Origin: Mesoterricola silvestris
GTDB lineage: Bacteria; Acidobacteriota; Holophagae; Holophagales; Holophagaceae
Length of the DNA stretch: 64,000 bases
Direction of reading: 5' to 3'
Assembly: GCF_030295405.1 (NCBI RefSeq)
Contig: NZ_AP027080.1
Location: 2,170,001 to 2,234,000 of the forward strand
A program made the translations under genes and the position numbers. The first letter of the stretch is position 1. Each line of letters opens with the position of its first letter. The notes under the pieces were generated by a model that saw only the letters and a list, made by a program, of their open reading frames with translations, was not told the origin of the DNA and searched no databases. Of the stretch, positions 1 through 64,000 are shown piece after piece.

Positions 1-1
1 G

Positions 2-1216
2 GGCAAGGACATCCTGCGCTTCCACGCCATCTACTGGCCCGCCTTCCTCATGGCCATGTACCGCCAGGAGGGCGACGACCTCCAGGGCGAACTGCCCGCG
101 CGCATCCGCGCGATGCTCCCCCGCACCATCCTGGCCCACGGATGGTGGCTCATGGGCGAGGACAAGATGTCCAAGTCCAAGGGCAACGTCGTGCGCCCCG
201 ACGAGCTCCTCACCTTCGGCGTGGACGCGGTGCGCTTCTTCTTCATGCGCGAGATGACCGTGGGCCTCGACCGCAGCTTCTCCTTCGAGGGCTTCATGGA
301 CCGTCTCAACGCCGACCTCGCCAACGGCCTGGGCAACCTGGCCTCGCGCACCCTCAGCATGCTCCAGCGGTACCGCAACGGCGTCGTTCCCGAGCCCGCC
401 GTGCTGGACGACCAGGACCGGGAGGCCCTGGAAGCCGGGCGCCTCGCCGCCGCCGCCTACCTGGAGAAGGCCGAGGCCAACGATTTCCACGGCGCCCTGG
501 AGGGCCTCTGGGCCTACCTGCGCCAGCTGGACGGCTACATCGTCAAGGCCGAGCCCTGGAAGCTGGCCAAGGACGACGCCAACAAGGACAAGCTGGACGC
601 CGTGCTCTGCACGCTGTACCGGGCCCTGCGCGCCACCGCCGTGCTGGTGGCCCCCGTGATGCCCGCCATGGCCCAGACCCTCTGGACCTGCCTGGGCCAG
701 GCCGGTTCCGTGGCCTCCCAGCGGTTCCCGGATTTCGCGTACGACGCGCCCGCGCCCGGGCCCGCCCTCGCCCCCGAGCCGCTCTTCCAACGCATCGACA
801 AGGAGACAGTGATGACCGAACTCGCGGGGTCCGACCCCGCTCCCGCCGCCCCCGTGGTGGAGGCGCCCCTGGAGGTGCCCGCCCTCAAGGACGTGGTGGA
901 CTACGACACCTTCGCCCTCACCGACCTGCGGGTGGGCCTCGTGCTCACCGCCGAGGCCGTTCCCAAGAGCAAGAAGCTCATCAAGATGACCGTGGACCTG
1001 GGCTTCGAGAAGCGCACCATCCTGGGCGGCATCGCCGCCGCCTACAGCCCCGAGGATCTGGTGGGCCGCAAGGTGGTGGTGGTGGCCAACCTCGCCCCCC
1101 GCGCCCTCATGGGCATCGAGAGCCACGGCATGCTCCTGGCGGCCAGCGACAACAATTCCAAGCCCTACCTCGTCGCGCCCCCCGACGACGCCCGCCCGGG
1201 TTACGTCGTCCGATAG
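2..1216 (+). CDS. metG: Methionyl-tRNA synthetase, C-terminal part (5' end outside window)
   Basis: This cytoplasmic enzyme charges tRNA-Met with methionine. The visible 404 residues begin with GKDILRFHAIYWPAFLMAM, typical of the class I MetRS core, and include the KMSKS-loop sequence KMSKSKGNVV that closes on ATP. The alpha-helical anticodon-binding domain follows. The last ~110 residues, from DYDTFALTDLRVG, form the Trbp111-like OB-fold tRNA-binding domain that some MetRS proteins carry. An acidic, alanine-proline-rich linker joins the two. The start lies upstream of base 1. The next gene starts 2 bases after the stop, so the two are probably cotranscribed. Confidence 0.97.
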   Translation, partial: GKDILRFHAIYWPAFLMAMYRQEGDDLQGELPARIRAMLPRTILAHGWWLMGEDKMSKSKGNVVRPDELLTFGVDAVRFFFMREMTVGLDRSFSFEGFMDRLNADLANGLGNLASRTLSMLQRYRNGVVPEPAVLDDQDREALEAGRLAAAAYLEKAEANDFHGALEGLWAYLRQLDGYIVKAEPWKLAKDDANKDKLDAVLCTLYRALRATAVLVAPVMPAMAQTLWTCLGQAGSVASQRFPDFAYDAPAPGPALAPEPLFQRIDKETVMTELAGSDPAPAAPVVEAPLEVPALKDVVDYDTFALTDLRVGLVLTAEAVPKSKKLIKMTVDLGFEKRTILGGIAAAYSPEDLVGRKVVVVANLAPRALMGIESHGMLLAASDNNSKPYLVAPPDDARPGYVVR

Positions 1217-1218
1217 AC

Positions 1219-1551
1219 ATGAAGACACCCGTATTCCGATTCCAGGAGGAGGTCCTCACGGATGCTCCCCTGACCCTCGTGCGCGACCGGCTCCAGGCGG
1301 GGCTTCCCTGCCTCCGGGCCTGTCCCGGGCTCCACGCCCCCGAAGTCGCGGGCGAGGGCATCACCCTCCGCTGGCAGCACCACGCCCTGGGCGCGGTGGA
1401 GGAAGGCACGCTGCGCGCCGAATTCCACGAGCAGGGCACCCATCTCCGCCTGGACGGAAGGCTCCGGGGCTGGGGGGCCTTCCTGCTCCTGGGATGGATG
1501 CGCTGGCGCACGGACCGGTTGCTGGACCGCATTGTGAAGGAGCTGCCGTGA
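1219..1551 (+). CDS. Small protein, possibly SRPBCC-like fold
   Basis: A 110-residue protein of unknown function. The pattern of an N-terminal strand (VFRFQEEVLTDAP), a middle part rich in short strands, and a C-terminal amphipathic helix (WRTDRLLDRIVKELP) resembles small START/SRPBCC ligand-binding folds. That is a pattern impression, not a proven match. The ATG lies 2 bases after the metG stop and the stop overlaps the GTG start of xthA by 3 bases, so this gene sits tightly inside a metG-xthA operon. That layout is the main evidence that it is real. Confidence 0.7.
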   Translation: MKTPVFRFQEEVLTDAPLTLVRDRLQAGLPCLRACPGLHAPEVAGEGITLRWQHHALGAVEEGTLRAEFHEQGTHLRLDGRLRGWGAFLLLGWMRWRTDRLLDRIVKELP

Positions 1552-2324
1552 AATTCTTCAGCTGGAACGTCAACGGCTTCCGCGCCGTGCTCAAGAACGG
1601 CTTCATGGACTGGCTGGAGAAGGCCGATCCCGACGTCCTCTCCCTCCAGGAGATCCGCGCCGACTGGGACCAGGTGGACCTGGGCGTGCGCCGGGACCTG
1701 GAGTGCGCCTTCGACGTGGCCTGGTTCCCCTCCACCAGCAAGAAGGGCTATGCCGGCAGCGCCACCCTCACCAAGAAGGACCTGGGCTTCACCCACGGCA
1801 AGGGCCTGGGCGTGGAGATCTTCGACCAGGAGGGCCGCATCGTCGTCAGCAACCGCGGCGACCTCACCTTCATCGCCGGCTACTTCCCCAACGCCTCCGC
1901 GGGCCTGGTGCGCCTGGACTTCAAGCGCCAGTTCGCCAAGGACCTCGCCGCCGTCATCCGCGCCCGCCACGCCAAGGGCGAGAAGGTCATCCTCACCGGC
2001 GACATGAACGTCGCCCCCGAGGAGATCGACCTGGCCCGCCCCAAGGACAACCGCACCAACCCCGGCTTCACGGACGAGGAGCGGGAGGATTTCCGCCTCT
2101 ACCTGAAGGAGGGCATGGTGGACATCCTGCGCGAGCGCAACCCCGGCGTGCCCGGCCTCTACACCTGGTGGACCGCCAGGGGCGGCGCCCGGGAGAAGAA
2201 CGTCGGGTGGCGCATCGACAACTTCCTGGTGAGCCGGGCCCTCGCCCCGCGGGTGAAGGACGCCCGGATCCACGCCGACGTGCTGGGGTCGGACCACTGC
2301 CCCATCAGCATCGACCTGGACTAG
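1548..2324 (+). CDS. xthA: Exodeoxyribonuclease III / AP endonuclease
   Basis: Repairs abasic sites and removes 3' blocking groups in base-excision repair. The 258 residues match the family length. Visible family motifs are WNVNGFRAVLKNGF at the N-terminus, LQEIRAD with the metal-binding glutamate, TGDMNVAPEEIDLARPKDN with the catalytic Asp-Asn, WRIDNFLVS, and the C-terminal LGSDHCPI containing the catalytic Asp-His. I chose the GTG start at 1548 because translation from it begins with the conserved first strand KFFSWN and because it overlaps the upstream stop (GTGA). The 3' end overlaps the convergent kinase gene by 4 bases. Confidence 0.97.
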   Translation: MKFFSWNVNGFRAVLKNGFMDWLEKADPDVLSLQEIRADWDQVDLGVRRDLECAFDVAWFPSTSKKGYAGSATLTKKDLGFTHGKGLGVEIFDQEGRIVVSNRGDLTFIAGYFPNASAGLVRLDFKRQFAKDLAAVIRARHAKGEKVILTGDMNVAPEEIDLARPKDNRTNPGFTDEEREDFRLYLKEGMVDILRERNPGVPGLYTWWTARGGAREKNVGWRIDNFLVSRALAPRVKDARIHADVLGSDHCPISIDLD

Positions 2325-4555
2325 TCCAGGGCGTTGCGCACCATGGAGAGCAGCTTGGCGCGGTCGAAGGGCTTGGAGATCAGGATGCTCTCCGTCCAGA
2401 CCTCGTCCGGCCCCACCAGCGCGTCCGGGTAGCCCGACATGAAGACCACCCGGATCCCGGGCCGCAGGCACTTCACCGCCTGGGCCAGCTCCCGGCCCCC
2501 CATGCCCGGCATCACCACGTCAGTGAGCAGGAGGTGGACCGGGTCCCCGAAGACGTGCAGCAGCTCCAGGGCCACCGCGGGATCCGCCGCCTCCAGGACG
2601 CGGTACCCCGCGGCCCTCAGGTGGTGCGCGGTGAGCTGGAGGACGCTCTCGTCGTCCTCCACCAGCAGGATGGTCTCCGTTCCCGTCCCGGGTTCCGGTT
2701 CCGGGACAAGCTCGGCCTTGGCCGCAAGCTCCGTGGCCAGGGGCAGGCTCACGGTGAACGTCGTGCCCAGGCCGGGCGCCGAGGCCACCTCCAGGAAGCC
2801 GCCGCTCTGCTCCACGATGCCCAGGGCCGTGCTCAGGCCCAGGCCGGTGCCCTTGCCCACGGCCTTCGTGGTGTAGAACGGCTCGAAGATCCGTCCCAGC
2901 ACCTGGGGCGTCATGCCCTCCCCGGTGTCGGCCACCGAGAAGGTGGCGAAGCCCTCCCGGCGTCCGGTCCTCAGGGTCAGCGTGCCCCCCTTGGGCATGG
3001 CGTCCCGGGCGTTGACCACCAGGTTCATGATCACCTGCTCCAGCTGCCCGTGGTCCGCCTTCACCGGCCCCATCCCGGGATCCAGATCGAACACCAGCCG
3101 GATGTCCTCCTTCACCACGCGCTGGAAGAACGTCTCCATTTCCCGGAAGAGGATGTTGAGATCGAGGATTTCCGGGGCCAGCACCTGCTTGCGGCTGAAG
3201 GCCAGCAGCTGGCGCGTGAGGGCGGCGCCCTTGAGCCCCGCCCTCTGGATCGTCTCCAGGTGGATGCGCAGGGGGTGGTCCAGGATCAGGCGCTCCAGGG
3301 CCATCTCCGCGTACCCGTTGATGACCTGGAGCAGGTTGTTGAAGTCGTGGGCCACGCCCCCGGCCAGGGTGCCGATGGCCTCCATCTTCTGGGCGTGGCG
3401 CAGCCGTTCCTCGCTCTCCCGCAGCGCCTCCAGGGCCCGGTCCCGGTCCAGGATCCGGGCCGTGAGGGCCTCGTTGGCCCTCACCAGGTCCGCGGTGCGC
3501 TCCTGCACCCGCAGCTCCAGCTCGTCGTTCAGGCGCTTGAGATCCTCCGTGCTCTCCCTCAGGGCCTCCTGGGCGCGCCGCTCCGATTCCCGCAGCCGGA
3601 GGTTGAGGATGCCGTGGGCCAGGTCATCGGCCAGTTCCCCCAGCACCCGCACCTGGGCCTCCGTGAAGGCTTCCGATTCCGCCGAATACACCGTCAGCAC
3701 CCCGAAGACCTCCGCCCCGTCCATGAGGGGCAGGGCCAGGGAGGACGCGTAGCCCCGGGCCCGGGCCTCCTGGCGCCAGGGTTCGAAATCGGGGTCCGTG
3801 TCCATGTTCCGGCAGAGATGGGGCCGGCCCGAGCGCATGGCCAGCCCCGTGGGCCCGCGGCCCCGTTCCGTGTCGGCCCAGGTGAGGTTGAGGGTCGAAA
3901 GGTAGCCGTCCTCGAATCCAGCCCAGGCCATGGGCCGGATGGACTGTGCCGGATCGTGCATCTTGTACCCGATCCACGCCAGGAAGCACCCGCAGTCCTC
4001 CACCACGATGCGGCACACCTCGCCCAGGTAGCCCGCCTCGTCCTGGGCCCGGGCCATGGCCTGGCTGCTTCGGCTCAGGGCCTGCACCACCCGGTTCAGC
4101 TGCTGCATGCCCCGCTCCCGGAGCCGCCGGTCCGAGATGTCCCGGGCCAGGTGCACCGTCCCCCGCAGGCGCCCCTGGGCATCGAAGATGGGCGAGGTGC
4201 GCACCTGGTAGTCCCCGCCCAGGCCCTCCACCCGCACCTCCGCATCGTGGGGCTGCCCGTCCACCTGGGTCGCGTGCAGCGGACAGTTCTCCACCGGCTG
4301 CCCCGACCGGTGGAAGACCTCGTGGCAGGGCCGCCCCAGCAGCGCCTCCCCCCCCGGCCCCAGCCGGTTGAGCAGGGCCTTGTTCACCTGGAGCAGGTTC
4401 CGGTTCTCGTCCAGCACCGCCAGCAGATCCGGCACCGCATCGAAGGTGCTCCGCCACACGAAGTCCAAGCCCGCCTGCAGATCCCCCTCCGTCCCGGAAG
4501 CTCCCGCTTCCCCCCCTTGGGGCATTCCTTTGCCATGCTGGCGTTGCAAGACCAT
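2321..4555 (-). CDS. Hybrid sensor histidine kinase (PAS-GAF-HisKA-HATPase-receiver)
   Basis: A soluble hybrid kinase of 744 residues with no evident membrane segment. A PAS domain (~29-150, DLLAVLDENRNLLQVN) is followed by a GAF domain (~165-330), a coiled coil (~335-385), a HisKA box (AHDFNNLLQVINGY, His near 402), a HATPase domain with GTGLGLSTALGIV, and a C-terminal receiver whose phosphoacceptor is the Asp in LLTDVVMPGMGG (near 679). Signal input is probably cytoplasmic, through PAS and GAF. No partner regulator is adjacent. The ATG at 4555 has no strong ribosome site; an ATG ten codons downstream is a possible alternative. The 3' end converges on xthA. Confidence 0.93.
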   Translation of the reverse strand: MVLQRQHGKGMPQGGEAGASGTEGDLQAGLDFVWRSTFDAVPDLLAVLDENRNLLQVNKALLNRLGPGGEALLGRPCHEVFHRSGQPVENCPLHATQVDGQPHDAEVRVEGLGGDYQVRTSPIFDAQGRLRGTVHLARDISDRRLRERGMQQLNRVVQALSRSSQAMARAQDEAGYLGEVCRIVVEDCGCFLAWIGYKMHDPAQSIRPMAWAGFEDGYLSTLNLTWADTERGRGPTGLAMRSGRPHLCRNMDTDPDFEPWRQEARARGYASSLALPLMDGAEVFGVLTVYSAESEAFTEAQVRVLGELADDLAHGILNLRLRESERRAQEALRESTEDLKRLNDELELRVQERTADLVRANEALTARILDRDRALEALRESEERLRHAQKMEAIGTLAGGVAHDFNNLLQVINGYAEMALERLILDHPLRIHLETIQRAGLKGAALTRQLLAFSRKQVLAPEILDLNILFREMETFFQRVVKEDIRLVFDLDPGMGPVKADHGQLEQVIMNLVVNARDAMPKGGTLTLRTGRREGFATFSVADTGEGMTPQVLGRIFEPFYTTKAVGKGTGLGLSTALGIVEQSGGFLEVASAPGLGTTFTVSLPLATELAAKAELVPEPEPGTGTETILLVEDDESVLQLTAHHLRAAGYRVLEAADPAVALELLHVFGDPVHLLLTDVVMPGMGGRELAQAVKCLRPGIRVVFMSGYPDALVGPDEVWTESILISKPFDRAKLLSMVRNALD

Positions 4556-4636
4556 GAAAAATCCGTCCCAAAGTGTTTGCCTTATTCAAGGCTCAAGCAC
4601 CGGAATGGAGGTGTCCAGATATTTTTTATGAAAAGT

Positions 4637-4828
4637 TTACGTCCCACACCGGAACGGTTCCGTCTTCCGGATCCCCCGGGGCACCGCTTCTCCCGGCGGC
4701 CGTTTCTCCCCCGGCCGGAAGGGAATCAGCACCCCGAACCGCTTGAGGCGGGGGCTGACGATCTCCTCATCGCAGTACACCACCAGATGGGGCGAAAGCA
4801 CGCAGGAAGACAACGAGGACAGGGACAT
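4637..4828 (-). CDS. Small hypothetical protein, 63 aa
   Basis: A short protein I do not recognise. It is rich in Pro and Arg in its second half and contains LVVYCDEEIVSPRLKRFGV. A good ribosome site (GGAGG, 6 bases before the ATG) supports translation. It lies about 80 bases upstream of the kinase gene on the same strand, so it may be the first gene of that unit. No membrane segment or metal motif is visible. Confidence 0.55.
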   Translation of the reverse strand: MSLSSLSSCVLSPHLVVYCDEEIVSPRLKRFGVLIPFRPGEKRPPGEAVPRGIRKTEPFRCGT

Positions 4829-5020
4829 CCAAGCCTCCGGTTAGGACCATGTCAGGATTCACGCTCATGTAAGGTGCCTCGTCCCCCCGTCCAGTTCCCA
4901 GAAATTTGTAGGAATTGAAATAAGCCTGTTTTTACCTGGTATGCCCGTTGCGGGGATGGATACTTTCATCGCCTCCCCTGCCGTCTGCGACGCCGTCCCC
5001 ATCGCCCCACTGATGACCCC

Positions 5021-5356
5021 ATGCCCACCCCGTCCCGTCACCTTACCCGCCAGAGTCTCACCCGGGCCCTCCAGGCGGCCAAGACCTCCCTCGGCGCCCG
5101 CACCCGGGCCCTCCCCCCCGAAACCCAGTCCTTGGCCCAGCAGTGCGCCGAGGCCATCCAGGCCCGGATCCAGGACCTCGCGGAAGGGAAGGGCCCCCCC
5201 GCGGTCATTCAGAAGGCCCTCACCACCCTCATCCACAGCCACGCCGACCCGGTCCTGGTGGGTGCCCTGCGGGAGTTCGCACAGATCCTGGTCCTGCACC
5301 TCGCCGAGGACCGCGACCGCTTCCTCAGCCGAGGCAAAGACCGAAGAGATTCATAA
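5021..5356 (+). CDS. Hypothetical helical protein, 111 aa
   Basis: The 111 residues are predicted to be almost wholly helical, with an N-terminal basic stretch (TPSRHLTRQSLTRALQAAK), a Q/A-rich helix and a hydrophobic C-terminal helix (VLVGALREFAQILVLHLAED). There is no signal peptide. It stands alone between divergent small genes and has no recognisable family. Codon use matches the GC-rich neighbours, with G or C in most third positions, which supports coding. The ribosome site is weak. Confidence 0.5.
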   Translation: MPTPSRHLTRQSLTRALQAAKTSLGARTRALPPETQSLAQQCAEAIQARIQDLAEGKGPPAVIQKALTTLIHSHADPVLVGALREFAQILVLHLAEDRDRFLSRGKDRRDS

Positions 5357-5428
5357 TTCCCCGCTGACCCGGGGCACCACCCATGGACCCGGCACCCCCG
5401 GACCCCCATGACCCGCAAATGAAGCTCC

Positions 5429-5620
5429 TCAGGACGCCTGGTCCACCTTCCACCGCGCCAGGGGCCGCCCACTGAGATCCCACACCTGAAGCCCCCAGGG
5501 AAGCCGCCGCACACCCAGGCGCCGCCGGATTTCGATCCGCGCCGCTTCTTCGCTCGGCGCACAGATGGGACCATATTCCATGAAGTAACCAGGAAGCTTA
5601 TAACCAAAGGACTTGGACAT
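5429..5620 (-). CDS. Small hypothetical protein next to the integron
   Basis: A 63-residue protein of unknown function, MSKSFGYKLPGYFMEYG at the start and basic in the middle (ARIEIRRRLGVRR). I use the ATG at 5620, preceded by a GGGGGT ribosome-site-like run; a longer frame to 5830 would run into the end of intI and looks like read-through. It lies downstream of intI on the same strand and may have been a gene beside which the integron settled. Confidence 0.5.
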   Translation of the reverse strand: MSKSFGYKLPGYFMEYGPICAPSEEAARIEIRRRLGVRRLPWGLQVWDLSGRPLARWKVDQAS

Positions 5621-5777
5621 TGGACCCCCCCGAAATGGTCGAGTGCTTGAACCTTCCACAGGACCAATTTCGCTTTTTGTATGCCATCCGTCAAGGGTGT
5701 AAATCGAAAAAAGCGAAAAACGAGCGGAACGTCCTGGGGGCCAAGGAGTCCAGGGCGAGGTTGCCGGCCCCCTGCGA

Positions 5778-6827
5778 TCACAGGGCATCCAGCGGACTGG
5801 CCACGCCCCTCCCGCCCCGGTTGAGGACATGGGTGTAGATCATGGTGGTTTCCACATCCTTGTGTCCGAGCAGCTCTTGAATCGTGCGGATGTCATAGCC
5901 GCCCTGCAACAGGTGGGTGGCAAAGCTATGGCGGAGGACATGGGGCGTGACAGGCTTGGGGAGCCCCGCCGCAATGGCCGCCTTCCTGATTGACCGCTGG
6001 ATGGTTTCCGGCAGCACATGGTGCCTGCGTTCCAGGCCGGACCGCGGATCCACGGAGCAGGTCCGGGCCGGGAACACCCACTGCCATCCCCAGGATTTTG
6101 CCGCGGATGGGAATTTGACGGCCAGCGCATCGGGCAGATAAACAGCCCCGAATCCCTTTTCCAGGTCGCTCGAATGCAGATTCCGCACAAGGGTCAGATG
6201 TTGTCGCATCGGCTCCAGGAGGGCCCCGGGCAGCATGGTGATCCGGTCCTTGGCGCCCTTGCCATTGCGTACGATCACCTCCCTCCGCTCGAAATCCAGA
6301 TCCTTCACCCGGAGGCGGAGGCCCTCCAGGAGGCGCATCCCCGTTCCGTAAAGCAGCCTGCAGAAGAGAGCGGGGACCCCCGTCATGGGTTCCAGGATCC
6401 TGCGCACCTCACCCGGCGTCAGGACCACCGGCAAGCGACAGGCCGGCTTGGCCTGGACGATTCCTTCCAGCCAGGGCAGGTCCATGGCCAGCACCGCCTT
6501 GTAAAGGAACAGGAGGGCGGCCTTCGCCTGGTTCTGGGTGGCGGAGGCCACCTTACGCTCCAAAGCGAGGTGGCTCAGGAAGGCTTTCACCTCCGCCGCT
6601 CCCATGTTCGCGGGATGGCGCTTCCCGTGATGCAGAATGAACCGCCGGATCCAATCCACATACGTATCCTCCGTGCGGATGCTGTAGTGCCGGACCCGGA
6701 TTTCCTCCCGAACCCGGTCCAGCAGCCTGCGGGGCCCGGCCGGGCCCGGCCGATCGGTCTCATCCGATGCCAGGCCCTGCATCCCGGTGCCGGGGCTGGG
6801 TTCGGACGGGAAGGGCAGGGGGGGCAT
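5778..6827 (-). CDS. intI: Integron integrase (tyrosine recombinase)
   Basis: Recombines attI with folded single-stranded attC sites to insert or excise cassettes. The catalytic residues are all present: Arg165 ([14 protein letters not shown]), Lys near 190, His296 and Arg299 ([12 protein letters not shown]), His322 ([10 protein letters not shown]) and Tyr331. Their spacing equals that of IntI1 (146, 277, 280, 303, 312) with a constant offset of 19. The extra helix specific to integron integrases is seen at ~237-253 ([17 protein letters not shown]). The 19-residue offset comes from a Pro-rich N-terminus. A GAGG ribosome site precedes the ATG. The frame is intact, so the integrase is probably active. 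Confidence 0.96.
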
Positions 6828-6857
6828 GGTAGACCTCGATTCGTTAAATTTCCGCCA

Positions 6858-6885
6858 AACTTAGGGCTCCAATCAAACCTGTCAA
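6858..6885 (-). promoter_or_regulatory. Likely intI promoter
   Basis: On the minus strand a perfect -35 TTGACA (6880-6885) is followed after 16 bases by TAAGTT (6858-6863) as a weak -10. The ATG of intI is 30 bases further. In the second integron head the TTGACA is kept but the -10 has changed to TGCGTT. I see no clear LexA box overlapping it. Confidence 0.5.
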
Positions 6886-7057
6886 GGGCGGCAAACCTGC
6901 CTTGCCGCGAAGGTCCCGAACCTTCGACGGTTCGCCTGAATTCCTTCCCCGGGACCCATTGGCCGCCTCCGCGCCTGTCGCCTAATCAGGATCCACCCCG
7001 GAATAGGCGGCATCCCCGCGGTCGCCCAATCCCGGGACACCATCCGTCCAGAACCTT

Positions 7058-7086
7058 TTGCATGTGCATCCAAGCAGTTGCAGAAT
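7058..7086 (+). promoter_or_regulatory. Candidate cassette promoter Pc
   Basis: TTGCAT (7058-7063) and CAGAAT (7081-7086) are separated by 17 bases and point into the cassette array. Both hexamers match the consensus only partly (3 of 6 and 4 of 6). The same pair with the same spacing is kept in the second head at 17.3 kb, which is the main reason for listing it. Confidence 0.3.
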
Positions 7087-7136
7087 GAAGAAAACAGCCC
7101 TCCCGAAGCGACGCGCCCAAGCCCACCCAATGCGTT

Positions 7137-7232
7137 AATACCGACTCACCCCAGGCGGTTCGGGCCAATAATTTCCCCGGTCTTTACACGCCAGCGTTCG
7201 ATTCCCCGTCCGACGCCCAATTATGGTTAGGC
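7137..7232 (+). other. attI1 recombination site
   Basis: The site where new cassettes enter. The core GTTAGGC is at 7226-7232, with cleavage expected between G and T. The 84 bases at 7137-7220 are identical to 17382-17465 in the second head, while sequence farther upstream has diverged. This marks the probable functional extent of attI. It starts about 310 bases from the intI start codon, with no gene between. Confidence 0.8.
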
Positions 7233-7270
7233 ATCACCCACTACCTATATCTCAGCGCTGGGAGTCTTCG

Positions 7271-7783
7271 ATGACATCACACCGATATTCTCCAACACAA
7301 TCAGATCTAGCTAATGGGCTAAACCACGTTCTATATGAGATTTATCAACTTATGGAATCAGACATTGACCACAGCCATCCACCGTTGGCATACGCCCTAC
7401 TTGAGGCAAAATTACTCCACGCCCGAGTCTTACTCGATTTCTTCGAGCACACCACCCGTAGTAAGGTCAAAAACCGCGAATTAGATGATATTCTTTCTAC
7501 CGATTACAAATTCCCCTCCATCACAATTGCTATCTCCGACAAGTGTCGAAAGAAATTCAATAAAGATCTAGCCCACCTAACATATTCCAGAAATGATAGG
7601 ACAGGGGATGAGAAACAATGGCCCCCCAAAGAGTATCTAATTCCAATTCTTGAACACTGTTCTCAATTTTTATCTCATATCATGAAATCATGTGCACCTT
7701 TGTTGGGGGAAGAGAGAATGATTCAATGTCAGGCCTTAGAAGAAAAAGTGCATCAGCATATATTGCTATACCAATCCCGGTAA
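7271..7783 (+). CDS. Cassette 1 gene: hypothetical protein, 170 aa
   Basis: The first cassette gene, and so the one most likely to be expressed from a promoter in attI. The protein is soluble and largely helical, with ALLEAKLLHARVLLDFFEH, a basic centre (DKCRKKFNKDLAHLTYSR) and several His residues. The His/Asp/Arg-rich helices recall small HEPN-like or abortive-infection proteins, but no diagnostic motif is certain. The ATG at 7271 follows GGGAG with good spacing. The gene is clearly poorer in GC than the host genes, as expected for an acquired cassette. Confidence 0.75.
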   Translation: MTSHRYSPTQSDLANGLNHVLYEIYQLMESDIDHSHPPLAYALLEAKLLHARVLLDFFEHTTRSKVKNRELDDILSTDYKFPSITIAISDKCRKKFNKDLAHLTYSRNDRTGDEKQWPPKEYLIPILEHCSQFLSHIMKSCAPLLGEERMIQCQALEEKVHQHILLYQSR

Positions 7784-7846
7784 TTCGCAATTTGCACAAT
7801 CTTGATCCCACCGCGCCGTCCCAACGAGGGATTATTCACGCGCCGG

Positions 7847-7972
7847 TCCTAACCCAGCGTTCGAGGTCGGACCCCAACCTGCACTTCTCCCCTTGGTGGT
7901 ATCGTCGTTCCAACCTCCTTTCTCCTCCACTCGCGCCGCCAGGTTGGGGCCGACTCAACTTCGGCGTTAGGC
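7847..7972 (+). repeat. attC1 (type A)
   Basis: R'' TCCTAAC at 7847 and R' GTTAGGC at 7966-7972. The inner arms pair as GTT(C)GAG(G)TCGG(A)CCCCAACCTG against CAGGTTGGGGCCGACTCAAC, leaving three bulged bases. A second GTTAGGC follows at 7998-8004, exactly 32 bases on. Confidence 0.9.
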
Positions 7973-8071
7973 ATCTCCCAGCACAAGCCCAGTCAGCGTT
8001 AGGCATCTCCCAGCGCAACGATTAAGCTCAGGGAATCTCCAAGTTCGTTCTCCAGATAGGTCGCGAATGCC

Positions 8072-8560
8072 ATGACTTCAACCCCTCTATCCGTCATTTC
8101 CGTCATCCTCCATTGCACTTGGCTTTGCGCAGTGCAGGCAACGAACCCACTGCCCAGTCCCCAGCCAGAAGATGCTTTCTTTCAACTGGTTAAGTCGACT
8201 CAACCATCTCAGCGCAAATTTGTCCCAGAAAACGCTCCCCATTGGGATATCAAAAAGTTGTCTTCCTGGGTTTCTCCCAATGGCCTGGTTTTAGTCGAGC
8301 CTGGCAGCAAGAGGGGTAGGCATTTCACACATCAGGAAATTTCCAATGCACTTGCCTCTCGGAAAGGGCCCGTCTTCCTGGTATTCGCCCACATGTCCTT
8401 CCTCCTTTCACGCCGCCTCCCGCAGTACTCTAGGCTATGGCTCGAAGAGCGTCGCTCTGCTCGCGTCGGCTGCATCTCAACCTTCTACGAAGTGTCCTTC
8501 TCGCAGGTCAACAAGTTGCCAGTCGTTGTAAAAATCGAAGACATCAATCCGGGCGAATAG
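8072..8560 (+). CDS. Cassette 2 gene: exported hypothetical protein
   Basis: A 162-residue protein with a hydrophobic N-terminal segment (VISVILHCTWLCAVQA) that looks like a signal peptide cleaved after AVQA, so it probably acts in the periplasm. The mature part has an aromatic-charged pattern (KFVPENAPHWDIKKL, VFLVFAHMSFLLSRRLPQY) and ends in a strand-like KLPVVVKIEDINPGE. I do not recognise the family. The gene fills the cassette between attC1 and attC2, and the stop is 99 bases before attC2. Confidence 0.65.
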   Translation: MTSTPLSVISVILHCTWLCAVQATNPLPSPQPEDAFFQLVKSTQPSQRKFVPENAPHWDIKKLSSWVSPNGLVLVEPGSKRGRHFTHQEISNALASRKGPVFLVFAHMSFLLSRRLPQYSRLWLEERRSARVGCISTFYEVSFSQVNKLPVVVKIEDINPGE

Positions 8561-8659
8561 TGCTTAACTACGCACACCATCGTTACCCCCTCAATTGTTC
8601 CACCCAGTGGCGACACCCAATCGCGCCGTGTCTCCTATCTCATGACCAAACGTCCATCT

Positions 8660-8782
8660 GTCTAACCATCGCTTCGACGCGGACCCCAAAGTGCCTTCAT
8701 CCCACCAAGGTCCCTCGAACTCAATCAGCCTCCTCCGCCAGCCGCGCCGCCACTTTGGGGCCGGTCAAGCCGTGCGTTAGGA
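8660..8782 (+). repeat. attC2 (type B)
   Basis: R'' GTCTAAC at 8660 and R' GTTAGGA at 8776-8782. Inner arms of the type B form, ending CCCCAAAGTG / CACTTTGGGG, with the same three-bulge layout as type A. The last base of R' is A instead of the usual C or T. Confidence 0.85.
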
Positions 8783-8808
8783 ACCTCGTCACGCAGTTCT
8801 GGAGAGTT

Positions 8809-9138
8809 ATGGCCTTCAACGAAGAATTTGCCAAACAAATTATCGGTCATACGGTCGTTGTAGGGTTCAATCATGCAACGTCGGACGGTGACTTGATTCG
8901 CAAGTCCCAAGACTTTGGCACGATCACCTCGGTCTCTGCTGAAGATGGAATTGAAATCACGAGGCCTGATGGGTCTTCCTTTACCGTTCCCCCGGATTTC
9001 CGTTCAATGAAGGTGGCCGATCCTGGCATATACACACTTCGCTCCAATCAGGCATCGATCGAGAACCCCTCCTACACGATGATATGGACAATCTACGGAG
9101 CCGATTCCGACGCACCCACCTGGACTCCGATCAAATAG
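8809..9138 (+). CDS. Cassette 3 gene: hypothetical protein, 109 aa
   Basis: A soluble, strand-rich protein starting MAFNEEFAKQIIGHTVVVGF. The segment DGIEITRPDGSSFTVPPDF looks like a small beta-barrel domain, as seen in several cassette proteins, but I cannot name the family. The ATG at 8809 has a good ribosome site (GGAGA, 5 bases). It lies between attC2 and attC3, starting 26 bases after the attC2 core. An in-frame upstream extension runs through attC2 and is not real coding. Confidence 0.75.
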   Translation: MAFNEEFAKQIIGHTVVVGFNHATSDGDLIRKSQDFGTITSVSAEDGIEITRPDGSSFTVPPDFRSMKVADPGIYTLRSNQASIENPSYTMIWTIYGADSDAPTWTPIK

Positions 9139-9188
9139 GGAATTTGCGCAAAATGCGCCGTCCCAACAAGGTGATATTCACGCGCCGG

Positions 9189-9314
9189 TCCTAACCCAGC
9201 GTTCGAGGTCGGACCCCAACCTGCACTTCTCCCCTTGGTGGTATCGTCATTCCAACCTCCCTTCTCCTCCACTCGCGCCGCCAGGTTGGGGCCGACTCAA
9301 CTTCTGCGTTAGGC
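9189..9314 (+). repeat. attC3 (type A)
   Basis: R'' TCCTAAC at 9189 and R' GTTAGGC at 9308-9314, with the inner arms identical to attC1. A second, mutated core GTAAGGA lies at 9340-9346, again 32 bases downstream. Confidence 0.9.
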
Positions 9315-9383
9315 TTCACCAAGCCCCCGATTAGTCAGCGTAAGGAATCACCAACCACCCAACAACAAAGGATGAAGCATCGC

Positions 9384-9731
9384 ATGGGCCGAGATATTTA
9401 TGTTCAAGACCTGCCAGATAACATCCGTAATCTTAGCGAAATCCCAGATGATTTTGTTCCCCGCCCCATAGCCAGCAGATCAACGGTCATCGAGGCGATT
9501 CGGAAGGCCTTCCCGTCGGCTGACCTCACTGACCCTTCGTGGGTTAAGCTGGTCGAACCCAGTATTTTTTACATAGAGGCGAACCTTGGTAGCGTTGAAT
9601 CCCTTGATTCCTTTGTTTTCCATGTGAATGGAGGCAAAGAGGCCGATCAGCTGATTTCGCGGATCTTACTGAGTTTGGGCCTCCGAGCCGTCGATACTTT
9701 CAGCGACACTGGGCTGTTCCAATTTGTCTGA
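9384..9731 (+). CDS. Cassette 4 gene: hypothetical protein, 115 aa
   Basis: The protein begins MGRDIYVQDLPDNIRNLSEIP and continues with a helix-strand pattern (STVIEAIRKAFPSADL, FYIEANLGSVESLDSFVFHV, ADQLISRILLSLGLRAVD). The opening resembles a widespread family of small unknown proteins starting MGRDI, which is why I prefer the ATG at 9384 to the one at 9372, four codons upstream. It is soluble with no signal peptide. The gene fills cassette 4; its stop is 115 bases before attC4. Confidence 0.75.
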   Translation: MGRDIYVQDLPDNIRNLSEIPDDFVPRPIASRSTVIEAIRKAFPSADLTDPSWVKLVEPSIFYIEANLGSVESLDSFVFHVNGGKEADQLISRILLSLGLRAVDTFSDTGLFQFV

Positions 9732-9846
9732 CGGCTCATCGTTCAATTGGTCCTGCGGCTCAGGTCGATTGCTCAGGCATGGGGCCTTCGAAGGTCTGTG
9801 CATGGCCCGAACACGCCGTCCCAACGAGGTACGATTCACGCGCCGG

Positions 9847-9972
9847 TCCTAACCCAGCGTTCGAGGTCGGACCCCAACCTGCACTTCTCCCCTTGGTGGT
9901 ATCGTCATTCCAACCTCCCTTCTACTCCACCCGCGCCGCCAGGTTGGGGCCGACTCAACTTCGGCGTTAGGC
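9847..9972 (+). repeat. attC4 (type A)
   Basis: R'' TCCTAAC at 9847 and R' GTTAGGC at 9966-9972, nearly identical to attC1 and attC3 over the whole site and for about 35 bases upstream of R''. No second core at +32. Confidence 0.9.
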
Positions 9973-9994
9973 ATTCCTAGGCCCCCTCGTCCAA

Positions 9995-10381
9995 ATGATT
10001 GACCTCACTCCACTCCTCCATATCCATGGCGTGCAATTCAGCCCAAAAGAGGCCGCAAGGCTTTCTGGCCTGAGCTTCCAACACTGTGTTGAACCCGGCG
10101 AAATTCGTTCAACCGGTCGCTACAAGGGCAAGCCCTCACCATATGGCTCGGCAACCCTTACTTGCCCAGGCAAGGTCACAGATGATTCAAGGCTTATGTC
10201 TCTTCTAGCCATAGCCTCTCCGCATCTGGAGGCGCTCCGCAGCTGCGGCGCAGAGGAGTTCGACCTTTCCATTGATGTCGTATGGTCGAGGCAATGCAAC
10301 CTCGAGTTCTCGCCAGCTGAGCTCCTAGCAATTGCACAACTCCACATCCCACTCACCATTAGCTGCTGGCAAAAGAGCTGA
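9995..10381 (+). CDS. Cassette 5 gene: DUF4279-like protein
   Basis: The 128 residues contain FSPKEAARLSGLSFQHC, a central two-strand part, and the closing pattern LEFSPAELLAIAQLHIPLTI, which resembles DUF4279 proteins often found as lone genes or beside immunity genes. The function is unknown. The start at 9995 is 23 bases after the attC4 core, and the short leader leaves little room for its own promoter, so expression may depend on read-through. About 200 bases without a gene separate the stop from attC5. Confidence 0.7.
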   Translation: MIDLTPLLHIHGVQFSPKEAARLSGLSFQHCVEPGEIRSTGRYKGKPSPYGSATLTCPGKVTDDSRLMSLLAIASPHLEALRSCGAEEFDLSIDVVWSRQCNLEFSPAELLAIAQLHIPLTISCWQKS

Positions 10382-10586
10382 TCTGAAGGCGCCACGGGGG
10401 CCTCGCACGAGGCAAAGCCAAAACGCCGATCATCATAATCATTGAAAACGAACCACCTTTGTGCCCTCTCGCCCTTGCCGCGCTGAAGGGTGATACCCTT
10501 TCCCCATCGTTCCCCTCGCAGTCGTTCCACCCAGCGGAATCGGCCCGTCGCGCCGCGTCTCGGGTCTCATCACCAAACGTTTGTCT

Positions 10587-10709
10587 GCCTAACCATCGCT
10601 TCGACCCGGACCCCAAAGTGCCTTCATCCCGCCAAGGTCTCTCAAACTCCATCATCTTTCTCCGCCAACCGCGCCGCCACTTTGGGGCCGTTCAAGCCGG
10701 GCGTTAGGC
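10587..10709 (+). repeat. attC5 (type B)
   Basis: R'' GCCTAAC at 10587 and R' GTTAGGC at 10703-10709, both perfect. Inner arms end CCCCAAAGTG / CACTTTGGGG. A weak AGTAGGC lies 45 bases after the core. Confidence 0.9.
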
Positions 10710-10760
10710 ATCCCAAGACACCATCATCAAAGGCCGTCCAAACATCAGTAGGCATCTCAC

Positions 10761-11240
10761 ATGCTCACCATCCTTAATCCCAACGTCCTCGTCGACCAAC
10801 TGCGTTCGGGGCGCGTGCCAACCGTTCCGATAGTCATTCTAATGGCCTTGAATATCTCGTTCCAAAACCTGGCTGGGCATCCGGGCTTCCTTGGGGCTTT
10901 GGCATCACCCGCAGCGCTACCTTTTGTGCTCCTTCAATTAGGTATGTCCCTAGCGTCCCTTCTAATTGCCTTCCGCTCGAACGGAGGCGAGAAAGGCCAC
11001 GACTTCTTCACAAGGTTCTTCTCACTTACAGCAGTCCTCTACTTCTGGGTCTACATAGCTGGATATTTTGCATACGTCCTTTTGTCGTGGTTCGTAGTTG
11101 GCGCACTTGGTCAACCCGGCCGAGATCTTTATCGCTCTTTTGGGCCCGCACAACTCGTTTTCGGCGCAGTGACTTCCCTTGTATACCTACTCTCCCTCCA
11201 ATACTTCTTCTCAAAAGTCGCGTCCAAGGCCGCTCCTTAA
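10761..11240 (+). CDS. Cassette 6 gene: membrane protein, 159 aa
   Basis: A small integral membrane protein. Four hydrophobic segments are visible: near residues 21-45 (VPIVILMALNISFQ), 50-72 (PFVLLQLGMSLASLLIAF), 90-115 (VLYFWVYIAGYFAYVLLSW) and 132-150 (LVFGAVTSLVYLLSLQYF), with the short loops typical of unknown small membrane proteins. No catalytic motif is visible. It lies between attC5 and attC6. Confidence 0.75.
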   Translation: MLTILNPNVLVDQLRSGRVPTVPIVILMALNISFQNLAGHPGFLGALASPAALPFVLLQLGMSLASLLIAFRSNGGEKGHDFFTRFFSLTAVLYFWVYIAGYFAYVLLSWFVVGALGQPGRDLYRSFGPAQLVFGAVTSLVYLLSLQYFFSKVASKAAP

Positions 11241-11307
11241 TCCTGGCGCCACGTGCGCGGCGCCGGTTCCACCTCTCAATTCCAACGAGGTAATATTCAC
11301 GCGCCGG

Positions 11308-11434
11308 TCCTAACCCAGCGTTCGAGGTTGGACCCCAACCTTACACTTCTCCCCTTGGTGGTATCGTCATTCCAACCTCCCTTCTCCTCCACTCGCGCCG
11401 CCAGGTTGGGGCCGACTCAACTTCGGCGTTAGGC
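11308..11434 (+). repeat. attC6 (type A)
   Basis: R'' TCCTAAC at 11308 and R' GTTAGGC at 11428-11434; one extra base in the central spacer compared with attC1. A second core GTTAGGG is at 11460-11466, 32 bases on, at the entrance of the first cassette that lacks a gene. Confidence 0.9.
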
Positions 11435-11824
11435 ATCCCCAAGCGCAAGCCCAGTCAGCGTTAGGGCAGGGGGGCGCTGAACCCGACGGCCCCGCATTGC
11501 GCCGCGCCATGCTGCTGCGCGCCCGAAGGTCACGGTAGGCGGCCTTACCCGCGCCGGCCTCAGTGGGCGAAAAGCCCAGAGCTACATCACCAGGGCAAGC
11601 CGCAGCTCGATCGGCAATCAGCGATGTCAACCTCCGGGCGCTTCCACTGAGCGCCTATCCCACCGCGCCGTCCCAACGAGGTAATATTCACGCGCCGGTC
11701 CTAACCCAGCGTTCGAGGTCGGACCCCAACCTGCTCTTCTCCCCTTGGTGGTATCGTCATTCCAACCTCCCTTCTCCTCCACTCGCGCCGCCAGGTTGGG
11801 GCCGACTCAACTTCGGCGTAAGGC
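11435..11824 (+). other. Cassette 7: no convincing gene, copy 1 of a duplicated cassette
   Basis: About 390 bases holding no convincing gene. The interior (11460-11670) is closely similar to 16131-16345 in cassette 14, with most positions identical and few or no length changes. Frames on both strands can be read through both copies, but changes between copies fall in all codon positions and neither frame has a ribosome site. A structured RNA, a promoter-bearing cassette or a decayed gene are all possible. The second copy argues against random sequence. Confidence 0.7.
11699..11824 (+). repeat. attC7 (type A) with altered core
   Basis: R'' TCCTAAC at 11699, inner arms intact, but R' is GTAAGGC (11818-11824) instead of GTTAGGC. 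The change hits the second base of the cleavage step, so recombination here may be reduced. Confidence 0.88.
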
Positions 11825-11889
11825 ATCACATAGGACCCTTGGAACAAGCGTATGGAACCACTTATCACTTTCGACCCCGTCTTCCCGCA

Positions 11890-12321
11890 ATGAAAACGCA
11901 TAATCTGTTATTGATCCCGCTGGTTTCCCTTTCGGCGCAAGCCCAAAGTTCGCCATCCTTTATGGGCTGGAAAATGAAATGGGAATTCGTGGAGACTTGG
12001 AAGGGGTTGTCCAATCAACCAGTAATGGTGGCATATGAGGTTCGACTCCTATTCGTCGATGGCGAACCTCGAGCCGAGATCGATATCGATGGGCACATGG
12101 TGTTATGTAGAGTGCTTGCCTCCGTGCTAGGCACTGAGAAGGGGCTAAAATTCTTCTTCCTTCGAAACCGAGAAGAACATGTCCTGCCAATTTTCAAACC
12201 CGGAGACCTCCTATTTGAAATCCGCAAAGAACGGGGCCGTATTCTCACTCATTGGGCCAGTTTGCAACCTACCTTTGATGAGAATTGCAAACCAGGTTCT
12301 TACTTCAAGCCAGCAAAATAA
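11890..12321 (+). CDS. Cassette 8 gene: exported protein, possibly DUF5991-like
   Basis: A 143-residue protein with an N-terminal signal peptide (NLLLIPLVSLSAQAQS, cleavage likely after AQA), so probably periplasmic. The mature part is strand-rich (VMVAYEVRLLFVDGEPRAEI, DIDGHMVLCRVLASV) and ends with LTHWASLQPTF. The arrangement resembles DUF5991 proteins, a family without known function; I hold that only loosely. The stop is 8 bases before the attC8 core. Longer upstream reading runs through attC7 and is not coding. Confidence 0.72.
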   Translation: MKTHNLLLIPLVSLSAQAQSSPSFMGWKMKWEFVETWKGLSNQPVMVAYEVRLLFVDGEPRAEIDIDGHMVLCRVLASVLGTEKGLKFFFLRNREEHVLPIFKPGDLLFEIRKERGRILTHWASLQPTFDENCKPGSYFKPAK

Positions 12322-12329
12322 CCGCGTCT

Positions 12330-12453
12330 GCCTAACCATCGCTTCGACCCGGACCCCAGCCTTCCTCGCTCCCACCAAGGCTCCGTATTCTTCCATTCCC
12401 ATTCTCCGCCGACCGCGCCGTCAGGCTGGAGCCGGTCAAGCCGAGCATTAGAC
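12330..12453 (+). repeat. attC8 (type B) with altered core
   Basis: R'' GCCTAAC at 12330; the right end reads ATTAGAC (12447-12453), so the first base of R' is A. The inner arms are CCCCAGCC / GGCTGGAGCC. A GCTAGGC follows 33 bases later at 12480. Confidence 0.8.
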
Positions 12454-12491
12454 TTCACCCACCACCCATCAAACCGGCGGCTAGGCACAAC

Positions 12492-12737
12492 ATGGACCTC
12501 CACGTCATTTACACAAAAGCAGAGATGCTTCTATCCAAGAAGTCCTACACTTCATGGCGTGATATCCAAGATGAATACGAAGACTACATGGCGTCCTTTG
12601 GCCCATGGTCAATTGAACAAGTGCTGGGGCTTTTCGAAAAAGACTATCCAGACTTGGACCCGGTTGGTTTGGTTCAAGTCGAAATTCTTCGCAACTCACC
12701 TTCCGAAACCATTCGGCTCACTTTCAAGAGTCGTTGA
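12492..12737 (+). CDS. Cassette 9 gene: small protein, 81 aa
   Basis: A soluble acidic protein, MDLHVIYTKAEMLLSKKSY at the start, with two helices (WRDIQDEYEDYMASF, WSIEQVLGLFEKDYP) and a C-terminal strand (SETIRLTFKSR). I do not recognise it. It starts 39 bases after the attC8 core and is followed by 178 bases without a clear gene up to attC9. The base composition is that of the other cassettes, poorer in GC than the host. Confidence 0.65.
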   Translation: MDLHVIYTKAEMLLSKKSYTSWRDIQDEYEDYMASFGPWSIEQVLGLFEKDYPDLDPVGLVQVEILRNSPSETIRLTFKSR

Positions 12738-12915
12738 TGAGGCTCCTAAACCGGCTCCGGCTTCACTCGGGTCAGCAACATGAGTTCCATTCCAATCAAG
12801 TCCAGTCTTTACCTAACGGTGATTGCCTGGGGCCCAGTTTTCCCGCTCAGGTTAATTACCAGCCGCTTTGCCCCATCGCGCTGCAAAACCGGGCGGCATC
12901 ATCGGAGGTCGAGCT

Positions 12916-13038
12916 GCCTAGCCATCGCTTCGACCCGGACCCCAATGTGCCTTCATCCCACCGTGGTTCCTTGAACTCAATTACCCTTCTCCGCCAACCG
13001 CGCCGCCACTTTGGTGCCGGTCAAGCCGTGCGTTAGGC
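12916..13038 (+). repeat. attC9 (type B)
   Basis: R'' GCCTAGC at 12916 (one change) and R' GTTAGGC at 13032-13038. The inner arms have two mismatches (CCCCAATGTG against CACTTTGGTG). Confidence 0.85.
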
Positions 13039-13231
13039 ATCTCCCAGCCCGCATCAAACAAGCGTCTGGCGCCGCGCGCGAAACGAGGCTACTGAGCAGG
13101 TCATCATCACCCAGCCAACCCGCCCGATGCCAGGCATGCCCGTCCATACCGCACCAAAGCATGGTAGGCTTGCGCCATCAATCCAATCCTTTTTGGCACT
13201 TACCAACTCGCTTCGAACGAGGCCTTCCAGC

Positions 13232-13804
13232 ATGAAATGCCCCCTTCAGCAAGAACGGCTAGAACTTGAAACTCTTCCGAATGGAATCCAGATCTCGGTT
13301 CCAGCAAGAAGGAGCTGGTTTGTCCTTTTGTTCCTCACTATTTGGCTCTGCGGTTGGGTCATGGGCGAGCGCTCTGCGCTAATCGAGGTGTTTGGCCATC
13401 TTGCCAAGCCTGGCCCTCCGCCCGCATTCATGGCAATTTGGCTCACCGGATGGACGGTAGGCGGTGCATTCGCCTTACTCACTTTGGTTTGGCAGGTTGC
13501 CGGCCGAGAAATAATCGGAATTGAAAGCGGATATCTCTTCCACAAAATCCAGATCCTGGGCATCACCAGAATGCGGGAATACCAAGGCGATCAAATCAAG
13601 AGGCTTAGGGCGGTTGATTATTCTCCCGGGTTTAATCGACAGGCTTCTTGGGTGCCTCCTCTTGTTGGCCAAGGCGTTGGCCCCATTGCCTTTGACTACG
13701 GTTCAAAGTCCGTTCGAATCGGCCAATCCCTGGATGAAGCAGAAGCCCCGCGCCTTATCGAACTACTTGTTTCTCGGCTACCTCAATCCGTACATTATTC
13801 CTAA
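13232..13804 (+). CDS. Cassette 10 gene: membrane protein, 190 aa
   Basis: A protein with two transmembrane helices (SWFVLLFLTIWLCGWVMG near 30-47 and FMAIWLTGWTVGGAFALLTL near 70-90) and a ~100-residue cytoplasmic tail rich in strands (EIIGIESGYLFHKIQILGIT, GPIAFDYGSKSVRIGQSL). The two-helix plus strand-rich tail layout resembles small PH-like membrane proteins, but I cannot be sure. The ATG at 13232 has an upstream GAGG. A ~190-base leader between attC9 and the gene shares sequence with cassettes 11 and 12. Confidence 0.75.
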   Translation: MKCPLQQERLELETLPNGIQISVPARRSWFVLLFLTIWLCGWVMGERSALIEVFGHLAKPGPPPAFMAIWLTGWTVGGAFALLTLVWQVAGREIIGIESGYLFHKIQILGITRMREYQGDQIKRLRAVDYSPGFNRQASWVPPLVGQGVGPIAFDYGSKSVRIGQSLDEAEAPRLIELLVSRLPQSVHYS

Positions 13805-13872
13805 CTATTCGACTCCCCAGCGGCAATACCTCATCGCGCCGCGTCTCGGGTCCCATCGCCATATGTCCGTCT

Positions 13873-13998
13873 GCCTAACTATCCCTTCGACCCGGACCCC
13901 AGCCCTGTATTGCTCCAACCAGGTCTTCCTCATCTCCCATCGCACTTCTCCGCCGACGGCGCCGCCAGGGCTGGGGCCGGTCAAGCCGGGCGTTAGGC
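13873..13998 (+). repeat. attC10 (type B)
   Basis: R'' GCCTAAC at 13873 and R' GTTAGGC at 13992-13998; inner arms CCCCAGCCCTG / CAGGGCTGGGG pair perfectly after the bulged A. Confidence 0.88.
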
Positions 13999-14297
13999 AT
14001 CTCCCATCCCGCTTCGAACCAGCGTCTGGCGGAGCCCCGCTATCAGGGCACCGAAGCCAATGAGCGTCACCCGGCGGTAGGGCCGGCTGGCCAGGGCGCC
14101 CACTCTCTAGGCGTCGACAGATGCCAGGTTGGGCGGCGCGCACGATTCGAGGCTAATGATGCCGGTTTTCATCGCCCATGGATGCGCCCACTGGCTTGCA
14201 CACCCCCCTTAAGGCGCCGAAGTTGAGGAAATCAGGAACTTTCGAGGCCAGAAGCTCACTTATCTCTTGATTCCATATAGCCTCGCTAGGTGGGTTT
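13999..14297 (+). other. Leader of cassette 11, no clear gene
   Basis: 299 bases without a supported gene. The first ~110 bases contain AGCGTCTGGCG and CACCGAAGCCAATGAGCGTC, which recur with changes at 14802-14910 and partly at 13039-13110. The rest has no visible feature. Confidence 0.5.
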
Positions 14298-14642
14298 ATG
14301 CTCCCTTCCATGCCGCCCTTCCTCATTGCCTCCCTGCTTGTCCAGGCTCCTCTGCCTACAGGCCAGGCTACGAAACGCGCCAGAAAACAGGTGCTCATCG
14401 TCCCGCTGTTGCTCCAGATCAACGATCCTCAGGTCGTCCACGCCGAAGCCTACCTTCGGAAGGTTCTCCCAACGTGGAGGATCGCCAATCCCACCTTCGC
14501 ATGCAAATCCGAAATCCCTCGTTCGGCCCTTCAGCTACGATGCCTGGTCGATTCCGCTAACGGTACCGAAGAATGGCAATTCACGATTCAGGTCCTTTCA
14601 GATGGGCAGTTAAAACTGCGAGAGGCAAAGGTCCTAAGCTAA
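14298..14642 (+). CDS. Cassette 11 gene: exported hypothetical protein, 114 aa
   Basis: The N-terminus MLPSMPPFLIASLLVQAPLP looks like a signal peptide, followed by a basic segment and a mature part with AEAYLRKVLPTWRIANPTF and a strand pair at the end (EWQFTIQVLSDGQLKLREA). The pattern fits a small periplasmic protein, with no recognisable family. A weak AGGTGG ribosome site precedes the ATG, and other frames also stay open here, so the start is less sure than for most cassette genes. Confidence 0.55.
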   Translation: MLPSMPPFLIASLLVQAPLPTGQATKRARKQVLIVPLLLQINDPQVVHAEAYLRKVLPTWRIANPTFACKSEIPRSALQLRCLVDSANGTEEWQFTIQVLSDGQLKLREAKVLS

Positions 14643-14675
14643 CGCCTCGGGACTTTTCGGCGCAGGGGGGTGGTT

Positions 14676-14801
14676 GCCTAACCTCGCGTTCGACTCCGGA
14701 CCCCAGCCATTAGTGGCTCCTGCTTTGATTTCGGCATCTTCAAACTTCCTTCTCTCTCTTACGCGCCGCCAGGCTGGGGCCGGCCAACTTTGGCGTTAGG
14801 C
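14676..14801 (+). repeat. attC11 (third arm type)
   Basis: R'' GCCTAAC at 14676 and R' GTTAGGC at 14795-14801. The arms CCGGACCCCAGCC / GGCTGGGGCCGG differ from types A and B. The right part resembles the right part of attC14. Confidence 0.88.
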
Positions 14802-14971
14802 ATCTCCCTGCGCTAAGCGACGGGGCGCCTGGCGCCGCTCACGTATTCTGGTCACCGAAGCCACTGAACATCACCCAGCGATCAGGCACACTGGCAAGCC
14901 CCTGGTTCTCTATGCGCTGGGGAGTGGTAGGCTTGCACCCTCAACCCAAACCAGGTCAGCAAGGGACCCCA

Positions 14972-15529
14972 ATGTATTGCCCCTCATGCAAATCCCCAAA
15001 TCCGGTTTACAGAAAATTTTGTCTCAACTGCCATCTTGCCTTGAACGGAAGTGGCAATTACGAACCCGGGTTTTCACCCGAATCAGCATCGGGTCCGCTG
15101 TCGCCCAAGGAGGCAGAGAAGGCCAAGGCAAGGAAGAAATGGATGTTGGATAAAATTGAAACAAGGGAAGATGCCCTGAAATTTGCCCATGATGCTTCGA
15201 TTGCTTTCTTTGTGGTGGCCGCTCTCCAGGCTGTCATGTCAATTCTGATCGGCTTTTCCATATTGATTGATTCGTCAATCTATGCGCTTAGTGCCTTCTT
15301 CGTGCTTCGTTTCCATAGCCGCGTTGCAGCGATTACTCTACTGCTTCTCGCCTCCCTAGCTACAATCTCAACCGTGTTCAACATCGTCAAAGGCAACGTG
15401 GCTGCCTGTGCCAGCATCGTCATTTCCCTAATCACCTTGGTCATTGCCACACGTGCAGTTGAAGCCAGTTTCAAACTCCATGGCCGCTTCGCACTTGCGA
15501 AGTCCTGCGATCCGAGGTCTCCAGCCTGA
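14972..15529 (+). CDS. Cassette 12 gene: zinc-ribbon membrane protein
   Basis: The N-terminus holds a four-cysteine zinc-ribbon, CPSCKSPNPVYRKFCLNC (CxxC...CxxC). It is followed by a charged linker (EAEKAKARKKWMLDKIE) and about four transmembrane helices (ASIAFFVVAALQAVMSILIG, YALSAFFVLRF, AAITLLLLASLATISTVF, CASIVISLITLVIATRA). This zinc-ribbon plus helices layout is common in small bacterial membrane proteins of unknown role. The ATG at 14972 follows AAGGGA with good spacing; a start 20 codons upstream lacks one. Confidence 0.8.
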   Translation: MYCPSCKSPNPVYRKFCLNCHLALNGSGNYEPGFSPESASGPLSPKEAEKAKARKKWMLDKIETREDALKFAHDASIAFFVVAALQAVMSILIGFSILIDSSIYALSAFFVLRFHSRVAAITLLLLASLATISTVFNIVKGNVAACASIVISLITLVIATRAVEASFKLHGRFALAKSCDPRSPA

Positions 15530-15585
15530 CCCGTGGCATTTCCCCATTGCGCCGCGTCTCGGGTCCCATCACCAAACGCCCGTCT

Positions 15586-15651
15586 GCCTAACGGTTGTGC
15601 GCAAATCTCATCAACCGACCGGCCTACAACTGGGTCTTAGGGGCTATAGGC
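15586..15651 (+). repeat. attC12, short and degenerate
   Basis: R'' GCCTAAC at 15586 is perfect. The right end is unclear: CTTAGGG at 15636-15642 pairs with the left end, while TATAGGC at 15645-15651 is followed by the usual CATCCC. The short arms GGTTGT / ACAAC pair. At about 60 bases it is half the length of the other sites. Confidence 0.5.
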
Positions 15652-15667
15652 ATCCCTGGAGGCGGCC

Positions 15668-16057
15668 ATGACTCACGCTAGAGCGCTCCTGCTCCTCCTT
15701 TTCACCGCCTGCGCCACCCAGCCAGCCTGGGTACCCCAACCGGTGCCCCCTTGGCGGGTGCTGGACGCCGGTGCCATTCAACCCTCGGCGAGCGCACAAT
15801 CCATGACGGTAGAGGTGGATGCCTGGCGTGAGGACGGCCTGCCACTGCGCTTATTCCTGGACGACCGCGCTGTGGCTGACTTGCTGCCTGGGGAACGACT
15901 GAACCTTTTCGTTACTCCGGGCAGGCACACCCTTCGGATCAAGAGGCAGGGCTTGATCGACCGTTCCGAGGCTGCCACCGAGTTTGCGGCTACGACGGGT
16001 GCAGCCTTCCGCATCTTCAGGCCCACTCCAGGGACCCTCGCAATCCAACCCGCCTGA
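15668..16057 (+). CDS. Cassette 13 gene: lipoprotein
   Basis: A 129-residue protein with a lipoprotein signal (RALLLLLFTACATQP, lipobox FTAC with Cys near 15). It is therefore probably anchored in the inner or outer membrane. The mature part has a strand-rich domain (DGLPLRLFLDDRAVADLLPG, LNLFVTPGRHTLRIKRQG) resembling PEGA-type or related small beta domains. The ribosome site GGAGG is strong. GC content is close to the host, unlike most other cassettes, and only the right half of an attC follows, so its entry may be different or recent. Confidence 0.8.
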   Translation: MTHARALLLLLFTACATQPAWVPQPVPPWRVLDAGAIQPSASAQSMTVEVDAWREDGLPLRLFLDDRAVADLLPGERLNLFVTPGRHTLRIKRQGLIDRSEAATEFAATTGAAFRIFRPTPGTLAIQPA

Positions 16058-16069
16058 ATCCACCTGGGT

Positions 16070-16105
16070 CTCCCAAGCTTGGTCCGGTCAACTCGCGCGT
16101 TAGGC
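16070..16105 (+). repeat. attC13, right half only
   Basis: The right arm CTTGGTCCGGTCAACTCGCG and core GTTAGGC (16099-16105) are present, but I find no matching R'' to the left. A mutated second core GTGAGGG lies at 16131-16137, again 32 bases on. Confidence 0.6.
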
Positions 16106-16495
16106 TTCACCAAGCCCCAGCCCAGTCAGCGTGAGGGCAGGGGGCGGGCTGAACCCGAGGGCCCCGCATTGCGCCGCGTCACGCTGCGGATCGCCTGAAG
16201 GCCACGGTAGGCGGGTTTATCCGCACCGGCCTCAGTGGGAGAAAAGCCCAGAGCTACATCACCAGGGCAAGCCGCAGCTCGATCTGCAATCAGCGACGTC
16301 GACCTCCGGGCGCTTCAACTGCGCGCCTATCCCACCGCGCCGTCCCGACGAGGCACCCTTCACGCGCCGGTCCTAACCCAGCGTTCGAGGTCGGACCCCA
16401 ACCTGCACTTCTCCCCTTGGTGGTATCGTCATTTCAACCTCCCTTCTCCTCCACTGGCGCCGCCAGGCCAGGGCCGGTCAACTTTGGCGTTAGGC
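16106..16495 (+). other. Cassette 14: no convincing gene, copy 2
   Basis: The second copy of the cassette seen at 11435-11824, with the same order: +32 second core, GC-rich first part, the conserved block AGAGCTACATCACCAGGGCA, then attC. The copies differ at scattered positions. No convincing gene is visible. It sits five cassettes away from copy 1 inside the same array. Confidence 0.7.
16371..16495 (+). repeat. attC14, mosaic of two types
   Basis: The left half is pure type A (TCCTAAC at 16371, then CCCCAACCTG), but the right half reads GCCAGGCCAGGGCCGG and CAACTTTGGC before GTTAGGC (16489-16495), like attC11. The two inner arms therefore pair poorly. Confidence 0.8.
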
Positions 16496-16500
16496 ATCTC

Positions 16501-16782
16501 ATGAGCCGACTTCTTATATTCTTCCCCCTTCTCTTGTCGCTCTCTCTATACGCAGTTGCCCCTGAGTTCAAACCCTTCGATTCCTCCCCAGTGGCCATCA
16601 AGCGCCGGGATGCCTATTCGATCTTTCTTCCAGGCTCTAAACTCCAGCGCTTGACTACGTTTTTAAATACATGCAAAGAACGCGGTGCAGTTGAGATCGA
16701 AGGGAAAAAGTGGGCTGTTTCGGTGAGGTTAACCTTCCCTAGTGAACCTATCTGGCGAGCAGCCTTTCGCACCTTCAATTAA
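16501..16782 (+). CDS. Cassette 15 gene: small exported protein, 93 aa
   Basis: The ATG at 16501 starts only 6 bases after the attC14 core, so the gene has almost no leader. The protein begins with a signal-peptide-like MSRLLIFFPLLLSLSLYAVA, cleaved probably after AVA. The short mature part (KPFDSSPVAIKRRDAYSIFL, WAVSVRLTFPSEPIWRAAF) has no known family. Without a nearby ribosome site, translation may be weak. Confidence 0.6.
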   Translation: MSRLLIFFPLLLSLSLYAVAPEFKPFDSSPVAIKRRDAYSIFLPGSKLQRLTTFLNTCKERGAVEIEGKKWAVSVRLTFPSEPIWRAAFRTFN

Positions 16783-16833
16783 GGCAAAATATTTCGCGCC
16801 GTGTCATCTGGCCACATCATCAATCGCACGTCT

Positions 16834-16878
16834 CCCTAACATGCCTGCCCAGCCATTCCGCGCCGAGGGGTGTTAGGC
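16834..16878 (+). repeat. attC15, very short
   Basis: CCCTAAC at 16834 and GTTAGGC at 16872-16878, only 45 bases apart in total. The ends pair as CCTAACA / TGTTAGG with CC / GG beyond. It is less than half the usual length in this array. Confidence 0.55.
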
Positions 16879-16932
16879 TTGCACCATCAACCCAATCCAA
16901 GTTTGGAATTACCGATCACCCTGGGTTCAGTG

Positions 16933-17074
16933 GAGTGCCGGACCGGATTTCCTCCCGAACCCGGTCCCGCAGCCTGTGGGGCCTGGCCGGGCCCGGCCGA
17001 TCGGTCTCGTCCGATTCCAGGCCCTGCATCCCGGTGCGGGGGCTGGGTTCGGACGGAAAGGGCAGGGGGGACAT
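16933..17074 (-). pseudogene. Truncated intI copy (N-terminal fragment)
   Basis: Translation on the minus strand from the ATG at 17074 gives [18 protein letters not shown] and continues to DRVREEIR, matching residues 2-44 of IntI with a few changes. A missing C then shifts the frame and homology ends near 16933. All catalytic parts are absent. It is part of a second integron head together with attI2. Confidence 0.9.
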
Positions 17075-17381
17075 GGCTGACTTCGATTCGCGAAATTTCC
17101 GCAAAACGCAGGGCTCCCATCAAGCCTGTCAAGGTCGGCAAACCCGGTTTGCCGCGAAGGCCCTGAACCTTCGATGGTTCGCCAGCATCCCTCTCCCGGG
17201 ACCCTATGGCCCCCTCCGCGCCTGTCGCCCAATCAGGATCCAGTCCGGAAGAGGCGGCATTCCGAGGTCCCCCAATGCTAGGACCACATTCATCCGGAAC
17301 CTTTTGCATGTGCGTCCAAGCCATTGCAGAATGAAGAAAACAGCCCTCCCGAAGCGATGCGCCCAAGCCCACACAAGGATC

Positions 17382-17474
17382 AATACCGACTCACCCCAGG
17401 CGGTTCGGGCCAATAATTTCCCCGGTCTTTACACGCCAGCGTTCGATTCCCCGTCCGACGCCCAAGGGTTAGGC
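17382..17474 (+). other. attI2, second integration site inside the array
   Basis: 84 bases (17382-17465) are identical to attI1, followed by the core GTTAGGC at 17468-17474. The sequence from here back to the intI fragment (16933) corresponds to the region between intI and attI1 with scattered changes. The complete identity next to the core contrasts with divergence farther away. Confidence 0.85.
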
Positions 17475-17521
17475 ATTGACCACCACCAATCGACAATGCT
17501 TTACCCGTCATAGGAGTCCGA

Positions 17522-17950
17522 ATGAAATTCACAACAGGGCTCTCAATTCTTTTCCTAACCGCGCTACCGCTCATGGCGGTAGAAGACACTGAGGCAAATC
17601 GACTCAAAGCCGCTGAAAGGTATCTTGCGGCAACACCTGTCTCGGAATTGATGAATGATCTGGTAGAGCAAATGGGCAAGAACCAACCTTCCGAAAAGCA
17701 AGCTTGGATTAAAACGGTTATGACAAATTGCCTGGACATGAAGGCCATTGAGACAATCATGAGGAAGTCAATGATTAAAACCTTCACCGCAGATGAGTTG
17801 AATGCTCTGGCTGACTTCTACGCATCTCCTTACGGGAAGTCCGCTATGAAAAAATTTGGCCTATATATGGCCGATGCAATGCCGGAAACTCAGCAGGAAA
17901 TCATGAAGGCAGTTGAGAAGTCAAAGGCGATGATCCCAGAGCCAAAATAG
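17522..17950 (+). CDS. Cassette 16 gene: DUF2059-like exported protein
   Basis: The first gene after attI2. It has a signal peptide (TGLSILFLTALPLMAVE, cleavage after LMA) and a helical mature part. The segments YLAATPVSELMNDLVEQMG, FTADELNALADFYASPYGKS and the closing QQEIMKAVEKSKA fit the DUF2059 family, small periplasmic helical proteins of unknown role found in many Gram-negative bacteria. A strong ribosome site (AGGAG, 7 bases) precedes the ATG. Base composition is poorer in GC than the host. Confidence 0.85.
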   Translation: MKFTTGLSILFLTALPLMAVEDTEANRLKAAERYLAATPVSELMNDLVEQMGKNQPSEKQAWIKTVMTNCLDMKAIETIMRKSMIKTFTADELNALADFYASPYGKSAMKKFGLYMADAMPETQQEIMKAVEKSKAMIPEPK

Positions 17951-17991
17951 CTCAGCCCATCCGGTCCGACGAGGTACTATTCACGCGTCGG

Positions 17992-18117
17992 TCCAAGCCC
18001 AGCCTTCGAGGTCGGACCCCAACCTGCGCTGCTCCCCTTGGTGGTATCGTCATTCCGACCCCCCTCCTCCTCCACTCGCGCCGCCAGGTTGGGGCCGACT
18101 CACCTTCGGCGTCATGC
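17992..18117 (+). repeat. attC16, decayed type A
   Basis: Inner arms and flanks clearly match type A, but both cores are damaged: R'' reads TCCAAGC (17992) and R' reads GTCATGC (18111-18117). This site has probably lost function, so cassette 16 may be fixed. Confidence 0.8.
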
Positions 18118-18145
18118 GTCCCTCACATCCATCATGGAGGTACAG

Positions 18146-18604
18146 ATGAAACCAAGCTTGCTCTTATCAATACCGTTTTTGTCCGCCCTTCTCGGCTGCG
18201 GCATTATTGGCAATTACCAACGCATTAATTTGTACCCCGTGAATAGCACGGGCATGAATCAACCCTTGAATGGCACTATCTATAATCTATCTGGAAAGAT
18301 CAAACTTACATTAGCCAATGGTACCGAATATCAAGGTGAGTTGTTTAAGGTAGCGAGACCTCAAGATCCCAGTGACACTTTATATTCTGATAAGTTGGGA
18401 TTCCCAAAAAACTGGGATGCCGTTTATGGCGATCATTATTACTCAAAGAATGTTTTGGGTTCAGAGAGGTACTGGCGCTGCAACCTGACAACCACTTCGA
18501 CCGATTCCATATACCTGGAAATAATCCGACCCAACTTGAATTCAGACATCCGCCTCGGTGTAGCCGTGGACTCCAAGGGGCAAGCATACAAGGTCACGTT
18601 CTAA
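18146..18604 (+). CDS. Cassette 17 gene: lipoprotein, 152 aa
   Basis: A lipoprotein signal is clear: LLLSIPFLSALLGCGIIG with lipobox LLGC. The mature part is strand-rich (NGTIYNLSGKIKLTLANG, YQGELFKVARP, SIYLEIIRPNLNSDIRLGVA), suggesting a small beta-sandwich protein in the periplasm or outer membrane. The ribosome site GGAGG lies 7 bases before the ATG at 18146. Family unknown. It is the last cassette and lies between two decayed attC sites. Confidence 0.75.
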   Translation: MKPSLLLSIPFLSALLGCGIIGNYQRINLYPVNSTGMNQPLNGTIYNLSGKIKLTLANGTEYQGELFKVARPQDPSDTLYSDKLGFPKNWDAVYGDHYYSKNVLGSERYWRCNLTTTSTDSIYLEIIRPNLNSDIRLGVAVDSKGQAYKVTF

Positions 18605-18625
18605 AATCCGTAATTGATCGCCGAC

Positions 18626-18735
18626 GCCTGACCCCTGGCTCAACCCGGACCCCGCCGGCATTGTCCGCCGCTCTCTCTCGGCTTCACCCTTCCTCGACTT
18701 CGCTCAGCGCCTCGGCACAGGCGGGGTGGTTAGCC
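18626..18735 (+). repeat. attC17 candidate, strongly decayed
   Basis: GCCTGAC at 18626 and GTTAGCC at 18729-18735 with partly pairing arms (CCCGGACCCCGCC / GGCGGGGT). It would mark the right end of the array. Confidence 0.5.
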
Positions 18736-18853
18736 TCATCTCCACGCCCCGGTTTTGGCCATGCTTCGCCAGAACCTGGCGCCTGCGGTCTCCCGGCACC
18801 TGGGCTACTCCCGCAATACCCTCTACCGGAGGATGGAGAAGTTGGGGATATGA
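18734..18853 (+). pseudogene. Remnant of a Fis-type DNA-binding C-terminus
   Basis: The frame ends with QNLAPAVSRHLGYSRNTLYR, then RMEKLGI and a stop, the typical Fis/NtrC-family helix-turn-helix that closes sigma54-dependent regulators. No ATPase or receiver domain precedes it; upstream the frame meets a stop at the attC17 core. It looks like the stump left when the integron array, or a deletion, removed the rest of a regulator gene. Confidence 0.75.
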
Positions 18854-18905
18854 TGGTCATCTAATGCCGCCCCGCCCATGCCGTTGACTCTGGGGGTATG
18901 GATTC

Positions 18906-19859
18906 ATGACGCATTCCGTTTTTTCCGTGTTACTGATGGCTGCATGTTTGGCCGCTCCGAGCGCGGGCTGTGCCCAGGCCCAGGACCCACCCGTCCGGGC
19001 GGACAATCGCGACCCCAGCTTCGTGCCGTACGTCCCGATGCCCATGCCCGCCACCGCCTCCTTCAAGGAGGTGAGGGACGACCTCGCCGCGCTCCTGAGG
19101 GAGCGGAAAAGACCGGTGGGCGTCAGATTCGGGAGGCGCGGGCCCGCCCAGCCCGACTTCAACCGCCTGGAGAACGCCCACCAGCTCATCGAGCTCATAA
19201 AGGGGGGAGGGACGGGGGACAACATCGTCCGGCTTCAGTACGATAAGCAGAAGCAGTTCGAATACATCCTCCTCAAGGCGGTTGCGGTGGTGGATGAACG
19301 GATCGAGCTCGGACCCGGCTTCGCCTTTCCCTTCCGCGACGTCCTGGAGGGGCCGATCACCGTCACCAGGCTCAAGGACGGGGCCTATCCCTTCGTCATC
19401 CAGCTCCAGAACCAGCTCTCCTTCCGCTTCGACGCCAAGGACCTGGGCGATGCGAAACGCATGGCTGATGACCTGGAATTCCTGAGGCGGCATTATGCCG
19501 GTCTGGAGGAGGGCAGGGCGGCCCAGTCCGAAACCCTGGCCGCCCAGTACCGCGCCCTGAAGACCAAGCCCCCCGTTTCGGAAGCGCAACGAAGATTCAT
19601 CGTCCAGGCCAACGCCTACAACCAGATGAAGAACTACGAGCAGGCCCTGGAGCATTACCAGAAGGCCCTGGACCTGGAGCCCCTGTCCTACCCGGCGGCT
19701 TACTTCAACATGGCTCTGCTTTCGGCCCAACTGGGGCGTTACCGCGCGGCGATGGCGTACATGAAGCAGTACCTGCTGCTGGAGCCCGAGGCCAAGGATG
19801 CCCGGAGCGGGCAGGACAAGATCTACGAATGGGAAATCATGGCGGGAAGTTCGCGATGA
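18906..19859 (+). CDS. Exported TPR-containing protein, 317 aa
   Basis: The N-terminus (SVFSVLLMAACLAAPSAGCA) is a signal peptide, possibly of lipoprotein type (SAGC). The middle part (90-200) is a mixed domain I do not recognise. The C-terminal third holds tetratricopeptide repeats (QANAYNQMKNYEQALEHYQK, ALDLEPLSYPAAYFNMALLS, YMKQYLLLEPEAKDA), which bind partner proteins. It probably works in the periplasm. The stop overlaps the start of the next gene (ATGA), so the two are translated together. Confidence 0.85.
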   Translation: MTHSVFSVLLMAACLAAPSAGCAQAQDPPVRADNRDPSFVPYVPMPMPATASFKEVRDDLAALLRERKRPVGVRFGRRGPAQPDFNRLENAHQLIELIKGGGTGDNIVRLQYDKQKQFEYILLKAVAVVDERIELGPGFAFPFRDVLEGPITVTRLKDGAYPFVIQLQNQLSFRFDAKDLGDAKRMADDLEFLRRHYAGLEEGRAAQSETLAAQYRALKTKPPVSEAQRRFIVQANAYNQMKNYEQALEHYQKALDLEPLSYPAAYFNMALLSAQLGRYRAAMAYMKQYLLLEPEAKDARSGQDKIYEWEIMAGSSR

Positions 19860-21334
19860 AGTCCTTCCTGGGCCTGTTGAAGGGCTCGATGGTGTTGGCG
19901 AGCCTGTTGGCCAGCCAAGTATTCCTGGATGGCCAGACCGTGCCGAGCGCCTCCAGGCCCGTTTGCATCTACTGCAACACACCGCTGCCCAATGGCACCC
20001 ACGCCCGGAGCTGCCCCTACTACGCGGGCGGCAAGCCCGCGGCGGGTTCCAGCCGGAAGCCCGGTTCCGACGTGAAGGCGGCCCTGGTGGGAAGCCTGTT
20101 CCAGAACCTGCTGACGTCCCTGTTCGCCTCCGATGCCGTCGGGGATCAGAAGGAAGCGGCCGCGCAGGCCGCTGCCCTGGCGGCGGCCCGGGCTTCGGAG
20201 GCCCAGAGGAACAAGGACCGGATCGCCCAGGCCGAATACCTGAGGATGATGCAGTCCTACAAGCAGCTGGACGATGGCCCGGGAGCGGCGTACAAGACCC
20301 TGGCGAACACCGACCTGGAGTTCAAGTCCCTGGATGCCGAGACCCTCGCGGCCGGCGCCAGGGCCCCCTTCGACACGCCCTCCAGGGGGGAAAGCGTTGC
20401 GACGACGTTCTTCGGGGACAGCATGCCCTTGGAGGACCTGCGCCTGCTCGTCAATCCCGGGCAGGATCCCCGGATTGTGGATCTCACCAAGGCACAGCGC
20501 CTAGTCGGGGCGAAACTCAAGGAGGACGGGCCGCGACTGGTGGCGCTCATCCGCAAGGTGGAGGAAGAGGGTGGGAGCCCCATCCCCCTCAAAGCCCCGG
20601 ACTGCGCCAAGCTCGCCCGGTTCCTGAAGGGTTCGATGGAGCAGAGAAGCCAATTCCAGAAGACCCTCCAGTCGGCCCAGGAACAGCTGACCACCTGGGA
20701 GACCGCCAACCGCAACGCCCTGCTCAACGCCGCCAAGGATGGGTTGGAGTTCCTTTCCGGACAGATCCTGGACAGCCTCAGCAAGCGGGGTGAAGCCGCC
20801 GCCCGGCTCCAGCGGATCTACGACCGGAAATCCGGCCAGATGGCCAAGGACGGGCTCGACGTGGTGGCCATCCAGGCCAAGATCGAGCGCCTTCAAAAGC
20901 TTTCTTCATCCGGACAGGTCGCGGACTTCGTCAGCAGCATGAACGACAGGCAGGCCTTCACGAAGGATGGACTTTCCGCCCTGGTGGCCCAGCTGAAGGC
21001 ATCCAACACGGACCTGGAAGGGCTCTTCCGTGAGCCTGGCCTTGAGGACTATTTCGGCGGCGAGGCGCCAGAACTGCGCGTACTCCTCGATATCACCAAG
21101 ATCGCCGCCTCGAACGAAGTGCTCGGCAAGTGGGTCGCCCGGAAGATCCCGCTCTTCGCCGGGGTCGAACTGGCGATCAACCAGACCTACAACGCCCTGG
21201 ACTGGTACACCAGCTTCAAGCGGGTCATGGAAGCCAACGAGATCAACGGACGGGTGCAGGAGGCGGCAGAGGCCATCCAGAAGAATATCGATCATGCCTA
21301 TATGCAATTAAGGGACTGCCCGGGAAGCCTTTGA
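19856..21334 (+). CDS. Large exported protein with Cys motif and coiled coils, 492 aa
   Basis: After a signal-like segment (LKGSMVLASLLASQVFLDG) comes a compact Cys motif, CIYCNTPLPNGTHARSCPYY, which could bind zinc. Then follow a low-complexity hinge (GGKPAAGSSRKPGSD), an Ala-rich helix (EAAAQAAALAAARASEA), and a long helical body with predicted coiled coils. No family is recognisable. The first codons overlap the upstream TPR gene by 4 bases, so the two products probably form a complex. I use the ATG at 19856; a start nine codons upstream lies inside the TPR gene. Confidence 0.8.
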   Translation: MKSFLGLLKGSMVLASLLASQVFLDGQTVPSASRPVCIYCNTPLPNGTHARSCPYYAGGKPAAGSSRKPGSDVKAALVGSLFQNLLTSLFASDAVGDQKEAAAQAAALAAARASEAQRNKDRIAQAEYLRMMQSYKQLDDGPGAAYKTLANTDLEFKSLDAETLAAGARAPFDTPSRGESVATTFFGDSMPLEDLRLLVNPGQDPRIVDLTKAQRLVGAKLKEDGPRLVALIRKVEEEGGSPIPLKAPDCAKLARFLKGSMEQRSQFQKTLQSAQEQLTTWETANRNALLNAAKDGLEFLSGQILDSLSKRGEAAARLQRIYDRKSGQMAKDGLDVVAIQAKIERLQKLSSSGQVADFVSSMNDRQAFTKDGLSALVAQLKASNTDLEGLFREPGLEDYFGGEAPELRVLLDITKIAASNEVLGKWVARKIPLFAGVELAINQTYNALDWYTSFKRVMEANEINGRVQEAAEAIQKNIDHAYMQLRDCPGSL

Positions 21335-21400
21335 TTCTCCCCCGGCCGGGCGGGCTCGCCCCGTCCAGCCATCCAGCCTAGGAATGTGAACAGGTGAGTC

Positions 21401-21577
21401 ATGAGGCCACGACCGTTCTCGATCCCGTTTGTCGTCGCCGGGCTGAGCAGCTTCCTTTCTGGATGCGGGCAACCCCAGGCGCATGACCAAATCCCCCAAG
21501 CGGAATTTCAAAAAAGTGCCAATGGCTGCTTCGTGTCGCCCATCGTCCGGTTTAATATTACCGAATGGGTAATGTAG
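21401..21577 (+). CDS. Small lipoprotein, 58 aa
   Basis: A short gene starting MRPRPFSIPFVVAGLSSFLS followed by GCG, a clear lipoprotein signal with lipobox LSGC. The mature part has about 37 residues and contains one more Cys. AGGTGA lies 3-8 bases before the ATG. The stop lies 13 bases inside the next gene, which suggests coupling. Its role is unknown. Confidence 0.55.
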   Translation: MRPRPFSIPFVVAGLSSFLSGCGQPQAHDQIPQAEFQKSANGCFVSPIVRFNITEWVM

Positions 21578-22032
21578 AGCCTCCTGCTATCCGCTCCCTC
21601 AAGCGTTCCGACTATGCCCAATGGCGCCCCCTCTGGGATGGTTACAACGCTTTCTACGGCCGCATCGGCGCCACCGCCCTGCCCGAGGAAATCACTGCAT
21701 CCACATGGAACAAGTTTTTCGATCCGTCGGAACCCGTGCATGCGCTGGTGGCCGAGGACGCTGGCCAGATTGTCGGCATGGTTCATTACCTGTTTCACCG
21801 CAGCACGACACGATTGAACGACGTCTGCTACTTGCAGGATCTGTTCACCGCCGAGTCGTGCCGGGGTCGGGGTATTGCAGGGCAACTCATCCGCGCGGTG
21901 TATGCCGCTGCGGCCGCGGCTGGCAGTTCCAGGGTCTACTGGCAAACCCATAACACCAACCGTTCCGGTCGAGCGGCATACGACAAATTAGCCGAGCACC
22001 TTGGCTCCATCGTCTACACGCATGACCTTTGA
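21565..22032 (+). CDS. GNAT family N-acetyltransferase
   Basis: A 155-residue acetyltransferase of the GNAT fold. IRSLKRSDYAQWRPLWDGY is the first strand-helix, VHALVAEDAGQIVGMVHYLF the central strands, LQDLFTAESCRGRGIAGQLI holds the acetyl-CoA loop (CRGRGIA, of the Q/RxxGxG/A type), and VYWQTHNTNRSGRAAYDKLA the last strand-helix. It transfers acetyl from acetyl-CoA to an amine; the substrate cannot be told. The layout matches small soluble N-acetyltransferases. The start overlaps the small lipoprotein gene by 13 bases. Confidence 0.92.
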   Translation: MGNVEPPAIRSLKRSDYAQWRPLWDGYNAFYGRIGATALPEEITASTWNKFFDPSEPVHALVAEDAGQIVGMVHYLFHRSTTRLNDVCYLQDLFTAESCRGRGIAGQLIRAVYAAAAAAGSSRVYWQTHNTNRSGRAAYDKLAEHLGSIVYTHDL

Positions 22033-22151
22033 TTTGCCCCTGGCCTCATTCAACGCCCTAGCCCCTCAGTACCCGGCCGCACCGCACGTTGTGGATGAAA
22101 GGATCTGGGCTAGGCGGCGAGAATGACCCGAATGCCCCCTGGGAGATTCTG

Positions 22152-22712
22152 ATGAAGACCCAGTACTACACGGCCTCAAGCCTCGATGGCTTCATCGCCA
22201 CGGAGGAGGATTCCCTCGACTGGCTGTTCCCGCTCGGCGACATCAACGAAACCAGTTATCCGGACTTCATCCAGGAGGTCGGAGCGCTGGCCATGGGCTC
22301 CTCCACCTATGAGTGGATGCTCCGTCATGGTGTCGAACCGGGAACCGGGGCCCCTCAGTCCTGGCCCTACGCTCAGCCAACGTGGGTCTTCTCGACGCGA
22401 CAGCTCGAACCCGTTCCAGGGGCAGACATCCGGTTCGTTCAGGGCGAGGTTCGGCGGGTCCACGATGAGATGAGACGGGCGGCTCGGGAAAAGAACATCT
22501 GGATCGTCGGCGGCGGCGACCTGGTTGGCCAGTTCCATGACGCGGGGCTCCTTGATGAAATCATTGTCCAGATTGGTTCCGTCACGTTGGGCAAGGGCAA
22601 GCCGCTCCTTCCCCGCCGAATCATCGGCGCCTCCGCCTTGCGCCTGACCTCCGTCCAACGGTTCGGTCCCGGGTTCGCGGAACTCCGGTACGAGGTCCCC
22701 GCGCGCCCTTGA
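22152..22712 (+). CDS. Dihydrofolate-reductase-fold protein (RibD C-terminal family)
   Basis: The sequence YYTASSLDGFIATEEDSLDW opens the fold typical of the RibD C-terminal / DHFR-like family, NADPH-dependent reductases. ALAMGSSTYEWMLRHG and IWIVGGGDLVGQFHDAGLLD follow; the latter contains the nucleotide-binding GGG. Many such stand-alone proteins have unknown substrates, and this one is probably not a true folate reductase or part of riboflavin synthesis. The ATG at 22152 has GGGAGA 7 bases upstream. 186 residues is the usual length. Confidence 0.9.
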   Translation: MKTQYYTASSLDGFIATEEDSLDWLFPLGDINETSYPDFIQEVGALAMGSSTYEWMLRHGVEPGTGAPQSWPYAQPTWVFSTRQLEPVPGADIRFVQGEVRRVHDEMRRAAREKNIWIVGGGDLVGQFHDAGLLDEIIVQIGSVTLGKGKPLLPRRIIGASALRLTSVQRFGPGFAELRYEVPARP

Positions 22713-22869
22713 GTGTGCTGATCAAGGCGTCGGCGCGGCGGATGGTGGGTCTGTTGGTGGACGGACTGCGCTTTGGAGCGGAAAATCAAGAACCATGAGC
22801 GTATTCGCTTCCCTCAATTCCGGGTTCAGAATTGAGGGTCACGAAACGAATCCTTTCCAGGAGGGCGCC

Positions 22870-23103
22870 ATGCCGCCAGGGCTGATCATCTTCCTCGCCT
22901 TGATGGGAATCGCATTGATCTGCTGGTTGCTGCTTCGATCCCGGTTCTACCGGGAGGCCCTTGGCGATCTCGAAGGGATGCGGAACGCACCGGAAAACAG
23001 GATGGGCGCCACCGGTTTGCAGAATGCCAATCCGCTTTATCAGTTGTCGAACGATGACGATGGGAAGAAGCCCAAGGGAGCTAGGGGCGCGGGGTCGCCT
23101 TGA
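22870..23103 (+). CDS. Small single-pass membrane protein, 77 aa
   Basis: One transmembrane helix (PGLIIFLALMGIALICWLLL) is followed by a charged cytoplasmic tail (RSRFYREALGDLEGMRNAPE) and a Lys/Gly-rich end. A ribosome site CAGGAGG precedes the ATG at 22870, which I prefer to the longer frame from 22795. The 3' end overlaps the convergent gene by 23 bases. Function unknown. Confidence 0.65.
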   Translation: MPPGLIIFLALMGIALICWLLLRSRFYREALGDLEGMRNAPENRMGATGLQNANPLYQLSNDDDGKKPKGARGAGSP

Positions 23104-23431
23104 CGGGCCAGGGGAACCAGGCTTCGGCGTCGGCGTCGCAACAGCGTTCCCAGGACTTGCCTTCGGTGTAGAACTCCTCCCGGTCCCGGTCGCAGGCCCT
23201 GAAGGCCACCAGGCGGTCCTGGGGCTTGGGCGGGGTGGGCATGTGCATCCAATGAGTGGGGAAGCAGGGGACCTTGAAGCCGGAACCATCCGGGTCCCGC
23301 AGCCACTGTCCGTTCTGGCTGCGCATGGCGGTCGCGAGCATGGCATCGTCGCCATCCTCCCCGAAGGAGCCGCGCCCGATAAGAATGCTTCCGTCCCTGG
23401 GGGCGGATTCGATATGCCTCCATTCACTCAT
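23081..23431 (-). CDS. Small cytosolic protein of the SAPRDGS type, 116 aa
   Basis: The opening EWRHIESAPRDGSILIGRG matches a small protein type found in phages and bacterial chromosomes (W..IE.AP.DG..I), with no known activity. Trp, Cys and His are frequent (FPTHWMHMP, WERCCDADAEAWFPW). The ATG at 23431 is preceded by GAGG; a GTG two codons upstream is a possible alternative. It could be a phage remnant, but no other phage gene is near. Confidence 0.7.
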   Translation of the reverse strand: MSEWRHIESAPRDGSILIGRGSFGEDGDDAMLATAMRSQNGQWLRDPDGSGFKVPCFPTHWMHMPTPPKPQDRLVAFRACDRDREEFYTEGKSWERCCDADAEAWFPWPVKATPRP

Positions 23432-23523
23432 GGTCACCTCAATCCCGATGGTACAATTATGGCTGAAACGTCAGGTGATTCGGTCACAATGGACGTGCTG
23501 CCGGGGTGCGCCGGGAGGTTTGA

Positions 23524-24129
23524 TTGTTGACTCCATTCAACTCAGGCAAGCTTGTTAAATTCCCGTTTCTGCTTGGTTGTGCCGGTTCACTGTTGTGGTC
23601 CCAAGGCCCTCTTCTACAGGTCAATGCAGGACTGGGTAATGCGGATAGCAAATGGAACATGCAGCGGCGTCATCCCAATGATTTCCGCGAATGGGCGGAT
23701 GTATTGATCGGTGCTGAACTGGGGGCAGTGTTCCCCTTTTCATCGAACCAGCGCGGAAGATTCGTCCTGGGCGGAACCGGCGGCACGATCTCCAATTATC
23801 AGGTGGGTGCCGACTACCAGTGGTCCTTGATCCGGAATCAGGAGAGGGATCTGTACGTGTTCGCCGGGCCATCCCTGAACTTCATTTCTGGAACCTATAC
23901 GGTCAGGAATGGATTTGTTCCGCCCGATGGCAGCGGGGACTACCGGGATGTCTCCCAGCGTTGGCGGCCTGGGATCAAATTCGGTGTCGGGTTTCAATGG
24001 GCAAAACATTGGGCTGGTGAACTGGATGCGCATCTGATCCACATGGCCACCTCCGGTCCGGACGCCGTGCCCGAGGCCACGACGGGCTACGTTTCGGCGG
24101 TCGTTTCGTTTCGATTCTCCGCAAGGTGA
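23524..24129 (+). CDS. Outer-membrane beta-barrel protein, 201 aa
   Basis: A signal peptide (FPFLLGCAGSLLWSQG) is followed by alternating strand segments ending in aromatic residues (GRFVLGGTGGTISNYQVGAD, RDLYVFAGPSLNFISGTYTV, FGVGFQWAKHWAGELDAHLI), and the chain closes with YVSAVVSFRF, close to the canonical C-terminal Phe strand. This is an eight-strand OmpA-like barrel layout. I chose the TTG start at 23524 because GGGAGG lies at the right distance; no ATG in frame has a better site. Confidence 0.8.
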   Translation: MLTPFNSGKLVKFPFLLGCAGSLLWSQGPLLQVNAGLGNADSKWNMQRRHPNDFREWADVLIGAELGAVFPFSSNQRGRFVLGGTGGTISNYQVGADYQWSLIRNQERDLYVFAGPSLNFISGTYTVRNGFVPPDGSGDYRDVSQRWRPGIKFGVGFQWAKHWAGELDAHLIHMATSGPDAVPEATTGYVSAVVSFRFSAR

Positions 24130-24154
24130 TGCCTTTGGTGGTCAAGCGCCACCC

Positions 24155-24335
24155 GCAAGGGGCGTCGTATTCCATCCCTGTTCATCCCAGACATCACTGT
24201 TCATCCCTGTTCCGCAGGGCCGGCGATGGATTGGGTCGGCGCGCGCATTACCCACATTCGCCGACTCATCCAAGCCTTGGCCCTGCGGAACAGGGATGAA
24301 CGGTGATGTAGGGGATGAAGGGGATGAGGCCTGTT
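24155..24335. repeat. Palindromic repeat element, copy 1
   Basis: A long inverted repeat. The left arm TTCATCCCTGTTCCGCAGGG pairs with CCCTGCGGAACAGGGATGAA on the right, around an inner pair GGGTCGGCG / CGCCGACTC. It resembles a REP doublet and could also end transcription of the gene before it. A second copy at 51.0/52.96 kb is split by the group II intron, and a partial one lies near 59.05 kb. Confidence 0.8.
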
Positions 24336-24373
24336 GAGCCCCGGCGAAGATGGGCGATCTGTCCTGTCATCGG

Positions 24374-25156
24374 CTACCGGGCCGCAGTCAGTTCTTCCCG
24401 CATGGCCGTGGCGCAATCGGGGCAGATGCCGTGGGTGAATTCGATTTCGCTGTGGGCGTGGAGGTAGCTTTCCACCTGTTCCCAGTAGCCCCCGTCGTTG
24501 CGGATCTTCTTGCAGTGGGCGCAGATGGGGATCAGGCCGGAAAGGGACTGGACGTTGCCCAGGGCCTCCTGGAGTTCGGCCACGAGGGTCGTGTTCGTGC
24601 GGATGAGGACCCGCTGCCGCGCGAGGCGGCGCTCCAGGGCGGCGAGGCTGCGCCGCCGCAGCTCCTGGACGCTGATGGCGAACAGACCGGCCAGGACGAT
24701 ATCGAAGACCCAGGTGCCGGTCTGGGCGGGGCCGGCGACGGAGAGGGCCAGCGCGGTCCAGGTGGCCAGGAGGATCGCCTGAAAGGCCGCCAGGGCGATC
24801 CGCCGGTTGAGCACCACCCCGCTGGCCAGGGACACGATGAGGATGGAGGCGGATTCCTGGAGCCGGCCGTAGAGGTAGAGCTGGCTCCCGGTCACGGCGA
24901 GTCCCAGCAGCATCAGGGCGAAGGCGTGCCGCTCGGCGTTGCGGCCCCGGAAGCGGGGCCGGTCCAGGAGGAGGGCGTAGGCCAGGACGGCCAGGCCCCA
25001 AAGGCCGGCGTGCCAGGCGAGAAGCCGCATGGGGCCGGGACCTGGAAGGGTGGAGAGCCGCCAGGGGACCATGGCGAACAGGAACACGGCCACGGCCAGG
25101 GCGCCGTTGCGCATCCCGCGCATGCGCTGCACCTCCAGGGTTTGCGTTGGGTTCAT
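24374..25156 (-). CDS. Membrane protein with sensor-type zinc-ribbon tail
   Basis: About six transmembrane segments in the first 170 residues (NGALAVAVFLFAMVPWRL, HAGLWGLAVLAYALLLDRP, HAFALMLLGLAVTGSQLYLY, SILIVSLASGVVLNRRIALA, ILLATWTALALSVAG, FDIVLAGLFAISVQEL) lead to a coiled coil and then LSGLIPICAHCKKIRNDGGY, with a second Cys pair in GICPDC. This tail is well known at the end of histidine kinases, cyclases and response regulators. Here no kinase or output domain is present, so it may pass a membrane signal to a partner. GGGAGG lies before the ATG at 25156. Confidence 0.85.
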   Translation of the reverse strand: MNPTQTLEVQRMRGMRNGALAVAVFLFAMVPWRLSTLPGPGPMRLLAWHAGLWGLAVLAYALLLDRPRFRGRNAERHAFALMLLGLAVTGSQLYLYGRLQESASILIVSLASGVVLNRRIALAAFQAILLATWTALALSVAGPAQTGTWVFDIVLAGLFAISVQELRRRSLAALERRLARQRVLIRTNTTLVAELQEALGNVQSLSGLIPICAHCKKIRNDGGYWEQVESYLHAHSEIEFTHGICPDCATAMREELTAAR

Positions 25157-25377
25157 CCCACCTCCCGAATGATAGGTTAATACCATTCTGCGGGTTGGTC
25201 GCCCTTTCGCTTCCCCTCCCGGGGCCGCCGGTGGCCCGGGGTGCGCGGGTGCAGCCCCCTGGGGACTGGGTTCCGGCACCTCGAACGAGAATTATTTCAA
25301 ATGGCGGCCCTCGACCTTTGAATGATCCCGAAGCCGGGAGGGGGAAGGGGGGATCCTGGAGGGAAGGAGCCCAGGCC

Positions 25378-25767
25378 ATGCATGAACTCGAGAGCATCAT
25401 CCACGCCGCTGACCAGGCCATCAACCGGGAGGACCTGGACGCCGTCGTGGATTTCTACACGGAGGACGCCACGCTTGTGGTCCAGCCCGGCGTGAACGCC
25501 ACGGGCAAGGCGCAGATCCGGAAGGCCTTCACGGCCATCGTGGAGCACTTCAACCACACGTTGCATGTCCGGCAGGACAAGCTGATCGTCCTGGAGGGCG
25601 GACCCACGGCGCTGGTCCTGGGCCAGGCGGACATCCGGTTCCGGGATGCCGCAGGCCTGGAGGTCCGGGTGGAGCGGGAGGCCACCTACGTCTTCACCCG
25701 GGACCCCCAGGGGGCCTGGCGCTGCGCCGTGGACAACTCCTACGGCACCAGCCTGCTCAGGTCCTGA
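25378..25767 (+). CDS. SnoaL-like / NTF2-fold protein, 129 aa
   Basis: A small cone-shaped alpha+beta barrel protein. The opening ESIIHAADQAINREDLDAVV, then DFYTEDATLVVQPG, and the closing WRCAVDNSYGTSLL fit the SnoaL/DUF4440 group, often found as steroid-isomerase-like or stress-linked proteins. Its ligand is not known. The ATG at 25378 lies after GGAGGGAAGGAG. The gene stands alone between divergent neighbours. Confidence 0.88.
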   Translation: MHELESIIHAADQAINREDLDAVVDFYTEDATLVVQPGVNATGKAQIRKAFTAIVEHFNHTLHVRQDKLIVLEGGPTALVLGQADIRFRDAAGLEVRVEREATYVFTRDPQGAWRCAVDNSYGTSLLRS

Positions 25768-25872
25768 CCCGGGACCGGCCTTCCCGATGAAAGCGGCCCG
25801 GGTCGCCTCCCTCCACCGGCATGCGGCGAAGGGAAGCGACGCGGGCAGGTCCGACGGCATCGGTTTTGGGGA

Positions 25873-26049
25873 TCACTCCCCGGGGGTGCCGGCCTCCTTG
25901 ATGGAACCCGTCAGGTGGAGGCTGGCCTTCTTGAATTCCTGGATGCCCTTGCCCAGGCCCTTGCCCAGTTCCGGAAGGCGGGAGGGGCCGAAGAAGAGGA
26001 GCACGGCCCCGCCGATCAAGAGGATTTCAGTGATGCCTAGGTTTCCCAT
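25873..26049 (-). CDS. tatA: Twin-arginine translocase subunit TatA/E
   Basis: A 58-residue protein with one N-terminal membrane helix ([20 protein letters not shown]), the family hinge [16 protein letters not shown] and an amphipathic helix ([11 protein letters not shown]). TatA forms the pore through which folded, cofactor-loaded proteins cross the inner membrane. It lies just downstream of a cytochrome and a Tat-dependent flavoprotein gene, so it probably helps export that flavoprotein. AGGAG precedes the ATG. Dedicated tatA copies next to redox enzymes are known in other bacteria. Confidence 0.95.
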
Positions 26050-26065
26050 GGGATCTCCTGGGGAA

Positions 26066-26095
26066 TGGGGCGGCCCCGGGGGGGCCGCCCGGGCG
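26066..26095 (-). other. GC-rich hairpin between cytochrome gene and tatA
   Basis: GGGCGGCC and GGCCGCCC flank a short C/G loop, giving a very stable stem in the 50 bases between the two genes. There is no T run after it on the minus strand, so it may limit or stabilise the mRNA and not be a true terminator. Confidence 0.4.
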
Positions 26096-26099
26096 GAAT

Positions 26100-26612
26100 T
26101 CAGGGAACGATGAACTTGAACGGGTGGCAGGGAAGGCAGAAGTTGGTCGACTTGGCATGCTGGTGGTGGCAGATGTTGCAGTCGGCCTCGGTGCCGTAGT
26201 GCCTGTTGTCGTGGGGGTTCCGGGGCTTCACGGCGGCCGTCTTGGCGGCCAGGGCCTTGGTGTCGCCGTGGCACTCGACGCATTTGAGCATGGACACCGC
26301 GGCGGGCTTCTTCAGGTCGTCGTGGCACTGGATGCACCGGATGCCCCGCAGGCTGTGGAGGTGGCTGCCGGGGATCCGGGTGCGCAGGGGGGCCGCCTTG
26401 CCGGCGCCGGCCCCATGGCAGGCGACGCAGCCGTCGTAGGTCATGGCCCGGGTGGGGACGTGGCCGGCGGGGAGGACCTGCTTGTCCTTGTGGCAGGCGG
26501 CGCAATCCCCGGCCTTGACCTTGGCCATCTGGACGCAGGTGGGGCGGGCGGAGACGGCGAAGGCGGCGGCCAGGAACAGGAACGCGGTCTTTCTGAAAAG
26601 GGATGTTCTCAT
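26100..26612 (-). CDS. Hexaheme c-type cytochrome (module A)
   Basis: An exported 170-residue protein: signal peptide [17 protein letters not shown], then six CxxCH heme sites (CAACH, CVACH, CIQCH, CVECH, CNICH, CLPCH) with several free His residues as distal ligands. The C-terminal four-heme part is shared with the module B cytochrome (PHD...H, CNICH.QH, CH.F..F.VP); the first two hemes are extra. It probably hands electrons to the flavoprotein encoded 52 bases upstream in the periplasm. GGAG lies 6 bases before the ATG at 26612. Confidence 0.93.
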
Positions 26613-26664
26613 TGACAACTCCAGTCGTGGAAGGGGCAGGGAAAGGCGGAGGCGGTGGCCGGCC

Positions 26665-28344
26665 TCACAGCCTCGCGACATGCCTGCCGGCCAGATAGCC
26701 GAAGGTGTAGCAGCGGCCCAGGGAAAGCCCGGGCACCGTCATGGGATAGTCCGGGGCCCCGTAGAAGCCGCCGCCCAGGTTGCCCACCAGGTACAGCCCC
26801 TTGATGGGCTTTCCGTCGGCGTCCAGGGCGCGGCTCTCCTCGTCCACCAGCATGCCGCCGCAGATGGCGGAGATCCCGACCTTGCGGTGGATGCCGTAGA
26901 AGGGCGCCTTCTGGACGGGAATCAGCAGGTTGGCGGCCTTTCCGAAATCCGTGTCCCGGCCCGAGGCGACGATCTCGTTGTAGCGCTTCACCGTCGCCAC
27001 GAAGGTTGGGGCGTCGATCCCCAGCTTGCGGGCCAGCTCCTCCAGGGTGTCGGCCACGTGGGTGTCCACCAGGGACTCGAACACGCCCTTCTTGGGGCCG
27101 GGGTCCTCGGGCATGTAGTGCTTGAGCCCCTCGGGGGGGACCAGGCGCCCCGGCCAGGACGCGGCCTGGGTCATGTAGTTCGAATCGAAGATCTGGCAGT
27201 AGTGGCCCGCGTTCCTGCGGTCCCGCAGGTAGTTGCCCAGGACCGACATCTCGGCCGTCTCGTTCACGAAGCGCTTGCCTTCGCGGTTCACGGCGAGGAA
27301 GGGCATATCGCACATGGAGGCGGGGCCCGCGTCGAAGTCGTGCATCACCTTGGAGTGGGTGATGGGCTCCACGACGCCGCCGGCCCAGAAGGCCATGGCG
27401 TGGCCGTCGCCGGTGCGGTCCATCTGCTTGCGGCGGAAGTTCTTCAGGTCGGGCATGAAGAACGCGCACATGGCCTCGTTGTTCTGGTAGTCCCCGCAGG
27501 CCAGGATGACGCCCTTCCGGGCGAGGAACCTGGTGTACTTGCCGTCCCGGCCCCGGGCGATGACGCCGATGACGTCCCCCGCCGCGTTCTGCACCAGCTG
27601 GGCCGCGGGCATGTTGAAGAAGAACTCCACCCCGGCCTTCTCGGCGGTCTTGGCCAGGTGGCGCATGCCGTCGCCCGTGGTGTAGGGCTTGGGCCCGAAG
27701 AACGAGGACACGTAGTTCAGGGGGTAGCCGTTGACCTTGAGGTTGCCTTGCTGCAGCAGGTTGCCCTGGTCCACCACCGGCGAGCCTCCCTGCCGGGCAC
27801 GGTCCATGACCCACCGGATGGCTTCGCCGGAGTTGTAGGCCCATTTGCGGACCAGCGCCGGGTTGGAGCGGTGGGCGTTGTCGCTGATGATCCGGGCCAC
27901 CAGGGCCTCGACGCCGGCCTTGTCGCTCTTCTCCAGGTCGATGCCCGTGCCCGTGTTCCCCTGGGATACGGGAATGGGCTGCTTCTGGAGGACCGCCACC
28001 TTGGCGCCGTTCTCGGCGGCGGACAGGGCCGCGGGAACGCCGGCGGCGCCCGCGCCCACGACGATCACATCGTAGGTCTTGGTGGCCTTGATGTCCTTGT
28101 CCGCGATGGGCTTGGGCTTGGTGAAGAAGGAGGGGACCCCGCCCCGCCCCGCGTCGGCGCCCGTGGGCACGGGACCCGCGGCCTCCGCGGGTTTCCCGGC
28201 CAGCCCGGTCAGGCCGAGCACGCCGAGGCCGGCGGCGCCCGCCGTGGTGCGCGCCAGGAAGCTGCGCCGGGAGAGGCCGCGGTCCAACGCGTCCTGGGTG
28301 TGGGGATCGATGGTTCGTTCTTCCTTGGACGTTTCGTCACGCAT
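26665..28344 (-). CDS. Tat-exported FAD-dependent reductase (module A)
   Basis: A flavoprotein of the fumarate reductase / flavocytochrome c flavin subunit family, 559 residues. The Tat motif SRRSFLA (25-31) is followed by a hydrophobic stretch and an FAD-binding Rossmann motif (DVIVVGAGAAGVPAALSA). Later parts include NTGTGIDLEKSD, ILACGDYQNN and the C-terminal FAD site GLYLVGNLGGGFYGAPDYP. The usual HHTMGG-type segment of fumarate-type enzymes reads HRKVGISAICGG here, so the substrate is probably not fumarate. Electrons would come from the adjacent hexaheme cytochrome. Confidence 0.92.
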   Translation of the reverse strand: MRDETSKEERTIDPHTQDALDRGLSRRSFLARTTAGAAGLGVLGLTGLAGKPAEAAGPVPTGADAGRGGVPSFFTKPKPIADKDIKATKTYDVIVVGAGAAGVPAALSAAENGAKVAVLQKQPIPVSQGNTGTGIDLEKSDKAGVEALVARIISDNAHRSNPALVRKWAYNSGEAIRWVMDRARQGGSPVVDQGNLLQQGNLKVNGYPLNYVSSFFGPKPYTTGDGMRHLAKTAEKAGVEFFFNMPAAQLVQNAAGDVIGVIARGRDGKYTRFLARKGVILACGDYQNNEAMCAFFMPDLKNFRRKQMDRTGDGHAMAFWAGGVVEPITHSKVMHDFDAGPASMCDMPFLAVNREGKRFVNETAEMSVLGNYLRDRRNAGHYCQIFDSNYMTQAASWPGRLVPPEGLKHYMPEDPGPKKGVFESLVDTHVADTLEELARKLGIDAPTFVATVKRYNEIVASGRDTDFGKAANLLIPVQKAPFYGIHRKVGISAICGGMLVDEESRALDADGKPIKGLYLVGNLGGGFYGAPDYPMTVPGLSLGRCYTFGYLAGRHVARL

Positions 28345-28356
28345 TTCGCATTCTCC

Positions 28357-29610
28357 CTAGAACGTGTAGAGCAGGCCCATGCCGAAGCCCTTGGTGTCGG
28401 CCCCGGGGGCCACGGTCCCCGCGGGGGGGAAGAGGGCGTAGGAGGCGGACCGGTCGTTGGTCATGCAGTAGTAGGAGGCGTAGAGATCGGCGCACTTGGC
28501 CAGGGCGTAGGAATAGCCCACGGTCCACTGCCTGCCGCCCAGTCCGTCGCTGGACGCGGGCGCCCCGCCGGTGCGGGTGGTCTTGCCCGCGCCCGCCGAG
28601 CCCAGGGAGGCCCACAGCTGGTGGGCCCCCAGCTTCTGCTGGACCAGGGCGTACCAGGCGTCCCGCTCGTAGCTGTTGACGTTGCCCACCACGGAATCGG
28701 TGGTGTTGTAGGCGAGGCGTTCGGCGATGACGGAAAGCTTGGTGCCGGTGGGGAAGGTGTAGTGGGCCACCAGCTCGTCCCCGTCGTCCTTGGAGGTCGT
28801 GTTGGTGAGCGTGGCGGCGGCGGATCCGCCCATCTGGGCGAGGCCGAAGTAGTCGTTGTGGCGCTCGTGGGCGTAGCTGATCCCGAAGGGCCCCTTCTGG
28901 TAGGTCACCAGGGCGGACCAGAGATCCGGGGTGACGCTGGCGCTGGTGGCGCTGGCCACGGTCTTGCCTTCGCCGGCGGAGTAGGCGATCCGGGCGGAGA
29001 ACCCGTTCCAGGTGGGGGTCCAGTACTGGAGGCTATTGCCCTGCCGGCGGTTGAAGGAGGCGTCGGCCTTGCTGTTGGCCCGGCCCGTCTGGGTGGTGGT
29101 GCCGGGGACATTGAAGCCGGGGTTGGCGGTGATGGCGTTGTCGAAGGGGTTCAGGCCGCGCAGGGCGCCCACGAACAGGATGGGGTACTTGTAGGGCGTG
29201 TCCCAGCTGCCGAAGAACACCGTGCCCCAGCTGCCCTTGAGGCCCACGGCGCTGTTGCGGCTCGTGAGGGCGTTGGGGGCGTCGCCGTCGGGGCTCACGG
29301 CGCTTTCCACCTGCCAGAACACCTTCAGATCCTCGTTGATCCGGTAGTCGCCCTTGAAGCCCAGGTTGGAGGTGCCGGAGGTGACCCGGTTGCGGGCGGG
29401 CAGGTTGATGCCGGTGTAGGCGGCCGCGGACACCAGGCTGGCGCCCCCCGTGGCCGGGGACAGGCCGGGCGCCGTGGCGCCGGTGGTGCGGATGTTGTCC
29501 GCGAACGGCAGGAAGGTGCCGTAGATGGTCACCTCGCTGGCCTGGGCCGACGCGGTGAAGGGGAGGCAGGCGGCCCCGGCAACGGCGATGTATAGGACGG
29601 ATTTTCTCAA
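28357..29610 (-). CDS. Outer-membrane porin (module A)
   Basis: A 16-strand-type porin of the betaproteobacterial kind, 417 residues. It has a signal peptide (VLYIAVAGAACLPFTASAQA), the first strand SEVTIYGTFLPFADNI, then conserved porin segments (NLGFKGDYRINEDLKVFWQV, ESAVSPDG) and the closing Phe strand GFGMGLLYTF. It would let the reductase substrate into the periplasm. I chose the TTG at 29610 because GGGAGATCCC precedes it; an ATG eight codons upstream lacks a ribosome site. It is closely related to the porin at 34.7 kb. Confidence 0.92.
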   Translation of the reverse strand: MRKSVLYIAVAGAACLPFTASAQASEVTIYGTFLPFADNIRTTGATAPGLSPATGGASLVSAAAYTGINLPARNRVTSGTSNLGFKGDYRINEDLKVFWQVESAVSPDGDAPNALTSRNSAVGLKGSWGTVFFGSWDTPYKYPILFVGALRGLNPFDNAITANPGFNVPGTTTQTGRANSKADASFNRRQGNSLQYWTPTWNGFSARIAYSAGEGKTVASATSASVTPDLWSALVTYQKGPFGISYAHERHNDYFGLAQMGGSAAATLTNTTSKDDGDELVAHYTFPTGTKLSVIAERLAYNTTDSVVGNVNSYERDAWYALVQQKLGAHQLWASLGSAGAGKTTRTGGAPASSDGLGGRQWTVGYSYALAKCADLYASYYCMTNDRSASYALFPPAGTVAPGADTKGFGMGLLYTF

Positions 29611-29793
29611 GGGATCTCCCAAAGCCGAGGCCACGGGCCTCCGCGGATATGCGCGCAGCGGGTCCGGAAACCCGGGATCCGTGCGGTACGGAGGGGCTTC
29701 GGGCGACCATCGCTCAATTCACGATGAGGATATCTCTTTATCGGGCCGGGTCCTGTAACGAACGTGCCGCCCGCTGGCACATTTCGGTTCCGG

Positions 29794-30681
29794 CTAACGG
29801 AATTCGGGGGCCGGACCCCTCGAGGCCCGGAAGGCCGAGGGGGTTTCGCCGGTGACCTTGCGGAAGACCTTGGTGAAGTGGGACGGGGCGTCGTAGCCCA
29901 GTTCGGCGCCCAGCTCCTGGATGCTTTCCTGGCCGTTGAGCAGGCGGTGCCGGGCCTCGAGCATGCACCGCTCGGTGATGAGGGTCTGGGGCGTCCGGCC
30001 CACCGAGGCCTTGCAGGCGGCGCCGAGGCGCTTGGAGGTGACGCGCAGTTCGTGGGTGTAGAACCGAACCTCCTTCTCCGTGAGGAAGGAGCGGTCCAGC
30101 AGGCGCATGAACTCCCGGAAGATCCCCAGGTCCGAGGCCCGCTGGAGGCGGGTCTGGCTGGCGAGGCGGGCGCTTTCGGCCTTGATCAGCTCCAGGAGGG
30201 CGGCGAGGAGGTGCCGCAGGACGGGCAGGGCGTGGGGGCCCGGGGCGGTGGAGGTGGCCTGGAGGAGCTGGGAAAGGGAGGTGGCCTGGTCCAGGAGGAG
30301 CCCCTGGCCCAGGGGCACGTTGGAATGGTCCAGGAAGGGGGAGAAGGTCAGGTTGGAGTCCAGGGGCAGGAAATCGTCGCTGAAATCGATGCACCAGCCG
30401 TGGGCGTTCTTGCGGGGGACGAAGAGGTGCTGCTTGCCCTCGGCCACCAGCATCGCCAGGGGCGAACGCACCTCGTGGGATTCCCCGTCGATGTGATGGA
30501 CCCCCTCGCCCTCGGTGACCACCAGCACCTGCTGGTAGCCATGCCGGTGCAGGGTGTTGGGGCCATGCTCCCGGATCCGCCGGTGGCTGGCGGGGTTCAC
30601 TTCAGCGATGGCGAACGGGGTTTCCATGGGGGCTCGGGCCGGGGGGGTGGGGGAATTGTGGACCCTCTTGTCATAAATCAT
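29794..30681 (-). CDS. AraC-family transcription regulator
   Basis: The N-terminal half is a cupin sensor domain (HGPNTLHRHGYQQVLVVTEG, GEGVHHIDGE). The C-terminal ~100 residues contain two helix-turn-helix motifs of the AraC type (RVTSKRLGAACKASVGRTPQ, then SIQELGAELGYDAPSHFTKV and FRKVTGETPSAFR). It probably controls module A, whose porin gene starts about 180 bases downstream, or the divergent riboflavin gene. The start is uncertain: 30681 has a distant AGGGGG, 30627 has none. Confidence 0.92.
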   Translation of the reverse strand: MIYDKRVHNSPTPPARAPMETPFAIAEVNPASHRRIREHGPNTLHRHGYQQVLVVTEGEGVHHIDGESHEVRSPLAMLVAEGKQHLFVPRKNAHGWCIDFSDDFLPLDSNLTFSPFLDHSNVPLGQGLLLDQATSLSQLLQATSTAPGPHALPVLRHLLAALLELIKAESARLASQTRLQRASDLGIFREFMRLLDRSFLTEKEVRFYTHELRVTSKRLGAACKASVGRTPQTLITERCMLEARHRLLNGQESIQELGAELGYDAPSHFTKVFRKVTGETPSAFRASRGPAPEFR

Positions 30682-30800
30682 ACCTGAAACGCCCCCTGAT
30701 CCGGTCACAAGGACCGCCGGTCCGGGTTGTGACGCAGTTGCGCCCCCTCCGGGCCGGGGCGCGGCATACTGGATGGGTTGCACGTCTTGCAACGACGCAG

Positions 30801-30942
30801 GTTCTTCAGGGCGGGGTGAAAGTCCCCACCGGCGGTAGGGTCAGGTCCGAGGACCAACCGAGCCCGCGAGCGCCCGTCAACCACGGGGTCAGCAGATCCG
30901 GTCCAAATCCGGAGCCGACGGTGAGAGTCCGGATGAGAGAAG
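30801..30942 (+). ncRNA. FMN riboswitch (RFN element)
   Basis: The conserved pieces of the RFN element are in order: TTCAGGGCGGGGTGAAAGTC, CCCACCGGCGGTAGG, then TCAGGTCCGAGGACC, AGCAGATCCGGT, CCAAATCCGGAGCCGACGGT and GAGAGTCCGGATGAGAGAAG. FMN binding normally blocks expression of riboflavin genes. Here the ribosome site AAGGAG (30940-30945) lies at the 3' edge of the aptamer, so control is probably at translation initiation. Confidence 0.95.
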
Positions 30943-30951
30943 GAGCGATCC

Positions 30952-31581
30952 ATGCCGATGGGCGATGTGGAAGGTGCGGTCCGTGCGTTCCGGGAGGGCA
31001 GGGCGGTGGTCCTGGTGGACGATCCGGGCCGGGAGAACGAGGGGGATCTGATCATCCCCGCGGAAAAGATCAACGAAAGAATCATGGCCATGATGATCCG
31101 GGAGTGCAGCGGGATCGTCTGCCTGTGCATCGAGGAGGACGTGGCGCGGCGCCTGGACCTGCCCCAGATGGTGGAGGTCAACGAAAGCCGGAACCGCACC
31201 GCCTTCACGGTGTCCATCGAGGCACGGGAGGGCGTGACCACGGGCGTGTCCGCCCACGACCGGGTGGTGACCATCCTCACGGCCATCCACCCGGGGGCGG
31301 TGCCGGGGGACCTGGCCCGGCCGGGCCACGTGTTCCCCCTGCGGGGGCACCGGGACGGGCTGCGGGGGCGCCAGGGCCACACGGAGGGCTCCATCGCCCT
31401 GGCGCGCAGGGCCGGATTCCGGCCCATGGCCGTGCTCTGCGAACTGATGAACCCGGACGGCACCATGATGCGGGGGCCCGAATTGCACCGGTTCGCGGAG
31501 CTGCACGGCTTTCCCCTCCTGGCGGTGGAGGATCTCGTGGAGGCCGAGGCCTTGGCGGTTCAGGGCACTTTGAACCCGTAG
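30952..31581 (+). CDS. ribB: 3,4-dihydroxy-2-butanone 4-phosphate synthase
   Basis: Makes the four-carbon precursor of riboflavin from ribulose 5-phosphate. Conserved parts are visible: VVLVDDPGRENEGDLIIPAE with acidic metal-binding residues, ECSGIVCL, EGVTTGVSAHDR, GHVFPLRGHRDGLRGRQGHT and GSIALARRAGF. At 209 residues it is a single-domain RibB without the GTP cyclohydrolase II half seen in fused RibBA. It lies directly behind an FMN riboswitch and its 3' end overlaps the convergent cytochrome gene by 22 bases. Its place between two flavoprotein modules suggests a link to cofactor supply. Confidence 0.96.
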   Translation: MPMGDVEGAVRAFREGRAVVLVDDPGRENEGDLIIPAEKINERIMAMMIRECSGIVCLCIEEDVARRLDLPQMVEVNESRNRTAFTVSIEAREGVTTGVSAHDRVVTILTAIHPGAVPGDLARPGHVFPLRGHRDGLRGRQGHTEGSIALARRAGFRPMAVLCELMNPDGTMMRGPELHRFAELHGFPLLAVEDLVEAEALAVQGTLNP

Positions 31582-31904
31582 ACATGGCAGTGGTTGCACC
31601 AGTTCACCGGCTTCTCGTGCTGCCGGTGGCAGATATTGCACTCCATGGTCGGGCCCCAGTGGGGGGAATCGTGGGGGTTCTCGGGCTTCACGGCGGCCGT
31701 CTTCTTCACCAGGTCCTCGGCGGGGCCGTGGCAGCGCAGGCAGACCTGGGCGGGCACGAAGGTCTTCACCTTGGCGGGGCCGTGGCAGTCCACGCAGCTC
31801 ACCCCCTTGGCCTTGTGCATATCGGCGGCCATGGGGGCGGGGGGCGCGGCGGCGAGGGTGAGGGACATGAGGCCCGCGAGGAGCAGGGGAATCGCATTCG
31901 ACAT
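31560..31904 (-). CDS. Tetraheme c-type cytochrome (module B)
   Basis: A 114-residue exported cytochrome with signal peptide (IPLLLAGLMSLTLAAAPPA) and four CxxCH sites (CVDCH, CLRCH, CNICH, CNHCH) in the arrangement of cytochrome c3-like tetraheme domains of flavocytochrome c systems. It corresponds to the last four hemes of the module A cytochrome. It probably donates electrons to the flavoprotein encoded just upstream. Its last 22 bases overlap the end of ribB on the other strand. Confidence 0.93.
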   Translation of the reverse strand: MSNAIPLLLAGLMSLTLAAAPPAPMAADMHKAKGVSCVDCHGPAKVKTFVPAQVCLRCHGPAEDLVKKTAAVKPENPHDSPHWGPTMECNICHRQHEKPVNWCNHCHVYGFKVP

Positions 31905-31942
31905 GGGGGTAACCCTCTCTTTCAGGCGGATGGGTTGCATGG

Positions 31943-33481
31943 TCAACTCCACGGCTTCTCGGCACTGGCCTTCCGGCCGGCGATGCGGCCATTGACCACG
32001 CAGTCGGCCATGGCCACGCTGCCCAGGCGCACCGCCCCGTGGACGCCGCCGGTGATCTCGCCCGCGGCGTAAAGCCCCTTGATGGGCTTGAGGTCGAAGC
32101 CGATGACCTGGGTGTCCACGTTCACCACCAGGCCACCCATGGTGTGGTGCACCCGGGGCCAGAGGCGCATGGCGTAGAAGGGGGCGGCGGCGGTGGTCCG
32201 GGAATCTGGGAAGAGCTTGCAGTCGAAGTCCTCGTCCTTGCCCTTTTCCACGAAGCCGTTCCAGCGGGCCACCTGGTCCAGGAAGGGCTGGACCGGCACG
32301 CCGTAGGCGGCCGCCAGGGCCTCGAGGGTGTCGAATTTCTTCACGACGCCCACTTCCATGGCCTTGCCCAGCACCTTGGGCACCACCTGCTTGCCGATGG
32401 CGTAGCTGTCGCCCAGGATGATGACCGGGTGGCCGATGGCGATGATGGCGTCGGCCCGCTCCTTGCGGTTGCCGGTCTCCTTGAAGAAGCGCTTGCCGGT
32501 GGCCGGGTCCACCATGAGGCCGTAGCCCACGATGCGCTCGCACACCTGGGGGCCGTGGCCGAAGCCCGGTTCGTCCGGGCTGGTCCAGGGACCCAGCTGG
32601 ATCCAGTCCATCTGCACATCCATGGCGCCGGCGCTGCAGGCGGCCAGGATGGCCTCGCCGGTGGCGCCGGGGTGGTTGGTGGATTCGAATTTCGGCGTGA
32701 GGCGGGGGTCATGGATCTGGCGCAGGGCGATGTCCTGGGAGAAACCGCCCGCCGCCAGGACCACGGCCCGGCGGGCCTTGATGAAGCCCGGGGTGCCCGA
32801 GGCGTCGTCTGGCCACTTGAAGTTCCTGCGCACCTCCAGCCCCACGATGCGGCCCTTGCCGCCGGTGATGAGCCGGATCATCTTGGTGCGGAGCAGCACC
32901 TCCACCCCCAGGGCCTTGGCCTTGGCCAGGAGCGGGTTCACGAGCCCGGATCCCGACTGGTTGTAGGTCTGCACCGAGCGCTTCACGGAGTGGCCCCCGT
33001 GGAAATTGAGGCGGTTGAATTTGGCGCCGATGAAGGTGCGGCACCATTCCAGGGCCTCGTTGGAGTGCTCGGCCACCATGCGGGCCAGGTCCGGGTGGTT
33101 CAGGTACGAGCCGGCCCGGAGCATGTCCTTGAGCATCAGCTCGGGGGAATCCTGGACCCCGGCCTCCTTCTGGAAGCTGTTCCCGGCGGCGGCGAAATCG
33201 CCGCCGTTGATGATGGAATTGCCGCCGTGCAGGGGCATCTTGTCGATGACCAGGACGGTGGCCCCCGCCAGGCGGGCCTCGATGGCGGCGGTGAGGCCGG
33301 CGAAGCCGGTGCCCACCACCACCACGTCGAAGCTCGCATCCCAGGTGCGGGGGAGGGGGCTGGGCGCCGCCGGTTCCTTGGCCCCCATGGGGAGGGCGCC
33401 GAGGACCACGCCGCCGAGCAGGGCCGCGCCGCCGGTGCTCATGAACCCGCGCCGGCTCATTTCCTTCGGTTCATTGCTCAT
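31943..33481 (-). CDS. Tat-exported fumarate-reductase-type flavoprotein (module B)
   Basis: A 512-residue flavoprotein of the flavocytochrome c family. It has a Tat signal (SRRGFMSTGGAALLGGVVLG), FAD-binding VVVVGTGFAGLTAAIEARLA, the family motif GGNSIINGGDFAAAGNS, a capping domain, and near the end WPRVHHTMGGLVVN and LYAAGEITGGVHGAVRLGS. The HHTMGG motif is the one seen in fumarate, urocanate and related reductases, so the substrate is probably an alpha,beta-unsaturated carboxylate. It differs from the module A enzyme in this segment. The tetraheme partner follows after 38 bases. Confidence 0.94.
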   Translation of the reverse strand: MSNEPKEMSRRGFMSTGGAALLGGVVLGALPMGAKEPAAPSPLPRTWDASFDVVVVGTGFAGLTAAIEARLAGATVLVIDKMPLHGGNSIINGGDFAAAGNSFQKEAGVQDSPELMLKDMLRAGSYLNHPDLARMVAEHSNEALEWCRTFIGAKFNRLNFHGGHSVKRSVQTYNQSGSGLVNPLLAKAKALGVEVLLRTKMIRLITGGKGRIVGLEVRRNFKWPDDASGTPGFIKARRAVVLAAGGFSQDIALRQIHDPRLTPKFESTNHPGATGEAILAACSAGAMDVQMDWIQLGPWTSPDEPGFGHGPQVCERIVGYGLMVDPATGKRFFKETGNRKERADAIIAIGHPVIILGDSYAIGKQVVPKVLGKAMEVGVVKKFDTLEALAAAYGVPVQPFLDQVARWNGFVEKGKDEDFDCKLFPDSRTTAAAPFYAMRLWPRVHHTMGGLVVNVDTQVIGFDLKPIKGLYAAGEITGGVHGAVRLGSVAMADCVVNGRIAGRKASAEKPWS

Positions 33482-33505
33482 GTCGCGTCTCCTTTGCCGG
33501 TGGGT

Positions 33506-34759
33506 TCAGAAGGTGTAGAGGATGCCCAGGCCGAACCCGGTGGTGGAGGCGCCGGGGGCGACCTTGCCAACGGGCGGGAACAGGGCGTAGCTGGCGGAGC
33601 GGTCGTTGTTCATGCCGAAGACCGAGGCATACAGATCCGCGGTTTTGGCGAGGGCGTAGACGTAGCCGACGCTCCACTGGGCGCCGCCCAGGCCGTTGGT
33701 GGTGGCCGGGCCGCCGCCCACCACGGTGGCGCTGCCGGCGTTGCCCTTGCCGTAGGCCCCGAAGACCTGGTGGACCCCCCAGCGCTGCTGCGCCAGCAGG
33801 TAGAACGCATCCCGCTGGTAGTGGTTGACCTTGCCCACCACGGAATCGTCCGTGTCGTAGGCCAGCCGTTCCACGATGGCGGAAAGCTTGGTCCCCGTGG
33901 AGAAGGCGTAGGAGGCCACCAGTTCGTGGCCGGTGTCCCGGGAGGAGGTGTTGGTGGCCGTGGCGCCGGCGGAGCCGCCCAGCTGGGCCAGGCCGAAGTA
34001 GTCGTTGTGGCGCTCGAACCCGTAGCTCACGGAAAGGGCGCCCGCCTTGTAGCTCAGGAGGAGGGACCACAGATCGGGGCTCACGGAAGGCACCGTGGCC
34101 GTGGCGGTGGTCTTGCCTTCATTGAGGGAATAGGCCACCCGGCCCGAGAAGCCGTTCACCACGGGGCTCCAGTACTGCACGCTGTTGCCCTGCCGGCGGT
34201 TGAAGGCCGCGTCCGCGGCGGCGTTCACCCGGCCGCTCTGCGTGGTGGTGCCGGGGACCCCGAAGCCCGGATTGGCCGTGAGGGCGTTATCGAAGGGGTT
34301 CAGGCCCCGGAGCGCCCCCACGAAGAGCAGGGGGTACTTGTAGGGCGTGTCCCAGTTCCCGTAGAAGACGCGGCCCCAGCTCCCCTCCAGGCCCAGGGCG
34401 CTGTTGCGGCTGGTGAGGCTGTTGGGCGGGTCCCCGTCGGGGCTGACGGCACTTTCGATCTGCCAGACCACCTTCAGGTTCTCGCTCACCCGGAAGCTGC
34501 CCCGGAAGCCCAGGTTCGAGGTGCCCGAGGTCATGCGGTTGCGGGCCGGCACATTGCCCAGGTCGCCCATGTAGGCCGACGCCGCCACCTGGGTGGCGCC
34601 CCCGTTGGCGGGGGAGAGGCCCGGCGCCGTGGCGCCGTGGGTCTTGATGTTGTCCACGAAGGGAAGGAAGGTGCCGTAGATCTGCACCTCGCTCACCTGG
34701 GCGGACAGGCCTGAGGGCACGGCTGCCGCCAGGGTGACCAGAAGGTATTTCGCGTTCAC
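33506..34759 (-). CDS. Outer-membrane porin (module B)
   Basis: A 417-residue porin, the same length as the module A porin and similar throughout (SEVQIYGTFLPFVDNIKT, NLGFRGSFRVSENLKVVWQI, RHNDYFGLAQLGGSA, GFGLGILYTF at the end). It has a signal peptide (LLVTLAAAVPSGLSA). Translation starts at GTG (34759) behind a strong GGAGGTG. It is the first gene of module B and probably admits the acid that the flavoprotein reduces. The close match with the first porin suggests a duplication of the whole module. Confidence 0.94.
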   Translation of the reverse strand: MNAKYLLVTLAAAVPSGLSAQVSEVQIYGTFLPFVDNIKTHGATAPGLSPANGGATQVAASAYMGDLGNVPARNRMTSGTSNLGFRGSFRVSENLKVVWQIESAVSPDGDPPNSLTSRNSALGLEGSWGRVFYGNWDTPYKYPLLFVGALRGLNPFDNALTANPGFGVPGTTTQSGRVNAAADAAFNRRQGNSVQYWSPVVNGFSGRVAYSLNEGKTTATATVPSVSPDLWSLLLSYKAGALSVSYGFERHNDYFGLAQLGGSAGATATNTSSRDTGHELVASYAFSTGTKLSAIVERLAYDTDDSVVGKVNHYQRDAFYLLAQQRWGVHQVFGAYGKGNAGSATVVGGGPATTNGLGGAQWSVGYVYALAKTADLYASVFGMNNDRSASYALFPPVGKVAPGASTTGFGLGILYTF

Positions 34760-34814
34760 GCTGCACCTCCATGGAATAGGGTTTGGCTGTGAAAAGCGAT
34801 GGGGCGGCCGCCGG

Positions 34815-36401
34815 TCAGAGATTGAAGTTGGACACCACCTTCTTCAGGCCGTGGGAAACCTTGGCCAGCTCCTCCGCGGTGTGGGAAATCTCGTCCACGG
34901 TCGCCGACAGTTCGTGGGTGGAGGCCGCGTTCTGGGCCAACCGGTCATTGGTGTGGCCCATCATGCGCGTCACGTCCCGGGTGACCGCCGCCTGTTTCTC
35001 GCTCAGCCCGCCCACCTCCTGGATGCTGGTGGCGATGGTGGTGATGCGGGTGCTGATGGCCTCGAGGTTCCGGAGGGTGGCCTGGACGCCCGAGACGCCC
35101 GCCCCCACGGTCTCCTGGGCCTTCTGGATCAGTTCCTCGATCTCGAGGGCGCTGGTGCGGCTGCGCTCGGCCAGTTTGCGCACCTCCTCGGCGACGACGG
35201 CGAAGCCCTTGCCCTGGGCGCCGGCCTTGGCGGCCTCGATGGCGGCGTTCAGCGAAAGCAGGTTGGTCTGGCGGGCGATGTCCTGGATCACCTGCACCGC
35301 CTTGACGATGCTGGAGGTCACGTCCTGGATCTCCGACATGCCCGTGGCGGCGCTCTTGCCCGCCTCGGCGCCCTGGGCGGCCTCCCGCACGGCCTGACCC
35401 GCCTGGGTGCCGGTGGCCTGGGTGCGCTCGGCCATGGCGTCCACGTTGCCGGCCACCTGATCCATGGCCTTGGACACGCCTTCCCCGGCCTCCTTGAGGG
35501 CCTCGCTCACCTGGGCGATATTGGAAACCGTGGTGGCCATCTCCACCGAGGAGGCCGCCAGTTCCATGCTGCCCGAGGCAACCCGCTCGGCGAAGTGGTC
35601 CACCTCCTGCACGATGGTCTTCATGCGGCCGTTGTATTCGTTGAATGCTTCCGCCGCCTGGGCGATCTCGTCCTGGCTGCTCACTTCGATGCGCCGGCTG
35701 AGGTCCCCCTGCTGGAGGCCGGTGACCAGCTGGGCCAGGGGCCGGGTGATCCTCCGGGCGGAACGCACGGCGACGTAGCCCACCAGCAGCGACACCAGCA
35801 GGGAGATGCCCACCAGGGCGAAGCTCACGGCCCGCATTTCCACCGCCACGTCGTCCACGTAGAGGGAGGTGGCGATGACCCAGCCCCAGGGCGCGAAGCG
35901 GCGCACGAAGCCGGTCTTGGGGAAGGTGCCGGTCTGGCCGGGCTTGGCGAATTCGTACTCCACGTACCCGCCCGCGGGATCCTCCGCGGCCTTCTCGAAG
36001 GCCGCCGCCAGCTTGGTGGTGCCGAGGGCCTCGGGGGATTTGCCGTTGAAGTCGGGCCGCAGGGGGTGCATGACCATGACGCCCCCCGGTCCCTGGATGA
36101 GGAAGTAGTTGGTCTGGTCATAGCGCATGGCGGAGACCATCTCCTTCACCTTCTCCTGGGCGGTTTCCCGGGTCATGCGCCCCGCGGCCACGTCCTGGTC
36201 GAACCGGGTGGCCACGGTCATCACCAGGTCCACCATCTGGCGGATGGCCGTCCTGCGCCCATCCAGGATCGCCCCCCGGATCCGCGGCACCACGTAGCCC
36301 CCCAGAAGCACCAGGAAGAGGACCACCGGCAGCAGCGTGAGCGCGACGATCTTGCCTGACAAGGAATGGATGAACTCCGCAAACCGGCTAGGCTTCGCCA
36401 C
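34815..36401 (-). CDS. Methyl-accepting chemotaxis protein with Cache domain
   Basis: A chemoreceptor of 528 residues. A first membrane helix ([20 protein letters not shown]), a periplasmic single-Cache domain (~40-185, with [15 protein letters not shown]), a second helix ([20 protein letters not shown]), a HAMP domain and the long signalling coiled coil follow. The hairpin tip [40 protein letters not shown] is typical. It starts at GTG behind GGAGGGG. Lying directly before module B, it may steer the cell to the acid that module B reduces. Confidence 0.95.
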
Positions 36402-37498
36402 GTCCCCTCCCCGCGAGAACCCTGATTGGGTATCCAGATGCCGACTGCTAATCGGCAGAACCGGTTATGAACATTACAAATGGATTCGAATTTCCGGGAA
36501 CCGGGCTTCCGGGCCCCGCAGCGCGGGATGGCCCCGGGCGACCGGGCCCGTCCCCGAGTCCGAAATTCTTGATTTGAATAAACTTCACATTTTTAGGATT
36601 TCCCTACCCGTTAGGATGGAATCCGGATCCGGCACCTCCAGGGGCCTGGCTGGGTAATCGCACGTGTTCCAGATGTTCGCCCTGTTTCGTCATCGCCGGA
36701 CAAGCCGGCGATGACGGCTGCAGGTTGGACATTCGGGCGGTGACCCGTATTCCCTGCCGGTGGCCGCAGGTCCTTTCGTCCAAATTCCCGAGGAAGGGTG
36801 CGGCCCATGGGGTTCCGATCCCTTGCGCCGACCCACCGGTACCGTCGGCTTCCGGTCCTCGCTGCGCTGCGGGCCGGGTCCTCCGGTTGCCGTAGCTCGG
36901 TTTCGGAGTAGGGGGGGTGTCTGGAACGAGGGCCGCCCTTTCCATCGCCTGGGATGACCTGCGGGGAGTGAGGAAATCCGTCCCCAATCCCTGTTTTGTC
37001 ATTGCTGTATTGACATACTCGATTAAAGACCTGCCCTTACACCGGGAGGTCCATCCTGTCCCCATCTTCCATCCGAGCGTCCAGGGCGGAGCTGTCGCTG
37101 GGCTCCCGTCCCCCACGGCTCCAAGGCCGAGCTACGGCAACCGGAGGACCCGGCCCGCAGCGCAGCGAGGACCGGAAGCCGACGGTACCGGTGGGTCGGC
37201 GCAAAGGATCGGAACCTCATGGGCCGGGCCCTTTTCCGGGGGCCTGGACGAACCGGGCGCGGCCACCGGCAGGGAAGGCTTGTCAGCGTCGAAATGTCCA
37301 ACCTGCAGTCGCCATCGCCGGACAAACCGGCGATGACGGGATGGGGGGAGGGACGTTGGGGCCCTGCTACGCCCATTCGCTTCCCGCAAGGCTGGGCTCA
37401 GGCGGGTGGGGGATTACCTATTAAGATGATTCCTGGAACCCTTCTCCGGTGCTGTCGCGCGGGTCCCCCGGGGGGCCTTCGATATTCCAAGGATTGTC
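36402..37498. other. Long gene-free region with inverted repeat
   Basis: About 1.1 kb without a supported gene. Its main content is the inverted repeat listed separately. The first ~250 bases are mixed, with an AT-rich patch near 36570-36605 that could hold a promoter for the chemoreceptor. The last ~100 bases lead into the kinase gene. Confidence 0.6.
36694..37341. repeat. Long inverted repeat, ~215-base arms
   Basis: The left arm (36694-36910) and the reverse of the right arm (37118-37341) match at most positions; the stretch CGACCCACCGGTACCGTCGG and its flanks are the best conserved. Each outer end carries a small hairpin, CATCGCCGG / CCGGCGATG. About 210 bases without a gene lie between. 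It resembles a non-autonomous mobile element, but no transposase is present. Confidence 0.8.
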
Positions 37499-39271
37499 AT
37501 GAAATTCGATGTTCCAACCCTGGTCTTCATCCTGAGTCTGGTGGGGGTCACGCAGGTGGTGGCCCTGTTCATCCAGTACCGGGTCAACGGCACCTACCGG
37601 GGCATCGGATGGTGGCTCCTGGGGTCCCTGGCCATGTCCCTGGGGTTCGTGACCCTTTCCCTCGCGGTGGTGGACGCGGTGGCCTGGGTGTCGGTGATCA
37701 GCATCCCCACGCTCATCCTGGGACGGGCCTGCCTGTTCGTGGGGACGAGCCGCTATCTGGGCGAAAGGCTCCCCAAGGCCTTTGTCTATGGCTCGGTCCT
37801 TTCCTTTGCGGCGGCCTATTATTTCTTCCTGTTCGTGCGCGAGGATATTGCCTGGCGGACCATCGTCGGGTCCGGCGGAATCGCGCTGTTTTCCCTTTTG
37901 AACGCCCGGATCCTTTTCCGCAGTTGCAAGGGGCGCTATGGGACCGTCTCCGCCTTCACGGGAGGGCTCTTCCTGTTCGCCGGGCTGCAATTGATCTTCG
38001 TGATCCTGTACACCCTCGTTTCGGGGCCCATGCGCTCGTACCTGGACTATGCGCTGCCCCAGGTGATGATCTTCATCGTCCCTTCCATCACGAGCATCCT
38101 CTGGACCTTCGGGTTCATCCTGATGGTCAACCAGCGCCTGGTCTCGGACAACCAGGCGGAGCAGGAGAACCTCCGGCTCATGTTCAACGCCCGGCCGGAC
38201 GCGGCCCTCCTCATCCGGCTGGAGGATGGGGTGCTGGTGGACGTGAACCAGGGGTACCTGCAGATGACGGGCTTCACCCGGGAGGAGATCCTGGGGCGTT
38301 CGGCCCAGGAGGTGTGCGGCTGGACCCATCCCGAGGACCACCGGGCCTTCCTGGCCGCCATGAAGGACCGCGGCGAATGCGAGAACCTGGAGTTCGAATC
38401 CCGGCACCGGGACGGCACGGGGTTCATCGGCATGGTCTCGGCGCGGATCCTCAACCTCCATGACGCCCCGCACATCCTCAGCGTCACCCGCGACATCACG
38501 GAGCGGCGCAGGGCGGAGCGGGAGCGGGCGGAGCTGGACGCCACGAACCAGCGGCTGCAGAAGGCGGAAAGCCTGGGCCGCATGGCGGGGGCCATCGCCC
38601 ACCACTTCAACAACCAGCTGCAGACGGTCCTCACCAACCTGGAGATCCTGGGGCATGCCGGAGGGGGAACGGACCACGCCCGCGTCCTGGCCCGGGTGAA
38701 ACAGGCCACGGACCGGGCGGCAGAGATGAGCGGCCTGATGCTGGTGTACCTGGGGCAGACGACCCAGGAGAAGGCGCCCCTGGACCTTTCGGAGCTGTGC
38801 CGGGGTGCTCTCGCCGCCTTCCGGGACGGCCTTCCCGCCACCCTGGGCGTGACGGAGGATCTCCCCCGGCCGGGGCCGACGGTCCTGGCCAATGGACCCC
38901 AGCTCCGGCAGGCCCTGGCCAATCTCCTGCGCAACGCCCTGGAGGCCCTGGATGCGGGCCGGGGCACCCTCCAGGTCCGGATCCGCCAGGTCCCGGCCGG
39001 CGACCTTCCCGCCGGGCACCGGTTCCCCATCAACTGGCAACCCCAGGCCCGGGAGTACGCCTGCCTGGAGGTGTCGGACGACGGGACCGGAATCCAGGAC
39101 GGGGATATCGAAAAGCTGTTCGATCCCTTCTACACCACCAAGTTCACGGGCCGGGGCCTCGGGCTGCCGGTGGTGCTGGGCATCGCCCAGGCCCACGGCG
39201 GCGCGGTGTCGCTCTCGACCCGGGCCGGGGCGGGCAGTTCCTTCCGCATCCTCCTTCCCCTGGAACATTAG
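37499..39271 (+). CDS. Membrane sensor histidine kinase (7TM-like, PAS)
   Basis: The N-terminal ~215 residues contain seven hydrophobic segments (LVFILSLVGVTQVVALFIQY, WWLLGSLAMSLGFVTLSLAV and others) as in the 7TM sensor group. Then come a PAS domain (~225-345, DAALLIRLEDGVLVDVNQGY), a HisKA box (AGAIAHHFNNQLQTVLTNLE, His near 367) and a HATPase domain ending in TGRGLGLPVVLGIAQAHGG. There is no receiver, so a partner response regulator must be elsewhere. The start codon follows CCAAGGATTGTC. 3' end overlaps the convergent gene by 4 bases. Confidence 0.93.
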   Translation: MKFDVPTLVFILSLVGVTQVVALFIQYRVNGTYRGIGWWLLGSLAMSLGFVTLSLAVVDAVAWVSVISIPTLILGRACLFVGTSRYLGERLPKAFVYGSVLSFAAAYYFFLFVREDIAWRTIVGSGGIALFSLLNARILFRSCKGRYGTVSAFTGGLFLFAGLQLIFVILYTLVSGPMRSYLDYALPQVMIFIVPSITSILWTFGFILMVNQRLVSDNQAEQENLRLMFNARPDAALLIRLEDGVLVDVNQGYLQMTGFTREEILGRSAQEVCGWTHPEDHRAFLAAMKDRGECENLEFESRHRDGTGFIGMVSARILNLHDAPHILSVTRDITERRRAERERAELDATNQRLQKAESLGRMAGAIAHHFNNQLQTVLTNLEILGHAGGGTDHARVLARVKQATDRAAEMSGLMLVYLGQTTQEKAPLDLSELCRGALAAFRDGLPATLGVTEDLPRPGPTVLANGPQLRQALANLLRNALEALDAGRGTLQVRIRQVPAGDLPAGHRFPINWQPQAREYACLEVSDDGTGIQDGDIEKLFDPFYTTKFTGRGLGLPVVLGIAQAHGGAVSLSTRAGAGSSFRILLPLEH

Positions 39272-40194
39272 TGGGGTAATGAATCGATCCCGGTTCCGCT
39301 GAGGGGAAGGGTCCTGGGCGCAGGGAGGTTATCCGCCTTCACGTTCAGGACCGCGGCATAGCTTTGGGCGGCCGGGGGGGTGAAGGCCAGGTCCACCGTC
39401 CAGGTCTCCCCGGGCGCCAGATCCCCGCCGGGCTTTCCGGGTTTCCCGGCCAGGGAGAAGGGGGTCGTCTCGGGGCCGGGACCGGTGATTTCCAGGCGGG
39501 GCGACCGGAGCGGCGCGGTTCCGGCATTGCAGAGCTCGAGGGTCTGGCGGACGGGAGTTCCCACCGGGTTGGACGGGAAGGCAAGGCGCTGGACGGCCTG
39601 CCCATTCTGGCGGAAGACCAGGTCGGGAAGGGGGTCGGAGGGCGTGGAGGGCTTCAGGACCAGGTCCGTGACCCGCTTGATCAGGTCGCGGAAGGTGGCT
39701 TCCCGGTACCCCACGAGGAAGGCGACGATGTAGTACATGTTGAAATCCAGCGCGGTGGTGGACTGGTCCGGATCCAGGAACTTGGGCTGCGTGCCCGAGG
39801 CGCTGATGATGAAGAGGTAGAGGAAGAACGAGACGGTTCCCAGCACCGCGCCGAAAAGGGGCCGGCCGATGTGCCAGTAGTTGAAACGGGAATCCCATTG
39901 GCCGTTCTTCAGGAACACGCCCTCCAGGCTGATCACCACCGCCCCCAGGGACCCGAACCACGGCACCGCCACGGGCAGTACGCCCCGGATCAGGAAGGGG
40001 CTGGGGTCCCGGTAGAGGTGGGCATAGGCCGCGGCGCCCAGCAGCAGCAGGACCAGGTAGCCCATGCCGAGCCAGAAGAAGAAGGAGGGCCCGAGCGTGA
40101 GGATCCGGGGCGGGGAGGTGGAACGGGCCGCCCGGCACAACAGCACCGCGAGTACCACGGCGAGCACGGCGATCACGATCACGTAGCGGACCAT
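39268..40194 (-). CDS. Membrane protein with C-terminal Ig-like domain
   Basis: A 308-residue protein. Four to five transmembrane helices (VIVIAVLAVVLAVLLC, FFWLGMGYLVLLLLGAAAYA, VPWFGSLGAVVISLEGVFL, GAVLGTVSFFLYLFIISASG, FNMYYIVAFLVGYREA) are followed by a ~110-residue beta domain of the type seen in HYDIN/ASPM-like or DUF1573 proteins (GTPVRQTLELCNAGTAPL, GETWTVDLAFTPPAAQSYAA, RTLPLSGTGI). Function unknown. A perfect 12-base palindrome, TAGCAATTGCTA, lies 58 bases upstream of the start. Confidence 0.82.
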   Translation of the reverse strand: MVRYVIVIAVLAVVLAVLLCRAARSTSPPRILTLGPSFFFWLGMGYLVLLLLGAAAYAHLYRDPSPFLIRGVLPVAVPWFGSLGAVVISLEGVFLKNGQWDSRFNYWHIGRPLFGAVLGTVSFFLYLFIISASGTQPKFLDPDQSTTALDFNMYYIVAFLVGYREATFRDLIKRVTDLVLKPSTPSDPLPDLVFRQNGQAVQRLAFPSNPVGTPVRQTLELCNAGTAPLRSPRLEITGPGPETTPFSLAGKPGKPGGDLAPGETWTVDLAFTPPAAQSYAAVLNVKADNLPAPRTLPLSGTGIDSLPH

Positions 40195-40251
40195 GGCAGG
40201 GCCTCCTTCGGGATTCGGGAACGGAGGGAACTATAGTCCATAACCCCCGAA

Positions 40252-40263
40252 TAGCAATTGCTA
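40252..40263. promoter_or_regulatory. 12-base palindrome, possible operator
   Basis: TAGCAATTGCTA is a perfect inverted repeat in the leader of the membrane protein gene. A nearby ACTATAGT palindrome is also present. Either could bind a regulator; there is no further evidence. Confidence 0.3.
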
Positions 40264-40582
40264 GTTCGAAGGTACGCATAAAAATGGTTAAACATGTAAT
40301 TCGGGCCGGCGCGACCCGTTCAGGGGCCGAAAACGCCCGTTCATGGAAATTTCGGGGGGTGGGAGGGGGTGGGGGAGTACCCTCCGGCGTTCGAAGGGGC
40401 CGGATTCCGGCCCGGCCGGATAGCGCCTCCAGGGTCAGGGTGGACGCGCATCCGGGAACCTGCGGGATAAGAAGGAGGCTTTCACCCTTTGGCCACACCT
40501 GACGCCGAGGCCGCCAAACGAAGAATTTGGCGCATTGTGTCGTCATTTTATTTTCAGGTCAAATATTAAAAGTCATAAAATA

Positions 40583-40610
40583 TTGACAATTGGACTATCA
40601 ACAATATATT
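40583..40610 (+). promoter_or_regulatory. Sigma70-like promoter of the metallopeptidase-MBL operon
   Basis: A perfect -35 TTGACA (40583-40588), a 16-base spacer and TATATT (40605-40610) lie in an AT-rich island (about 40540-40660) that stands out in this GC-rich DNA. The first gene starts 102 bases downstream. The rest of the 516-base gap (40195-40711) shows no gene. Confidence 0.7.
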
Positions 40611-40711
40611 TCAGATGCTCTAGAAAGCATGGAAAGATAACTAAAATCGTAATTGTTATTCCCTGGGATCCATGGCTGGAACGCCCGTGGATGGGGATAG
40701 GGAGGCGGCCG

Positions 40712-42670
40712 ATGCTACGGTCCTTCAACCCGCCGTTCATGGAAAAATCCAACCCCAGGAAAGGTTCCCAGGGAGTGCCCGTGGCCTACCCGCCCCCTTT
40801 CCGGCGTTTGCGGGGCTATGCCTTCGATCCGAGCCTCTCGCTTCACCTGGAAACCGCCTCCATCAATCACGCGGTCTTCGAGATTCCGTGGGAGGTGGGC
40901 CTGGAGCCGGGGCCCACGGGGGAGTACGTGCGGGTCCTGGACGTGGACGCGGCCAGCCAGTGCTGGTACGAACCCGTGGACCTCAATGAACTGGAAATCG
41001 CCGCCCAGAACGGGCTCCCGCCCTCGGAGGGGAATCCCCAGTTCCATCAGCAGATGGTCTATGCGGCGGCGGTGAACACCATCTGCAACTTCGAGCAGGC
41101 GCTGGGGCGCCCGGTGTTCTGGGCGCCCCTGTACGACGACACGCGGCCGCCGGGCAAGAAGGAGGTCTTCATCCAGCACCTTCGCCTCTATCCCCACGCC
41201 ATCCGGGCGGCCAACGCGTACTACAGTCCGGCCAAGCGGGCCATTCTCTTCGGGTACTTCCCGGGGCCGTCGGGGATGGTGTTCTCGTGCCTTTCCAGCG
41301 ATATCATCGCCCACGAAACGACCCACGCCCTCCTGGACGGGCTGCACCGGCGGTACCTGGAGGACACCAACGAGGACGTCCTGGCCTTCCATGAAGGCTT
41401 CGCGGACCTGGTGGCCCTCTTCCAGCATTTCACCTTCCCGGAGGTGCTCCGCCACCAGATCCGCAAGACCCGGGGGGACCTGGCGCTGCCCTCCCTCCTG
41501 GGGGAGCTGGCCCGGGAGTTCGGCGAAGCCACGGGCGGGTACGGCGCCCTGAGGAGCGCCATCGGGACCTGGGACGAGAAGGGCGCCTGGAGGCCCATCG
41601 AGCCGGACCCGGAGCGGCTCCGGACGGTCCAGGAACCCCACGACCGGGGGGCCGTCCTCGTGGCGGCGGTGTTCGGCGCCTTCCTGGCGGTGAACAAGGC
41701 CCGGTGCGAGGATCTGCTGCGCCTGGCCACGGGCGGCACCGGCGTGCTCCCCGCCGGGGCCATCGGGGGGGACCTGGTGGATCGTCTCGCCGTGGAGACC
41801 AACAAGACCGCGGGGACCTTCCTGACGGTCTGCATCCGGGCCCTGGACTACACCCCCTGGACCGACCTGACCTTCGGGGACTACCTGCGGGCCCTGATCA
41901 CGGCGGACCACGACATGGTCCCCGACGACCGCATCGGCCTGCGGGTGGCGCTCATCGAGTCCTTCCGGCGCTGGGGCATCGTCCCCGCGGGCCTCAAAGT
42001 GCTCTCGGAGGAGCAGCTGCGCTGGCCCTACGCGGCCCAGGACCTGGATCCGCGCGAACGGAAGGTGCTGACCAAGGCGGCCTCCGCCCTCCGTTCCAGG
42101 ATCACGGAGACGCTCTTCCTCCAGGACCGGGAGGCGCTTTTCGAGAAGCTCCGGGAGGCCCGGCGGTTCACCCACGAGTACCTCCGTTCCGCCCTGGCCG
42201 CGGACGCCGACCCCGTCACCCGTTCCGCCTTCGAGCGCACCACGGGGCTGAGCCTGGACCCGGGGCTTCCGGGGATCTTCCTGAACGAACGCCAGGAAGT
42301 GGCCTTCGAGGTCCACGCGCTGTACCCCGCGCTCCGGGTGAGCCCCTCCGGGACCACGCTGAAGCAGCTGGTGGTCACCGTCGCCCAGCGGCGGAGGCTG
42401 CCCGTGGACCCGGAGGATCCGGACCGGGGCACCTTCGATTTCCGCGGCGGGGCCACCCTCATCTTCGACCTGGAAGGGAAGGAACCCCGGCTGCGCTACA
42501 CCATCCCGCGCCCCATCGACAGCGGGGAGCGCCTCGCCGCGATCCGGGCCTACTTCAGGCGCAGGGGCCTGGAGGGCGTGGGGCTGCGGGCCACCTATTT
42601 CGGAGCGCCCCCGCCGGGCGGAATGGACCTCGAGGACGAATGCTTCGGCCTCCTTCACGGGGAGAGGTGA
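40712..42670 (+). CDS. Gluzincin-type metallopeptidase-like protein, 652 aa
   Basis: A large cytoplasmic protein without signal peptide. The zinc-peptidase motif HETTH (201-205) in SSDIIAHETTHALLDGLHRR is followed 23 residues later by a likely third ligand, Glu228, in FHEGFADLVALFQHF, the thermolysin-like gluzincin layout. The C-terminal ~250 residues are a separate region (RRFTHEYLRSALAADADP, YTIPRPIDSGERLAAIRAYF) that I do not recognise. The ATG at 40712 has a strong GGGAGG; frames upstream cross the AT-rich promoter. It leads a three-gene unit: 4 bases separate it from the MBL gene. Confidence 0.85.
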   Translation: MLRSFNPPFMEKSNPRKGSQGVPVAYPPPFRRLRGYAFDPSLSLHLETASINHAVFEIPWEVGLEPGPTGEYVRVLDVDAASQCWYEPVDLNELEIAAQNGLPPSEGNPQFHQQMVYAAAVNTICNFEQALGRPVFWAPLYDDTRPPGKKEVFIQHLRLYPHAIRAANAYYSPAKRAILFGYFPGPSGMVFSCLSSDIIAHETTHALLDGLHRRYLEDTNEDVLAFHEGFADLVALFQHFTFPEVLRHQIRKTRGDLALPSLLGELAREFGEATGGYGALRSAIGTWDEKGAWRPIEPDPERLRTVQEPHDRGAVLVAAVFGAFLAVNKARCEDLLRLATGGTGVLPAGAIGGDLVDRLAVETNKTAGTFLTVCIRALDYTPWTDLTFGDYLRALITADHDMVPDDRIGLRVALIESFRRWGIVPAGLKVLSEEQLRWPYAAQDLDPRERKVLTKAASALRSRITETLFLQDREALFEKLREARRFTHEYLRSALAADADPVTRSAFERTTGLSLDPGLPGIFLNERQEVAFEVHALYPALRVSPSGTTLKQLVVTVAQRRRLPVDPEDPDRGTFDFRGGATLIFDLEGKEPRLRYTIPRPIDSGERLAAIRAYFRRRGLEGVGLRATYFGAPPPGGMDLEDECFGLLHGER

Positions 42671-42674
42671 CGCC

Positions 42675-44165
42675 ATGACCGCTGCGCACGGATCGGGAAC
42701 CAAGGGCGGCAAGGACGTGACGATCCGCATGTACCGGCACGGCCTGGGGGACTGCTTCCTGCTGGGCCTGCCCAGGGCCCAGGGGGGCGGGTTCCACGTG
42801 CTCATCGACTGCGGGCTGATCTCCGGCGTCGCGGGCGCCCGGGAGACGATGCGCGAGGTGGTGGGCTCCATCCGCGAAGCCTGCGGGGACCACCTGGACC
42901 TGGCCGTCATCACCCACGCCCACTGGGACCACGTCTCCGCCTTCTCCCGGGAGCAGGCCCAGGACCTCTTTGAGGACGGCATGGCCATCGACGAGGTGTG
43001 GTACGCCTGGACCGAGGATCCCACCGACAAGCTCGGCCAGAAGCTGCGCCGGGAGCGCGGGGCCAAGCTCGCCGCCCTGGCCAAGGCCTCCCCGGCCCTG
43101 GCGAAGCTGGGCGAGGCGGGCTCGGCCCGGATGCTGGAGCGGCGCGCCCGGGTGGACAATCTCCTGCAGTTCTACGGCCTGGAGGGAGCCGCGAGCCTGG
43201 GGGCGGCCTCCGCGGATGCCGGCAGGACCGCCGCGGCCTTCGAATACCTCGCCCGGCGCCACGGGGTGCGCACCCGCTACCTGGCTCCCGGGGACCCGCC
43301 CCGGGCCCTGCCCGGCGTGGAGGGGGTCCGGGTCTACGCGGTGGGCCCCCCCCGGAACGAGGCCCTGCTCAAGCGCAGCGACCCGACCCGGAAGGGCAGG
43401 GAGGTCTACGAATTCGTCTCGGATGAGGCCCAGGGGGAATGCCTTGGGGCGGCCTTCGACCGGGTCACCGGCCCCACGGCCGACGATTCCGACTGCCCCT
43501 TCGAGGCCTCCTTCTGCCGGGGCCCCGGCCGCCGCGCACCCTCGGCCCAGCTGGCCCGGCTCATCCAGGAGGTGTACGACGCCAAGGACATGGCCTGGCG
43601 CCGGGTGGACGACGACTGGACCGCGGCGGCCGAGACCCTGGCCCTGAACCTGGACAGCCACACCAACAACACCAGCCTCGTGCTGGCCTTCGAACTCACC
43701 GGGAGCGGCGGCGTGCTGCTCTTCGCGGCGGACGCCCAGGTGGGAAACTGGTTGTCCTGGCAGGACGTGACCTGGGAGGTCCCGGAGGCCGGCGGAACCC
43801 GCAGCCGGGTCACCGGCGCGGACCTGCTCCGGCGGACGGTGTTCTACAAGGTGGGTCACCACGGAAGCCACAACGCGACCCTGCGGGAGCTGGGCCTGGA
43901 ACAGATGGCCAGCGAGGACCTGGTCGCCGCCGTCCCGGTCTCCGTCGCCCAGGCAAAAGCCAAGCGTTGGACCCAGATGCCCTTCAAGCCGCTGATGGAG
44001 CGCCTCGCCCAGAAGACCGGGGGCCGGGTGCTGGTCAGCGATGTGCAGGCGGCGGCGCCCACCCTCCGGACCCTCGGAGCGCTGAACAAGGCGCAGCGCG
44101 CCGGCTTCCTCAAGGCCTTGAAGGAGGAGCCCCTCTACTACGAACTTTCGATCCCTTTGGCGTAG
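42675..44165 (+). CDS. Metallo-beta-lactamase-fold hydrolase, ComEC-like
   Basis: A 496-residue protein without membrane helices. It opens with IRMYRHGLGDCFLLGLP and VLIDCGL, holds the metal motif THAHWDHVSAF (HxHxDH, residues 81-86), and near the end a DAQVGNW Asp and the segment YKVGHHGSHNATLRELGLEQ, typical of the ComEC/Rec2 soluble MBL domain. Such domains act on nucleic acid or nucleotides in other systems; the substrate here is unknown. An insert of ~150 helical residues lies between the first and later motifs. AGAGGTGA precedes the ATG. Confidence 0.9.
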   Translation: MTAAHGSGTKGGKDVTIRMYRHGLGDCFLLGLPRAQGGGFHVLIDCGLISGVAGARETMREVVGSIREACGDHLDLAVITHAHWDHVSAFSREQAQDLFEDGMAIDEVWYAWTEDPTDKLGQKLRRERGAKLAALAKASPALAKLGEAGSARMLERRARVDNLLQFYGLEGAASLGAASADAGRTAAAFEYLARRHGVRTRYLAPGDPPRALPGVEGVRVYAVGPPRNEALLKRSDPTRKGREVYEFVSDEAQGECLGAAFDRVTGPTADDSDCPFEASFCRGPGRRAPSAQLARLIQEVYDAKDMAWRRVDDDWTAAAETLALNLDSHTNNTSLVLAFELTGSGGVLLFAADAQVGNWLSWQDVTWEVPEAGGTRSRVTGADLLRRTVFYKVGHHGSHNATLRELGLEQMASEDLVAAVPVSVAQAKAKRWTQMPFKPLMERLAQKTGGRVLVSDVQAAAPTLRTLGALNKAQRAGFLKALKEEPLYYELSIPLA

Positions 44166-44212
44166 GCTGGACCCCGCGCGGTCCGCGCCCGCCCCCTGCT
44201 GGAGACGACCCC

Positions 44213-45010
44213 ATGGCGGATGCATTCCTCGACCCGGCGGGCACCCGGGACCTGATCGTGGGCACCTGGGCCGAGATCGTGCCCCTCTCCCCTTCCGAAC
44301 GGGGGGACAAGGAACGGGAGATCGGCCGGCTCCTGGAGCGCGCCGCCGGGCAGTTCCCGCCGCCCTTCGGCTCGCCCAGCGAGGAGGTGGACCGGATGCT
44401 GGCGCTGACCGGTCGGCTCACCCAGTCCGGTCTCCTGGAACTGGGGTCGGCGAACCTGTGGCCGGATACGCCGGGCCTGCTGTTCCGGGGGATCCTGGAG
44501 GAGGGCGTCCTGCGGGCCCTGGGGGACCTGGATGGCCTGGATTCCCCCTCGTCCCGGGCGGCCGCCCTGGAGGGCCTGCTGCCGGTTCCCCGGACCCACC
44601 TGGCCATCGCCCAGTTCCGGGGGACGGGGAGCCTGGACCGGGACCAGGTGGAGAGCCAGGCCAGTGACATGCTCCGGTTCGCGGGCAAGGCCTGGGGGTG
44701 GTCCCGGGACAACGGCCCGGAGATCTTCCCCCTGCTCCTGGGCGTCACGGGGGCCCTGGTGGCCGCCCTGCTGCGCCAGCCCCACCGGACCCCCAGCACG
44801 GCCGGCGAAGTGCTGTGGGCCCTGGATACCGTCCATTACGCCGTGGACCGCTGCGCGGACGAGCATCGGCTGGCCACGGGGGGAATCGCGGGACTGGAGG
44901 CCAAGGTCCGGCGCGCCGCCCAGGCGACCCTGGCCGCCCTTTCGGCCCCGGACCACGCGCCCTACGACCGCAACGAAATCGCCACCCGGTTCGCGCGGAA
45001 TTGGGCATAA
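44213..45010 (+). CDS. Helical protein of unknown function, 265 aa
   Basis: The third gene of the unit, 47 bases after the MBL gene. The product is helical, with an acidic start (MADAFLDPAGTRDLIVGTWA), a central hydrophobic stretch (EIFPLLLGVTGALVAALLR) that might enter or touch a membrane, and a Cys/His-containing helix near the end (VHYAVDRCADEHRLATGG). No known family is apparent. A GGAG ribosome site lies 9 bases before the ATG at 44213. Its constant place behind a peptidase and an MBL protein would suggest a partner or target role. Confidence 0.75.
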   Translation: MADAFLDPAGTRDLIVGTWAEIVPLSPSERGDKEREIGRLLERAAGQFPPPFGSPSEEVDRMLALTGRLTQSGLLELGSANLWPDTPGLLFRGILEEGVLRALGDLDGLDSPSSRAAALEGLLPVPRTHLAIAQFRGTGSLDRDQVESQASDMLRFAGKAWGWSRDNGPEIFPLLLGVTGALVAALLRQPHRTPSTAGEVLWALDTVHYAVDRCADEHRLATGGIAGLEAKVRRAAQATLAALSAPDHAPYDRNEIATRFARNWA

Positions 45011-45308
45011 TCGGCCGTTCTCCCCGGCCCCGCCACGGTCCCCGGATGGGTAAAGACCGCCCGGGACCTTTGGTATGCAACATTCAACCCTTTCCCTTCG
45101 ACGTTCAGCCATGCAAAGGGTTGTTTGGCCTTGGCTTTGCTTATTTATGGGCTCCAGGAATACCCCTTTTTCCCCAGGGAATCATGAAAATGCCAGTATC
45201 GCCGTGGATGGGCAGCAGCTTCACCTTTTTCGGACCCGGTCCGGGGGGAGGCCGATTCTGCCGTCCCGGCCGGGGTCCGCTGGCCGCGCCCAGGCACGGG
45301 GTGGCTGG

Positions 45309-46064
45309 ATGAGGTCGGTGCGGATGCTGGTGGTGGTGGTCGAGGATGAGGGGCTGGGCGACGAGGGCCTCGTGCGGCCCCTGGAAAGGGCCGGTTGCGT
45401 GGTGGTGAACACCTTTTGCGGGGGGGCCGCGGCGGTGGAGTGGCTGAGCCGGCCCCGGGAGGTGGACGCGGTCTTCCTGGACGCCAACCTGGCGGACCTG
45501 GGGGGCCTGAAGGTGGCGAAGGCCCTGGGTTCCCGGTGGCCCCTGGTGGTCACCACCTCCAACCCCGCCCATGCCGCGGACGCCTTCGAATGGGATGCGG
45601 TGGACTACCTGCCCAAGCCGGTGACGGCCATGCGGCTTGAGCGCGCCCTCAGGCGCATCGAGAAGGAGGGGCCCAAGGTTCCCAGCTGGCTGCCGGCGTC
45701 GCCCGGGCGGCCCCGGTACCCCGTGCAGGCCGGGCAGGGCCTCCTGTTCGTGGACCTGGAAAAGACCACCTATTTCGAAGTGGAGAACGAAGTGGTGTGG
45801 GCCCATGCCGGAAGGCGCCTGCGCACCCAATGGAAGACCCTGGGCGACGTGGAACGGGCCTTCCCCGGCTGGGGGCTGCTGCGCATCCACCGGCACCTGC
45901 TGGTGCGCCTGGAGGCGGTGCTCGGCCTCAAATCCACCCAGGGCGGAAGGGTGCTGGTGCGCCTGGCTGGAGGGGAGGAACTGGAGGCCAGCCGCGGGGG
46001 GGCGCCCCGGTTGCGGGAGCACTTCCGGTTGCGGGGCCCGGGTGCCGCCCGGGCCGTCATCTGA
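45309..46064 (+). CDS. LytTR-type response regulator 1
   Basis: A receiver domain (1-125) with the phosphoacceptor Asp58 (AVFLDANLADLGG) and the Lys of YLPKPV leads to a C-terminal LytTR DNA-binding domain (~145-245: YFEVENEVVWAHAGRRLRTQ, LLRIHRHLLVRLEAV). The Lys-Pro and the hydrophobic first strand are intact, but the first strand holds VVVVEDEGLGDEG, somewhat altered from the usual acidic pair. It controls transcription. The start is 45309 or 45324. It probably belongs with the LytS-type kinase at 46.9 kb. Confidence 0.9.
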   Translation: MRSVRMLVVVVEDEGLGDEGLVRPLERAGCVVVNTFCGGAAAVEWLSRPREVDAVFLDANLADLGGLKVAKALGSRWPLVVTTSNPAHAADAFEWDAVDYLPKPVTAMRLERALRRIEKEGPKVPSWLPASPGRPRYPVQAGQGLLFVDLEKTTYFEVENEVVWAHAGRRLRTQWKTLGDVERAFPGWGLLRIHRHLLVRLEAVLGLKSTQGGRVLVRLAGGEELEASRGGAPRLREHFRLRGPGAARAVI

Positions 46065-46246
46065 CCTCCGGCGCGGGCCTTCGGGGGGGTATACTGCCGC
46101 CATCGCACGCCCTGTCAGGCCCCCGCCGGTCCCGCCCCGACCCCGGTCCGTCGGGTTTTTTGGGGGCCTGGTCCGATCCCGGGGCCGGCCTGGCCGGGGC
46201 AGGGGGATCCTTGCTGGAACCGTGCGTTCATTCCCAAGGAGTTTCC

Positions 46247-46882
46247 ATGACCTTCCGCCGCAGCCGCCTCATGCCCTTTCTGCTTCTGGGCCTCAGCCTC
46301 GCCGGGCAGCGGCCCGTGCAGTTCGGGGGGGCCCTTTCCCTGGACGTGCCCCTGGAGGGCCTGAAAACCGACCTCAACGACAAGGTGGGGCTGGGCACCA
46401 GCTTCCAGGTCACCTTCGGGGGCGGGGAGCGCCTTGCGGTGAGGCCCCGCCTGGATCTGGAGATCTTCCGCGTGGCCTCGTACCACCGGTTCCATTCGGA
46501 TTACCGGGAGGCCCGCACCTTCTTCTCGGCGGGGCTCGGGGCGGACCTGCTCTACGCCTTCGGCGCCGATGCGCGCAAGGGGCTCTACGGGCTGGCGGGG
46601 GCCGGCGTGCTGCAGTGGTTCCAGTACTTCGAGAATTCCTACCGCTGGGATGCGTACGGCTCGGAAAGCCGCCGCTCCCACACCCGGGAGAACCGGGTCA
46701 GCCCCTGGGTGGCCCTGGGGCTGGGGTACCAGATCACCCGCAACGTGGGCGTGGAAACCCGGGCCGTGCTCTCCCAGTACGACGGCCCCACCGCCGGGGG
46801 GCTCGCCTCCTTCTCCTGGGAGACCCCCACGGAGGTGCGCAGGGCCCTCATCGCCCAGGTGGCGGTGACGGGGCGGTGGTGA
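46247..46882 (+). CDS. Outer-membrane beta-barrel protein, 211 aa
   Basis: Signal peptide SRLMPFLLLGLSLAGQR, then alternating strands: VQFGGALSLDVPLEGLKTDL, LAVRPRLDLEIFRVASYHRF, TFFSAGLGADLLYAFGADA, LYGLAGAGVLQWFQYF, and a C-terminal strand ending in VAVTGRW, with the terminal aromatic residue needed for barrel assembly. Eight strands seem likely. AAGGAG lies 6 bases before the ATG. The stop overlaps the GTG start of the kinase gene, so the two are coupled. Confidence 0.85.
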   Translation: MTFRRSRLMPFLLLGLSLAGQRPVQFGGALSLDVPLEGLKTDLNDKVGLGTSFQVTFGGGERLAVRPRLDLEIFRVASYHRFHSDYREARTFFSAGLGADLLYAFGADARKGLYGLAGAGVLQWFQYFENSYRWDAYGSESRRSHTRENRVSPWVALGLGYQITRNVGVETRAVLSQYDGPTAGGLASFSWETPTEVRRALIAQVAVTGRW

Positions 46883-47880
46883 GCTCCGTGCACTGGAATC
46901 CGGGGATCCGCCCCTTTCCGGGCGGGTTCCTGCGCTGGGTTTCCCGGGCGATCCTGCTGGGGGGCCTGCCCAGCGCCCTGGCCCAGGCGCTCCTGACGGG
47001 GCCTTCGCCCACCTACATGGCGATCAGCTTCGGGGTGGGCGCGGTCTGCGCGGTGGTGCTCTGGGGGAGCTACGAGCTGCTGAGCCCCTGGATCCAGGCC
47101 CACCCGCCGGACCTGGACCCGGGCTGGGCGGCCATCCTGTCGCTTTGTAAGTGGATGCTGGTCTACGCGGTCCTGGTGGCCATCCTGCTCGTGACGTCCT
47201 ACCGCGTCCTGCATCTGCCCTTGTCGGCCTTCTTCGTGGTGGTGATGGGGCTCCTGCTCTCCAGCCTGGTGGTCAGCGTGCGCAGCACCACGGCCCAGGT
47301 GGCCCTGGCCCGGACCCTGGAACAGTCCCGCGCCCGGGCCAACCTGGTGGCGCTCAAATCCCAGCTCAGCCCCCACACCCTCTTCAACGCCCTCAACGCC
47401 GCGGCTTCCCTGGTGTCGAAATCCCCCCGGGATGCCGAACGCGCCATCGAGCATCTCTCCCTCCTGCTGCGGCGGATCCTCGAAGCCCTGGAGCGGGAGA
47501 CCTGGACGCTGGGCGAGGAGGTGGACCTGATCCGCCACCTGCTGGAGCTGGAAAAGATCCGGTTCGGGGCCCGGCTGAGTTTCAGCCTCGGCCTGCCGGA
47601 AGCCTGCCGGGAGCAGCCCATTCCGCCCCTGCTGCTCCTGCCCCTGGTGGAGAACAGCCTCAAGCATGGTTTCCGCAGGAAGGTGGGCCCCTGCAGCCTC
47701 CACCTGGCCGTGGAGCCGACCCTGATCCGCCTGGTGGATGACGGCGTGGGGCGCCAGCCCGGGGCCCCGGAGGGCATCGGGCTGCGCACCGTGCGCCAGC
47801 GCCTGGAAGCCATCGGCGGCCGGCTACAATGGCCGGAGGTGGATTCCGGTTGCACCGTGGAGTTGAGCCTGTGCCCCTGA
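46879..47880 (+). CDS. LytS-type sensor histidine kinase
   Basis: A 333-residue kinase of the His_kinase/HATPase LytS class. Four transmembrane helices in the first 135 residues (WVSRAILLGGLPSALAQALL, YMAISFGVGAVCAVVLWGSY, KWMLVYAVLVAILLVTSYRV, FFVVVMGLLLSSLVVSV) precede the phosphorylation motif LKSQLSPHTLFNALNAAASL (His166) and the ATPase segment LLLLPLVENSLKHGF with VDDGVGRQP. The GTG at 46879 overlaps the upstream stop. It would phosphorylate one or both LytTR regulators beside it. Confidence 0.93.
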   Translation: MSSVHWNPGIRPFPGGFLRWVSRAILLGGLPSALAQALLTGPSPTYMAISFGVGAVCAVVLWGSYELLSPWIQAHPPDLDPGWAAILSLCKWMLVYAVLVAILLVTSYRVLHLPLSAFFVVVMGLLLSSLVVSVRSTTAQVALARTLEQSRARANLVALKSQLSPHTLFNALNAAASLVSKSPRDAERAIEHLSLLLRRILEALERETWTLGEEVDLIRHLLELEKIRFGARLSFSLGLPEACREQPIPPLLLLPLVENSLKHGFRRKVGPCSLHLAVEPTLIRLVDDGVGRQPGAPEGIGLRTVRQRLEAIGGRLQWPEVDSGCTVELSLCP

Positions 47881-48626
47881 ACTATGCCCTGATCGAGGAT
47901 GAACCCCTGGCCCGTTCCCGCATGGGGGCCATGCTGGAGCAGCTCCGGCCGGGCAGCGTCTGCCTCGGGGAGGCCGAGGACGGCCTTTCGGGCCTGGACC
48001 TGCTGCGGCGGATCCGCCCCGACGTGCTCTTCCTGGACATCGAATTCCCGCCCGCGGGCGCCTTCGGGCTGCTGAGGGCCGCCCGGGCCGAGAACCTGCG
48101 GCTCCCGCCCATCGTCTTCGTCACGGCCTACGGCGACCACGCCATCGAGGCCTTCCGGTGGGAGGCCTGGGACTACCTCATGAAGCCCCTGGTGGCCGAC
48201 CGGCTCGACGAAACCCTGAGGCGCGTGGAAGGGCGCCTCCTGGCCCAGCCCGACGTGGGTTCCCTCCTCCAGGCCCTGGAGGCCGCGCGCAGGCACGAGG
48301 CCCCGGAGCGGTTCATGGTCACCCGGAAGGGCCGCCTGCGGGTCCTGGCCTGGGGCGACGTCACCCACCTTTCCACGGAGAACCGCCTCCTGTTCGCCCA
48401 CACCGCCGAGGGGCGCTTCCCCCTGGACCGCACCCTGGATGAACTGGAGGGCCTGCTCTCCCCCGCCTTCTTCCGCTGCCACCGCGGGGCCATGGTGGCC
48501 CTGGCCGCGGTGCGGGAAGTGAAGGTGGAGGACGGGGGGAGCGGGGAGCTCACCACCACCGGAGGCGATCGCCTGCCCGTGAGCCGCGAACGCATGCCGG
48601 CCCTGAGGCGGTGCCTGAACGGCTGA
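47871..48626 (+). CDS. LytTR-type response regulator 2
   Basis: Receiver domain with Asp56 (VLFLDIEFPPAGAFGLLR), acidic pocket (ALIEDEPLARSRM), and YLMKPLVADRLDETL with the conserved Lys. The LytTR domain is at ~150-251 (VTHLSTENRLLFAHTAEGRF, FFRCHRGAMVALAAVREVKV). It starts at GTG (47871), 10 bases inside the kinase gene, behind GGAG. The overlap makes it the direct partner of the kinase; regulator 1 is less tightly linked. The 3' end is 6 bases from the convergent chemoreceptor gene. Confidence 0.95.
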   Translation: MPLNYALIEDEPLARSRMGAMLEQLRPGSVCLGEAEDGLSGLDLLRRIRPDVLFLDIEFPPAGAFGLLRAARAENLRLPPIVFVTAYGDHAIEAFRWEAWDYLMKPLVADRLDETLRRVEGRLLAQPDVGSLLQALEAARRHEAPERFMVTRKGRLRVLAWGDVTHLSTENRLLFAHTAEGRFPLDRTLDELEGLLSPAFFRCHRGAMVALAAVREVKVEDGGSGELTTTGGDRLPVSRERMPALRRCLNG

Positions 48627-48632
48627 GCGGAA

Positions 48633-50207
48633 TCAGACCCGGAACCCGTGCACCAGGTCCCGCAGCTTGGTGGACAGGGAGGCGAGGTCGTCGATGGTGC
48701 GCTTGGTCTCGGTGATGCTGGCGGCCAGCTGGTTGGCGGCGGAGGCGTTGCGTTCGGTGAGGCTGGCCGTCATGCTCACGGCCTTGTTCACGTCCTCGCT
48801 GGCCTTGGCCTGCTCCTCGATGGCCAGGGTGATGGCCACCACGCCGGAGGCGCGCTCCCGGGCATTGTCGCGGATGGCTTCCAGACTCTGCACCACCTTC
48901 TCCACGGAAGCGGCGCCCTCGCGCACCCACTGGCCGCTCTCATCGATGAGGGCGGCGATCTCCTTGGCGGCGGCCCCGCTGCGCTCGGCGAGCTTCCGGA
49001 TCTCCTCGGCCACCACGGCGAAGCCCTTGCCCTGCTGCCCGGCCTTGGCGGCCTCGATGGCGGCATTGAGGGAGAGCAGGTTCGTCTGCCGGGCGATATC
49101 CGCGATGACGGTGGTGATGCGGCTGACGCTCTCGGAACTCTGGCGGATGCCGTCCATGGTCCGGGTGGTGTCGGCGGCCAGGACGATGGCGCCTTCGGTC
49201 ACCTTGTGGGAATCCGCCGCCAGCGCCTGGGCCGTGGCCAGGCGGTCCGACACCGCCCGGATGGAGGCCGTGACCTCCTCCAGGGCCGAGGCCGAGGACA
49301 GCATGGCCTCCCGCTGCTGGTCCGAACTCCGGCTCAGGTCCAGGGTGGTGTCGTTGAGTTCCCCCGCGGCGGCGGAGAGCTCGGTGGTGCCCGAGGCCGA
49401 CTGGGTGGAGACGTCCATGATGCCCTGGATCATGACCCGGAGATCCTTCTCCATGTGGCCCATGGCCCCCAGGAGGCTGTCGGCGCTTCCCGAATGCCGG
49501 ATGTTGATGCGGAAATCCCCGGCGGCCATCTGGCGGACGATGTCGGTGGCGTAGGCGGGATCCCCTCCCAGCTGGCCGAGGATGCTCCGGGCGACCCAGG
49601 TGGCCATGGCGGTCATGCCCGCCAGGAGGAGCCCTCCGATGAGCAGCTGGCGCCAGGCCTGGGACCAGAAGGCCGACTGGATGTCATCGGTGAAGAACCC
49701 GATGCCGATGGCCCACTTCCAGGGCTTGAATTCGATGAGTCCATTAAGCTTGGGAAACAGCTCCTGGCCGCCGGGCTTCGCATTCCTGATTTCCATGAAC
49801 GCGATCCGCTGGTTGGCCAGCAGGGCCCGGCCCACCTCACCGGAGGTCCGGCCGTCGGGCATCCTGAAGCCGGGGTCCACCTTGCCGATGCGGGCGGGGT
49901 TCACGTGGACCCGCATGATGTCCTTGTCGTCCCGCACGAAGTAGTAGGTGTCCTCGTGCCGCAGGGACACCAGGACCTCCTCCGCCTTGGCCTGGGCCTG
50001 GGCCTCGGTGAGTTCGCCCTTCTGGGCCAATTCGTGGAAGTGGGCGCAGACGTTCTCGGCGGTGTGGAGCAGGGTGGTGATCTGGGACCGGCGTTCCTGG
50101 TTCAGGCTGGAATTGAGGGAGGCGAGGCCGAGCAGGGCCAGGACGGCCAGGCTTGCGGAGGCGTAGCCCATGATCAGCCAGAGGCGGGTGGAGAGGGAGA
50201 GCTTCAT
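48633..50207 (-). CDS. Methyl-accepting chemotaxis protein, sCache type
   Basis: 524 residues. The first helix ([20 protein letters not shown]), periplasmic single-Cache domain (~35-185: [36 protein letters not shown]), second helix ([20 protein letters not shown]), a HAMP-like part and the long cytoplasmic coiled coil with the conserved tip [21 protein letters not shown] chose the ATG at 50207 because AAGGAACGGA precedes it. The ligand is unknown. The gene for a 62-residue protein lies 100 bases upstream on the same strand. Confidence 0.95.
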
Positions 50208-50307
50208 TCCGTTCCTTGGGATCGGGCCCCGGGGCCGGTTCGACGGGCCATGGGGGCGGGTAAAGGTCCAGGTGGGCGGATCCGGGATCCGGGTGCCGCG
50301 TAGGCCG

Positions 50308-50496
50308 CTACTGGGCTCGGCCGGTCTGGTCCCAGGCACTGAGCAGCTGGCCCCTCCGGGTCTCGTTCCACCCCTTGGCGAACCCCAGGCAGGTGCCGGG
50401 TTGCGCCTTGATGATCTGGTCGTGCTGGGTGATGAGCCAGTGGATCTCCATTTCGCTGAGCAGGACGGGAACGTAGGGCCGGGTTGACCGTTTCAT
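50308..50496 (-). CDS. Small hypothetical protein, 62 aa
   Basis: A short soluble protein, [20 protein letters not shown] at the start, then [20 protein letters not shown] and a basic end. CGGAG lies 7 bases before the ATG at 50496, which I prefer to a longer frame. It sits before a chemoreceptor gene on the same strand and may be cotranscribed. No family is recognisable. Confidence 0.5.
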
Positions 50497-51040
50497 CGTG
50501 GACTCCGCATGGGGCCGGAACCCCCACGAACCCCTTGCCTGGTGGGGGAGGTGGAAATGCCGTTGCCGTTCATTGCACCCCGGGGTGGCCAGGCCGTTCC
50601 CGGATGCGCCGGCCAGGGCCGGAAAGGCGTTCGCGGGACTGCAGGGCCCATGGGGTCTTGGATCCGTATCCGATCTCTCCGCCACGCTTGCTCGCAGGAC
50701 CAGGATGAAAAATTATTGCCGATGTGGGGCTGGAATACAAGCTATTGATTGAATTCTGGTCGCAAGATCCCTTGGGGATGAAGGGGAAAGCTGCACTCGG
50801 CGCGTCGGGGTAAGTGATAAGTATATTATTGTGAACAGGTGTGAGGGGGGCTGCCGGGGTTTTGGAAATGGTGATTAAAGTGATCGCATTGGATTCCCGG
50901 TGGTTGGTCCGGGAAATCCCGGAATCCGGGTCCTGGGGAGGCTTTCCTCCGCTTGTGCCGACGCCCGCGCGGAGCGGAAGGGAGGGGGGTCCTCCTGGGC
51001 TCGGAACGGAACCCATCCCCGTTCATCCCATCCATCGGCG
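50497..51040. other. Gene-free region before the intron
   Basis: About 540 bases with no supported gene. An AT-rich patch (near 50815-50835, AAGTGATAAGTATATTATTG) could be a promoter, but no gene follows it on the plus strand. The right end is the left arm of the palindromic repeat that the intron interrupts. Confidence 0.5.
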
Positions 51041-51047
51041 TTCATCC
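51012..51047. repeat. Palindromic repeat copy 2, left part (split by intron)
   Basis: TTCATCCCATCCATCGGCGT and TCATCC at the end match the left arm of the palindromic element at 24.2 kb. The rest of the element continues at 52957 after the group II intron. Joining the two gives CGTTCATCC + CTGTGGCGCAGGGCC, a continuous element. Confidence 0.8.
51041..51047 (+). other. IBS1 of the group II intron
   Basis: TTCATCC directly before the intron. It is fully complementary to GGATGAA at 51325-51331, the probable EBS1, which lies in a loop closed by CCAGG / CCTGG. Confidence 0.8.
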
Positions 51048-51324
51048 GTGCGCCACGAAAGGCGCTTCATCTCCCAGGAGGTCCAAATAAAACAACCTGA
51101 GAGATAGCAGCTGTGCTGCATGAGAGATGGGGGTAGGCCCCCCGGGGTCGGGCTGCAGGGCCAGATCCCAAACCACCGGGCGCTGCGTGGGGGTGACACC
51201 CCAGGTGGTGAGCGGACCCGGAAAAGGCGGGGGAACCCCCGTCAGGTAGGGACAGGGAAGGCGAACAAAAGTGAACCGCTGATGAGGCGTCGAAAGAGAT
51301 CAAAAGCCATCGAAACCAGGCTCC

Positions 51325-51331
51325 GGATGAA
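51325..51331 (+). other. Probable EBS1 loop
   Basis: GGATGAA lies in the loop of a hairpin closed by CCAGG (51316-51320) and CCTGG (51334-51338) in domain I. All seven bases pair with IBS1 at the 5' splice site. Confidence 0.75.
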
Positions 51332-51612
51332 GTCCTGGGACCAAGCCCGGAAGGGACCTGCTTACGGTCCGGGCGGTGGCCGGCGTAGAAGCGGCGCGAG
51401 CCCTGTCCAGGCTCTTGTGTGGAACGTGGGAACCGAGCGTCCCGATGCCAAGGGAGAAGTCCGAGGGGTAGTCCCCCGTAGGGCGAGAGTACCGAAGCGG
51501 GGCGCCGGGGCGGACCGGTCCGTAGTAGCGACGATGCCCGGTAATGCGGGTGGAGCCAAGGGACCGGCCTGTCCGGCTTCAAATGCGGGTCAACCCTCCG
51601 GGGGAAGAGCAC

Positions 51613-52893
51613 GTGTCTGAAGCGAAGCCTTACAGCATTTCCAGGGAACAGGTCGCCGAGGCATGGCGTCTGGTCCGGGCCAACCGGGGAGCAGGGGGCG
51701 TGGATGGAGAAACCCTGTCGATGTTTGACAAGGATCTGGAGGGCAACCTCTACAAGATCTGGAATCGGATGTCGTCGGGCAGCTACTTCCCGCCGCCGGT
51801 GAAGCGGGTGGAGATTCCCAAAAAGGACGGCCGGACGAGACCCTTGGGCATTCCGACCGTGGCGGACCGAGTGGCCCAGATGGTAGCCAAGCAGGTATTG
51901 GAGCCTTTGGTGGAACCCATGTTCCACGAGGACTCCTACGGCTATCGGCCGGGTCGTTCGGCACTGGATGCCGTAGCAAAGGCAAGGGAGCGCTGCTGGC
52001 GCCTGGACTGGGTCATCGATCTGGATATCAAAGGATTCTTTGATAACCTGCCGCATGACCTGATCCTCAAGGCGGTTCGGCACCATACCGAGTCGGATTC
52101 GGCCCTGAAGTGGATCCCCCTGTACGTGGAACGGTGGCTCAAGGCCCCGGCCCAACGGGAGGACGGAACCCTGCAGGAACGGACGGCGGGAACGCCGCAG
52201 GGCGGGGTGATCAGCCCATTGCTGGCCAACCTGTTCATGCACTATGCGTTCGATGCCTGGATGGGGCGGGTCTTTCCGAACGTCCCGTTCGAGCGGTATG
52301 CCGACGATGCGGTGATCCATTGCGTGAGCCTGGCCCAGGCCAAATACGTCCTGGAAGGGGTGCGCAGGCGATTGAAGGACAAGGGGCTGGAACTCCACCC
52401 GGAGAAAACGAAGATCGTCTACTGTAAGGACGATTCGCGCCCGGGGGACCATGACCACACGGCCTTCGACTTCCTGAGCTACACCTTTCGGGGGCGGTCG
52501 GTGAAGACCCGGGACGGAAAGCTCTTTGTGGGCTTCAATCCGGCCATGAGCGACAAGGCGAAGAAGGCCGCTCGGGAAGCCATCCGGGAGTGGAAACTGA
52601 CGACGAAGATGAACACCAAGACCCTGAGCGAGCTTGCCTCGTTCATCAATCCCATCGTCAGGGGATGGGTCAACTACTATGGGCGGTTCCACCGCTCGGA
52701 GTGCCTGGAACTTCTCGACTACCTGAATCTGGTCCTGGCCCGCTGGGCCAAACGGAAATACAAGCGGTTCCACCGGGACTGGACGGCAGCCTTTCGTTGG
52801 TTGGGCGACATTGCCCACCAGCGGCAAGAAGGGCTGTTCTACCACTGGACCCTGGGAATACGACCTGGAGGCTGGGCAGGACGAGCCGGATGA
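51613..52893 (+). CDS. Group II intron reverse transcriptase / maturase
   Basis: 426 residues. The RT domain shows the usual blocks: WRLVRANRGAGGVDGETLSM (block 0/1), VEIPKKDGRTRPLGIPTVAD, YGYRPGRSALDAV, DLDIKGFFDNLPHDL, GTPQGGVISPLLANLFMHYA and the catalytic FERYADDAVIH. The maturase region X follows (~310-400: FINPIVRGWVNYYGRF). There is no C-terminal HNH endonuclease. The GTG at 51613 (SEAKPYSISREQ) with GGGGGAAG upstream is the usual start for this family. The frame is intact, and the stop lies 11 bases inside domain V. Confidence 0.95.
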   Translation: MSEAKPYSISREQVAEAWRLVRANRGAGGVDGETLSMFDKDLEGNLYKIWNRMSSGSYFPPPVKRVEIPKKDGRTRPLGIPTVADRVAQMVAKQVLEPLVEPMFHEDSYGYRPGRSALDAVAKARERCWRLDWVIDLDIKGFFDNLPHDLILKAVRHHTESDSALKWIPLYVERWLKAPAQREDGTLQERTAGTPQGGVISPLLANLFMHYAFDAWMGRVFPNVPFERYADDAVIHCVSLAQAKYVLEGVRRRLKDKGLELHPEKTKIVYCKDDSRPGDHDHTAFDFLSYTFRGRSVKTRDGKLFVGFNPAMSDKAKKAAREAIREWKLTTKMNTKTLSELASFINPIVRGWVNYYGRFHRSECLELLDYLNLVLARWAKRKYKRFHRDWTAAFRWLGDIAHQRQEGLFYHWTLGIRPGGWAGRAG

Positions 52894-52916
52894 GGTGAGA
52901 GTCTCACGTCCGGATC
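52883..52916 (+). other. Group II intron domain V
   Basis: A 34-base hairpin beginning GAGCCGGATGAGGTGAGAGT and closing in CTCACGTCCGGATC, with the catalytic AGC triad near its 5' end. This is the most conserved part of any group II intron. Confidence 0.93.
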
Positions 52917-52956
52917 CGTGAGGGCGCGGGGGGGCAGTTCCCCCGCGCTACTCGAC

Positions 52957-53085
52957 CTGTGGCGCAGGGCCGGCGATGGCTTGGGTCGGCGCATGCATTA
53001 CCCGCAAGCGCCGACTCATCCAGGCCTTGGCCCTGCGCAACAGGGATGGACGCCGATGGAGGGGATGAAGGAGATGAGGACTTGC
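52957..53085. repeat. Palindromic repeat copy 2, right part
   Basis: Continues the element from 51012-51047 after the intron. Inner arms GGGTCGGCGC / GCGCCGACTC and outer GCGCAGGGCC / GGCCCTGCGC match copy 1 at 24.2 kb. Confidence 0.85.
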
Positions 53086-53212
53086 CATCCGGGGGCATGG
53101 ACGAAATGGCCGCCCTGGGCTGAGGGCCGCCGCGCCTTGACCCCAGGCCCAGGCCGCCCGCTATCATGAAGGGATCCCCGCCCGGAAACCCGAAGAATTC
53201 TAGGTCGCCTCC

Positions 53213-55039
53213 ATGAACCTGCGTGCCCTCCTCCTGCTTGGAACCACCCTCCCCGCCCTGGCGGCGCCGGCGCCGCTGCCGTCGGCGGCGCAGGTGCTCG
53301 CCAAGGCCAAGGAGGCCCTGGGCGGGGCGGCCTGGGACCGGGTGACCCACCTGGCCTCCCGGGGGACCCTGGCGACGGGAGGCATGAAGGGCACCCTGGA
53401 GGAACTGGAATGCGTCACGGACGGGCGCAATGCCAGCCGCTACGATCTGGGGGCCCTGAAGGGCGCCAACGGCTTCGACGGCACCACGGGGTGGACCGAG
53501 GACGGCACGGGGGACGTGCGCCTGGAACCGGTGGAGCATCCCGCCGTCCAGAACTACTGGACGATGCGGGCCCTGTGGTTCCCCGACCGCTGCAAGGCCG
53601 CCATCACCTATCTGGGCCTGCGGGAGGACCGCTTCCACGTGCTGTCGGTCAAGCCGGAAAACGCGGAGCGGGCCTTCGAGCTTTGGGTGGACGGCCGCAC
53701 CTGGCTCCCGGAACGCCTCGTGAAGACCGGGGAGGGGGAATCCGAAACCACCTTCTTCCAGGACTACCGCGAGGTTTCCGGGGTCAAGCTGCCCTTCCGG
53801 GTGGTCACGCCCAAGGCGGATCCCACCCAGAACACCGTGGTGGAATACACCGCCATCACCGTGAACGGCCCGCTCCCCCCCAAGGCCTTCGCCCGCCCCG
53901 TCCTGGCCCTGGCCGACTTCGGCCTGGACCCGGGGGCGGCCAGCGCGACGGTGCCCCTGGAGTTCATTTCCGATCACCTCTTCGTCATGGCCACCCTCAA
54001 CGGGAAGGGGCCCTTCCGCCTGTTCCTGGACACCGGGGGGGTGAACATCCTGACCCCCACCGCCGCCCGGGCCCTGGGCCTGGAGAACCAGGGCAGCCTG
54101 GAGGGGCATGGCGCCGGCGAAGCGGCCGAGTCCTTCGGCATCACCCGGGTGGACCGGGTGCAGATCGGCTCCGCCTGGATGAAGGACCAGCGCTTCCTGA
54201 TCATTCCGAGCCTGGAGGGCATCGGGAAGATGATGGACCTGGACGTGGCCGGGGTCGTGGGCTACGAACTGCTCCGGCGTTTCATCGCCCGGGTGGACTA
54301 CGGCGCGAACCGGCTCACCCTGTGGCGGCCCGAAGGCTGGCTCCACGCGGGCAAGGGCTTCGCCCTGCCGTTCACGTTCAACGGCCACCATCCCCGGGTG
54401 AAGGGCGAGCTGGACGGCATCCCCGGCCTCTTCGACATCGATACGGGGTCCGGGGCCACCCTGGACGTGTACGGCCCCTTCGCCGGGAAGCACGGCCTGA
54501 AGGCCAAGGCCTCCCGGTCCATCACCACGGTCACCGGGCAGGGGGCTGGGGGGGAGACCCGGGGCCACGTGATCCGCGCCCGGGAGCTCAAGCTGGGCGG
54601 CGCCTCCATGAAGGCGCCCATCGTGGTCCTCTCCACGGCGAAATCCGGCGCCTTCGCGGACGATTCGGCCGCCGGGAACGTGGGGCAGGGGTTCCTTTCG
54701 CGGTTCGACCTCACCTTCGACTACCGGAACCAGGTCATCCACCTGGAACCCAACGCCCACCAGGGCGAGCCCGACCGCTGGAGCCTGACGGGCATGCGCT
54801 GCGGGGCCCTGGACACCTCCCGGGTGGAGGAGGTGTTCCCGGACAGTCCGGCCGCCGAAGCCGGCCTCCAGGCCGGCGACAGGCTCCTGGCCATCAACGG
54901 CGAGCCCCTGGACCGCTGGAAGGCCCCCCGCCTGAGGGCGCTGTCCCAGAAATCCCGGCCGGGGACCCGGGTGGAACTGAAGGTCCAGCGGGGCGACCGG
55001 GTCTGGAGCACGGGCCTGGTGTTGCGCGAGATCCTCTGA
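53213..55039 (+). CDS. Exported aspartyl protease with PDZ domain, 608 aa
   Basis: A signal peptide (ALLLLGTTLPALAAPAP) is followed by a lipoprotein-localisation-like domain (~30-230) and then two retropepsin-like halves: LFLDTGGVNILTPTAARALG (Asp near 273) and LFDIDTGSGATLDVYGPF (Asp near 409), which together form the catalytic pair. The C-terminus is a PDZ domain (~520-605, VFPDSPAAEAGLQAGDRLLA) for substrate or partner binding. Such proteins are common in acidobacteria and planctomycetes. It acts outside the inner membrane. It probably leads a unit with the two genes that follow. Confidence 0.92.
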   Translation: MNLRALLLLGTTLPALAAPAPLPSAAQVLAKAKEALGGAAWDRVTHLASRGTLATGGMKGTLEELECVTDGRNASRYDLGALKGANGFDGTTGWTEDGTGDVRLEPVEHPAVQNYWTMRALWFPDRCKAAITYLGLREDRFHVLSVKPENAERAFELWVDGRTWLPERLVKTGEGESETTFFQDYREVSGVKLPFRVVTPKADPTQNTVVEYTAITVNGPLPPKAFARPVLALADFGLDPGAASATVPLEFISDHLFVMATLNGKGPFRLFLDTGGVNILTPTAARALGLENQGSLEGHGAGEAAESFGITRVDRVQIGSAWMKDQRFLIIPSLEGIGKMMDLDVAGVVGYELLRRFIARVDYGANRLTLWRPEGWLHAGKGFALPFTFNGHHPRVKGELDGIPGLFDIDTGSGATLDVYGPFAGKHGLKAKASRSITTVTGQGAGGETRGHVIRARELKLGGASMKAPIVVLSTAKSGAFADDSAAGNVGQGFLSRFDLTFDYRNQVIHLEPNAHQGEPDRWSLTGMRCGALDTSRVEEVFPDSPAAEAGLQAGDRLLAINGEPLDRWKAPRLRALSQKSRPGTRVELKVQRGDRVWSTGLVLREIL

Positions 55040-55131
55040 GGCCTGCCCTCCGCGAGCGTATTTTGTTGATTTCGTCACACTTTTGCAACAATACCTCGGG
55101 ATACTTGGGCTACATTGAAGTGAGGCCTGGA

Positions 55132-55800
55132 ATGATGTCCCTGCGATTGATGGGTTGCCTATTTGGAATCACTGCCCTTGGCCTGAGCGCCGCCGAGGTG
55201 GCGGTCTACTGCGGAAGCTCCACCCTCCGGCGGGGGGCCCTGCAGTCCACCACCCTGGGCAGCATCCAGCAGCGCCCCCACCGGGAGGGGACGGCGATGA
55301 CCGGACGCGCGACCTTCACGGATGCCGCGGGCAAGGCCTCGGAGGTGCCCTGCGAAGTGGAGGTCTATCCCGGCGGGGGGGACCAGGGGGACGCGGTCGT
55401 TTGGCGGGTGGAGGTCCCCCTCGGCACGGCCCTGAGGAGCCTGAAGGTGGGCCGCGGAAGCCAGGTGGTGGCGAGCCTGGCGACCCCCCGGGACCTGCCC
55501 GCGCCGGCCATGGATTTCTTCGACGCCGCCAACGGGCAGGATGTCTCCGTGGGTTGGGTCCTGACCCGGTCCGCGTCCGCCGGCGCCTCCTCCATCTGGC
55601 TCCGGTGGTCCTGGGACGACGGGGCGACCTGGGCGGAACCGGGCAAGTTGATCCAGGTGGAGGCGGGCACCGGGCAGCTGGACCTGGCGCGCATCCCCCA
55701 ATCCCCGGCCGGGGGCACCCTGCTGGAATTCTGGGTACCCCAGGGCCTGGGGCTGTCCCGGTTCCGGCACCGGGTTCCCGGCGCCTTCCGGCCCCAGTGA
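55132..55800 (+). CDS. Exported protein of unknown function, 222 aa
   Basis: Signal peptide MSLRLMGCLFGITALGLSAA (a lipobox is not convincing). The mature part is beta-rich with Gly/Val strands (DAVVWRVEVPLGTALRSLKV, SSIWLRWSWDDGATW), probably a beta-sandwich. Family unknown. GAGG lies 9 bases before the first ATG at 55132; a second ATG follows directly. The stop is 4 bases before the start of the receptor gene, so the two are tightly coupled. Confidence 0.8.
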   Translation: MMSLRLMGCLFGITALGLSAAEVAVYCGSSTLRRGALQSTTLGSIQQRPHREGTAMTGRATFTDAAGKASEVPCEVEVYPGGGDQGDAVVWRVEVPLGTALRSLKVGRGSQVVASLATPRDLPAPAMDFFDAANGQDVSVGWVLTRSASAGASSIWLRWSWDDGATWAEPGKLIQVEAGTGQLDLARIPQSPAGGTLLEFWVPQGLGLSRFRHRVPGAFRPQ

Positions 55801-55804
55801 CCGG

Positions 55805-58800
55805 ATGAAATTACCCAGTGCTTGGCCCAGGAAAGGCGCGCTCCTCGCGGGCGCGCTTCGAATGGCGTGGGCCCTTTCGCCCCTGGCGGTCCTGGGCGGC
55901 GCGGGGCCCCCAAGGGTTCCGGTGGCGAGGATCCCCTTCCAGAGCTACGGGAGCGCCCAGGGGCTCGAGAACCTGTCCCTGTGGTGTCTGGACCAGGACT
56001 CGGACGGATTCCTGTGGGTGGGCACCGAGGACGGCCTCTACCGCTATGACGGCCAGCGGTTCCAGGTGCTGCGGAGGTCGTCGGGGCTGCCGGACGATTG
56101 GGTCCGCGCCCTGTGCGCCTCCCGGGGCCGGCGCCTCTGGATCGGCACCGCCCGGGGCCTGGCCCTGAGGGATCCCGGGGGGATGCGGGCCCTGGGGCCG
56201 GACCAGGGGGTGCCCCAGGCGGAGGTCTTCGCCCTGGCCCCGGACCCCCAGGGCCTCCTGTGGGTCGCCACGGAACGGGGCCTCTTCAGGCAGCGCCCCG
56301 GCGCCCTGGCCTTCGAACCGGCCCCGGGCTGGGTCCCGGGCCAGCCGGCCCGCTGCATCGCCATGGCCGGCAAGGCCACGTACGTGGGCACGGGAACCCG
56401 GCTCCTGCGGTACGAGGCCGGGAACCGGGGACCGGTGGAGGTGGCGGGCCCCTGGAAGGAACGGCTGGACGCGGTCCTGCAGGACCGGGAAGGGCGGTTG
56501 TGGGTGCGTTCCCGGGCCGGCCTCTGGATGCGCCCGGTGGAGGGCGCTCCGTTCCAGGACCTCTCCCGGCGGGTGGGAACCGCGGCCTACGATGGTTCCC
56601 TGACGCTCACGGCCACCGGCGCCCTCCTGATCCCCACCGTGGACGACCTGGTGCGCGTGCGGGGCGAGGCCTGGGAGTACCTCGGGCAGGTGCAGGGCCT
56701 GCCCACGCCCTACGTGAACCGGGCGCTGGAGGACCGGGAAGGCTGCCTCTGGGTGGGCGGCCTGGGACTGCACCGGGCCCTGAGCCGCGAGACCTGGGGG
56801 CAGTACACCTACCAGAACGGCATCGCCGGCGGCGTGGTGTGGTCCATCACCCGCGACCGGGAGGGGCGGCTCTGGGCGGGCACCAGCAACGGACTGTGCG
56901 AGACCCGGAACGGCCAGTGGTCCCTGGTGCCCGGCACGGCCAAGCAGGCCTTCCTGGCCCTGGCGGTGGCCCCGGACGGGGCGCTCTGGATGGGCGGCGC
57001 GCCGGCGCGGCTCCGGCGCTGGGTGCCCGGCACCTCCCGCTGGCAGGAATGGGCCCGGCCCACCTCCACGATCATCAGCATGGCCTTCGACGAACAGGGC
57101 ACCCTGTGGGTGGTGACCCGCCGGGAAGGCCTGTTCCGGGTGGTGAAAAGCGGCGGTTCCTTCGCGGTGGAGCCCTTCGTCCTGCCCGGCGCCGTGCAGG
57201 GGGAGCGGGTGATCGCCCTTTCCCAGGGCCAGGGGGGCCGCCTCTGGCTGGCCAGTTCCAATGGGATCCTGGTGCTGGAGCGGGGCGCCTGGCGCCGTCT
57301 GGGCAAGGCCCAGGGACTGCTGGACCCGGATGTGCGGGCGGTGTTCGAGCGCCCCGGCGGCGACATCTGGGTGAGCTACCACGAACGCCAGGGCCTCAGC
57401 CAGTTCCGGCGTGAAGGGGACCAGCTCCGCCTGGTCCAGCACCACGACGCCGCCAGCGGCATCACGGCCCGCAAGGCCTACTTCATGCGCGAGGACACCC
57501 TGGGCCGGCTCTGGGTGGGCACCTCCCAGGGATGCGTCCTGTTCGACGGGGCGCGCTTCCAGGAATTCGGCACCATGGACGGCCTGCCCGGGGACGAATG
57601 CAACGGCAGCGCCTTCCTGGCCGAACCCGGCGGCGATGTGTGGGTGGGCACCCTGGGGGGCCTCGCCCGGTTCCACCAGGGCCGGTACGCGGGCTCCCCC
57701 CCGCCGCCCGCCTCCTTCATCCTGTCGGCGTCCTTCGGGAGCACGGTGCTTTCCTTCCCCTTCACCGGCACCGTCGGGATCCCCAAGCGGGACGCCACGG
57801 TGGAATTCCAGTTCACGGGCCTCACCTACCTCAACGAGGCGCGTGTGCTCAACCAGATCCGCCTGGTGGGCATGGAGGATGCCTGGCGGACCACCAACAT
57901 CCGGGAGGTGCGGTACCAGAACCTGGCCCCGGGGACCTACCGCTTCGAGGTGCGGGCCGGGCTGTCCGAAGGGAAATGGGGCCCCACCGCGGCCTTCCCC
58001 TTCCGGGTGCTGCCGGCCTGGTACCAGACCTGGTGGTTCCGGTGCCTGGCGGGGGCGGGCCTGGCGGGGCTGACCTATCTGGCGGTGCGCCTGCGGCTGA
58101 AGGCCTTGAACGACCGGAACCGCGAACTGGAGCGCGTGGTGGAGACCCGCACCCTGGCCCTGGCCCGGGCCAACGAATCCCTCCAGCAGCTCACGGTCAC
58201 CGACCCCCTCACGGGCCTGAAGAACCGGCGCTTCCTGGACCTGACGCTGGAGGAGGACCTGGCCTCGGCGCGCCGGGACCACCGTTCCACGCCGGGCGAA
58301 GCCCCGCTGACGCTGAAGGGCAACGTGGACATGGTCTTCCTCATGGTGGACCTGGATCACTTCAAGGACGTGAACGACACCTACGGGCACGCGGCCGGGG
58401 ACAAGGTGCTCCAGCAGGTGCGGGACCGCCTGCATGAAGTGGCCCGCACCTCCGATACGGTCGTTCGTTGGGGCGGCGAGGAGTTCCTGGTGGTGGCCCG
58501 GCGCATGGACCGCTCCCAGGGCGCCACGCTGGCCGCCCGGATCCTGGAATCCATGCGCTCCCGGCCCTTCGATCTGGGCTCCGGCCTGCACATCACCAAG
58601 ACCTGCTCCGTGGGCTTCTGCCCCTATCCCCTGGTCCCCGTCCGGGCCGGGGACGTGCCCTGGACCAGCGTGGTGGACGTGGCGGACCGCTGTCTGTACG
58701 CCGCCAAGCAGAGCGGGCGGGACGCCTGGGTGGGCCTGGGGGGCCAGTGCGCGTCCGCCGAAGCCGTGGAGGACTTCCTGAAGGCGCCGGGGGACGCGGA

Positions 58801-58855
58801 AGGCCTCGGCCTGCGCGCGAGCGTCCAGGGAACGGAAGCCCTGCGCTGGACCTAG
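55805..58855 (+). CDS. Propeller receptor with GGDEF domain (diguanylate cyclase)
   Basis: A 1016-residue membrane receptor. The extracytoplasmic part holds two-component-regulator propeller repeats (FLWVGTEDGLYRYDGQRF, RLWIGTARGLALRD, LWVATERGLFRQ, and more up to ~600), then a Y_Y_Y domain (~640-735), a transmembrane helix (WFRCLAGAGLAGLTYLAVRL), a coiled coil and a GGDEF domain (~800-970) with the active-site sequence RWGGEEFLVVARR. GGEEF is a functional signature, so it should make cyclic di-GMP on a periplasmic signal. The upstream gene may encode its ligand-binding partner. Confidence 0.94.
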   Translation: MKLPSAWPRKGALLAGALRMAWALSPLAVLGGAGPPRVPVARIPFQSYGSAQGLENLSLWCLDQDSDGFLWVGTEDGLYRYDGQRFQVLRRSSGLPDDWVRALCASRGRRLWIGTARGLALRDPGGMRALGPDQGVPQAEVFALAPDPQGLLWVATERGLFRQRPGALAFEPAPGWVPGQPARCIAMAGKATYVGTGTRLLRYEAGNRGPVEVAGPWKERLDAVLQDREGRLWVRSRAGLWMRPVEGAPFQDLSRRVGTAAYDGSLTLTATGALLIPTVDDLVRVRGEAWEYLGQVQGLPTPYVNRALEDREGCLWVGGLGLHRALSRETWGQYTYQNGIAGGVVWSITRDREGRLWAGTSNGLCETRNGQWSLVPGTAKQAFLALAVAPDGALWMGGAPARLRRWVPGTSRWQEWARPTSTIISMAFDEQGTLWVVTRREGLFRVVKSGGSFAVEPFVLPGAVQGERVIALSQGQGGRLWLASSNGILVLERGAWRRLGKAQGLLDPDVRAVFERPGGDIWVSYHERQGLSQFRREGDQLRLVQHHDAASGITARKAYFMREDTLGRLWVGTSQGCVLFDGARFQEFGTMDGLPGDECNGSAFLAEPGGDVWVGTLGGLARFHQGRYAGSPPPPASFILSASFGSTVLSFPFTGTVGIPKRDATVEFQFTGLTYLNEARVLNQIRLVGMEDAWRTTNIREVRYQNLAPGTYRFEVRAGLSEGKWGPTAAFPFRVLPAWYQTWWFRCLAGAGLAGLTYLAVRLRLKALNDRNRELERVVETRTLALARANESLQQLTVTDPLTGLKNRRFLDLTLEEDLASARRDHRSTPGEAPLTLKGNVDMVFLMVDLDHFKDVNDTYGHAAGDKVLQQVRDRLHEVARTSDTVVRWGGEEFLVVARRMDRSQGATLAARILESMRSRPFDLGSGLHITKTCSVGFCPYPLVPVRAGDVPWTSVVDVADRCLYAAKQSGRDAWVGLGGQCASAEAVEDFLKAPGDAEGLGLRASVQGTEALRWT

Positions 58856-59130
58856 GTATGTCGGCAAACCCTAGGTCCTGAATCGATAGGTTGTTCTCGG
58901 TGATCGGGCTCCAGCTTTGACCTGACGTTCTTTATCCTGCTCTTTCCCCTGGATCCTGTTTATCCCCGTTTGAAGTTTCGCTGGGAGTTGTCGCCACCTT
59001 TGGGTCATGGACGTCGAGTAACGTGCGCTCCGACCCAACTCTGCGCCAGCCCTGCGAAAACAGGGATGAACGCCGATGGATGGGATGAACCGGGATCTGT
59101 TCAACCTGGAACCGCCCCTTCATCGCGATT
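58856..59130. other. Gene-free region with partial palindromic repeat
   Basis: 275 bases. The middle and right part (about 59030-59110) matches the palindromic repeat family (GACCCAACTCTGCGCCAGCC, AACAGGGATGAACGCCGATG). It is a degenerate third copy. Nothing else is seen. Confidence 0.6.
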
Positions 59131-61956
59131 CTAGGCCATCCTGAACTTCCTCAAGGACTGCTTCAGGTCGTCCAGCCGGAAGGGCTTGGCCAGCATGGCC
59201 ACCGAGGGGTAGGCGTCCAGGAGCTCCAGGGCGGCGGTGTCGCTGCGGCCGGTGGTGAGGAGCACGGGCAGCTGGGGACGCAGTTCGCGCAGGCGGGGCA
59301 GGGTGCCGGCGCCGCCCAGGCCGGGCATGTTCATGTCCAGGATCACCAGGTCGGCGTGCAGGCCCCGGCCGAGGTCCGCCAGCGCATCCTCCCCGCAGGC
59401 GAAGGCCGTGGACCGGTGGCCCAGCACCTCCAGCACCTCTCCGATGGAGGCCCGGATCATATCGTCGTCGTCCACCACCAGGATATCCAGCGGTCCGGCC
59501 TCGTCCGGGGGCAGGGGGCCGGCCGCGGCGGGTTCGGGGAGGGCGTCGTCCGCGGCCGGGAAGCGCAGCGTCACCCGGGTCCCCGCGCCCGGACGGCTCT
59601 GGATCTCCATCTCCCCCTGGTGGGCCTTGACGGTGCCGTAGACCATGGAGAGGCCCAGGCCGGTGCCCTGGCCCTGGGGCTTGGTGGTGAAGAAGGGCTC
59701 CTGGGCCCGGGCGAGGATCTCCGGCGTCATGCCGGCGCCGTCGTCCTCCACCTGGATCTCCACCCAGCGCGCATCGACGTTCCGGGTGCGCAGGGTCAGG
59801 GTGCCGGCTTCGGCCATGGCGTCCCGGGCGTTGACGCAGAGGTTGAGGAAGGCGTTGGAGATGGCCCCCGCGTCGCCGCGCACGGGCCGGAGGCCCGGGG
59901 TGAGATCGATCTCCAGGCGCACCTTGGCCAGGAGGGTGTTCTCCAGCAGCTCGACCTCCTCGAGCAGGATGGCGTTCAGGTCCAGGCTGGCCACGTCCTC
60001 GGGGATGACCCGGGCGAAGGTGAGGAGCCTGCGCACCATCTTCCCGCCCCGGAGGGCGGCCTTGGCGATGGTTTCGAAGGTGGGGTAGCCGGGGGTGTCC
60101 GGGGGCAGGGCGGCCAACTTGGCCGTGGCCAGGCCCAGGATAGCCCCGAGCACGTTGTTCATGTCGTGGGCGATGCCCCCCGTGAGGTTGCCCAGGCTTT
60201 CCATTTTCTGGGCCTGCACCAGCTGGGCCTCCAGGGATCTGCGGATCTCCTTGGCGCGCTTGTGCTCGGTGATGTCCTCGTTGAAGGTGATGTAGTGGGT
60301 CACGGCGCCGGAGCCGTCCCGCACCGGCGCGATGGTGGCCCGCTCATGGAAGATCCCGCCGTCCTTGCGCAGGCTCGAGAACTCGCCCTCCCACACCCCG
60401 CCCTGGGTCAGGGCCACCCGGATCTGCAGGAAGTCCTTCAGGGGCGTGGAAGGCGCCTTCATGAAGATCGGATTCCGGCCGACGATCTCCGGGCGGGAAT
60501 AGCCGGTCATCTCCGTGAACCGCGGGTTCACGTACTCCACCTTCCATTCGCGGTCCAGGATCACGATGCCCAGGGGGCTCTGTTCCACCGCGGCGGAGAT
60601 CCTGCGCAGGGATTCCTCCGCCTCCTTCCGCTTCAGGTCCAGTTCCAGGTGCTCCAGGGCGAAGGAGGCATCGCTGGCGGCCTCCTCCAGGAGGGCGGTC
60701 TCGTTGGTCCCGAAAAAGCCCTTCTGTTTCGCGTAGACCATGAGCACCGCGCGCACGGCCCCCGCCTTCCGGATGGGGAACGCGGCGGCGGAGGCGAACC
60801 CGGACCTCCGGGCGGCGCCCTGCCAGGGGGCGCCTTCGCTGGAAGCCAGGAAATCGTTCTCGATGACGGGGCGGCCCTCCCGCAGGGCGGAGGCCGCCGG
60901 GCCATGGCGCTCCGGCGGGGCGTCGGTGGGAATGCGCAAGCGGTCGAGGTACGCGTACGGGTCCCCGCACCGGCTGGCGATCTCGATGCCGGCGTCGGCG
61001 GGGTCGTGCCAGCCGATCCAGGCCAGGGCGAAGCGCCCCTCCTTGACCAGGGCTTCGCAGATCATGTCCATGAGGGCCTGGGGGGTGCGGGCCCAGACGA
61101 TGGCCTGGTTCACCTGGCTCAGGGCGGCGTAGAGCTGGGTCATGCGCTCCAGCCGCCGGGCCTGGTCCTTCCATTCCGTGATATCCCGCGTCATGGTGAG
61201 GATGCAGGGTTCGCCGTCCAGGTCGATGCGGCTCGCGGAAATGAGCCCGGTGAGCACGCCGCCGTCCCTGCGCCGGAACTGGGCCTCGAACCCCAGCACC
61301 TTGCCGTCCTGCTGCAGGAGCTCCCGGAAGCGCTCCCGGTCCCGGGGGTCCACCCAGATGTCCAGGTCCTCGGGCCGGGAGGAGCGGCCCAGGACCTCGT
61401 GCTCCCGGAATCCCGTGGTGTGGAGGAAGGCCTGGTTCACCGTCAGGTAGACGCCGTCCGAAAGCCTGGAAATGGCCACGCTGTCGGGGTTGGCATGGAA
61501 GCTCCGGGAGAATTTCTCCTCCGAGGACCGCAGGGTCTCGGCGGCGCGCATGCGCCGGGTGATGTCGCTGAAGTTCACCAGCACGCCGCCCCCGGCCAGG
61601 GGCTCCGCGGAAACGTGGAGCCATTGCCGGCGGCCGTCCCTGCCCGTCCACACCAGTTCACGGTCCCGCACGGGCTGGCCGGTGCGGAGCACCACCCGCC
61701 CGGGGGCCTCCTGCACCGGCAGGACCGAACCGTCCCCCAGGAAGAGACCGGTCTGGCTCCCCTCCAGGCCGCCTTCCAGGAGGGCCTCCCGGTCCAGCCC
61801 CAGGATCCGGCTGGCGGCGCGGTTCGCCTCCACGTACCTCCCGTCCGGGTCCAGGAGCAGCACGCCCTGGTCCAGGGCGTCCATGAGGGGCGACCACCCC
61901 GACGGGGCGGTACGCCCCTGGCCTCCCGGGGGATCGGAAAAGCGTGGAGTGAGCAC
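59131..61956 (-). CDS. Hybrid histidine kinase with three PAS domains and GAF, 941 aa
   Basis: A soluble hybrid kinase. PAS 1 (~25-140, DQGVLLLDPDGRYVEANRAA), PAS 2 (~150-270, NPDSVAISRLSDGVYLTVNQ), a GAF domain (~285-445), PAS 3 (~455-575, PLGIVILDREWKVEYVNPRF), a HisKA box (GGIAHDMNNVLGAILGLATA, His near 595), a HATPase domain with QGTGLGLSMVYGTVKAHQG, and a receiver with the phosphoacceptor Asp near 873 (LVILDMNMPGLGG). No membrane helices. It reads upstream-cytoplasmic signals such as redox or gases by PAS. It lies beside another kinase gene on the same strand, but the two are about 110 bases apart. Confidence 0.95.
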   Translation of the reverse strand: MLTPRFSDPPGGQGRTAPSGWSPLMDALDQGVLLLDPDGRYVEANRAASRILGLDREALLEGGLEGSQTGLFLGDGSVLPVQEAPGRVVLRTGQPVRDRELVWTGRDGRRQWLHVSAEPLAGGGVLVNFSDITRRMRAAETLRSSEEKFSRSFHANPDSVAISRLSDGVYLTVNQAFLHTTGFREHEVLGRSSRPEDLDIWVDPRDRERFRELLQQDGKVLGFEAQFRRRDGGVLTGLISASRIDLDGEPCILTMTRDITEWKDQARRLERMTQLYAALSQVNQAIVWARTPQALMDMICEALVKEGRFALAWIGWHDPADAGIEIASRCGDPYAYLDRLRIPTDAPPERHGPAASALREGRPVIENDFLASSEGAPWQGAARRSGFASAAAFPIRKAGAVRAVLMVYAKQKGFFGTNETALLEEAASDASFALEHLELDLKRKEAEESLRRISAAVEQSPLGIVILDREWKVEYVNPRFTEMTGYSRPEIVGRNPIFMKAPSTPLKDFLQIRVALTQGGVWEGEFSSLRKDGGIFHERATIAPVRDGSGAVTHYITFNEDITEHKRAKEIRRSLEAQLVQAQKMESLGNLTGGIAHDMNNVLGAILGLATAKLAALPPDTPGYPTFETIAKAALRGGKMVRRLLTFARVIPEDVASLDLNAILLEEVELLENTLLAKVRLEIDLTPGLRPVRGDAGAISNAFLNLCVNARDAMAEAGTLTLRTRNVDARWVEIQVEDDGAGMTPEILARAQEPFFTTKPQGQGTGLGLSMVYGTVKAHQGEMEIQSRPGAGTRVTLRFPAADDALPEPAAAGPLPPDEAGPLDILVVDDDDMIRASIGEVLEVLGHRSTAFACGEDALADLGRGLHADLVILDMNMPGLGGAGTLPRLRELRPQLPVLLTTGRSDTAALELLDAYPSVAMLAKPFRLDDLKQSLRKFRMA

Positions 61957-62063
61957 TTCACGTTCCTTGGAAAAAACAAATTATTGAAAAGCCATGGAAC
62001 GCCCGGCGGAATTGAAAAAGGGCTGGGTGGCCCCAGGCTGCTGCTAAGAATGTCTCATCTCTA

Positions 62064-63821
62064 TCACCGGGTTTCCAGAGCTTCCTTGTCGGAATTCCGG
62101 TCGGAAGTCGGTAAACGGAGAGATGTCGGCAGTTCGATCACGAAGGTGGTGCCCGCGCCGGGTTCGGATTCCACCCGGATCCCGCCCCCGTGGTCGGCCA
62201 CGATGCTGGCGACCATGGCCAGGCCGAGGCCCGTGCCCTTTCCGGATTCCTTGGTGGAATAGAAGGGTTCGAAGATCCGCCGCTTCACCTCCCCGTCCAT
62301 GCCGCACCCGGTGTCCCGCACCTCCAGGCAGGCCTTGCCCCCGGCGCGGAAGGTCCGGAAGGTGAGCAGGCCTCCCTCCGGCATGGCATCCCGGGCATTG
62401 AGCCCCAGGTTGACGATGATCTGCTGCAGCTTCACGGACTCCCCGAAGAGCATGGGCACATCCGGCCCCAGGTCCTCCTCCACCCGGATCCGCCTGCCCA
62501 GCACGCCCCGCAGGAGGGAGACGCTGGCCGCCACCGTGGCGTTCAGGGACAGGAGCTCCCGCTTGCCGGGGTCCTGCCGGCTGAAATCCAGGAGGCCGCC
62601 CAGCACTTCGGCGCATTTGATCGCCGCGCCCTCCGCCGCCTTGAGCCGGGGCTGGAGGCCGGGGTGGTCCTTGGCCTGGCTCTGGCAGAGGTCGAGCTGG
62701 CCCAGCACCACACCCAGCTGGTTGTTCACGTCGTGCACGATGCCGGGGGCCATCATCCCCACCGAAGCCACCCGCTGGCTGTGCTCCACCTGGCGGGTCA
62801 GGGCCCGCATGGGGCGCACGACCCGCCGGTGCAGGTCCAGGATGCTCCAGGTCACGCCCAGGGCGGCGCCCAGGGCCAGGAGGAAGGACGCGGCCCTCCG
62901 GTACCCCAGGCCCGGGAAGAGATCCTCCTCCGGGATGGCCACCTGGAGCCGCATTTCCGGCGTCCCCGGGGTGGCATGGGTCCGGACCGCACCGATGACG
63001 GCCCTGCCGAAGGGCAGGAGGGGCTCCGGGGGGACCCGGGCCGCCAGGGGCTTCAGCTGGCAATCGAACCGGGCTTCCCGGTCGAGCATCTCCGGGGTCC
63101 GGGGCGGGACCAGCAGCAGGCCCCTCGGGTCCGTGACGACCATGCGGGTCCCCGGGGTGGGTTGCTGGTCCCAGATCACATGGGTCAGTTCCTCCAGGGA
63201 GACGTCCACGCCGATGACGCCTTCCAGGAGGCCCCGGCGGTTGCGCACGGGGACCGTGTACGTGAATCCCCCCACCTTGGAGGTGTAGAACCGGTAGGCC
63301 TCCGGGGTCCAGGCCGGCCGGTCCTGGGCGGCCCCGAAGCGGTACCAGAACCGGGTGCGGGCGTCGTAGACCTCGTGGGGATCCGTGGGGCCGGGCACCC
63401 ACCTGCCGTGGTCCATGCGGTACCGCCTGGGGTTCCGGCCCCCCGGGAAGAGCACCAGGTTCCATTCCCCGTCCTTGCGCACCACGCACGCGGAATCCCC
63501 GTCCTGGCGGCTCAGGATGAGGTTCGAGACGATGGCCCCCTGCTCCAGGAAGGAAATGACGTTCTGCAGCTTCTCGGGATCATCCAGGCGGCCCTCCTCC
63601 CGGGACCACCAGGCGCCGAAGGCCAGGGCGGTGGTTTCCGCCCGGCTCATTTCCCGGGACACGGCCCGGTCCATCTGGGTGAGGGCATCCGCGGCCCGAA
63701 CCCGGGCCTGGGCCCGGGGGGCCTGCACGAGCCCCCACCACCAGAGCCCCAGGATCCCGGCGCAGCAAACGGAGGCGAGCAGGATCACCTTCCACAAAAC
63801 CCTGCTGTTGTTACGGGACAT
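62064..63821 (-). CDS. Membrane sensor histidine kinase with dCache-like domain
   Basis: 585 residues. A first helix (VILLASVCCAGILGLWWWGL), a ~240-residue periplasmic Cache domain (FWYRFGAAQDRPAWTPEAYR, GGFTYTVPVRNRRGLLEGVI, GVDVSLEELTHVIWDQ), a second helix (AASFLLALGAALGVTWSILD), then a HisKA box (APGIVHDVNNQLGVVLGQLD, His near 362) and a HATPase domain ending in GKGTGLGLAMVASIVADHGG. The VHD in the His box fits the normal HisKA pattern. It senses a small molecule outside the inner membrane. There is no receiver. Confidence 0.95.
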   Translation of the reverse strand: MSRNNSRVLWKVILLASVCCAGILGLWWWGLVQAPRAQARVRAADALTQMDRAVSREMSRAETTALAFGAWWSREEGRLDDPEKLQNVISFLEQGAIVSNLILSRQDGDSACVVRKDGEWNLVLFPGGRNPRRYRMDHGRWVPGPTDPHEVYDARTRFWYRFGAAQDRPAWTPEAYRFYTSKVGGFTYTVPVRNRRGLLEGVIGVDVSLEELTHVIWDQQPTPGTRMVVTDPRGLLLVPPRTPEMLDREARFDCQLKPLAARVPPEPLLPFGRAVIGAVRTHATPGTPEMRLQVAIPEEDLFPGLGYRRAASFLLALGAALGVTWSILDLHRRVVRPMRALTRQVEHSQRVASVGMMAPGIVHDVNNQLGVVLGQLDLCQSQAKDHPGLQPRLKAAEGAAIKCAEVLGGLLDFSRQDPGKRELLSLNATVAASVSLLRGVLGRRIRVEEDLGPDVPMLFGESVKLQQIIVNLGLNARDAMPEGGLLTFRTFRAGGKACLEVRDTGCGMDGEVKRRIFEPFYSTKESGKGTGLGLAMVASIVADHGGGIRVESEPGAGTTFVIELPTSLRLPTSDRNSDKEALETR

Positions 63822-63913
63822 CCGCAGCCACTCCGTTCAAATTTCCGTCGGTGCGTCAAGTCTGCCAGGATTACGGCATTCACCAAGGGGCTCCGGAAAT
63901 TTTCCTCCGGGCC

Positions 63914-64000
63914 CTACCAGGCGTAGGCCAGGCCCGCCAGAAGGGCATCCGTATCCCGGTGGTTCCGCGTGGCGGTGCGGTTCCACTGCAATCGCGCGCC
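63914..64000 (-). CDS. C-terminal end of an outer-membrane protein (cut by window edge)
   Basis: The last 28 residues include RLQWNRTATRNHRDTDALLA and end GLAYAW, a strand pair closing with Trp as in many outer-membrane barrels. The rest of the gene lies beyond the window, so the family is not certain. The base use fits the host. Confidence 0.6.
   Translation of the reverse strand, partial: GARLQWNRTATRNHRDTDALLAGLAYAW

Follow-up and report, generated by a model that had tools for sequence, protein, structure and literature searches.

Introduction

Some chromosomal integrons, for example in Xanthomonas, have an inactivated or truncated intI and retain their cassettes; CALINs also occur there, and these can reportedly be mobilised in trans (PMC12444791). 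IntI1 both excises and inserts unusual cassettes that end in delta-attI or in a complete attI1, and it can still cut delta-attI sites that retain just 11 bp to the left of the core (PMC12901181). The sites of tyrosine recombinases consist of two binding boxes and a spacer whose length falls within a narrow range; recombination of attC with attI at the L box would put attI downstream of a cassette (PMC4792948). Our literature search, which lay outside most subscription journals, found no published case of an intI fragment, the intergenic region and attI embedded together in a chromosomal array.

Here, we analyzed a window of 64,000 nucleotides from the chromosome of Mesoterricola silvestris (NZ_AP027080.1, positions 2,170,001 to 2,234,000), in which a second integron head had been predicted inside a cassette array. 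Positions below are those of the window unless the chromosome is named. The structure is real and unusual, and it is best explained as a relic with a broken intI, a damaged attI core and decayed cassettes.

Results

The complete integron and its genomic context

The intI gene (5778-6827, minus strand) encodes a complete integron integrase of 349 aa, which scored 459 bits with the NCBIfam model TIGR02249 (cut-off, 265) and matched Pfam PF00589 and PF13495. It was the only complete intI found in a search of the genome itself, and the closest integrases in named genomes belong to Holophagaceae. Head A, comprising the intI 5' end, the intergenic region and attI-A (6683-7232 in the three-head alignment), is part of a complete platform in which intI, attI and an attC array are all present; the attI-A core GTTAGGC begins at 7226 and the L box CCCAAT occupies 7216-7221. 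Array A (7846-16496, plus strand) was delineated using a covariance model derived from 16 attC sites, taken from the two arrays of this genome, as a hand-made scan for R''/R' pairing missed known attC sites and gave several false matches. The model identified 12 strong sites (7846-7973, 8659-8783, 9188-9315, 9846-9973, 10586-10710, 11307-11435, 11698-11825, 12329-12454, 12915-13039, 13872-13999, 14675-14802 and 16370-16496) and one weak site (15950-16106). In the distal part of the array, erosion is visible in an over-long composite cassette of 1304 bp with two ORFs (14796-16099); inside it are the left arm of a decayed attC, near 15586, and what may be a decayed junction, near 14926. Two attC sites of this family were also observed in isolation, far from any head, at chromosome positions 2403238-2403362 and 2000591-2000715 (89 and 74 bits, respectively).

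On its left side, up to 5720, the chromosome is colinear with two genomes of the same genus, in which the integron does not follow. Colinearity resumes at 37490 in one same-genus genome, indicating that the integron lies within a variable region of about 32 kb. This region (5720-37490) is bounded by conserved genes and measures 6.6 kb in that relative. The embedded block had no counterpart in the same-genus genomes. A two-head layout, which had been proposed as something to look for in relatives, was not seen when 55 loci, most of which end after a few kb of array, were compared with themselves; most of the repeats returned were cassettes or resembled attC, and one was an intI fragment of 68 bp. 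That fragment is in a locus of an Azoarcus sp. MAG, where 1535-1602 and 639-706 are 68-bp copies of an intI 5' fragment with 94% identity; the copy lies about 0.9 kb from intI on the attI/array side and is possibly another head relic.

A second head related to two others in the genome

As had been predicted, a second head with a truncated intI lies inside the cassette array. Local alignment of 16931-17476, which includes head B (16931-17474), with 6683-7234, which includes head A, gave a close identity of 88% (BLAST E 2.6e-199), and the homology extends from attI through the intergenic region into intI, of which the first 44 codons are covered. The intI relic (16931-17074, minus strand), defined by translation and tblastn (84% over residues 1-45), consists of ATG and 43 further codons followed by a frameshift to a 52-aa ORF, and lacks the catalytic part; that is, head B has no complete intI with the tyrosine recombinase catalytic residues. 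The intergenic region and the left half of attI-B follow at 17075-17467, and the attI-B core GTTAGGC is located at 17468-17474 (plus strand). The block had been placed between cassettes 15 and 16; upon recounting, it is itself unit 15, between cassettes 14 and 16.

A genome search with the block revealed a third head, C, at 3.687 Mb on the other strand (chromosome 3686980-3687497; 84% identical to the block). It contains an attI with an undamaged core, the intergenic region and intI codons 1-119, and its intI is interrupted by TAG and TAA. B differs from A at about 11% of sites and from C at about 14%. Repeated sequence in arrays commonly causes misassembly, and the block could be such an error or a duplicated read artefact; however, at this divergence it cannot be reads of either head, and the genome is a single 4.99-Mb contig, which makes an artefact highly improbable. 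In the columns common to the three heads, private changes numbered 17 in A, 36 in B and 36 in C. The fewer changes in A indicate slower evolution, as expected of a functional head, and the equal loads of B and C indicate that B was not copied recently from A. On these counts, B is as old as the unlinked head C and no nearer to A than C is.

An identical tract and a damaged core spacer in attI-B

Heads A and B differ at 57 of 540 aligned columns, and 84 bp (7137-7220 and 17382-17465) are the same letter for letter, a run longer than a random distribution of these differences would give (permutation P 0.002). The tract had been described as adjoining the core; its identity is exact, but it ends 5 nt short of the A core, where TTATG (7221-7225) is replaced by GG in B (17466-17467), a net loss of 3 nt beside the crossover point. 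That is, GTTAGGC is preceded by CCCAATTATG in A and by CCCAAGG in B.

Selection or gene conversion had been suggested for this identity, which is real and modestly significant. It counts against regarding B simply as a fossil, as head C changed at 5 of 83 comparable sites while A and B remained the same, and it gives a hint that attI-B has been under selection or has been converted. We assessed gene conversion between A and B, which lie 10 kb apart in the same orientation, as the source of the identity in place of constraint, with B otherwise a relic. Besides the length of the run, B-specific changes are absent from the tract (permutation P 0.046) and C there behaves as elsewhere. However, changes specific to A also keep clear of the head's 3' end (longest run, 151; permutation P 0.043), as constraint predicts, and a conversion event would probably have carried over the 3-nt spacer too, unless this was lost later. 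Conversion is quite possible, if a little short of an even chance; it bears on the 84-bp identity only and is compatible with a fossil origin of the block. The tract may thus be taken as weak-to-moderate evidence for constraint or conversion, the two being inseparable on these data. Compared with relatives, attI outside the simple site was not conserved between species (best local score 31 versus 23 for shuffled sequence).

The 3 nt missing from B fall between the two attI core boxes, L and R. Measured alike, the L-R spacer is 4 nt in A and C and 1 nt in B, so that attI-B lacks the normal box spacing. The attI of relatives conforms to a simple site of [CT]CAAT or a close variant, N4/5 and GTTAGGC, and the spacer was 4-5 nt in 51 of the 54 relatives' loci measured, at least one of the three exceptions being an artefact of the motif definition. 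Since spacer length is confined to a narrow range in tyrosine recombinase sites, attI-B is probably impaired, and its sequence suggests that it is probably a poor or dead recombination substrate. However, a short spacer need not mean inactivity, as IntI1 cuts delta-attI sites with 11 bp left of the core.

Decayed cassettes behind attI-B

If attI-B were active in capture, intact young cassettes would be expected behind it. The first cassette after attI-B (17469-18111, plus strand) carries an ORF for a DUF2059 protein (17522-17950; Pfam PF09832, 40.8 bits). Its attC (17991-18118; core GTCATGC) is decayed in both R'' (CCAAGC) and R' (GTCATGC) and scored 92.9 bits with the attC model, compared with 117-142 bits for 11 of the 12 strong sites. 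The second and last is a cassette remnant (18112-18736, plus strand) with a 154-aa ORF (18140-18604) and an attC vestige (18638-18736) that matched the model partially at 11.5 bits. Neither of these two cassettes is a fresh capture directly after attI-B. Therefore, with the 3-nt spacer loss and the decayed first attC, the proposal that attI-B gives the array a second entry point is unsupported. A second promoter was likewise not confirmed, as a scan of heads A and B found no sigma-70 consensus.

These results bear on whether attI-B has been maintained in working order, giving the distal cassettes a second promoter and a second capture site on which the integrase encoded at 5.8 kb acts in trans; the 84-bp identity would then reflect selection. 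The significance of the identical run is consistent with such maintenance, as is the apparent recent cassette gain beside attI-C in the headless array of the same genome. However, no fresh cassette follows attI-B and both attC sites there are decayed, the 3-nt loss falls in the most conserved part of attI, promoter consensus is absent, and C, which is apparently used, did change within the tract. We therefore consider a working attI-B unlikely.

The left end and the origin of the block

GTTAGGC is present at 16872 and 17468 in the same orientation and flanks the block as claimed, but head homology begins at 16931, and the 52 bp after the left GTTAGGC (16879-16930, plus strand) are not head sequence. 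The left core belongs to a short, weak attC-like site (16833-16879, plus strand) with R'' CCTAAC at 16835 and R' GTTAGGC at 16872. This site spans 47 bp, versus about 126 bp for the family, and scored 13.2 bits on the minus strand and 8.3 bits on the plus strand with the attC model; its bottom strand folds at -9 kcal/mol (z -0.96), barely better than shuffles. The first 24 bp of 16879-16930 resemble another cassette leader (14933-14956), and 16860-16902 matches 14914-14956 at 84% (E 2.9e-6) across the core, which suggests a real, though degenerate, cassette junction. Because the 52 bp are leader-like, the left breakpoint would lie inside a cassette. The 52 bp may be a cassette start severed by fusion to intI, which fits a rearrangement and not a clean attI x attC event.

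The block could alternatively be a mobile attI-type cassette. IntI would recombine the attC at 16872 with attI-B at 17468 to release a 596-bp circle carrying attI, and reinsertion of this circle elsewhere would let a capture site, perhaps together with a promoter, travel along arrays. The cores at both sides, the 84 bp shared with attI-A and the IntI1-mobilised cassettes that end in delta-attI or attI1 (PMC12901181) are all consistent with such mobility. However, the block was not found again in the genome with this left end, and its left attC is both short and weak. Moreover, the core spacer of attI-B lacks 3 nt, and 36 private changes mark B as old; mobility is thus quite unlikely.

Two origins had been put forward, of which the joining of two related integrons is the better. 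Copying of the head by attI x attC recombination does not agree with a left end at which 52 bp separate head from core, nor with B being no closer to A than C is. Recombination of attC with attI at the L box was rejected, because such an event would not give rise to a second copy of the intI fragment and the intergenic region. No relative or strain carrying the pre-fusion state was found.

Signs of recent cassette gain in a headless array

Array C (chromosome 3677539-3686715) comprises 12 cassettes, with 12 attC sites of the same family as array A. With at least two attC sites and an intI relic in place of a neighbouring complete intI, it is a CALIN; together with attI-C and the relic, it extends over chromosome 3677539-3687716. 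Cassettes C1 and C3 beside attI-C are identical at 391 of 391 positions over exactly one cassette unit, and the identity stops at the shared core bases; the other copies of this cassette, in array A, are 93% identical. In all, this 390-bp cassette, which has no clear gene of its own, occurs in four copies in the two arrays (11429-11818 and 16100-16489 in the window, and C1 and C3) with 90-100% identity, and a 240-bp part of it also ends cassette C11.

Since intI-C has long been broken, the simplest reading is that capture or copying at C was recent and was performed by IntI from 5.8 kb. This pattern suggests, as we infer from it, that the complete IntI recently acted in trans on headless array C. 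The idea of a second entry point fits C better than B.

Discussion

We propose that B is probably a fossil platform of the same family that was fused into the distal array by a rearrangement removing most of intI-B. In this scenario, the lineage would once have carried three or more related heads, among them A, B and C. Most of intI-B would then have been lost in a rearrangement, in the simplest case a deletion or insertion, with one breakpoint 52 bp inside a cassette of the upstream array and a second in intI-B codon 44-45. As a result, array A would run straight into the attI of head B and two old cassettes, and the block may look like a cassette because both ends happen to carry GTTAGGC cores. 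attI-B would afterwards have lost 3 nt between its L and R boxes. The separate headless array C most likely depends in trans on the integrase encoded at 5.8 kb, the only complete one in the genome. The sequence relations, the truncation, the spacer loss and the exact duplicate of one cassette unit beside attI-C are observed directly; from these we infer the order of events, the loss of attI-B activity and the action in trans.

A broader possibility is that a single integrase serves several attI capture sites that lie apart on the chromosome, namely A, C and perhaps also the embedded B. In such a distributed integron, headless platforms would gain cassettes in trans and an attI in mid-array would be an extra insertion point; we regard this as possible but on the doubtful side. 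Array C is a more interesting lead than block B. The genome combines one integrase with three attI sites: A is intact with intI in cis, C is intact without intI, and B is core-damaged in mid-array. Such a set makes it possible to ask which elements of a non-clinical attI are important, and whether arrays without a head are kept alive in trans. In addition, the embedded relic documents fusion and head loss in chromosomal integrons; such relics are easily missed because many assemblies break in arrays.

The block is formally like delta-attI-type cassettes, as it is a cassette-like unit inside an array in which attI replaces attC at the downstream end. Unlike them, it carries some 540 bp of head sequence, part of which is an intI 5' fragment, and has no cassette gene of its own, it is chromosomal and not part of a resistance integron, and its attI core spacer is damaged. 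As in the Xanthomonas integrons with a broken intI, intI is truncated here and the cassettes were kept, whereas head B has kept its attI and is embedded in the array of another, complete integron that belongs to its own family. The sedentary chromosomal integrons of Holophagaceae (Geothrix and relatives) share the orientation of intI divergent from attI and the simple site [CT]CAAT-N4/5-GTTAGGC; the locus differs from them in its second head, none of which was seen in the relatives' array stretches examined, most of which break at contig ends.

Follow-up and report, generated by a model that had tools for sequence, protein, structure and literature searches.

The closest described systems are pairs of a protease and a nuclease. 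HamM and Avs1a are MBL pro-nucleases that are gated by two insertions and activated by a partner trypsin-like protease, and the Canu (caspase-nuclease) systems use a caspase with a gated MBL nuclease; homologues of these nucleases are also paired with other protease families, and the main text of that report names no metalloproteases (Tuck et al., Science 2025, PMC12799240). The pairing described here may be among those other-family pairs. Two papers on conflict systems (PMC7159879 and PMC8195603) mention metallopeptidases, and one of them a subtilase; the words “lactamase” and “patatin” do not occur in their main text.

The locus in this report comes from Mesoterricola silvestris (NZ_AP027080.1, assembly GCF_030295405.1), and positions are those of the window, the whole stretch of 64,000 nucleotides that was analyzed (2,170,001-2,234,000 of the forward strand). 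It contains three genes, P0001, P0002, and P0003. We consider it likely, with some reserve, that P0001 and P0002 are a mobile immune module of a protease and a nuclease, in which a peptidase would cut the insertions of an MBL protein and so free a suicidal DNase. The pair looks like a new combination of protease and nuclease of the DNA-destroying antiviral kind.

Organization of the operon

P0001 (40691..42670), P0002 (42675..44165), and P0003 (44213..45010) are all on the plus strand, and the gaps between them are 4 and 47 bases, as the preliminary description had it. They encode, respectively, a gluzincin metallopeptidase of the M36/M4 fold with 659 residues; a ComEC-type MBL-fold protein of 496 residues with two large insertions, which is a predicted pro-nuclease; and an orphan protein of 265 residues with one hydrophobic stretch, which is accessory and lies outside the conserved core. 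The canonical promoter that had been noted is also present. It is a sigma-70-like TTGACA-16-TATATT (40583..40610, plus strand) that matches the consensus at 11 of 12 positions in an AT-rich leader, and the 600-bp region that holds it has 4 promoter-like sites versus 0.5 expected. The open reading frame of P0001 extends upstream to 40535, and the promoter falls within this extension; we infer that the start codon is at 40691, and homology starts near residue 34.

An AT-rich island at the operon start had been described and taken to suggest acquisition. The dip is real, with a GC minimum of 0.52 per 500 bp at the operon leader, but it is limited to that leader, and the genes themselves are genome-like at about 0.66-0.75 GC. 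Because the composition of the genes is host-like, the AT-rich leader is no evidence of acquisition and is ruled out as a sign of foreign DNA; the case for acquisition rests on phylogeny and position, which are described below.

The metallopeptidase P0001

P0001 has a HETTH zinc-binding/catalytic motif at residues 208-212 (41312..41326, plus strand), and the downstream stretch E235..D239 (HExFAD; 41393..41407, plus strand) provides the third zinc ligand, as NEAISD does in thermolysin. In an alignment of 63 P0001 homologues, H208, E209, H212, E235, and D239 are all invariant, and therefore the HETTH, which together with the downstream Glu had been picked out from the sequence, is not a chance occurrence.

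Searches of Pfam (up to an E value of 1), NCBIfam, PADLOC, and PHROGs gave no match for P0001. One of the 63 homologues matches Pfam M4 (E value, 0.0068), and a P0001 profile aligns with thermolysin/aureolysin in the E235..D239 region with an E value of only 0.2-0.6. The AlphaFold2 model is confident (pLDDT 87), and its residues 38-442 match the M36 fungalysin 7z6t with a VIA Z of 24.1 over 321 residues (rmsd 4.1) and the M4 enzyme thermolysin with a VIA Z of 18.5. By modeled fold and by motif, P0001 is a gluzincin of the thermolysin clan. It shares with M36 and M4 peptidases the fold and the HExxH...E zinc site but not Pfam sequence membership, and its identity to them is only about 11-13%. 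P0001 also differs from these families in its MBL partner, in a C-terminal region of helices and beta structure (residues ~454-637, 42050..42601, plus strand, from the AlphaFold secondary structure) that is barely reached by the structural matches, and in having no evident secretion signal or propeptide. Judged from the sequences, none of the three proteins has an apparent signal peptide, in agreement with the preliminary description. P0001 is predicted to be cytosolic, and a secreted protease operon is ruled out, since neither a signal peptide nor a propeptide is apparent in the P0001 sequence.

The MBL protein P0002 and its insertions

Both motifs reported earlier for P0002, HxHxDH (a metal-binding motif at residues 81-86, 42915..42932, plus strand) and GHHGSH (residues 394-399, 43854..43871, plus strand), belong to an intact metal site, with H81, H83, D85, H86, H395, and H396 invariant in 59 homologues. 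The top structural match of the predicted model (pLDDT 89) is the ComEC MBL domain 9ic4, of which 257 of 266 residues superpose (VIA Z, 23.1; rmsd 2.8). As modeled, P0002 is a complete ComEC nuclease domain to which about 230 residues are added, most of them in two insertions; unlike ComEC, it is soluble and has no channel. The phosphodiesterase Pce/CbpE is also a structural match (Z 20.6), and the cyclic-nucleotide hydrolase Apyc1 is matched by the P0002 sequence profile about as well as ComEC is.

Insertion 1 (residues ~113-182, 43011..43220, plus strand) is modeled as ordered, mostly helical, and has a conserved hydrophobic residue at F166, the homologues having F, L, or I at this position. 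Insertion 2 (residues ~227-328, 43353..43658, plus strand) is partly modeled with low confidence, residues ~241-280 having a pLDDT of 52-68, and contains the dipeptide P275-F276 (43497..43502, plus strand), which is invariant in 59/59 sequences and is a candidate cleavage or plug site. Entropy in the P0002 family is 2.7-2.8 in the insertions (2.77 in insertion 1) versus 1.90 in the core. We aligned P0002 with ComEC of the host and with LmuA-like and Avs1a-like proteins of Acidobacteriota. Both insertions are positioned as in the Acidobacteriota proteins that match PADLOC LmuA or NCBIfam Avs1a, one after the strand that follows HxHxDH and the other after the “GP” strand.

P0002 matches the PADLOC LmuA model at 2.9e-12, and among 59 members of its family, the LmuA model is matched by 59, RTasMBL by 58, PDC-M48B by 39, and Avs1a by 35. 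In the MBL tree, the P0002-type clade stands apart from the LmuA/Avs1a branch with support of 95/98, subject to long-branch warnings. This separation counts against reading P0002 as a protease-gated nuclease.

Conservation of the peptidase-MBL pair

When bacterial and archaeal genomes were scanned, at least 539 stretches related to the peptidase came up. Our locus statistics are drawn from the best 80 of these, 78 of which have enough downstream sequence; they come from Pseudomonadota, Bacteroidota, Planctomycetota, Acidobacteriota, Chloroflexota, Gemmatimonadota, and others, including one euryarchaeal MAG. The MBL gene is directly after the peptidase gene in 76 of the 78 loci, with a median gap of 57 bases, and the peptidase occurs in 4 of 100 relatives of the host, one of these a partial distant match. 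The preliminary description had said that its reading would fail if the genes occurred only apart or were kept as housekeeping genes in all relatives, and for the first two genes neither is the case. An independent search with the MBL protein led to the same pairing, all of the eight strongest P0002 relatives having the peptidase upstream. The distance matrices of the two proteins are correlated (Mantel r, 0.66), with none of 2,000 permutations giving a value as high. Together, P0001 and P0002 are a hitherto unnamed conserved module.

Near-obligate pairing and co-divergence suit an enzyme and its substrate. They speak against a different division of labor, which we regard as unlikely, in which the effector is chiefly the peptidase, cleaving host or phage proteins like the zinc protease Lit, and the MBL protein serves not as its substrate but as a regulator or a second-messenger/phosphodiester hydrolase. 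The thermolysin fold with its full catalytic set would be consistent with such an effector, as would the likeness of P0002 to Pce/CbpE and Apyc1. Some loci (L084, L102) have two tandem HExTH peptidase copies within one open reading frame, and others have an added subtilase, as if proteolysis were the output. Nevertheless, the top structural match of P0002 is ComEC, and its insertions are as in proven gated nucleases, which favors a nuclease gated by the peptidase.

P0003 and exchangeable partners

The codon-position GC content of P0003 (0.76/0.53/0.91) is that of a coding sequence, and its one hydrophobic stretch, already seen in the preliminary description, spans residues 169-187 (mean Kyte-Doolittle, 1.88). 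There is no family match in Pfam, NCBIfam, PADLOC, or PHROGs, and no homologue is found in the first 111 loci, the plasmids, or the viral contigs; in 247 genomes there are just partial matches at chance level (E values, 0.002-0.004). P0003 is also unrelated to the downstream open reading frames of Deinococcus, Rhizobium, and Hymenobacter. With no convincing relative anywhere searched, it is ruled out as a conserved third component, and the earlier proposal that it is part of the module does not hold.

Other loci have other partners. Among the best 80 of the at least 539 related stretches, 20 have a patatin gene directly upstream of the peptidase and 1 has it downstream, 13 have an S8 subtilase fused to the peptidase N terminus, and 3 have a Tle1-like lipase (DUF2235, PF09994) flanking the module; the patatin and PF09994 assignments were confirmed by Pfam. 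An automatic screen recognized no third partner in 43 of the same 80 loci, a point against the model that we favor, although at least two of these (L073 and L079) have divergent patatins. Three loci with an added subtilase have a GTSAATP motif. In two Hymenobacter plasmids the peptidase is preceded by an AAA ATPase, and one of these ATPases matches SMC/RecF-type families.

The lipases, which also accompany the module in plasmid cases, and the hydrophobic stretch of P0003 would both fit a broader scheme in which the protease activates several zymogens, the MBL nuclease and a patatin or Tle1-like lipase, hitting DNA and membrane together, with P0003 replacing the lipase in this operon. We find this scheme distinctly doubtful, however: many loci have no lipase, and the fetched loci contain no sequence relative of P0003.

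Distribution and horizontal transfer

P0001 shares 64-68% identity with betaproteobacterial proteins, compared to 50% with the protein of a congener. P0002 falls with Burkholderiales/Betaproteobacteria in the MBL tree (100/99), and the MBL protein of the congener (L002) is placed elsewhere. The congener's peptidase gene is at another location, within a longer open reading frame of a length like that of the subtilase fusions. At the position syntenic with the window, the congener is without a 22.8-kb stretch (23.5-46.3 kb) that holds the operon, in a region that is generally rearranged. Since its closest kin are betaproteobacterial and the congener has a different version elsewhere, the P0001-P0002 module is horizontally acquired. 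Homologues are also present on 63 plasmids. A phage-borne origin was rejected, as phage and viral collections gave just fragments or unannotated records and PHROGs gave no match.

Defense-gene context

On Agrobacterium plasmid pAtH25_79a, the gene order is patatin, peptidase, MBL, HamA, HamB, with HamA and HamB confirmed by PADLOC, and annotation gives this order for Rhizobium plasmid pRle248a as well. CBASS cyclase operons are upstream of the module in two rhizobial plasmids (with a PADLOC-confirmed cyclase in one), and a Septu-like PtuA/HNH pair is downstream of it in one rhizobial plasmid. SIR2 genes are near the module in Methylorubrum, and E1/JAB or ubiquitin-like genes are near it in other plasmids. 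In a small sample, scored by annotation, the module regions of six of six plasmids have defense genes, compared to one of six controls (Shedu), each control being a matched 19-kb stretch of the same plasmid.

For 20 chromosomal loci and their matched controls, the numbers of PADLOC model matches are 105 and 3, a raw comparison that we discount because the matches fall on few proteins (mostly E1/JAB and kinases) and a single E1/JAB protein accounts for matches to 55 models at a looser threshold. The chromosomal excess of defense genes is weaker than the plasmid one and small in protein numbers. Many chromosomal loci sit among ordinary metabolic or TonB/SusCD genes, as might be expected of an accessory unit that serves catabolism, stress, or competition between bacteria through intracellular turnover of protein and nucleic acid. 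We hold such a role outside defense to be very unlikely, given that the module is patchy among relatives of the host, crosses phyla, and is carried on plasmids, that its MBL protein is homologous to defense MBLs, and that Hachiman and CBASS genes are among its neighbors. The module is real, conserved, and mobile, and its function is probably defense. The preliminary description had suggested a conflict or defense module, and the MBL family, the defense neighbors, and the precedent of a protease-activated MBL (PMC12799240) support that idea; what does not survive of it is the membership of the third gene and the acquisition read from the AT-rich start.

A possible mechanism

In the mechanism that we favor, P0002 would be a ComEC-type MBL nuclease that is kept inactive by its two insertions. 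Infection or another trigger would release or activate the P0001 peptidase, which would then cut the P0002 insertions, perhaps at the Pro-Phe of insertion 2 and, in insertion 1, close to F166. Once freed, the nuclease would degrade DNA, and the resulting cell death or arrest would stop phage replication. Because the architecture is the same as that of HamM and Avs1a, with another protease, we infer that P0001 cuts P0002 and releases a DNase; proteolytic activation, DNase activity, a trigger, and phage defense are all proposals for the pair.

In thermolysin-type enzymes, the residue that follows the cut is preferably bulky and hydrophobic, so that F276 and F166 are candidate cut sites. The F276 site has a weakness in that a thermolysin-like enzyme would not usually cut with Pro at P1. 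In addition, insertion 1 is predicted to consist of ordered helices and not of a disordered gate, which would count against the gating model. Since there is no sensor ATPase in the window operon, the sensor may be the C-terminal region of P0001 or P0003, or the signal may be the loss of a host inhibitor. P0003 itself may be an added local part, such as a regulator, a sensor, or a membrane-acting effector, in a slot that would be filled elsewhere by a patatin, a Tle1-like lipase, or a fused subtilase.

Comparison with known systems

Like the gated pro-nucleases of HamM/Hachiman, Avs1a/AVAST, Lamassu, and DRT variants (PMC12799240), the pair has a ComEC-like MBL protein with intact metal ligands beside an adjacent, co-evolving protease. 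It shares with them the two insertions, absent from ComEC, between the HxHxDH and GDA/HHGS motifs, as well as mobility and occurrence in defense islands. The protease, however, is neither trypsin-like nor a caspase. It is a stand-alone metallopeptidase of the M36/M4 fold, whereas the HamM/Avs1a type has a trypsin domain fused to a defense enzyme. The window pair further differs from that type in that the protease gene is upstream, the MBL protein has 496 residues and belongs to a separate MBL clade, and there is no sensor ATPase.

The pair does not belong to Avs1, Hachiman, Lamassu, or Canu, because the defining parts of these systems were tested for and are absent. For Avs1, P0002 scores 26.5 bits against the NCBIfam Avs1a cut-off of 420 and does not pass the model, and no STAND NTPase was recognized among the neighboring open reading frames. 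HamA (DUF1837) and the HamB helicase, which define Hachiman, are absent from the window operon, HamAB being just a neighbor in two plasmids, and the SMC-like LmuB ATPase of Lamassu is likewise missing from that operon. Canu resembles the window pair in having a stand-alone protease gene 5' of a gated MBL nuclease (a predicted one in the window), but its protease is a caspase with an Ig-like domain and not a zinc metallopeptidase, and no CanB relative was recognized here.

We suggest tentatively, as a possibility we rate close to evenly balanced but on the doubtful side, that the pair represents a third class of immunity by protease-gated nucleases, with a cytosolic thermolysin-fold zinc peptidase as initiator, a ComEC-type pro-nuclease, and exchangeable partners (lipase, subtilase, or the orphan P0003), and that hundreds of genomes across many phyla carry it. 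A large anonymous peptidase family, with at least 539 related stretches in one genome collection and no Pfam name, gains a predicted function and candidate cut sites from the comparison. If the proposal is true, the gated-nuclease strategy has taken up a protease fold that is otherwise known mostly from enzymes secreted for digestion or virulence, and trypsin, caspase, metallopeptidase, and perhaps subtilase would be interchangeable triggers of one DNA-destroying effector.

Genomic surroundings of the operon

The 22.8-kb stretch around the operon (window 23492-46267) is a rearranged, variable region relative to the congener. Its flanks sit about 175 bp apart in that relative of the same genus, and pieces of the stretch occur elsewhere in the congener.

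A gene for a tyrosine recombinase resembling integron integrases lies on the minus strand at window 5778-6827, and the sequence next after it, from about 7 to 19 kb, has a GC content of 50 to 60%. This stretch holds at least two attC-like elements of the pattern GCCTAAC...GTTAGGC (window 10587-10709 and 13873-13998), and window 5778-24000 is probably a chromosomal integron cassette array.

Two RNA elements were also recognized in the window. An FMN riboswitch (101.9 bits) occupies window 30798-31581 together with the short open reading frame directly 3' of it (30952-31581), which, judged by eye, looks like a member of the DHBP synthase (RibB) family. A group II intron at 51129-52956 has Rfam matches at both ends, to D1-D4 (51129-51247) and to the 3' part (52881-52956), and the open reading frame at 51544-52893 looks like its reverse transcriptase.

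Peptidase homologues and a possible further protease pairing

Two Variovorax open reading frames (L084:8117-11854 and L102:7691-11857) carry the peptidase domain twice in tandem, with HExTH intact in each copy. A peptidase homologue with 38% identity is found at L116:3620-5227, in a 9.5-kb putative phage record from human feces; the record is unannotated and unverified, and “Bacteriophage sp.” is its own label.

In two other Acidobacteriota genomes, a subtilase-like (S8) gene is located directly upstream of MBL-fold genes resembling those of the defense proteins LmuA and Avs1a. These putative subtilases next to MBL genes, at L117:2-2667 and L147:2-2838, suggest a further protease-MBL pairing.
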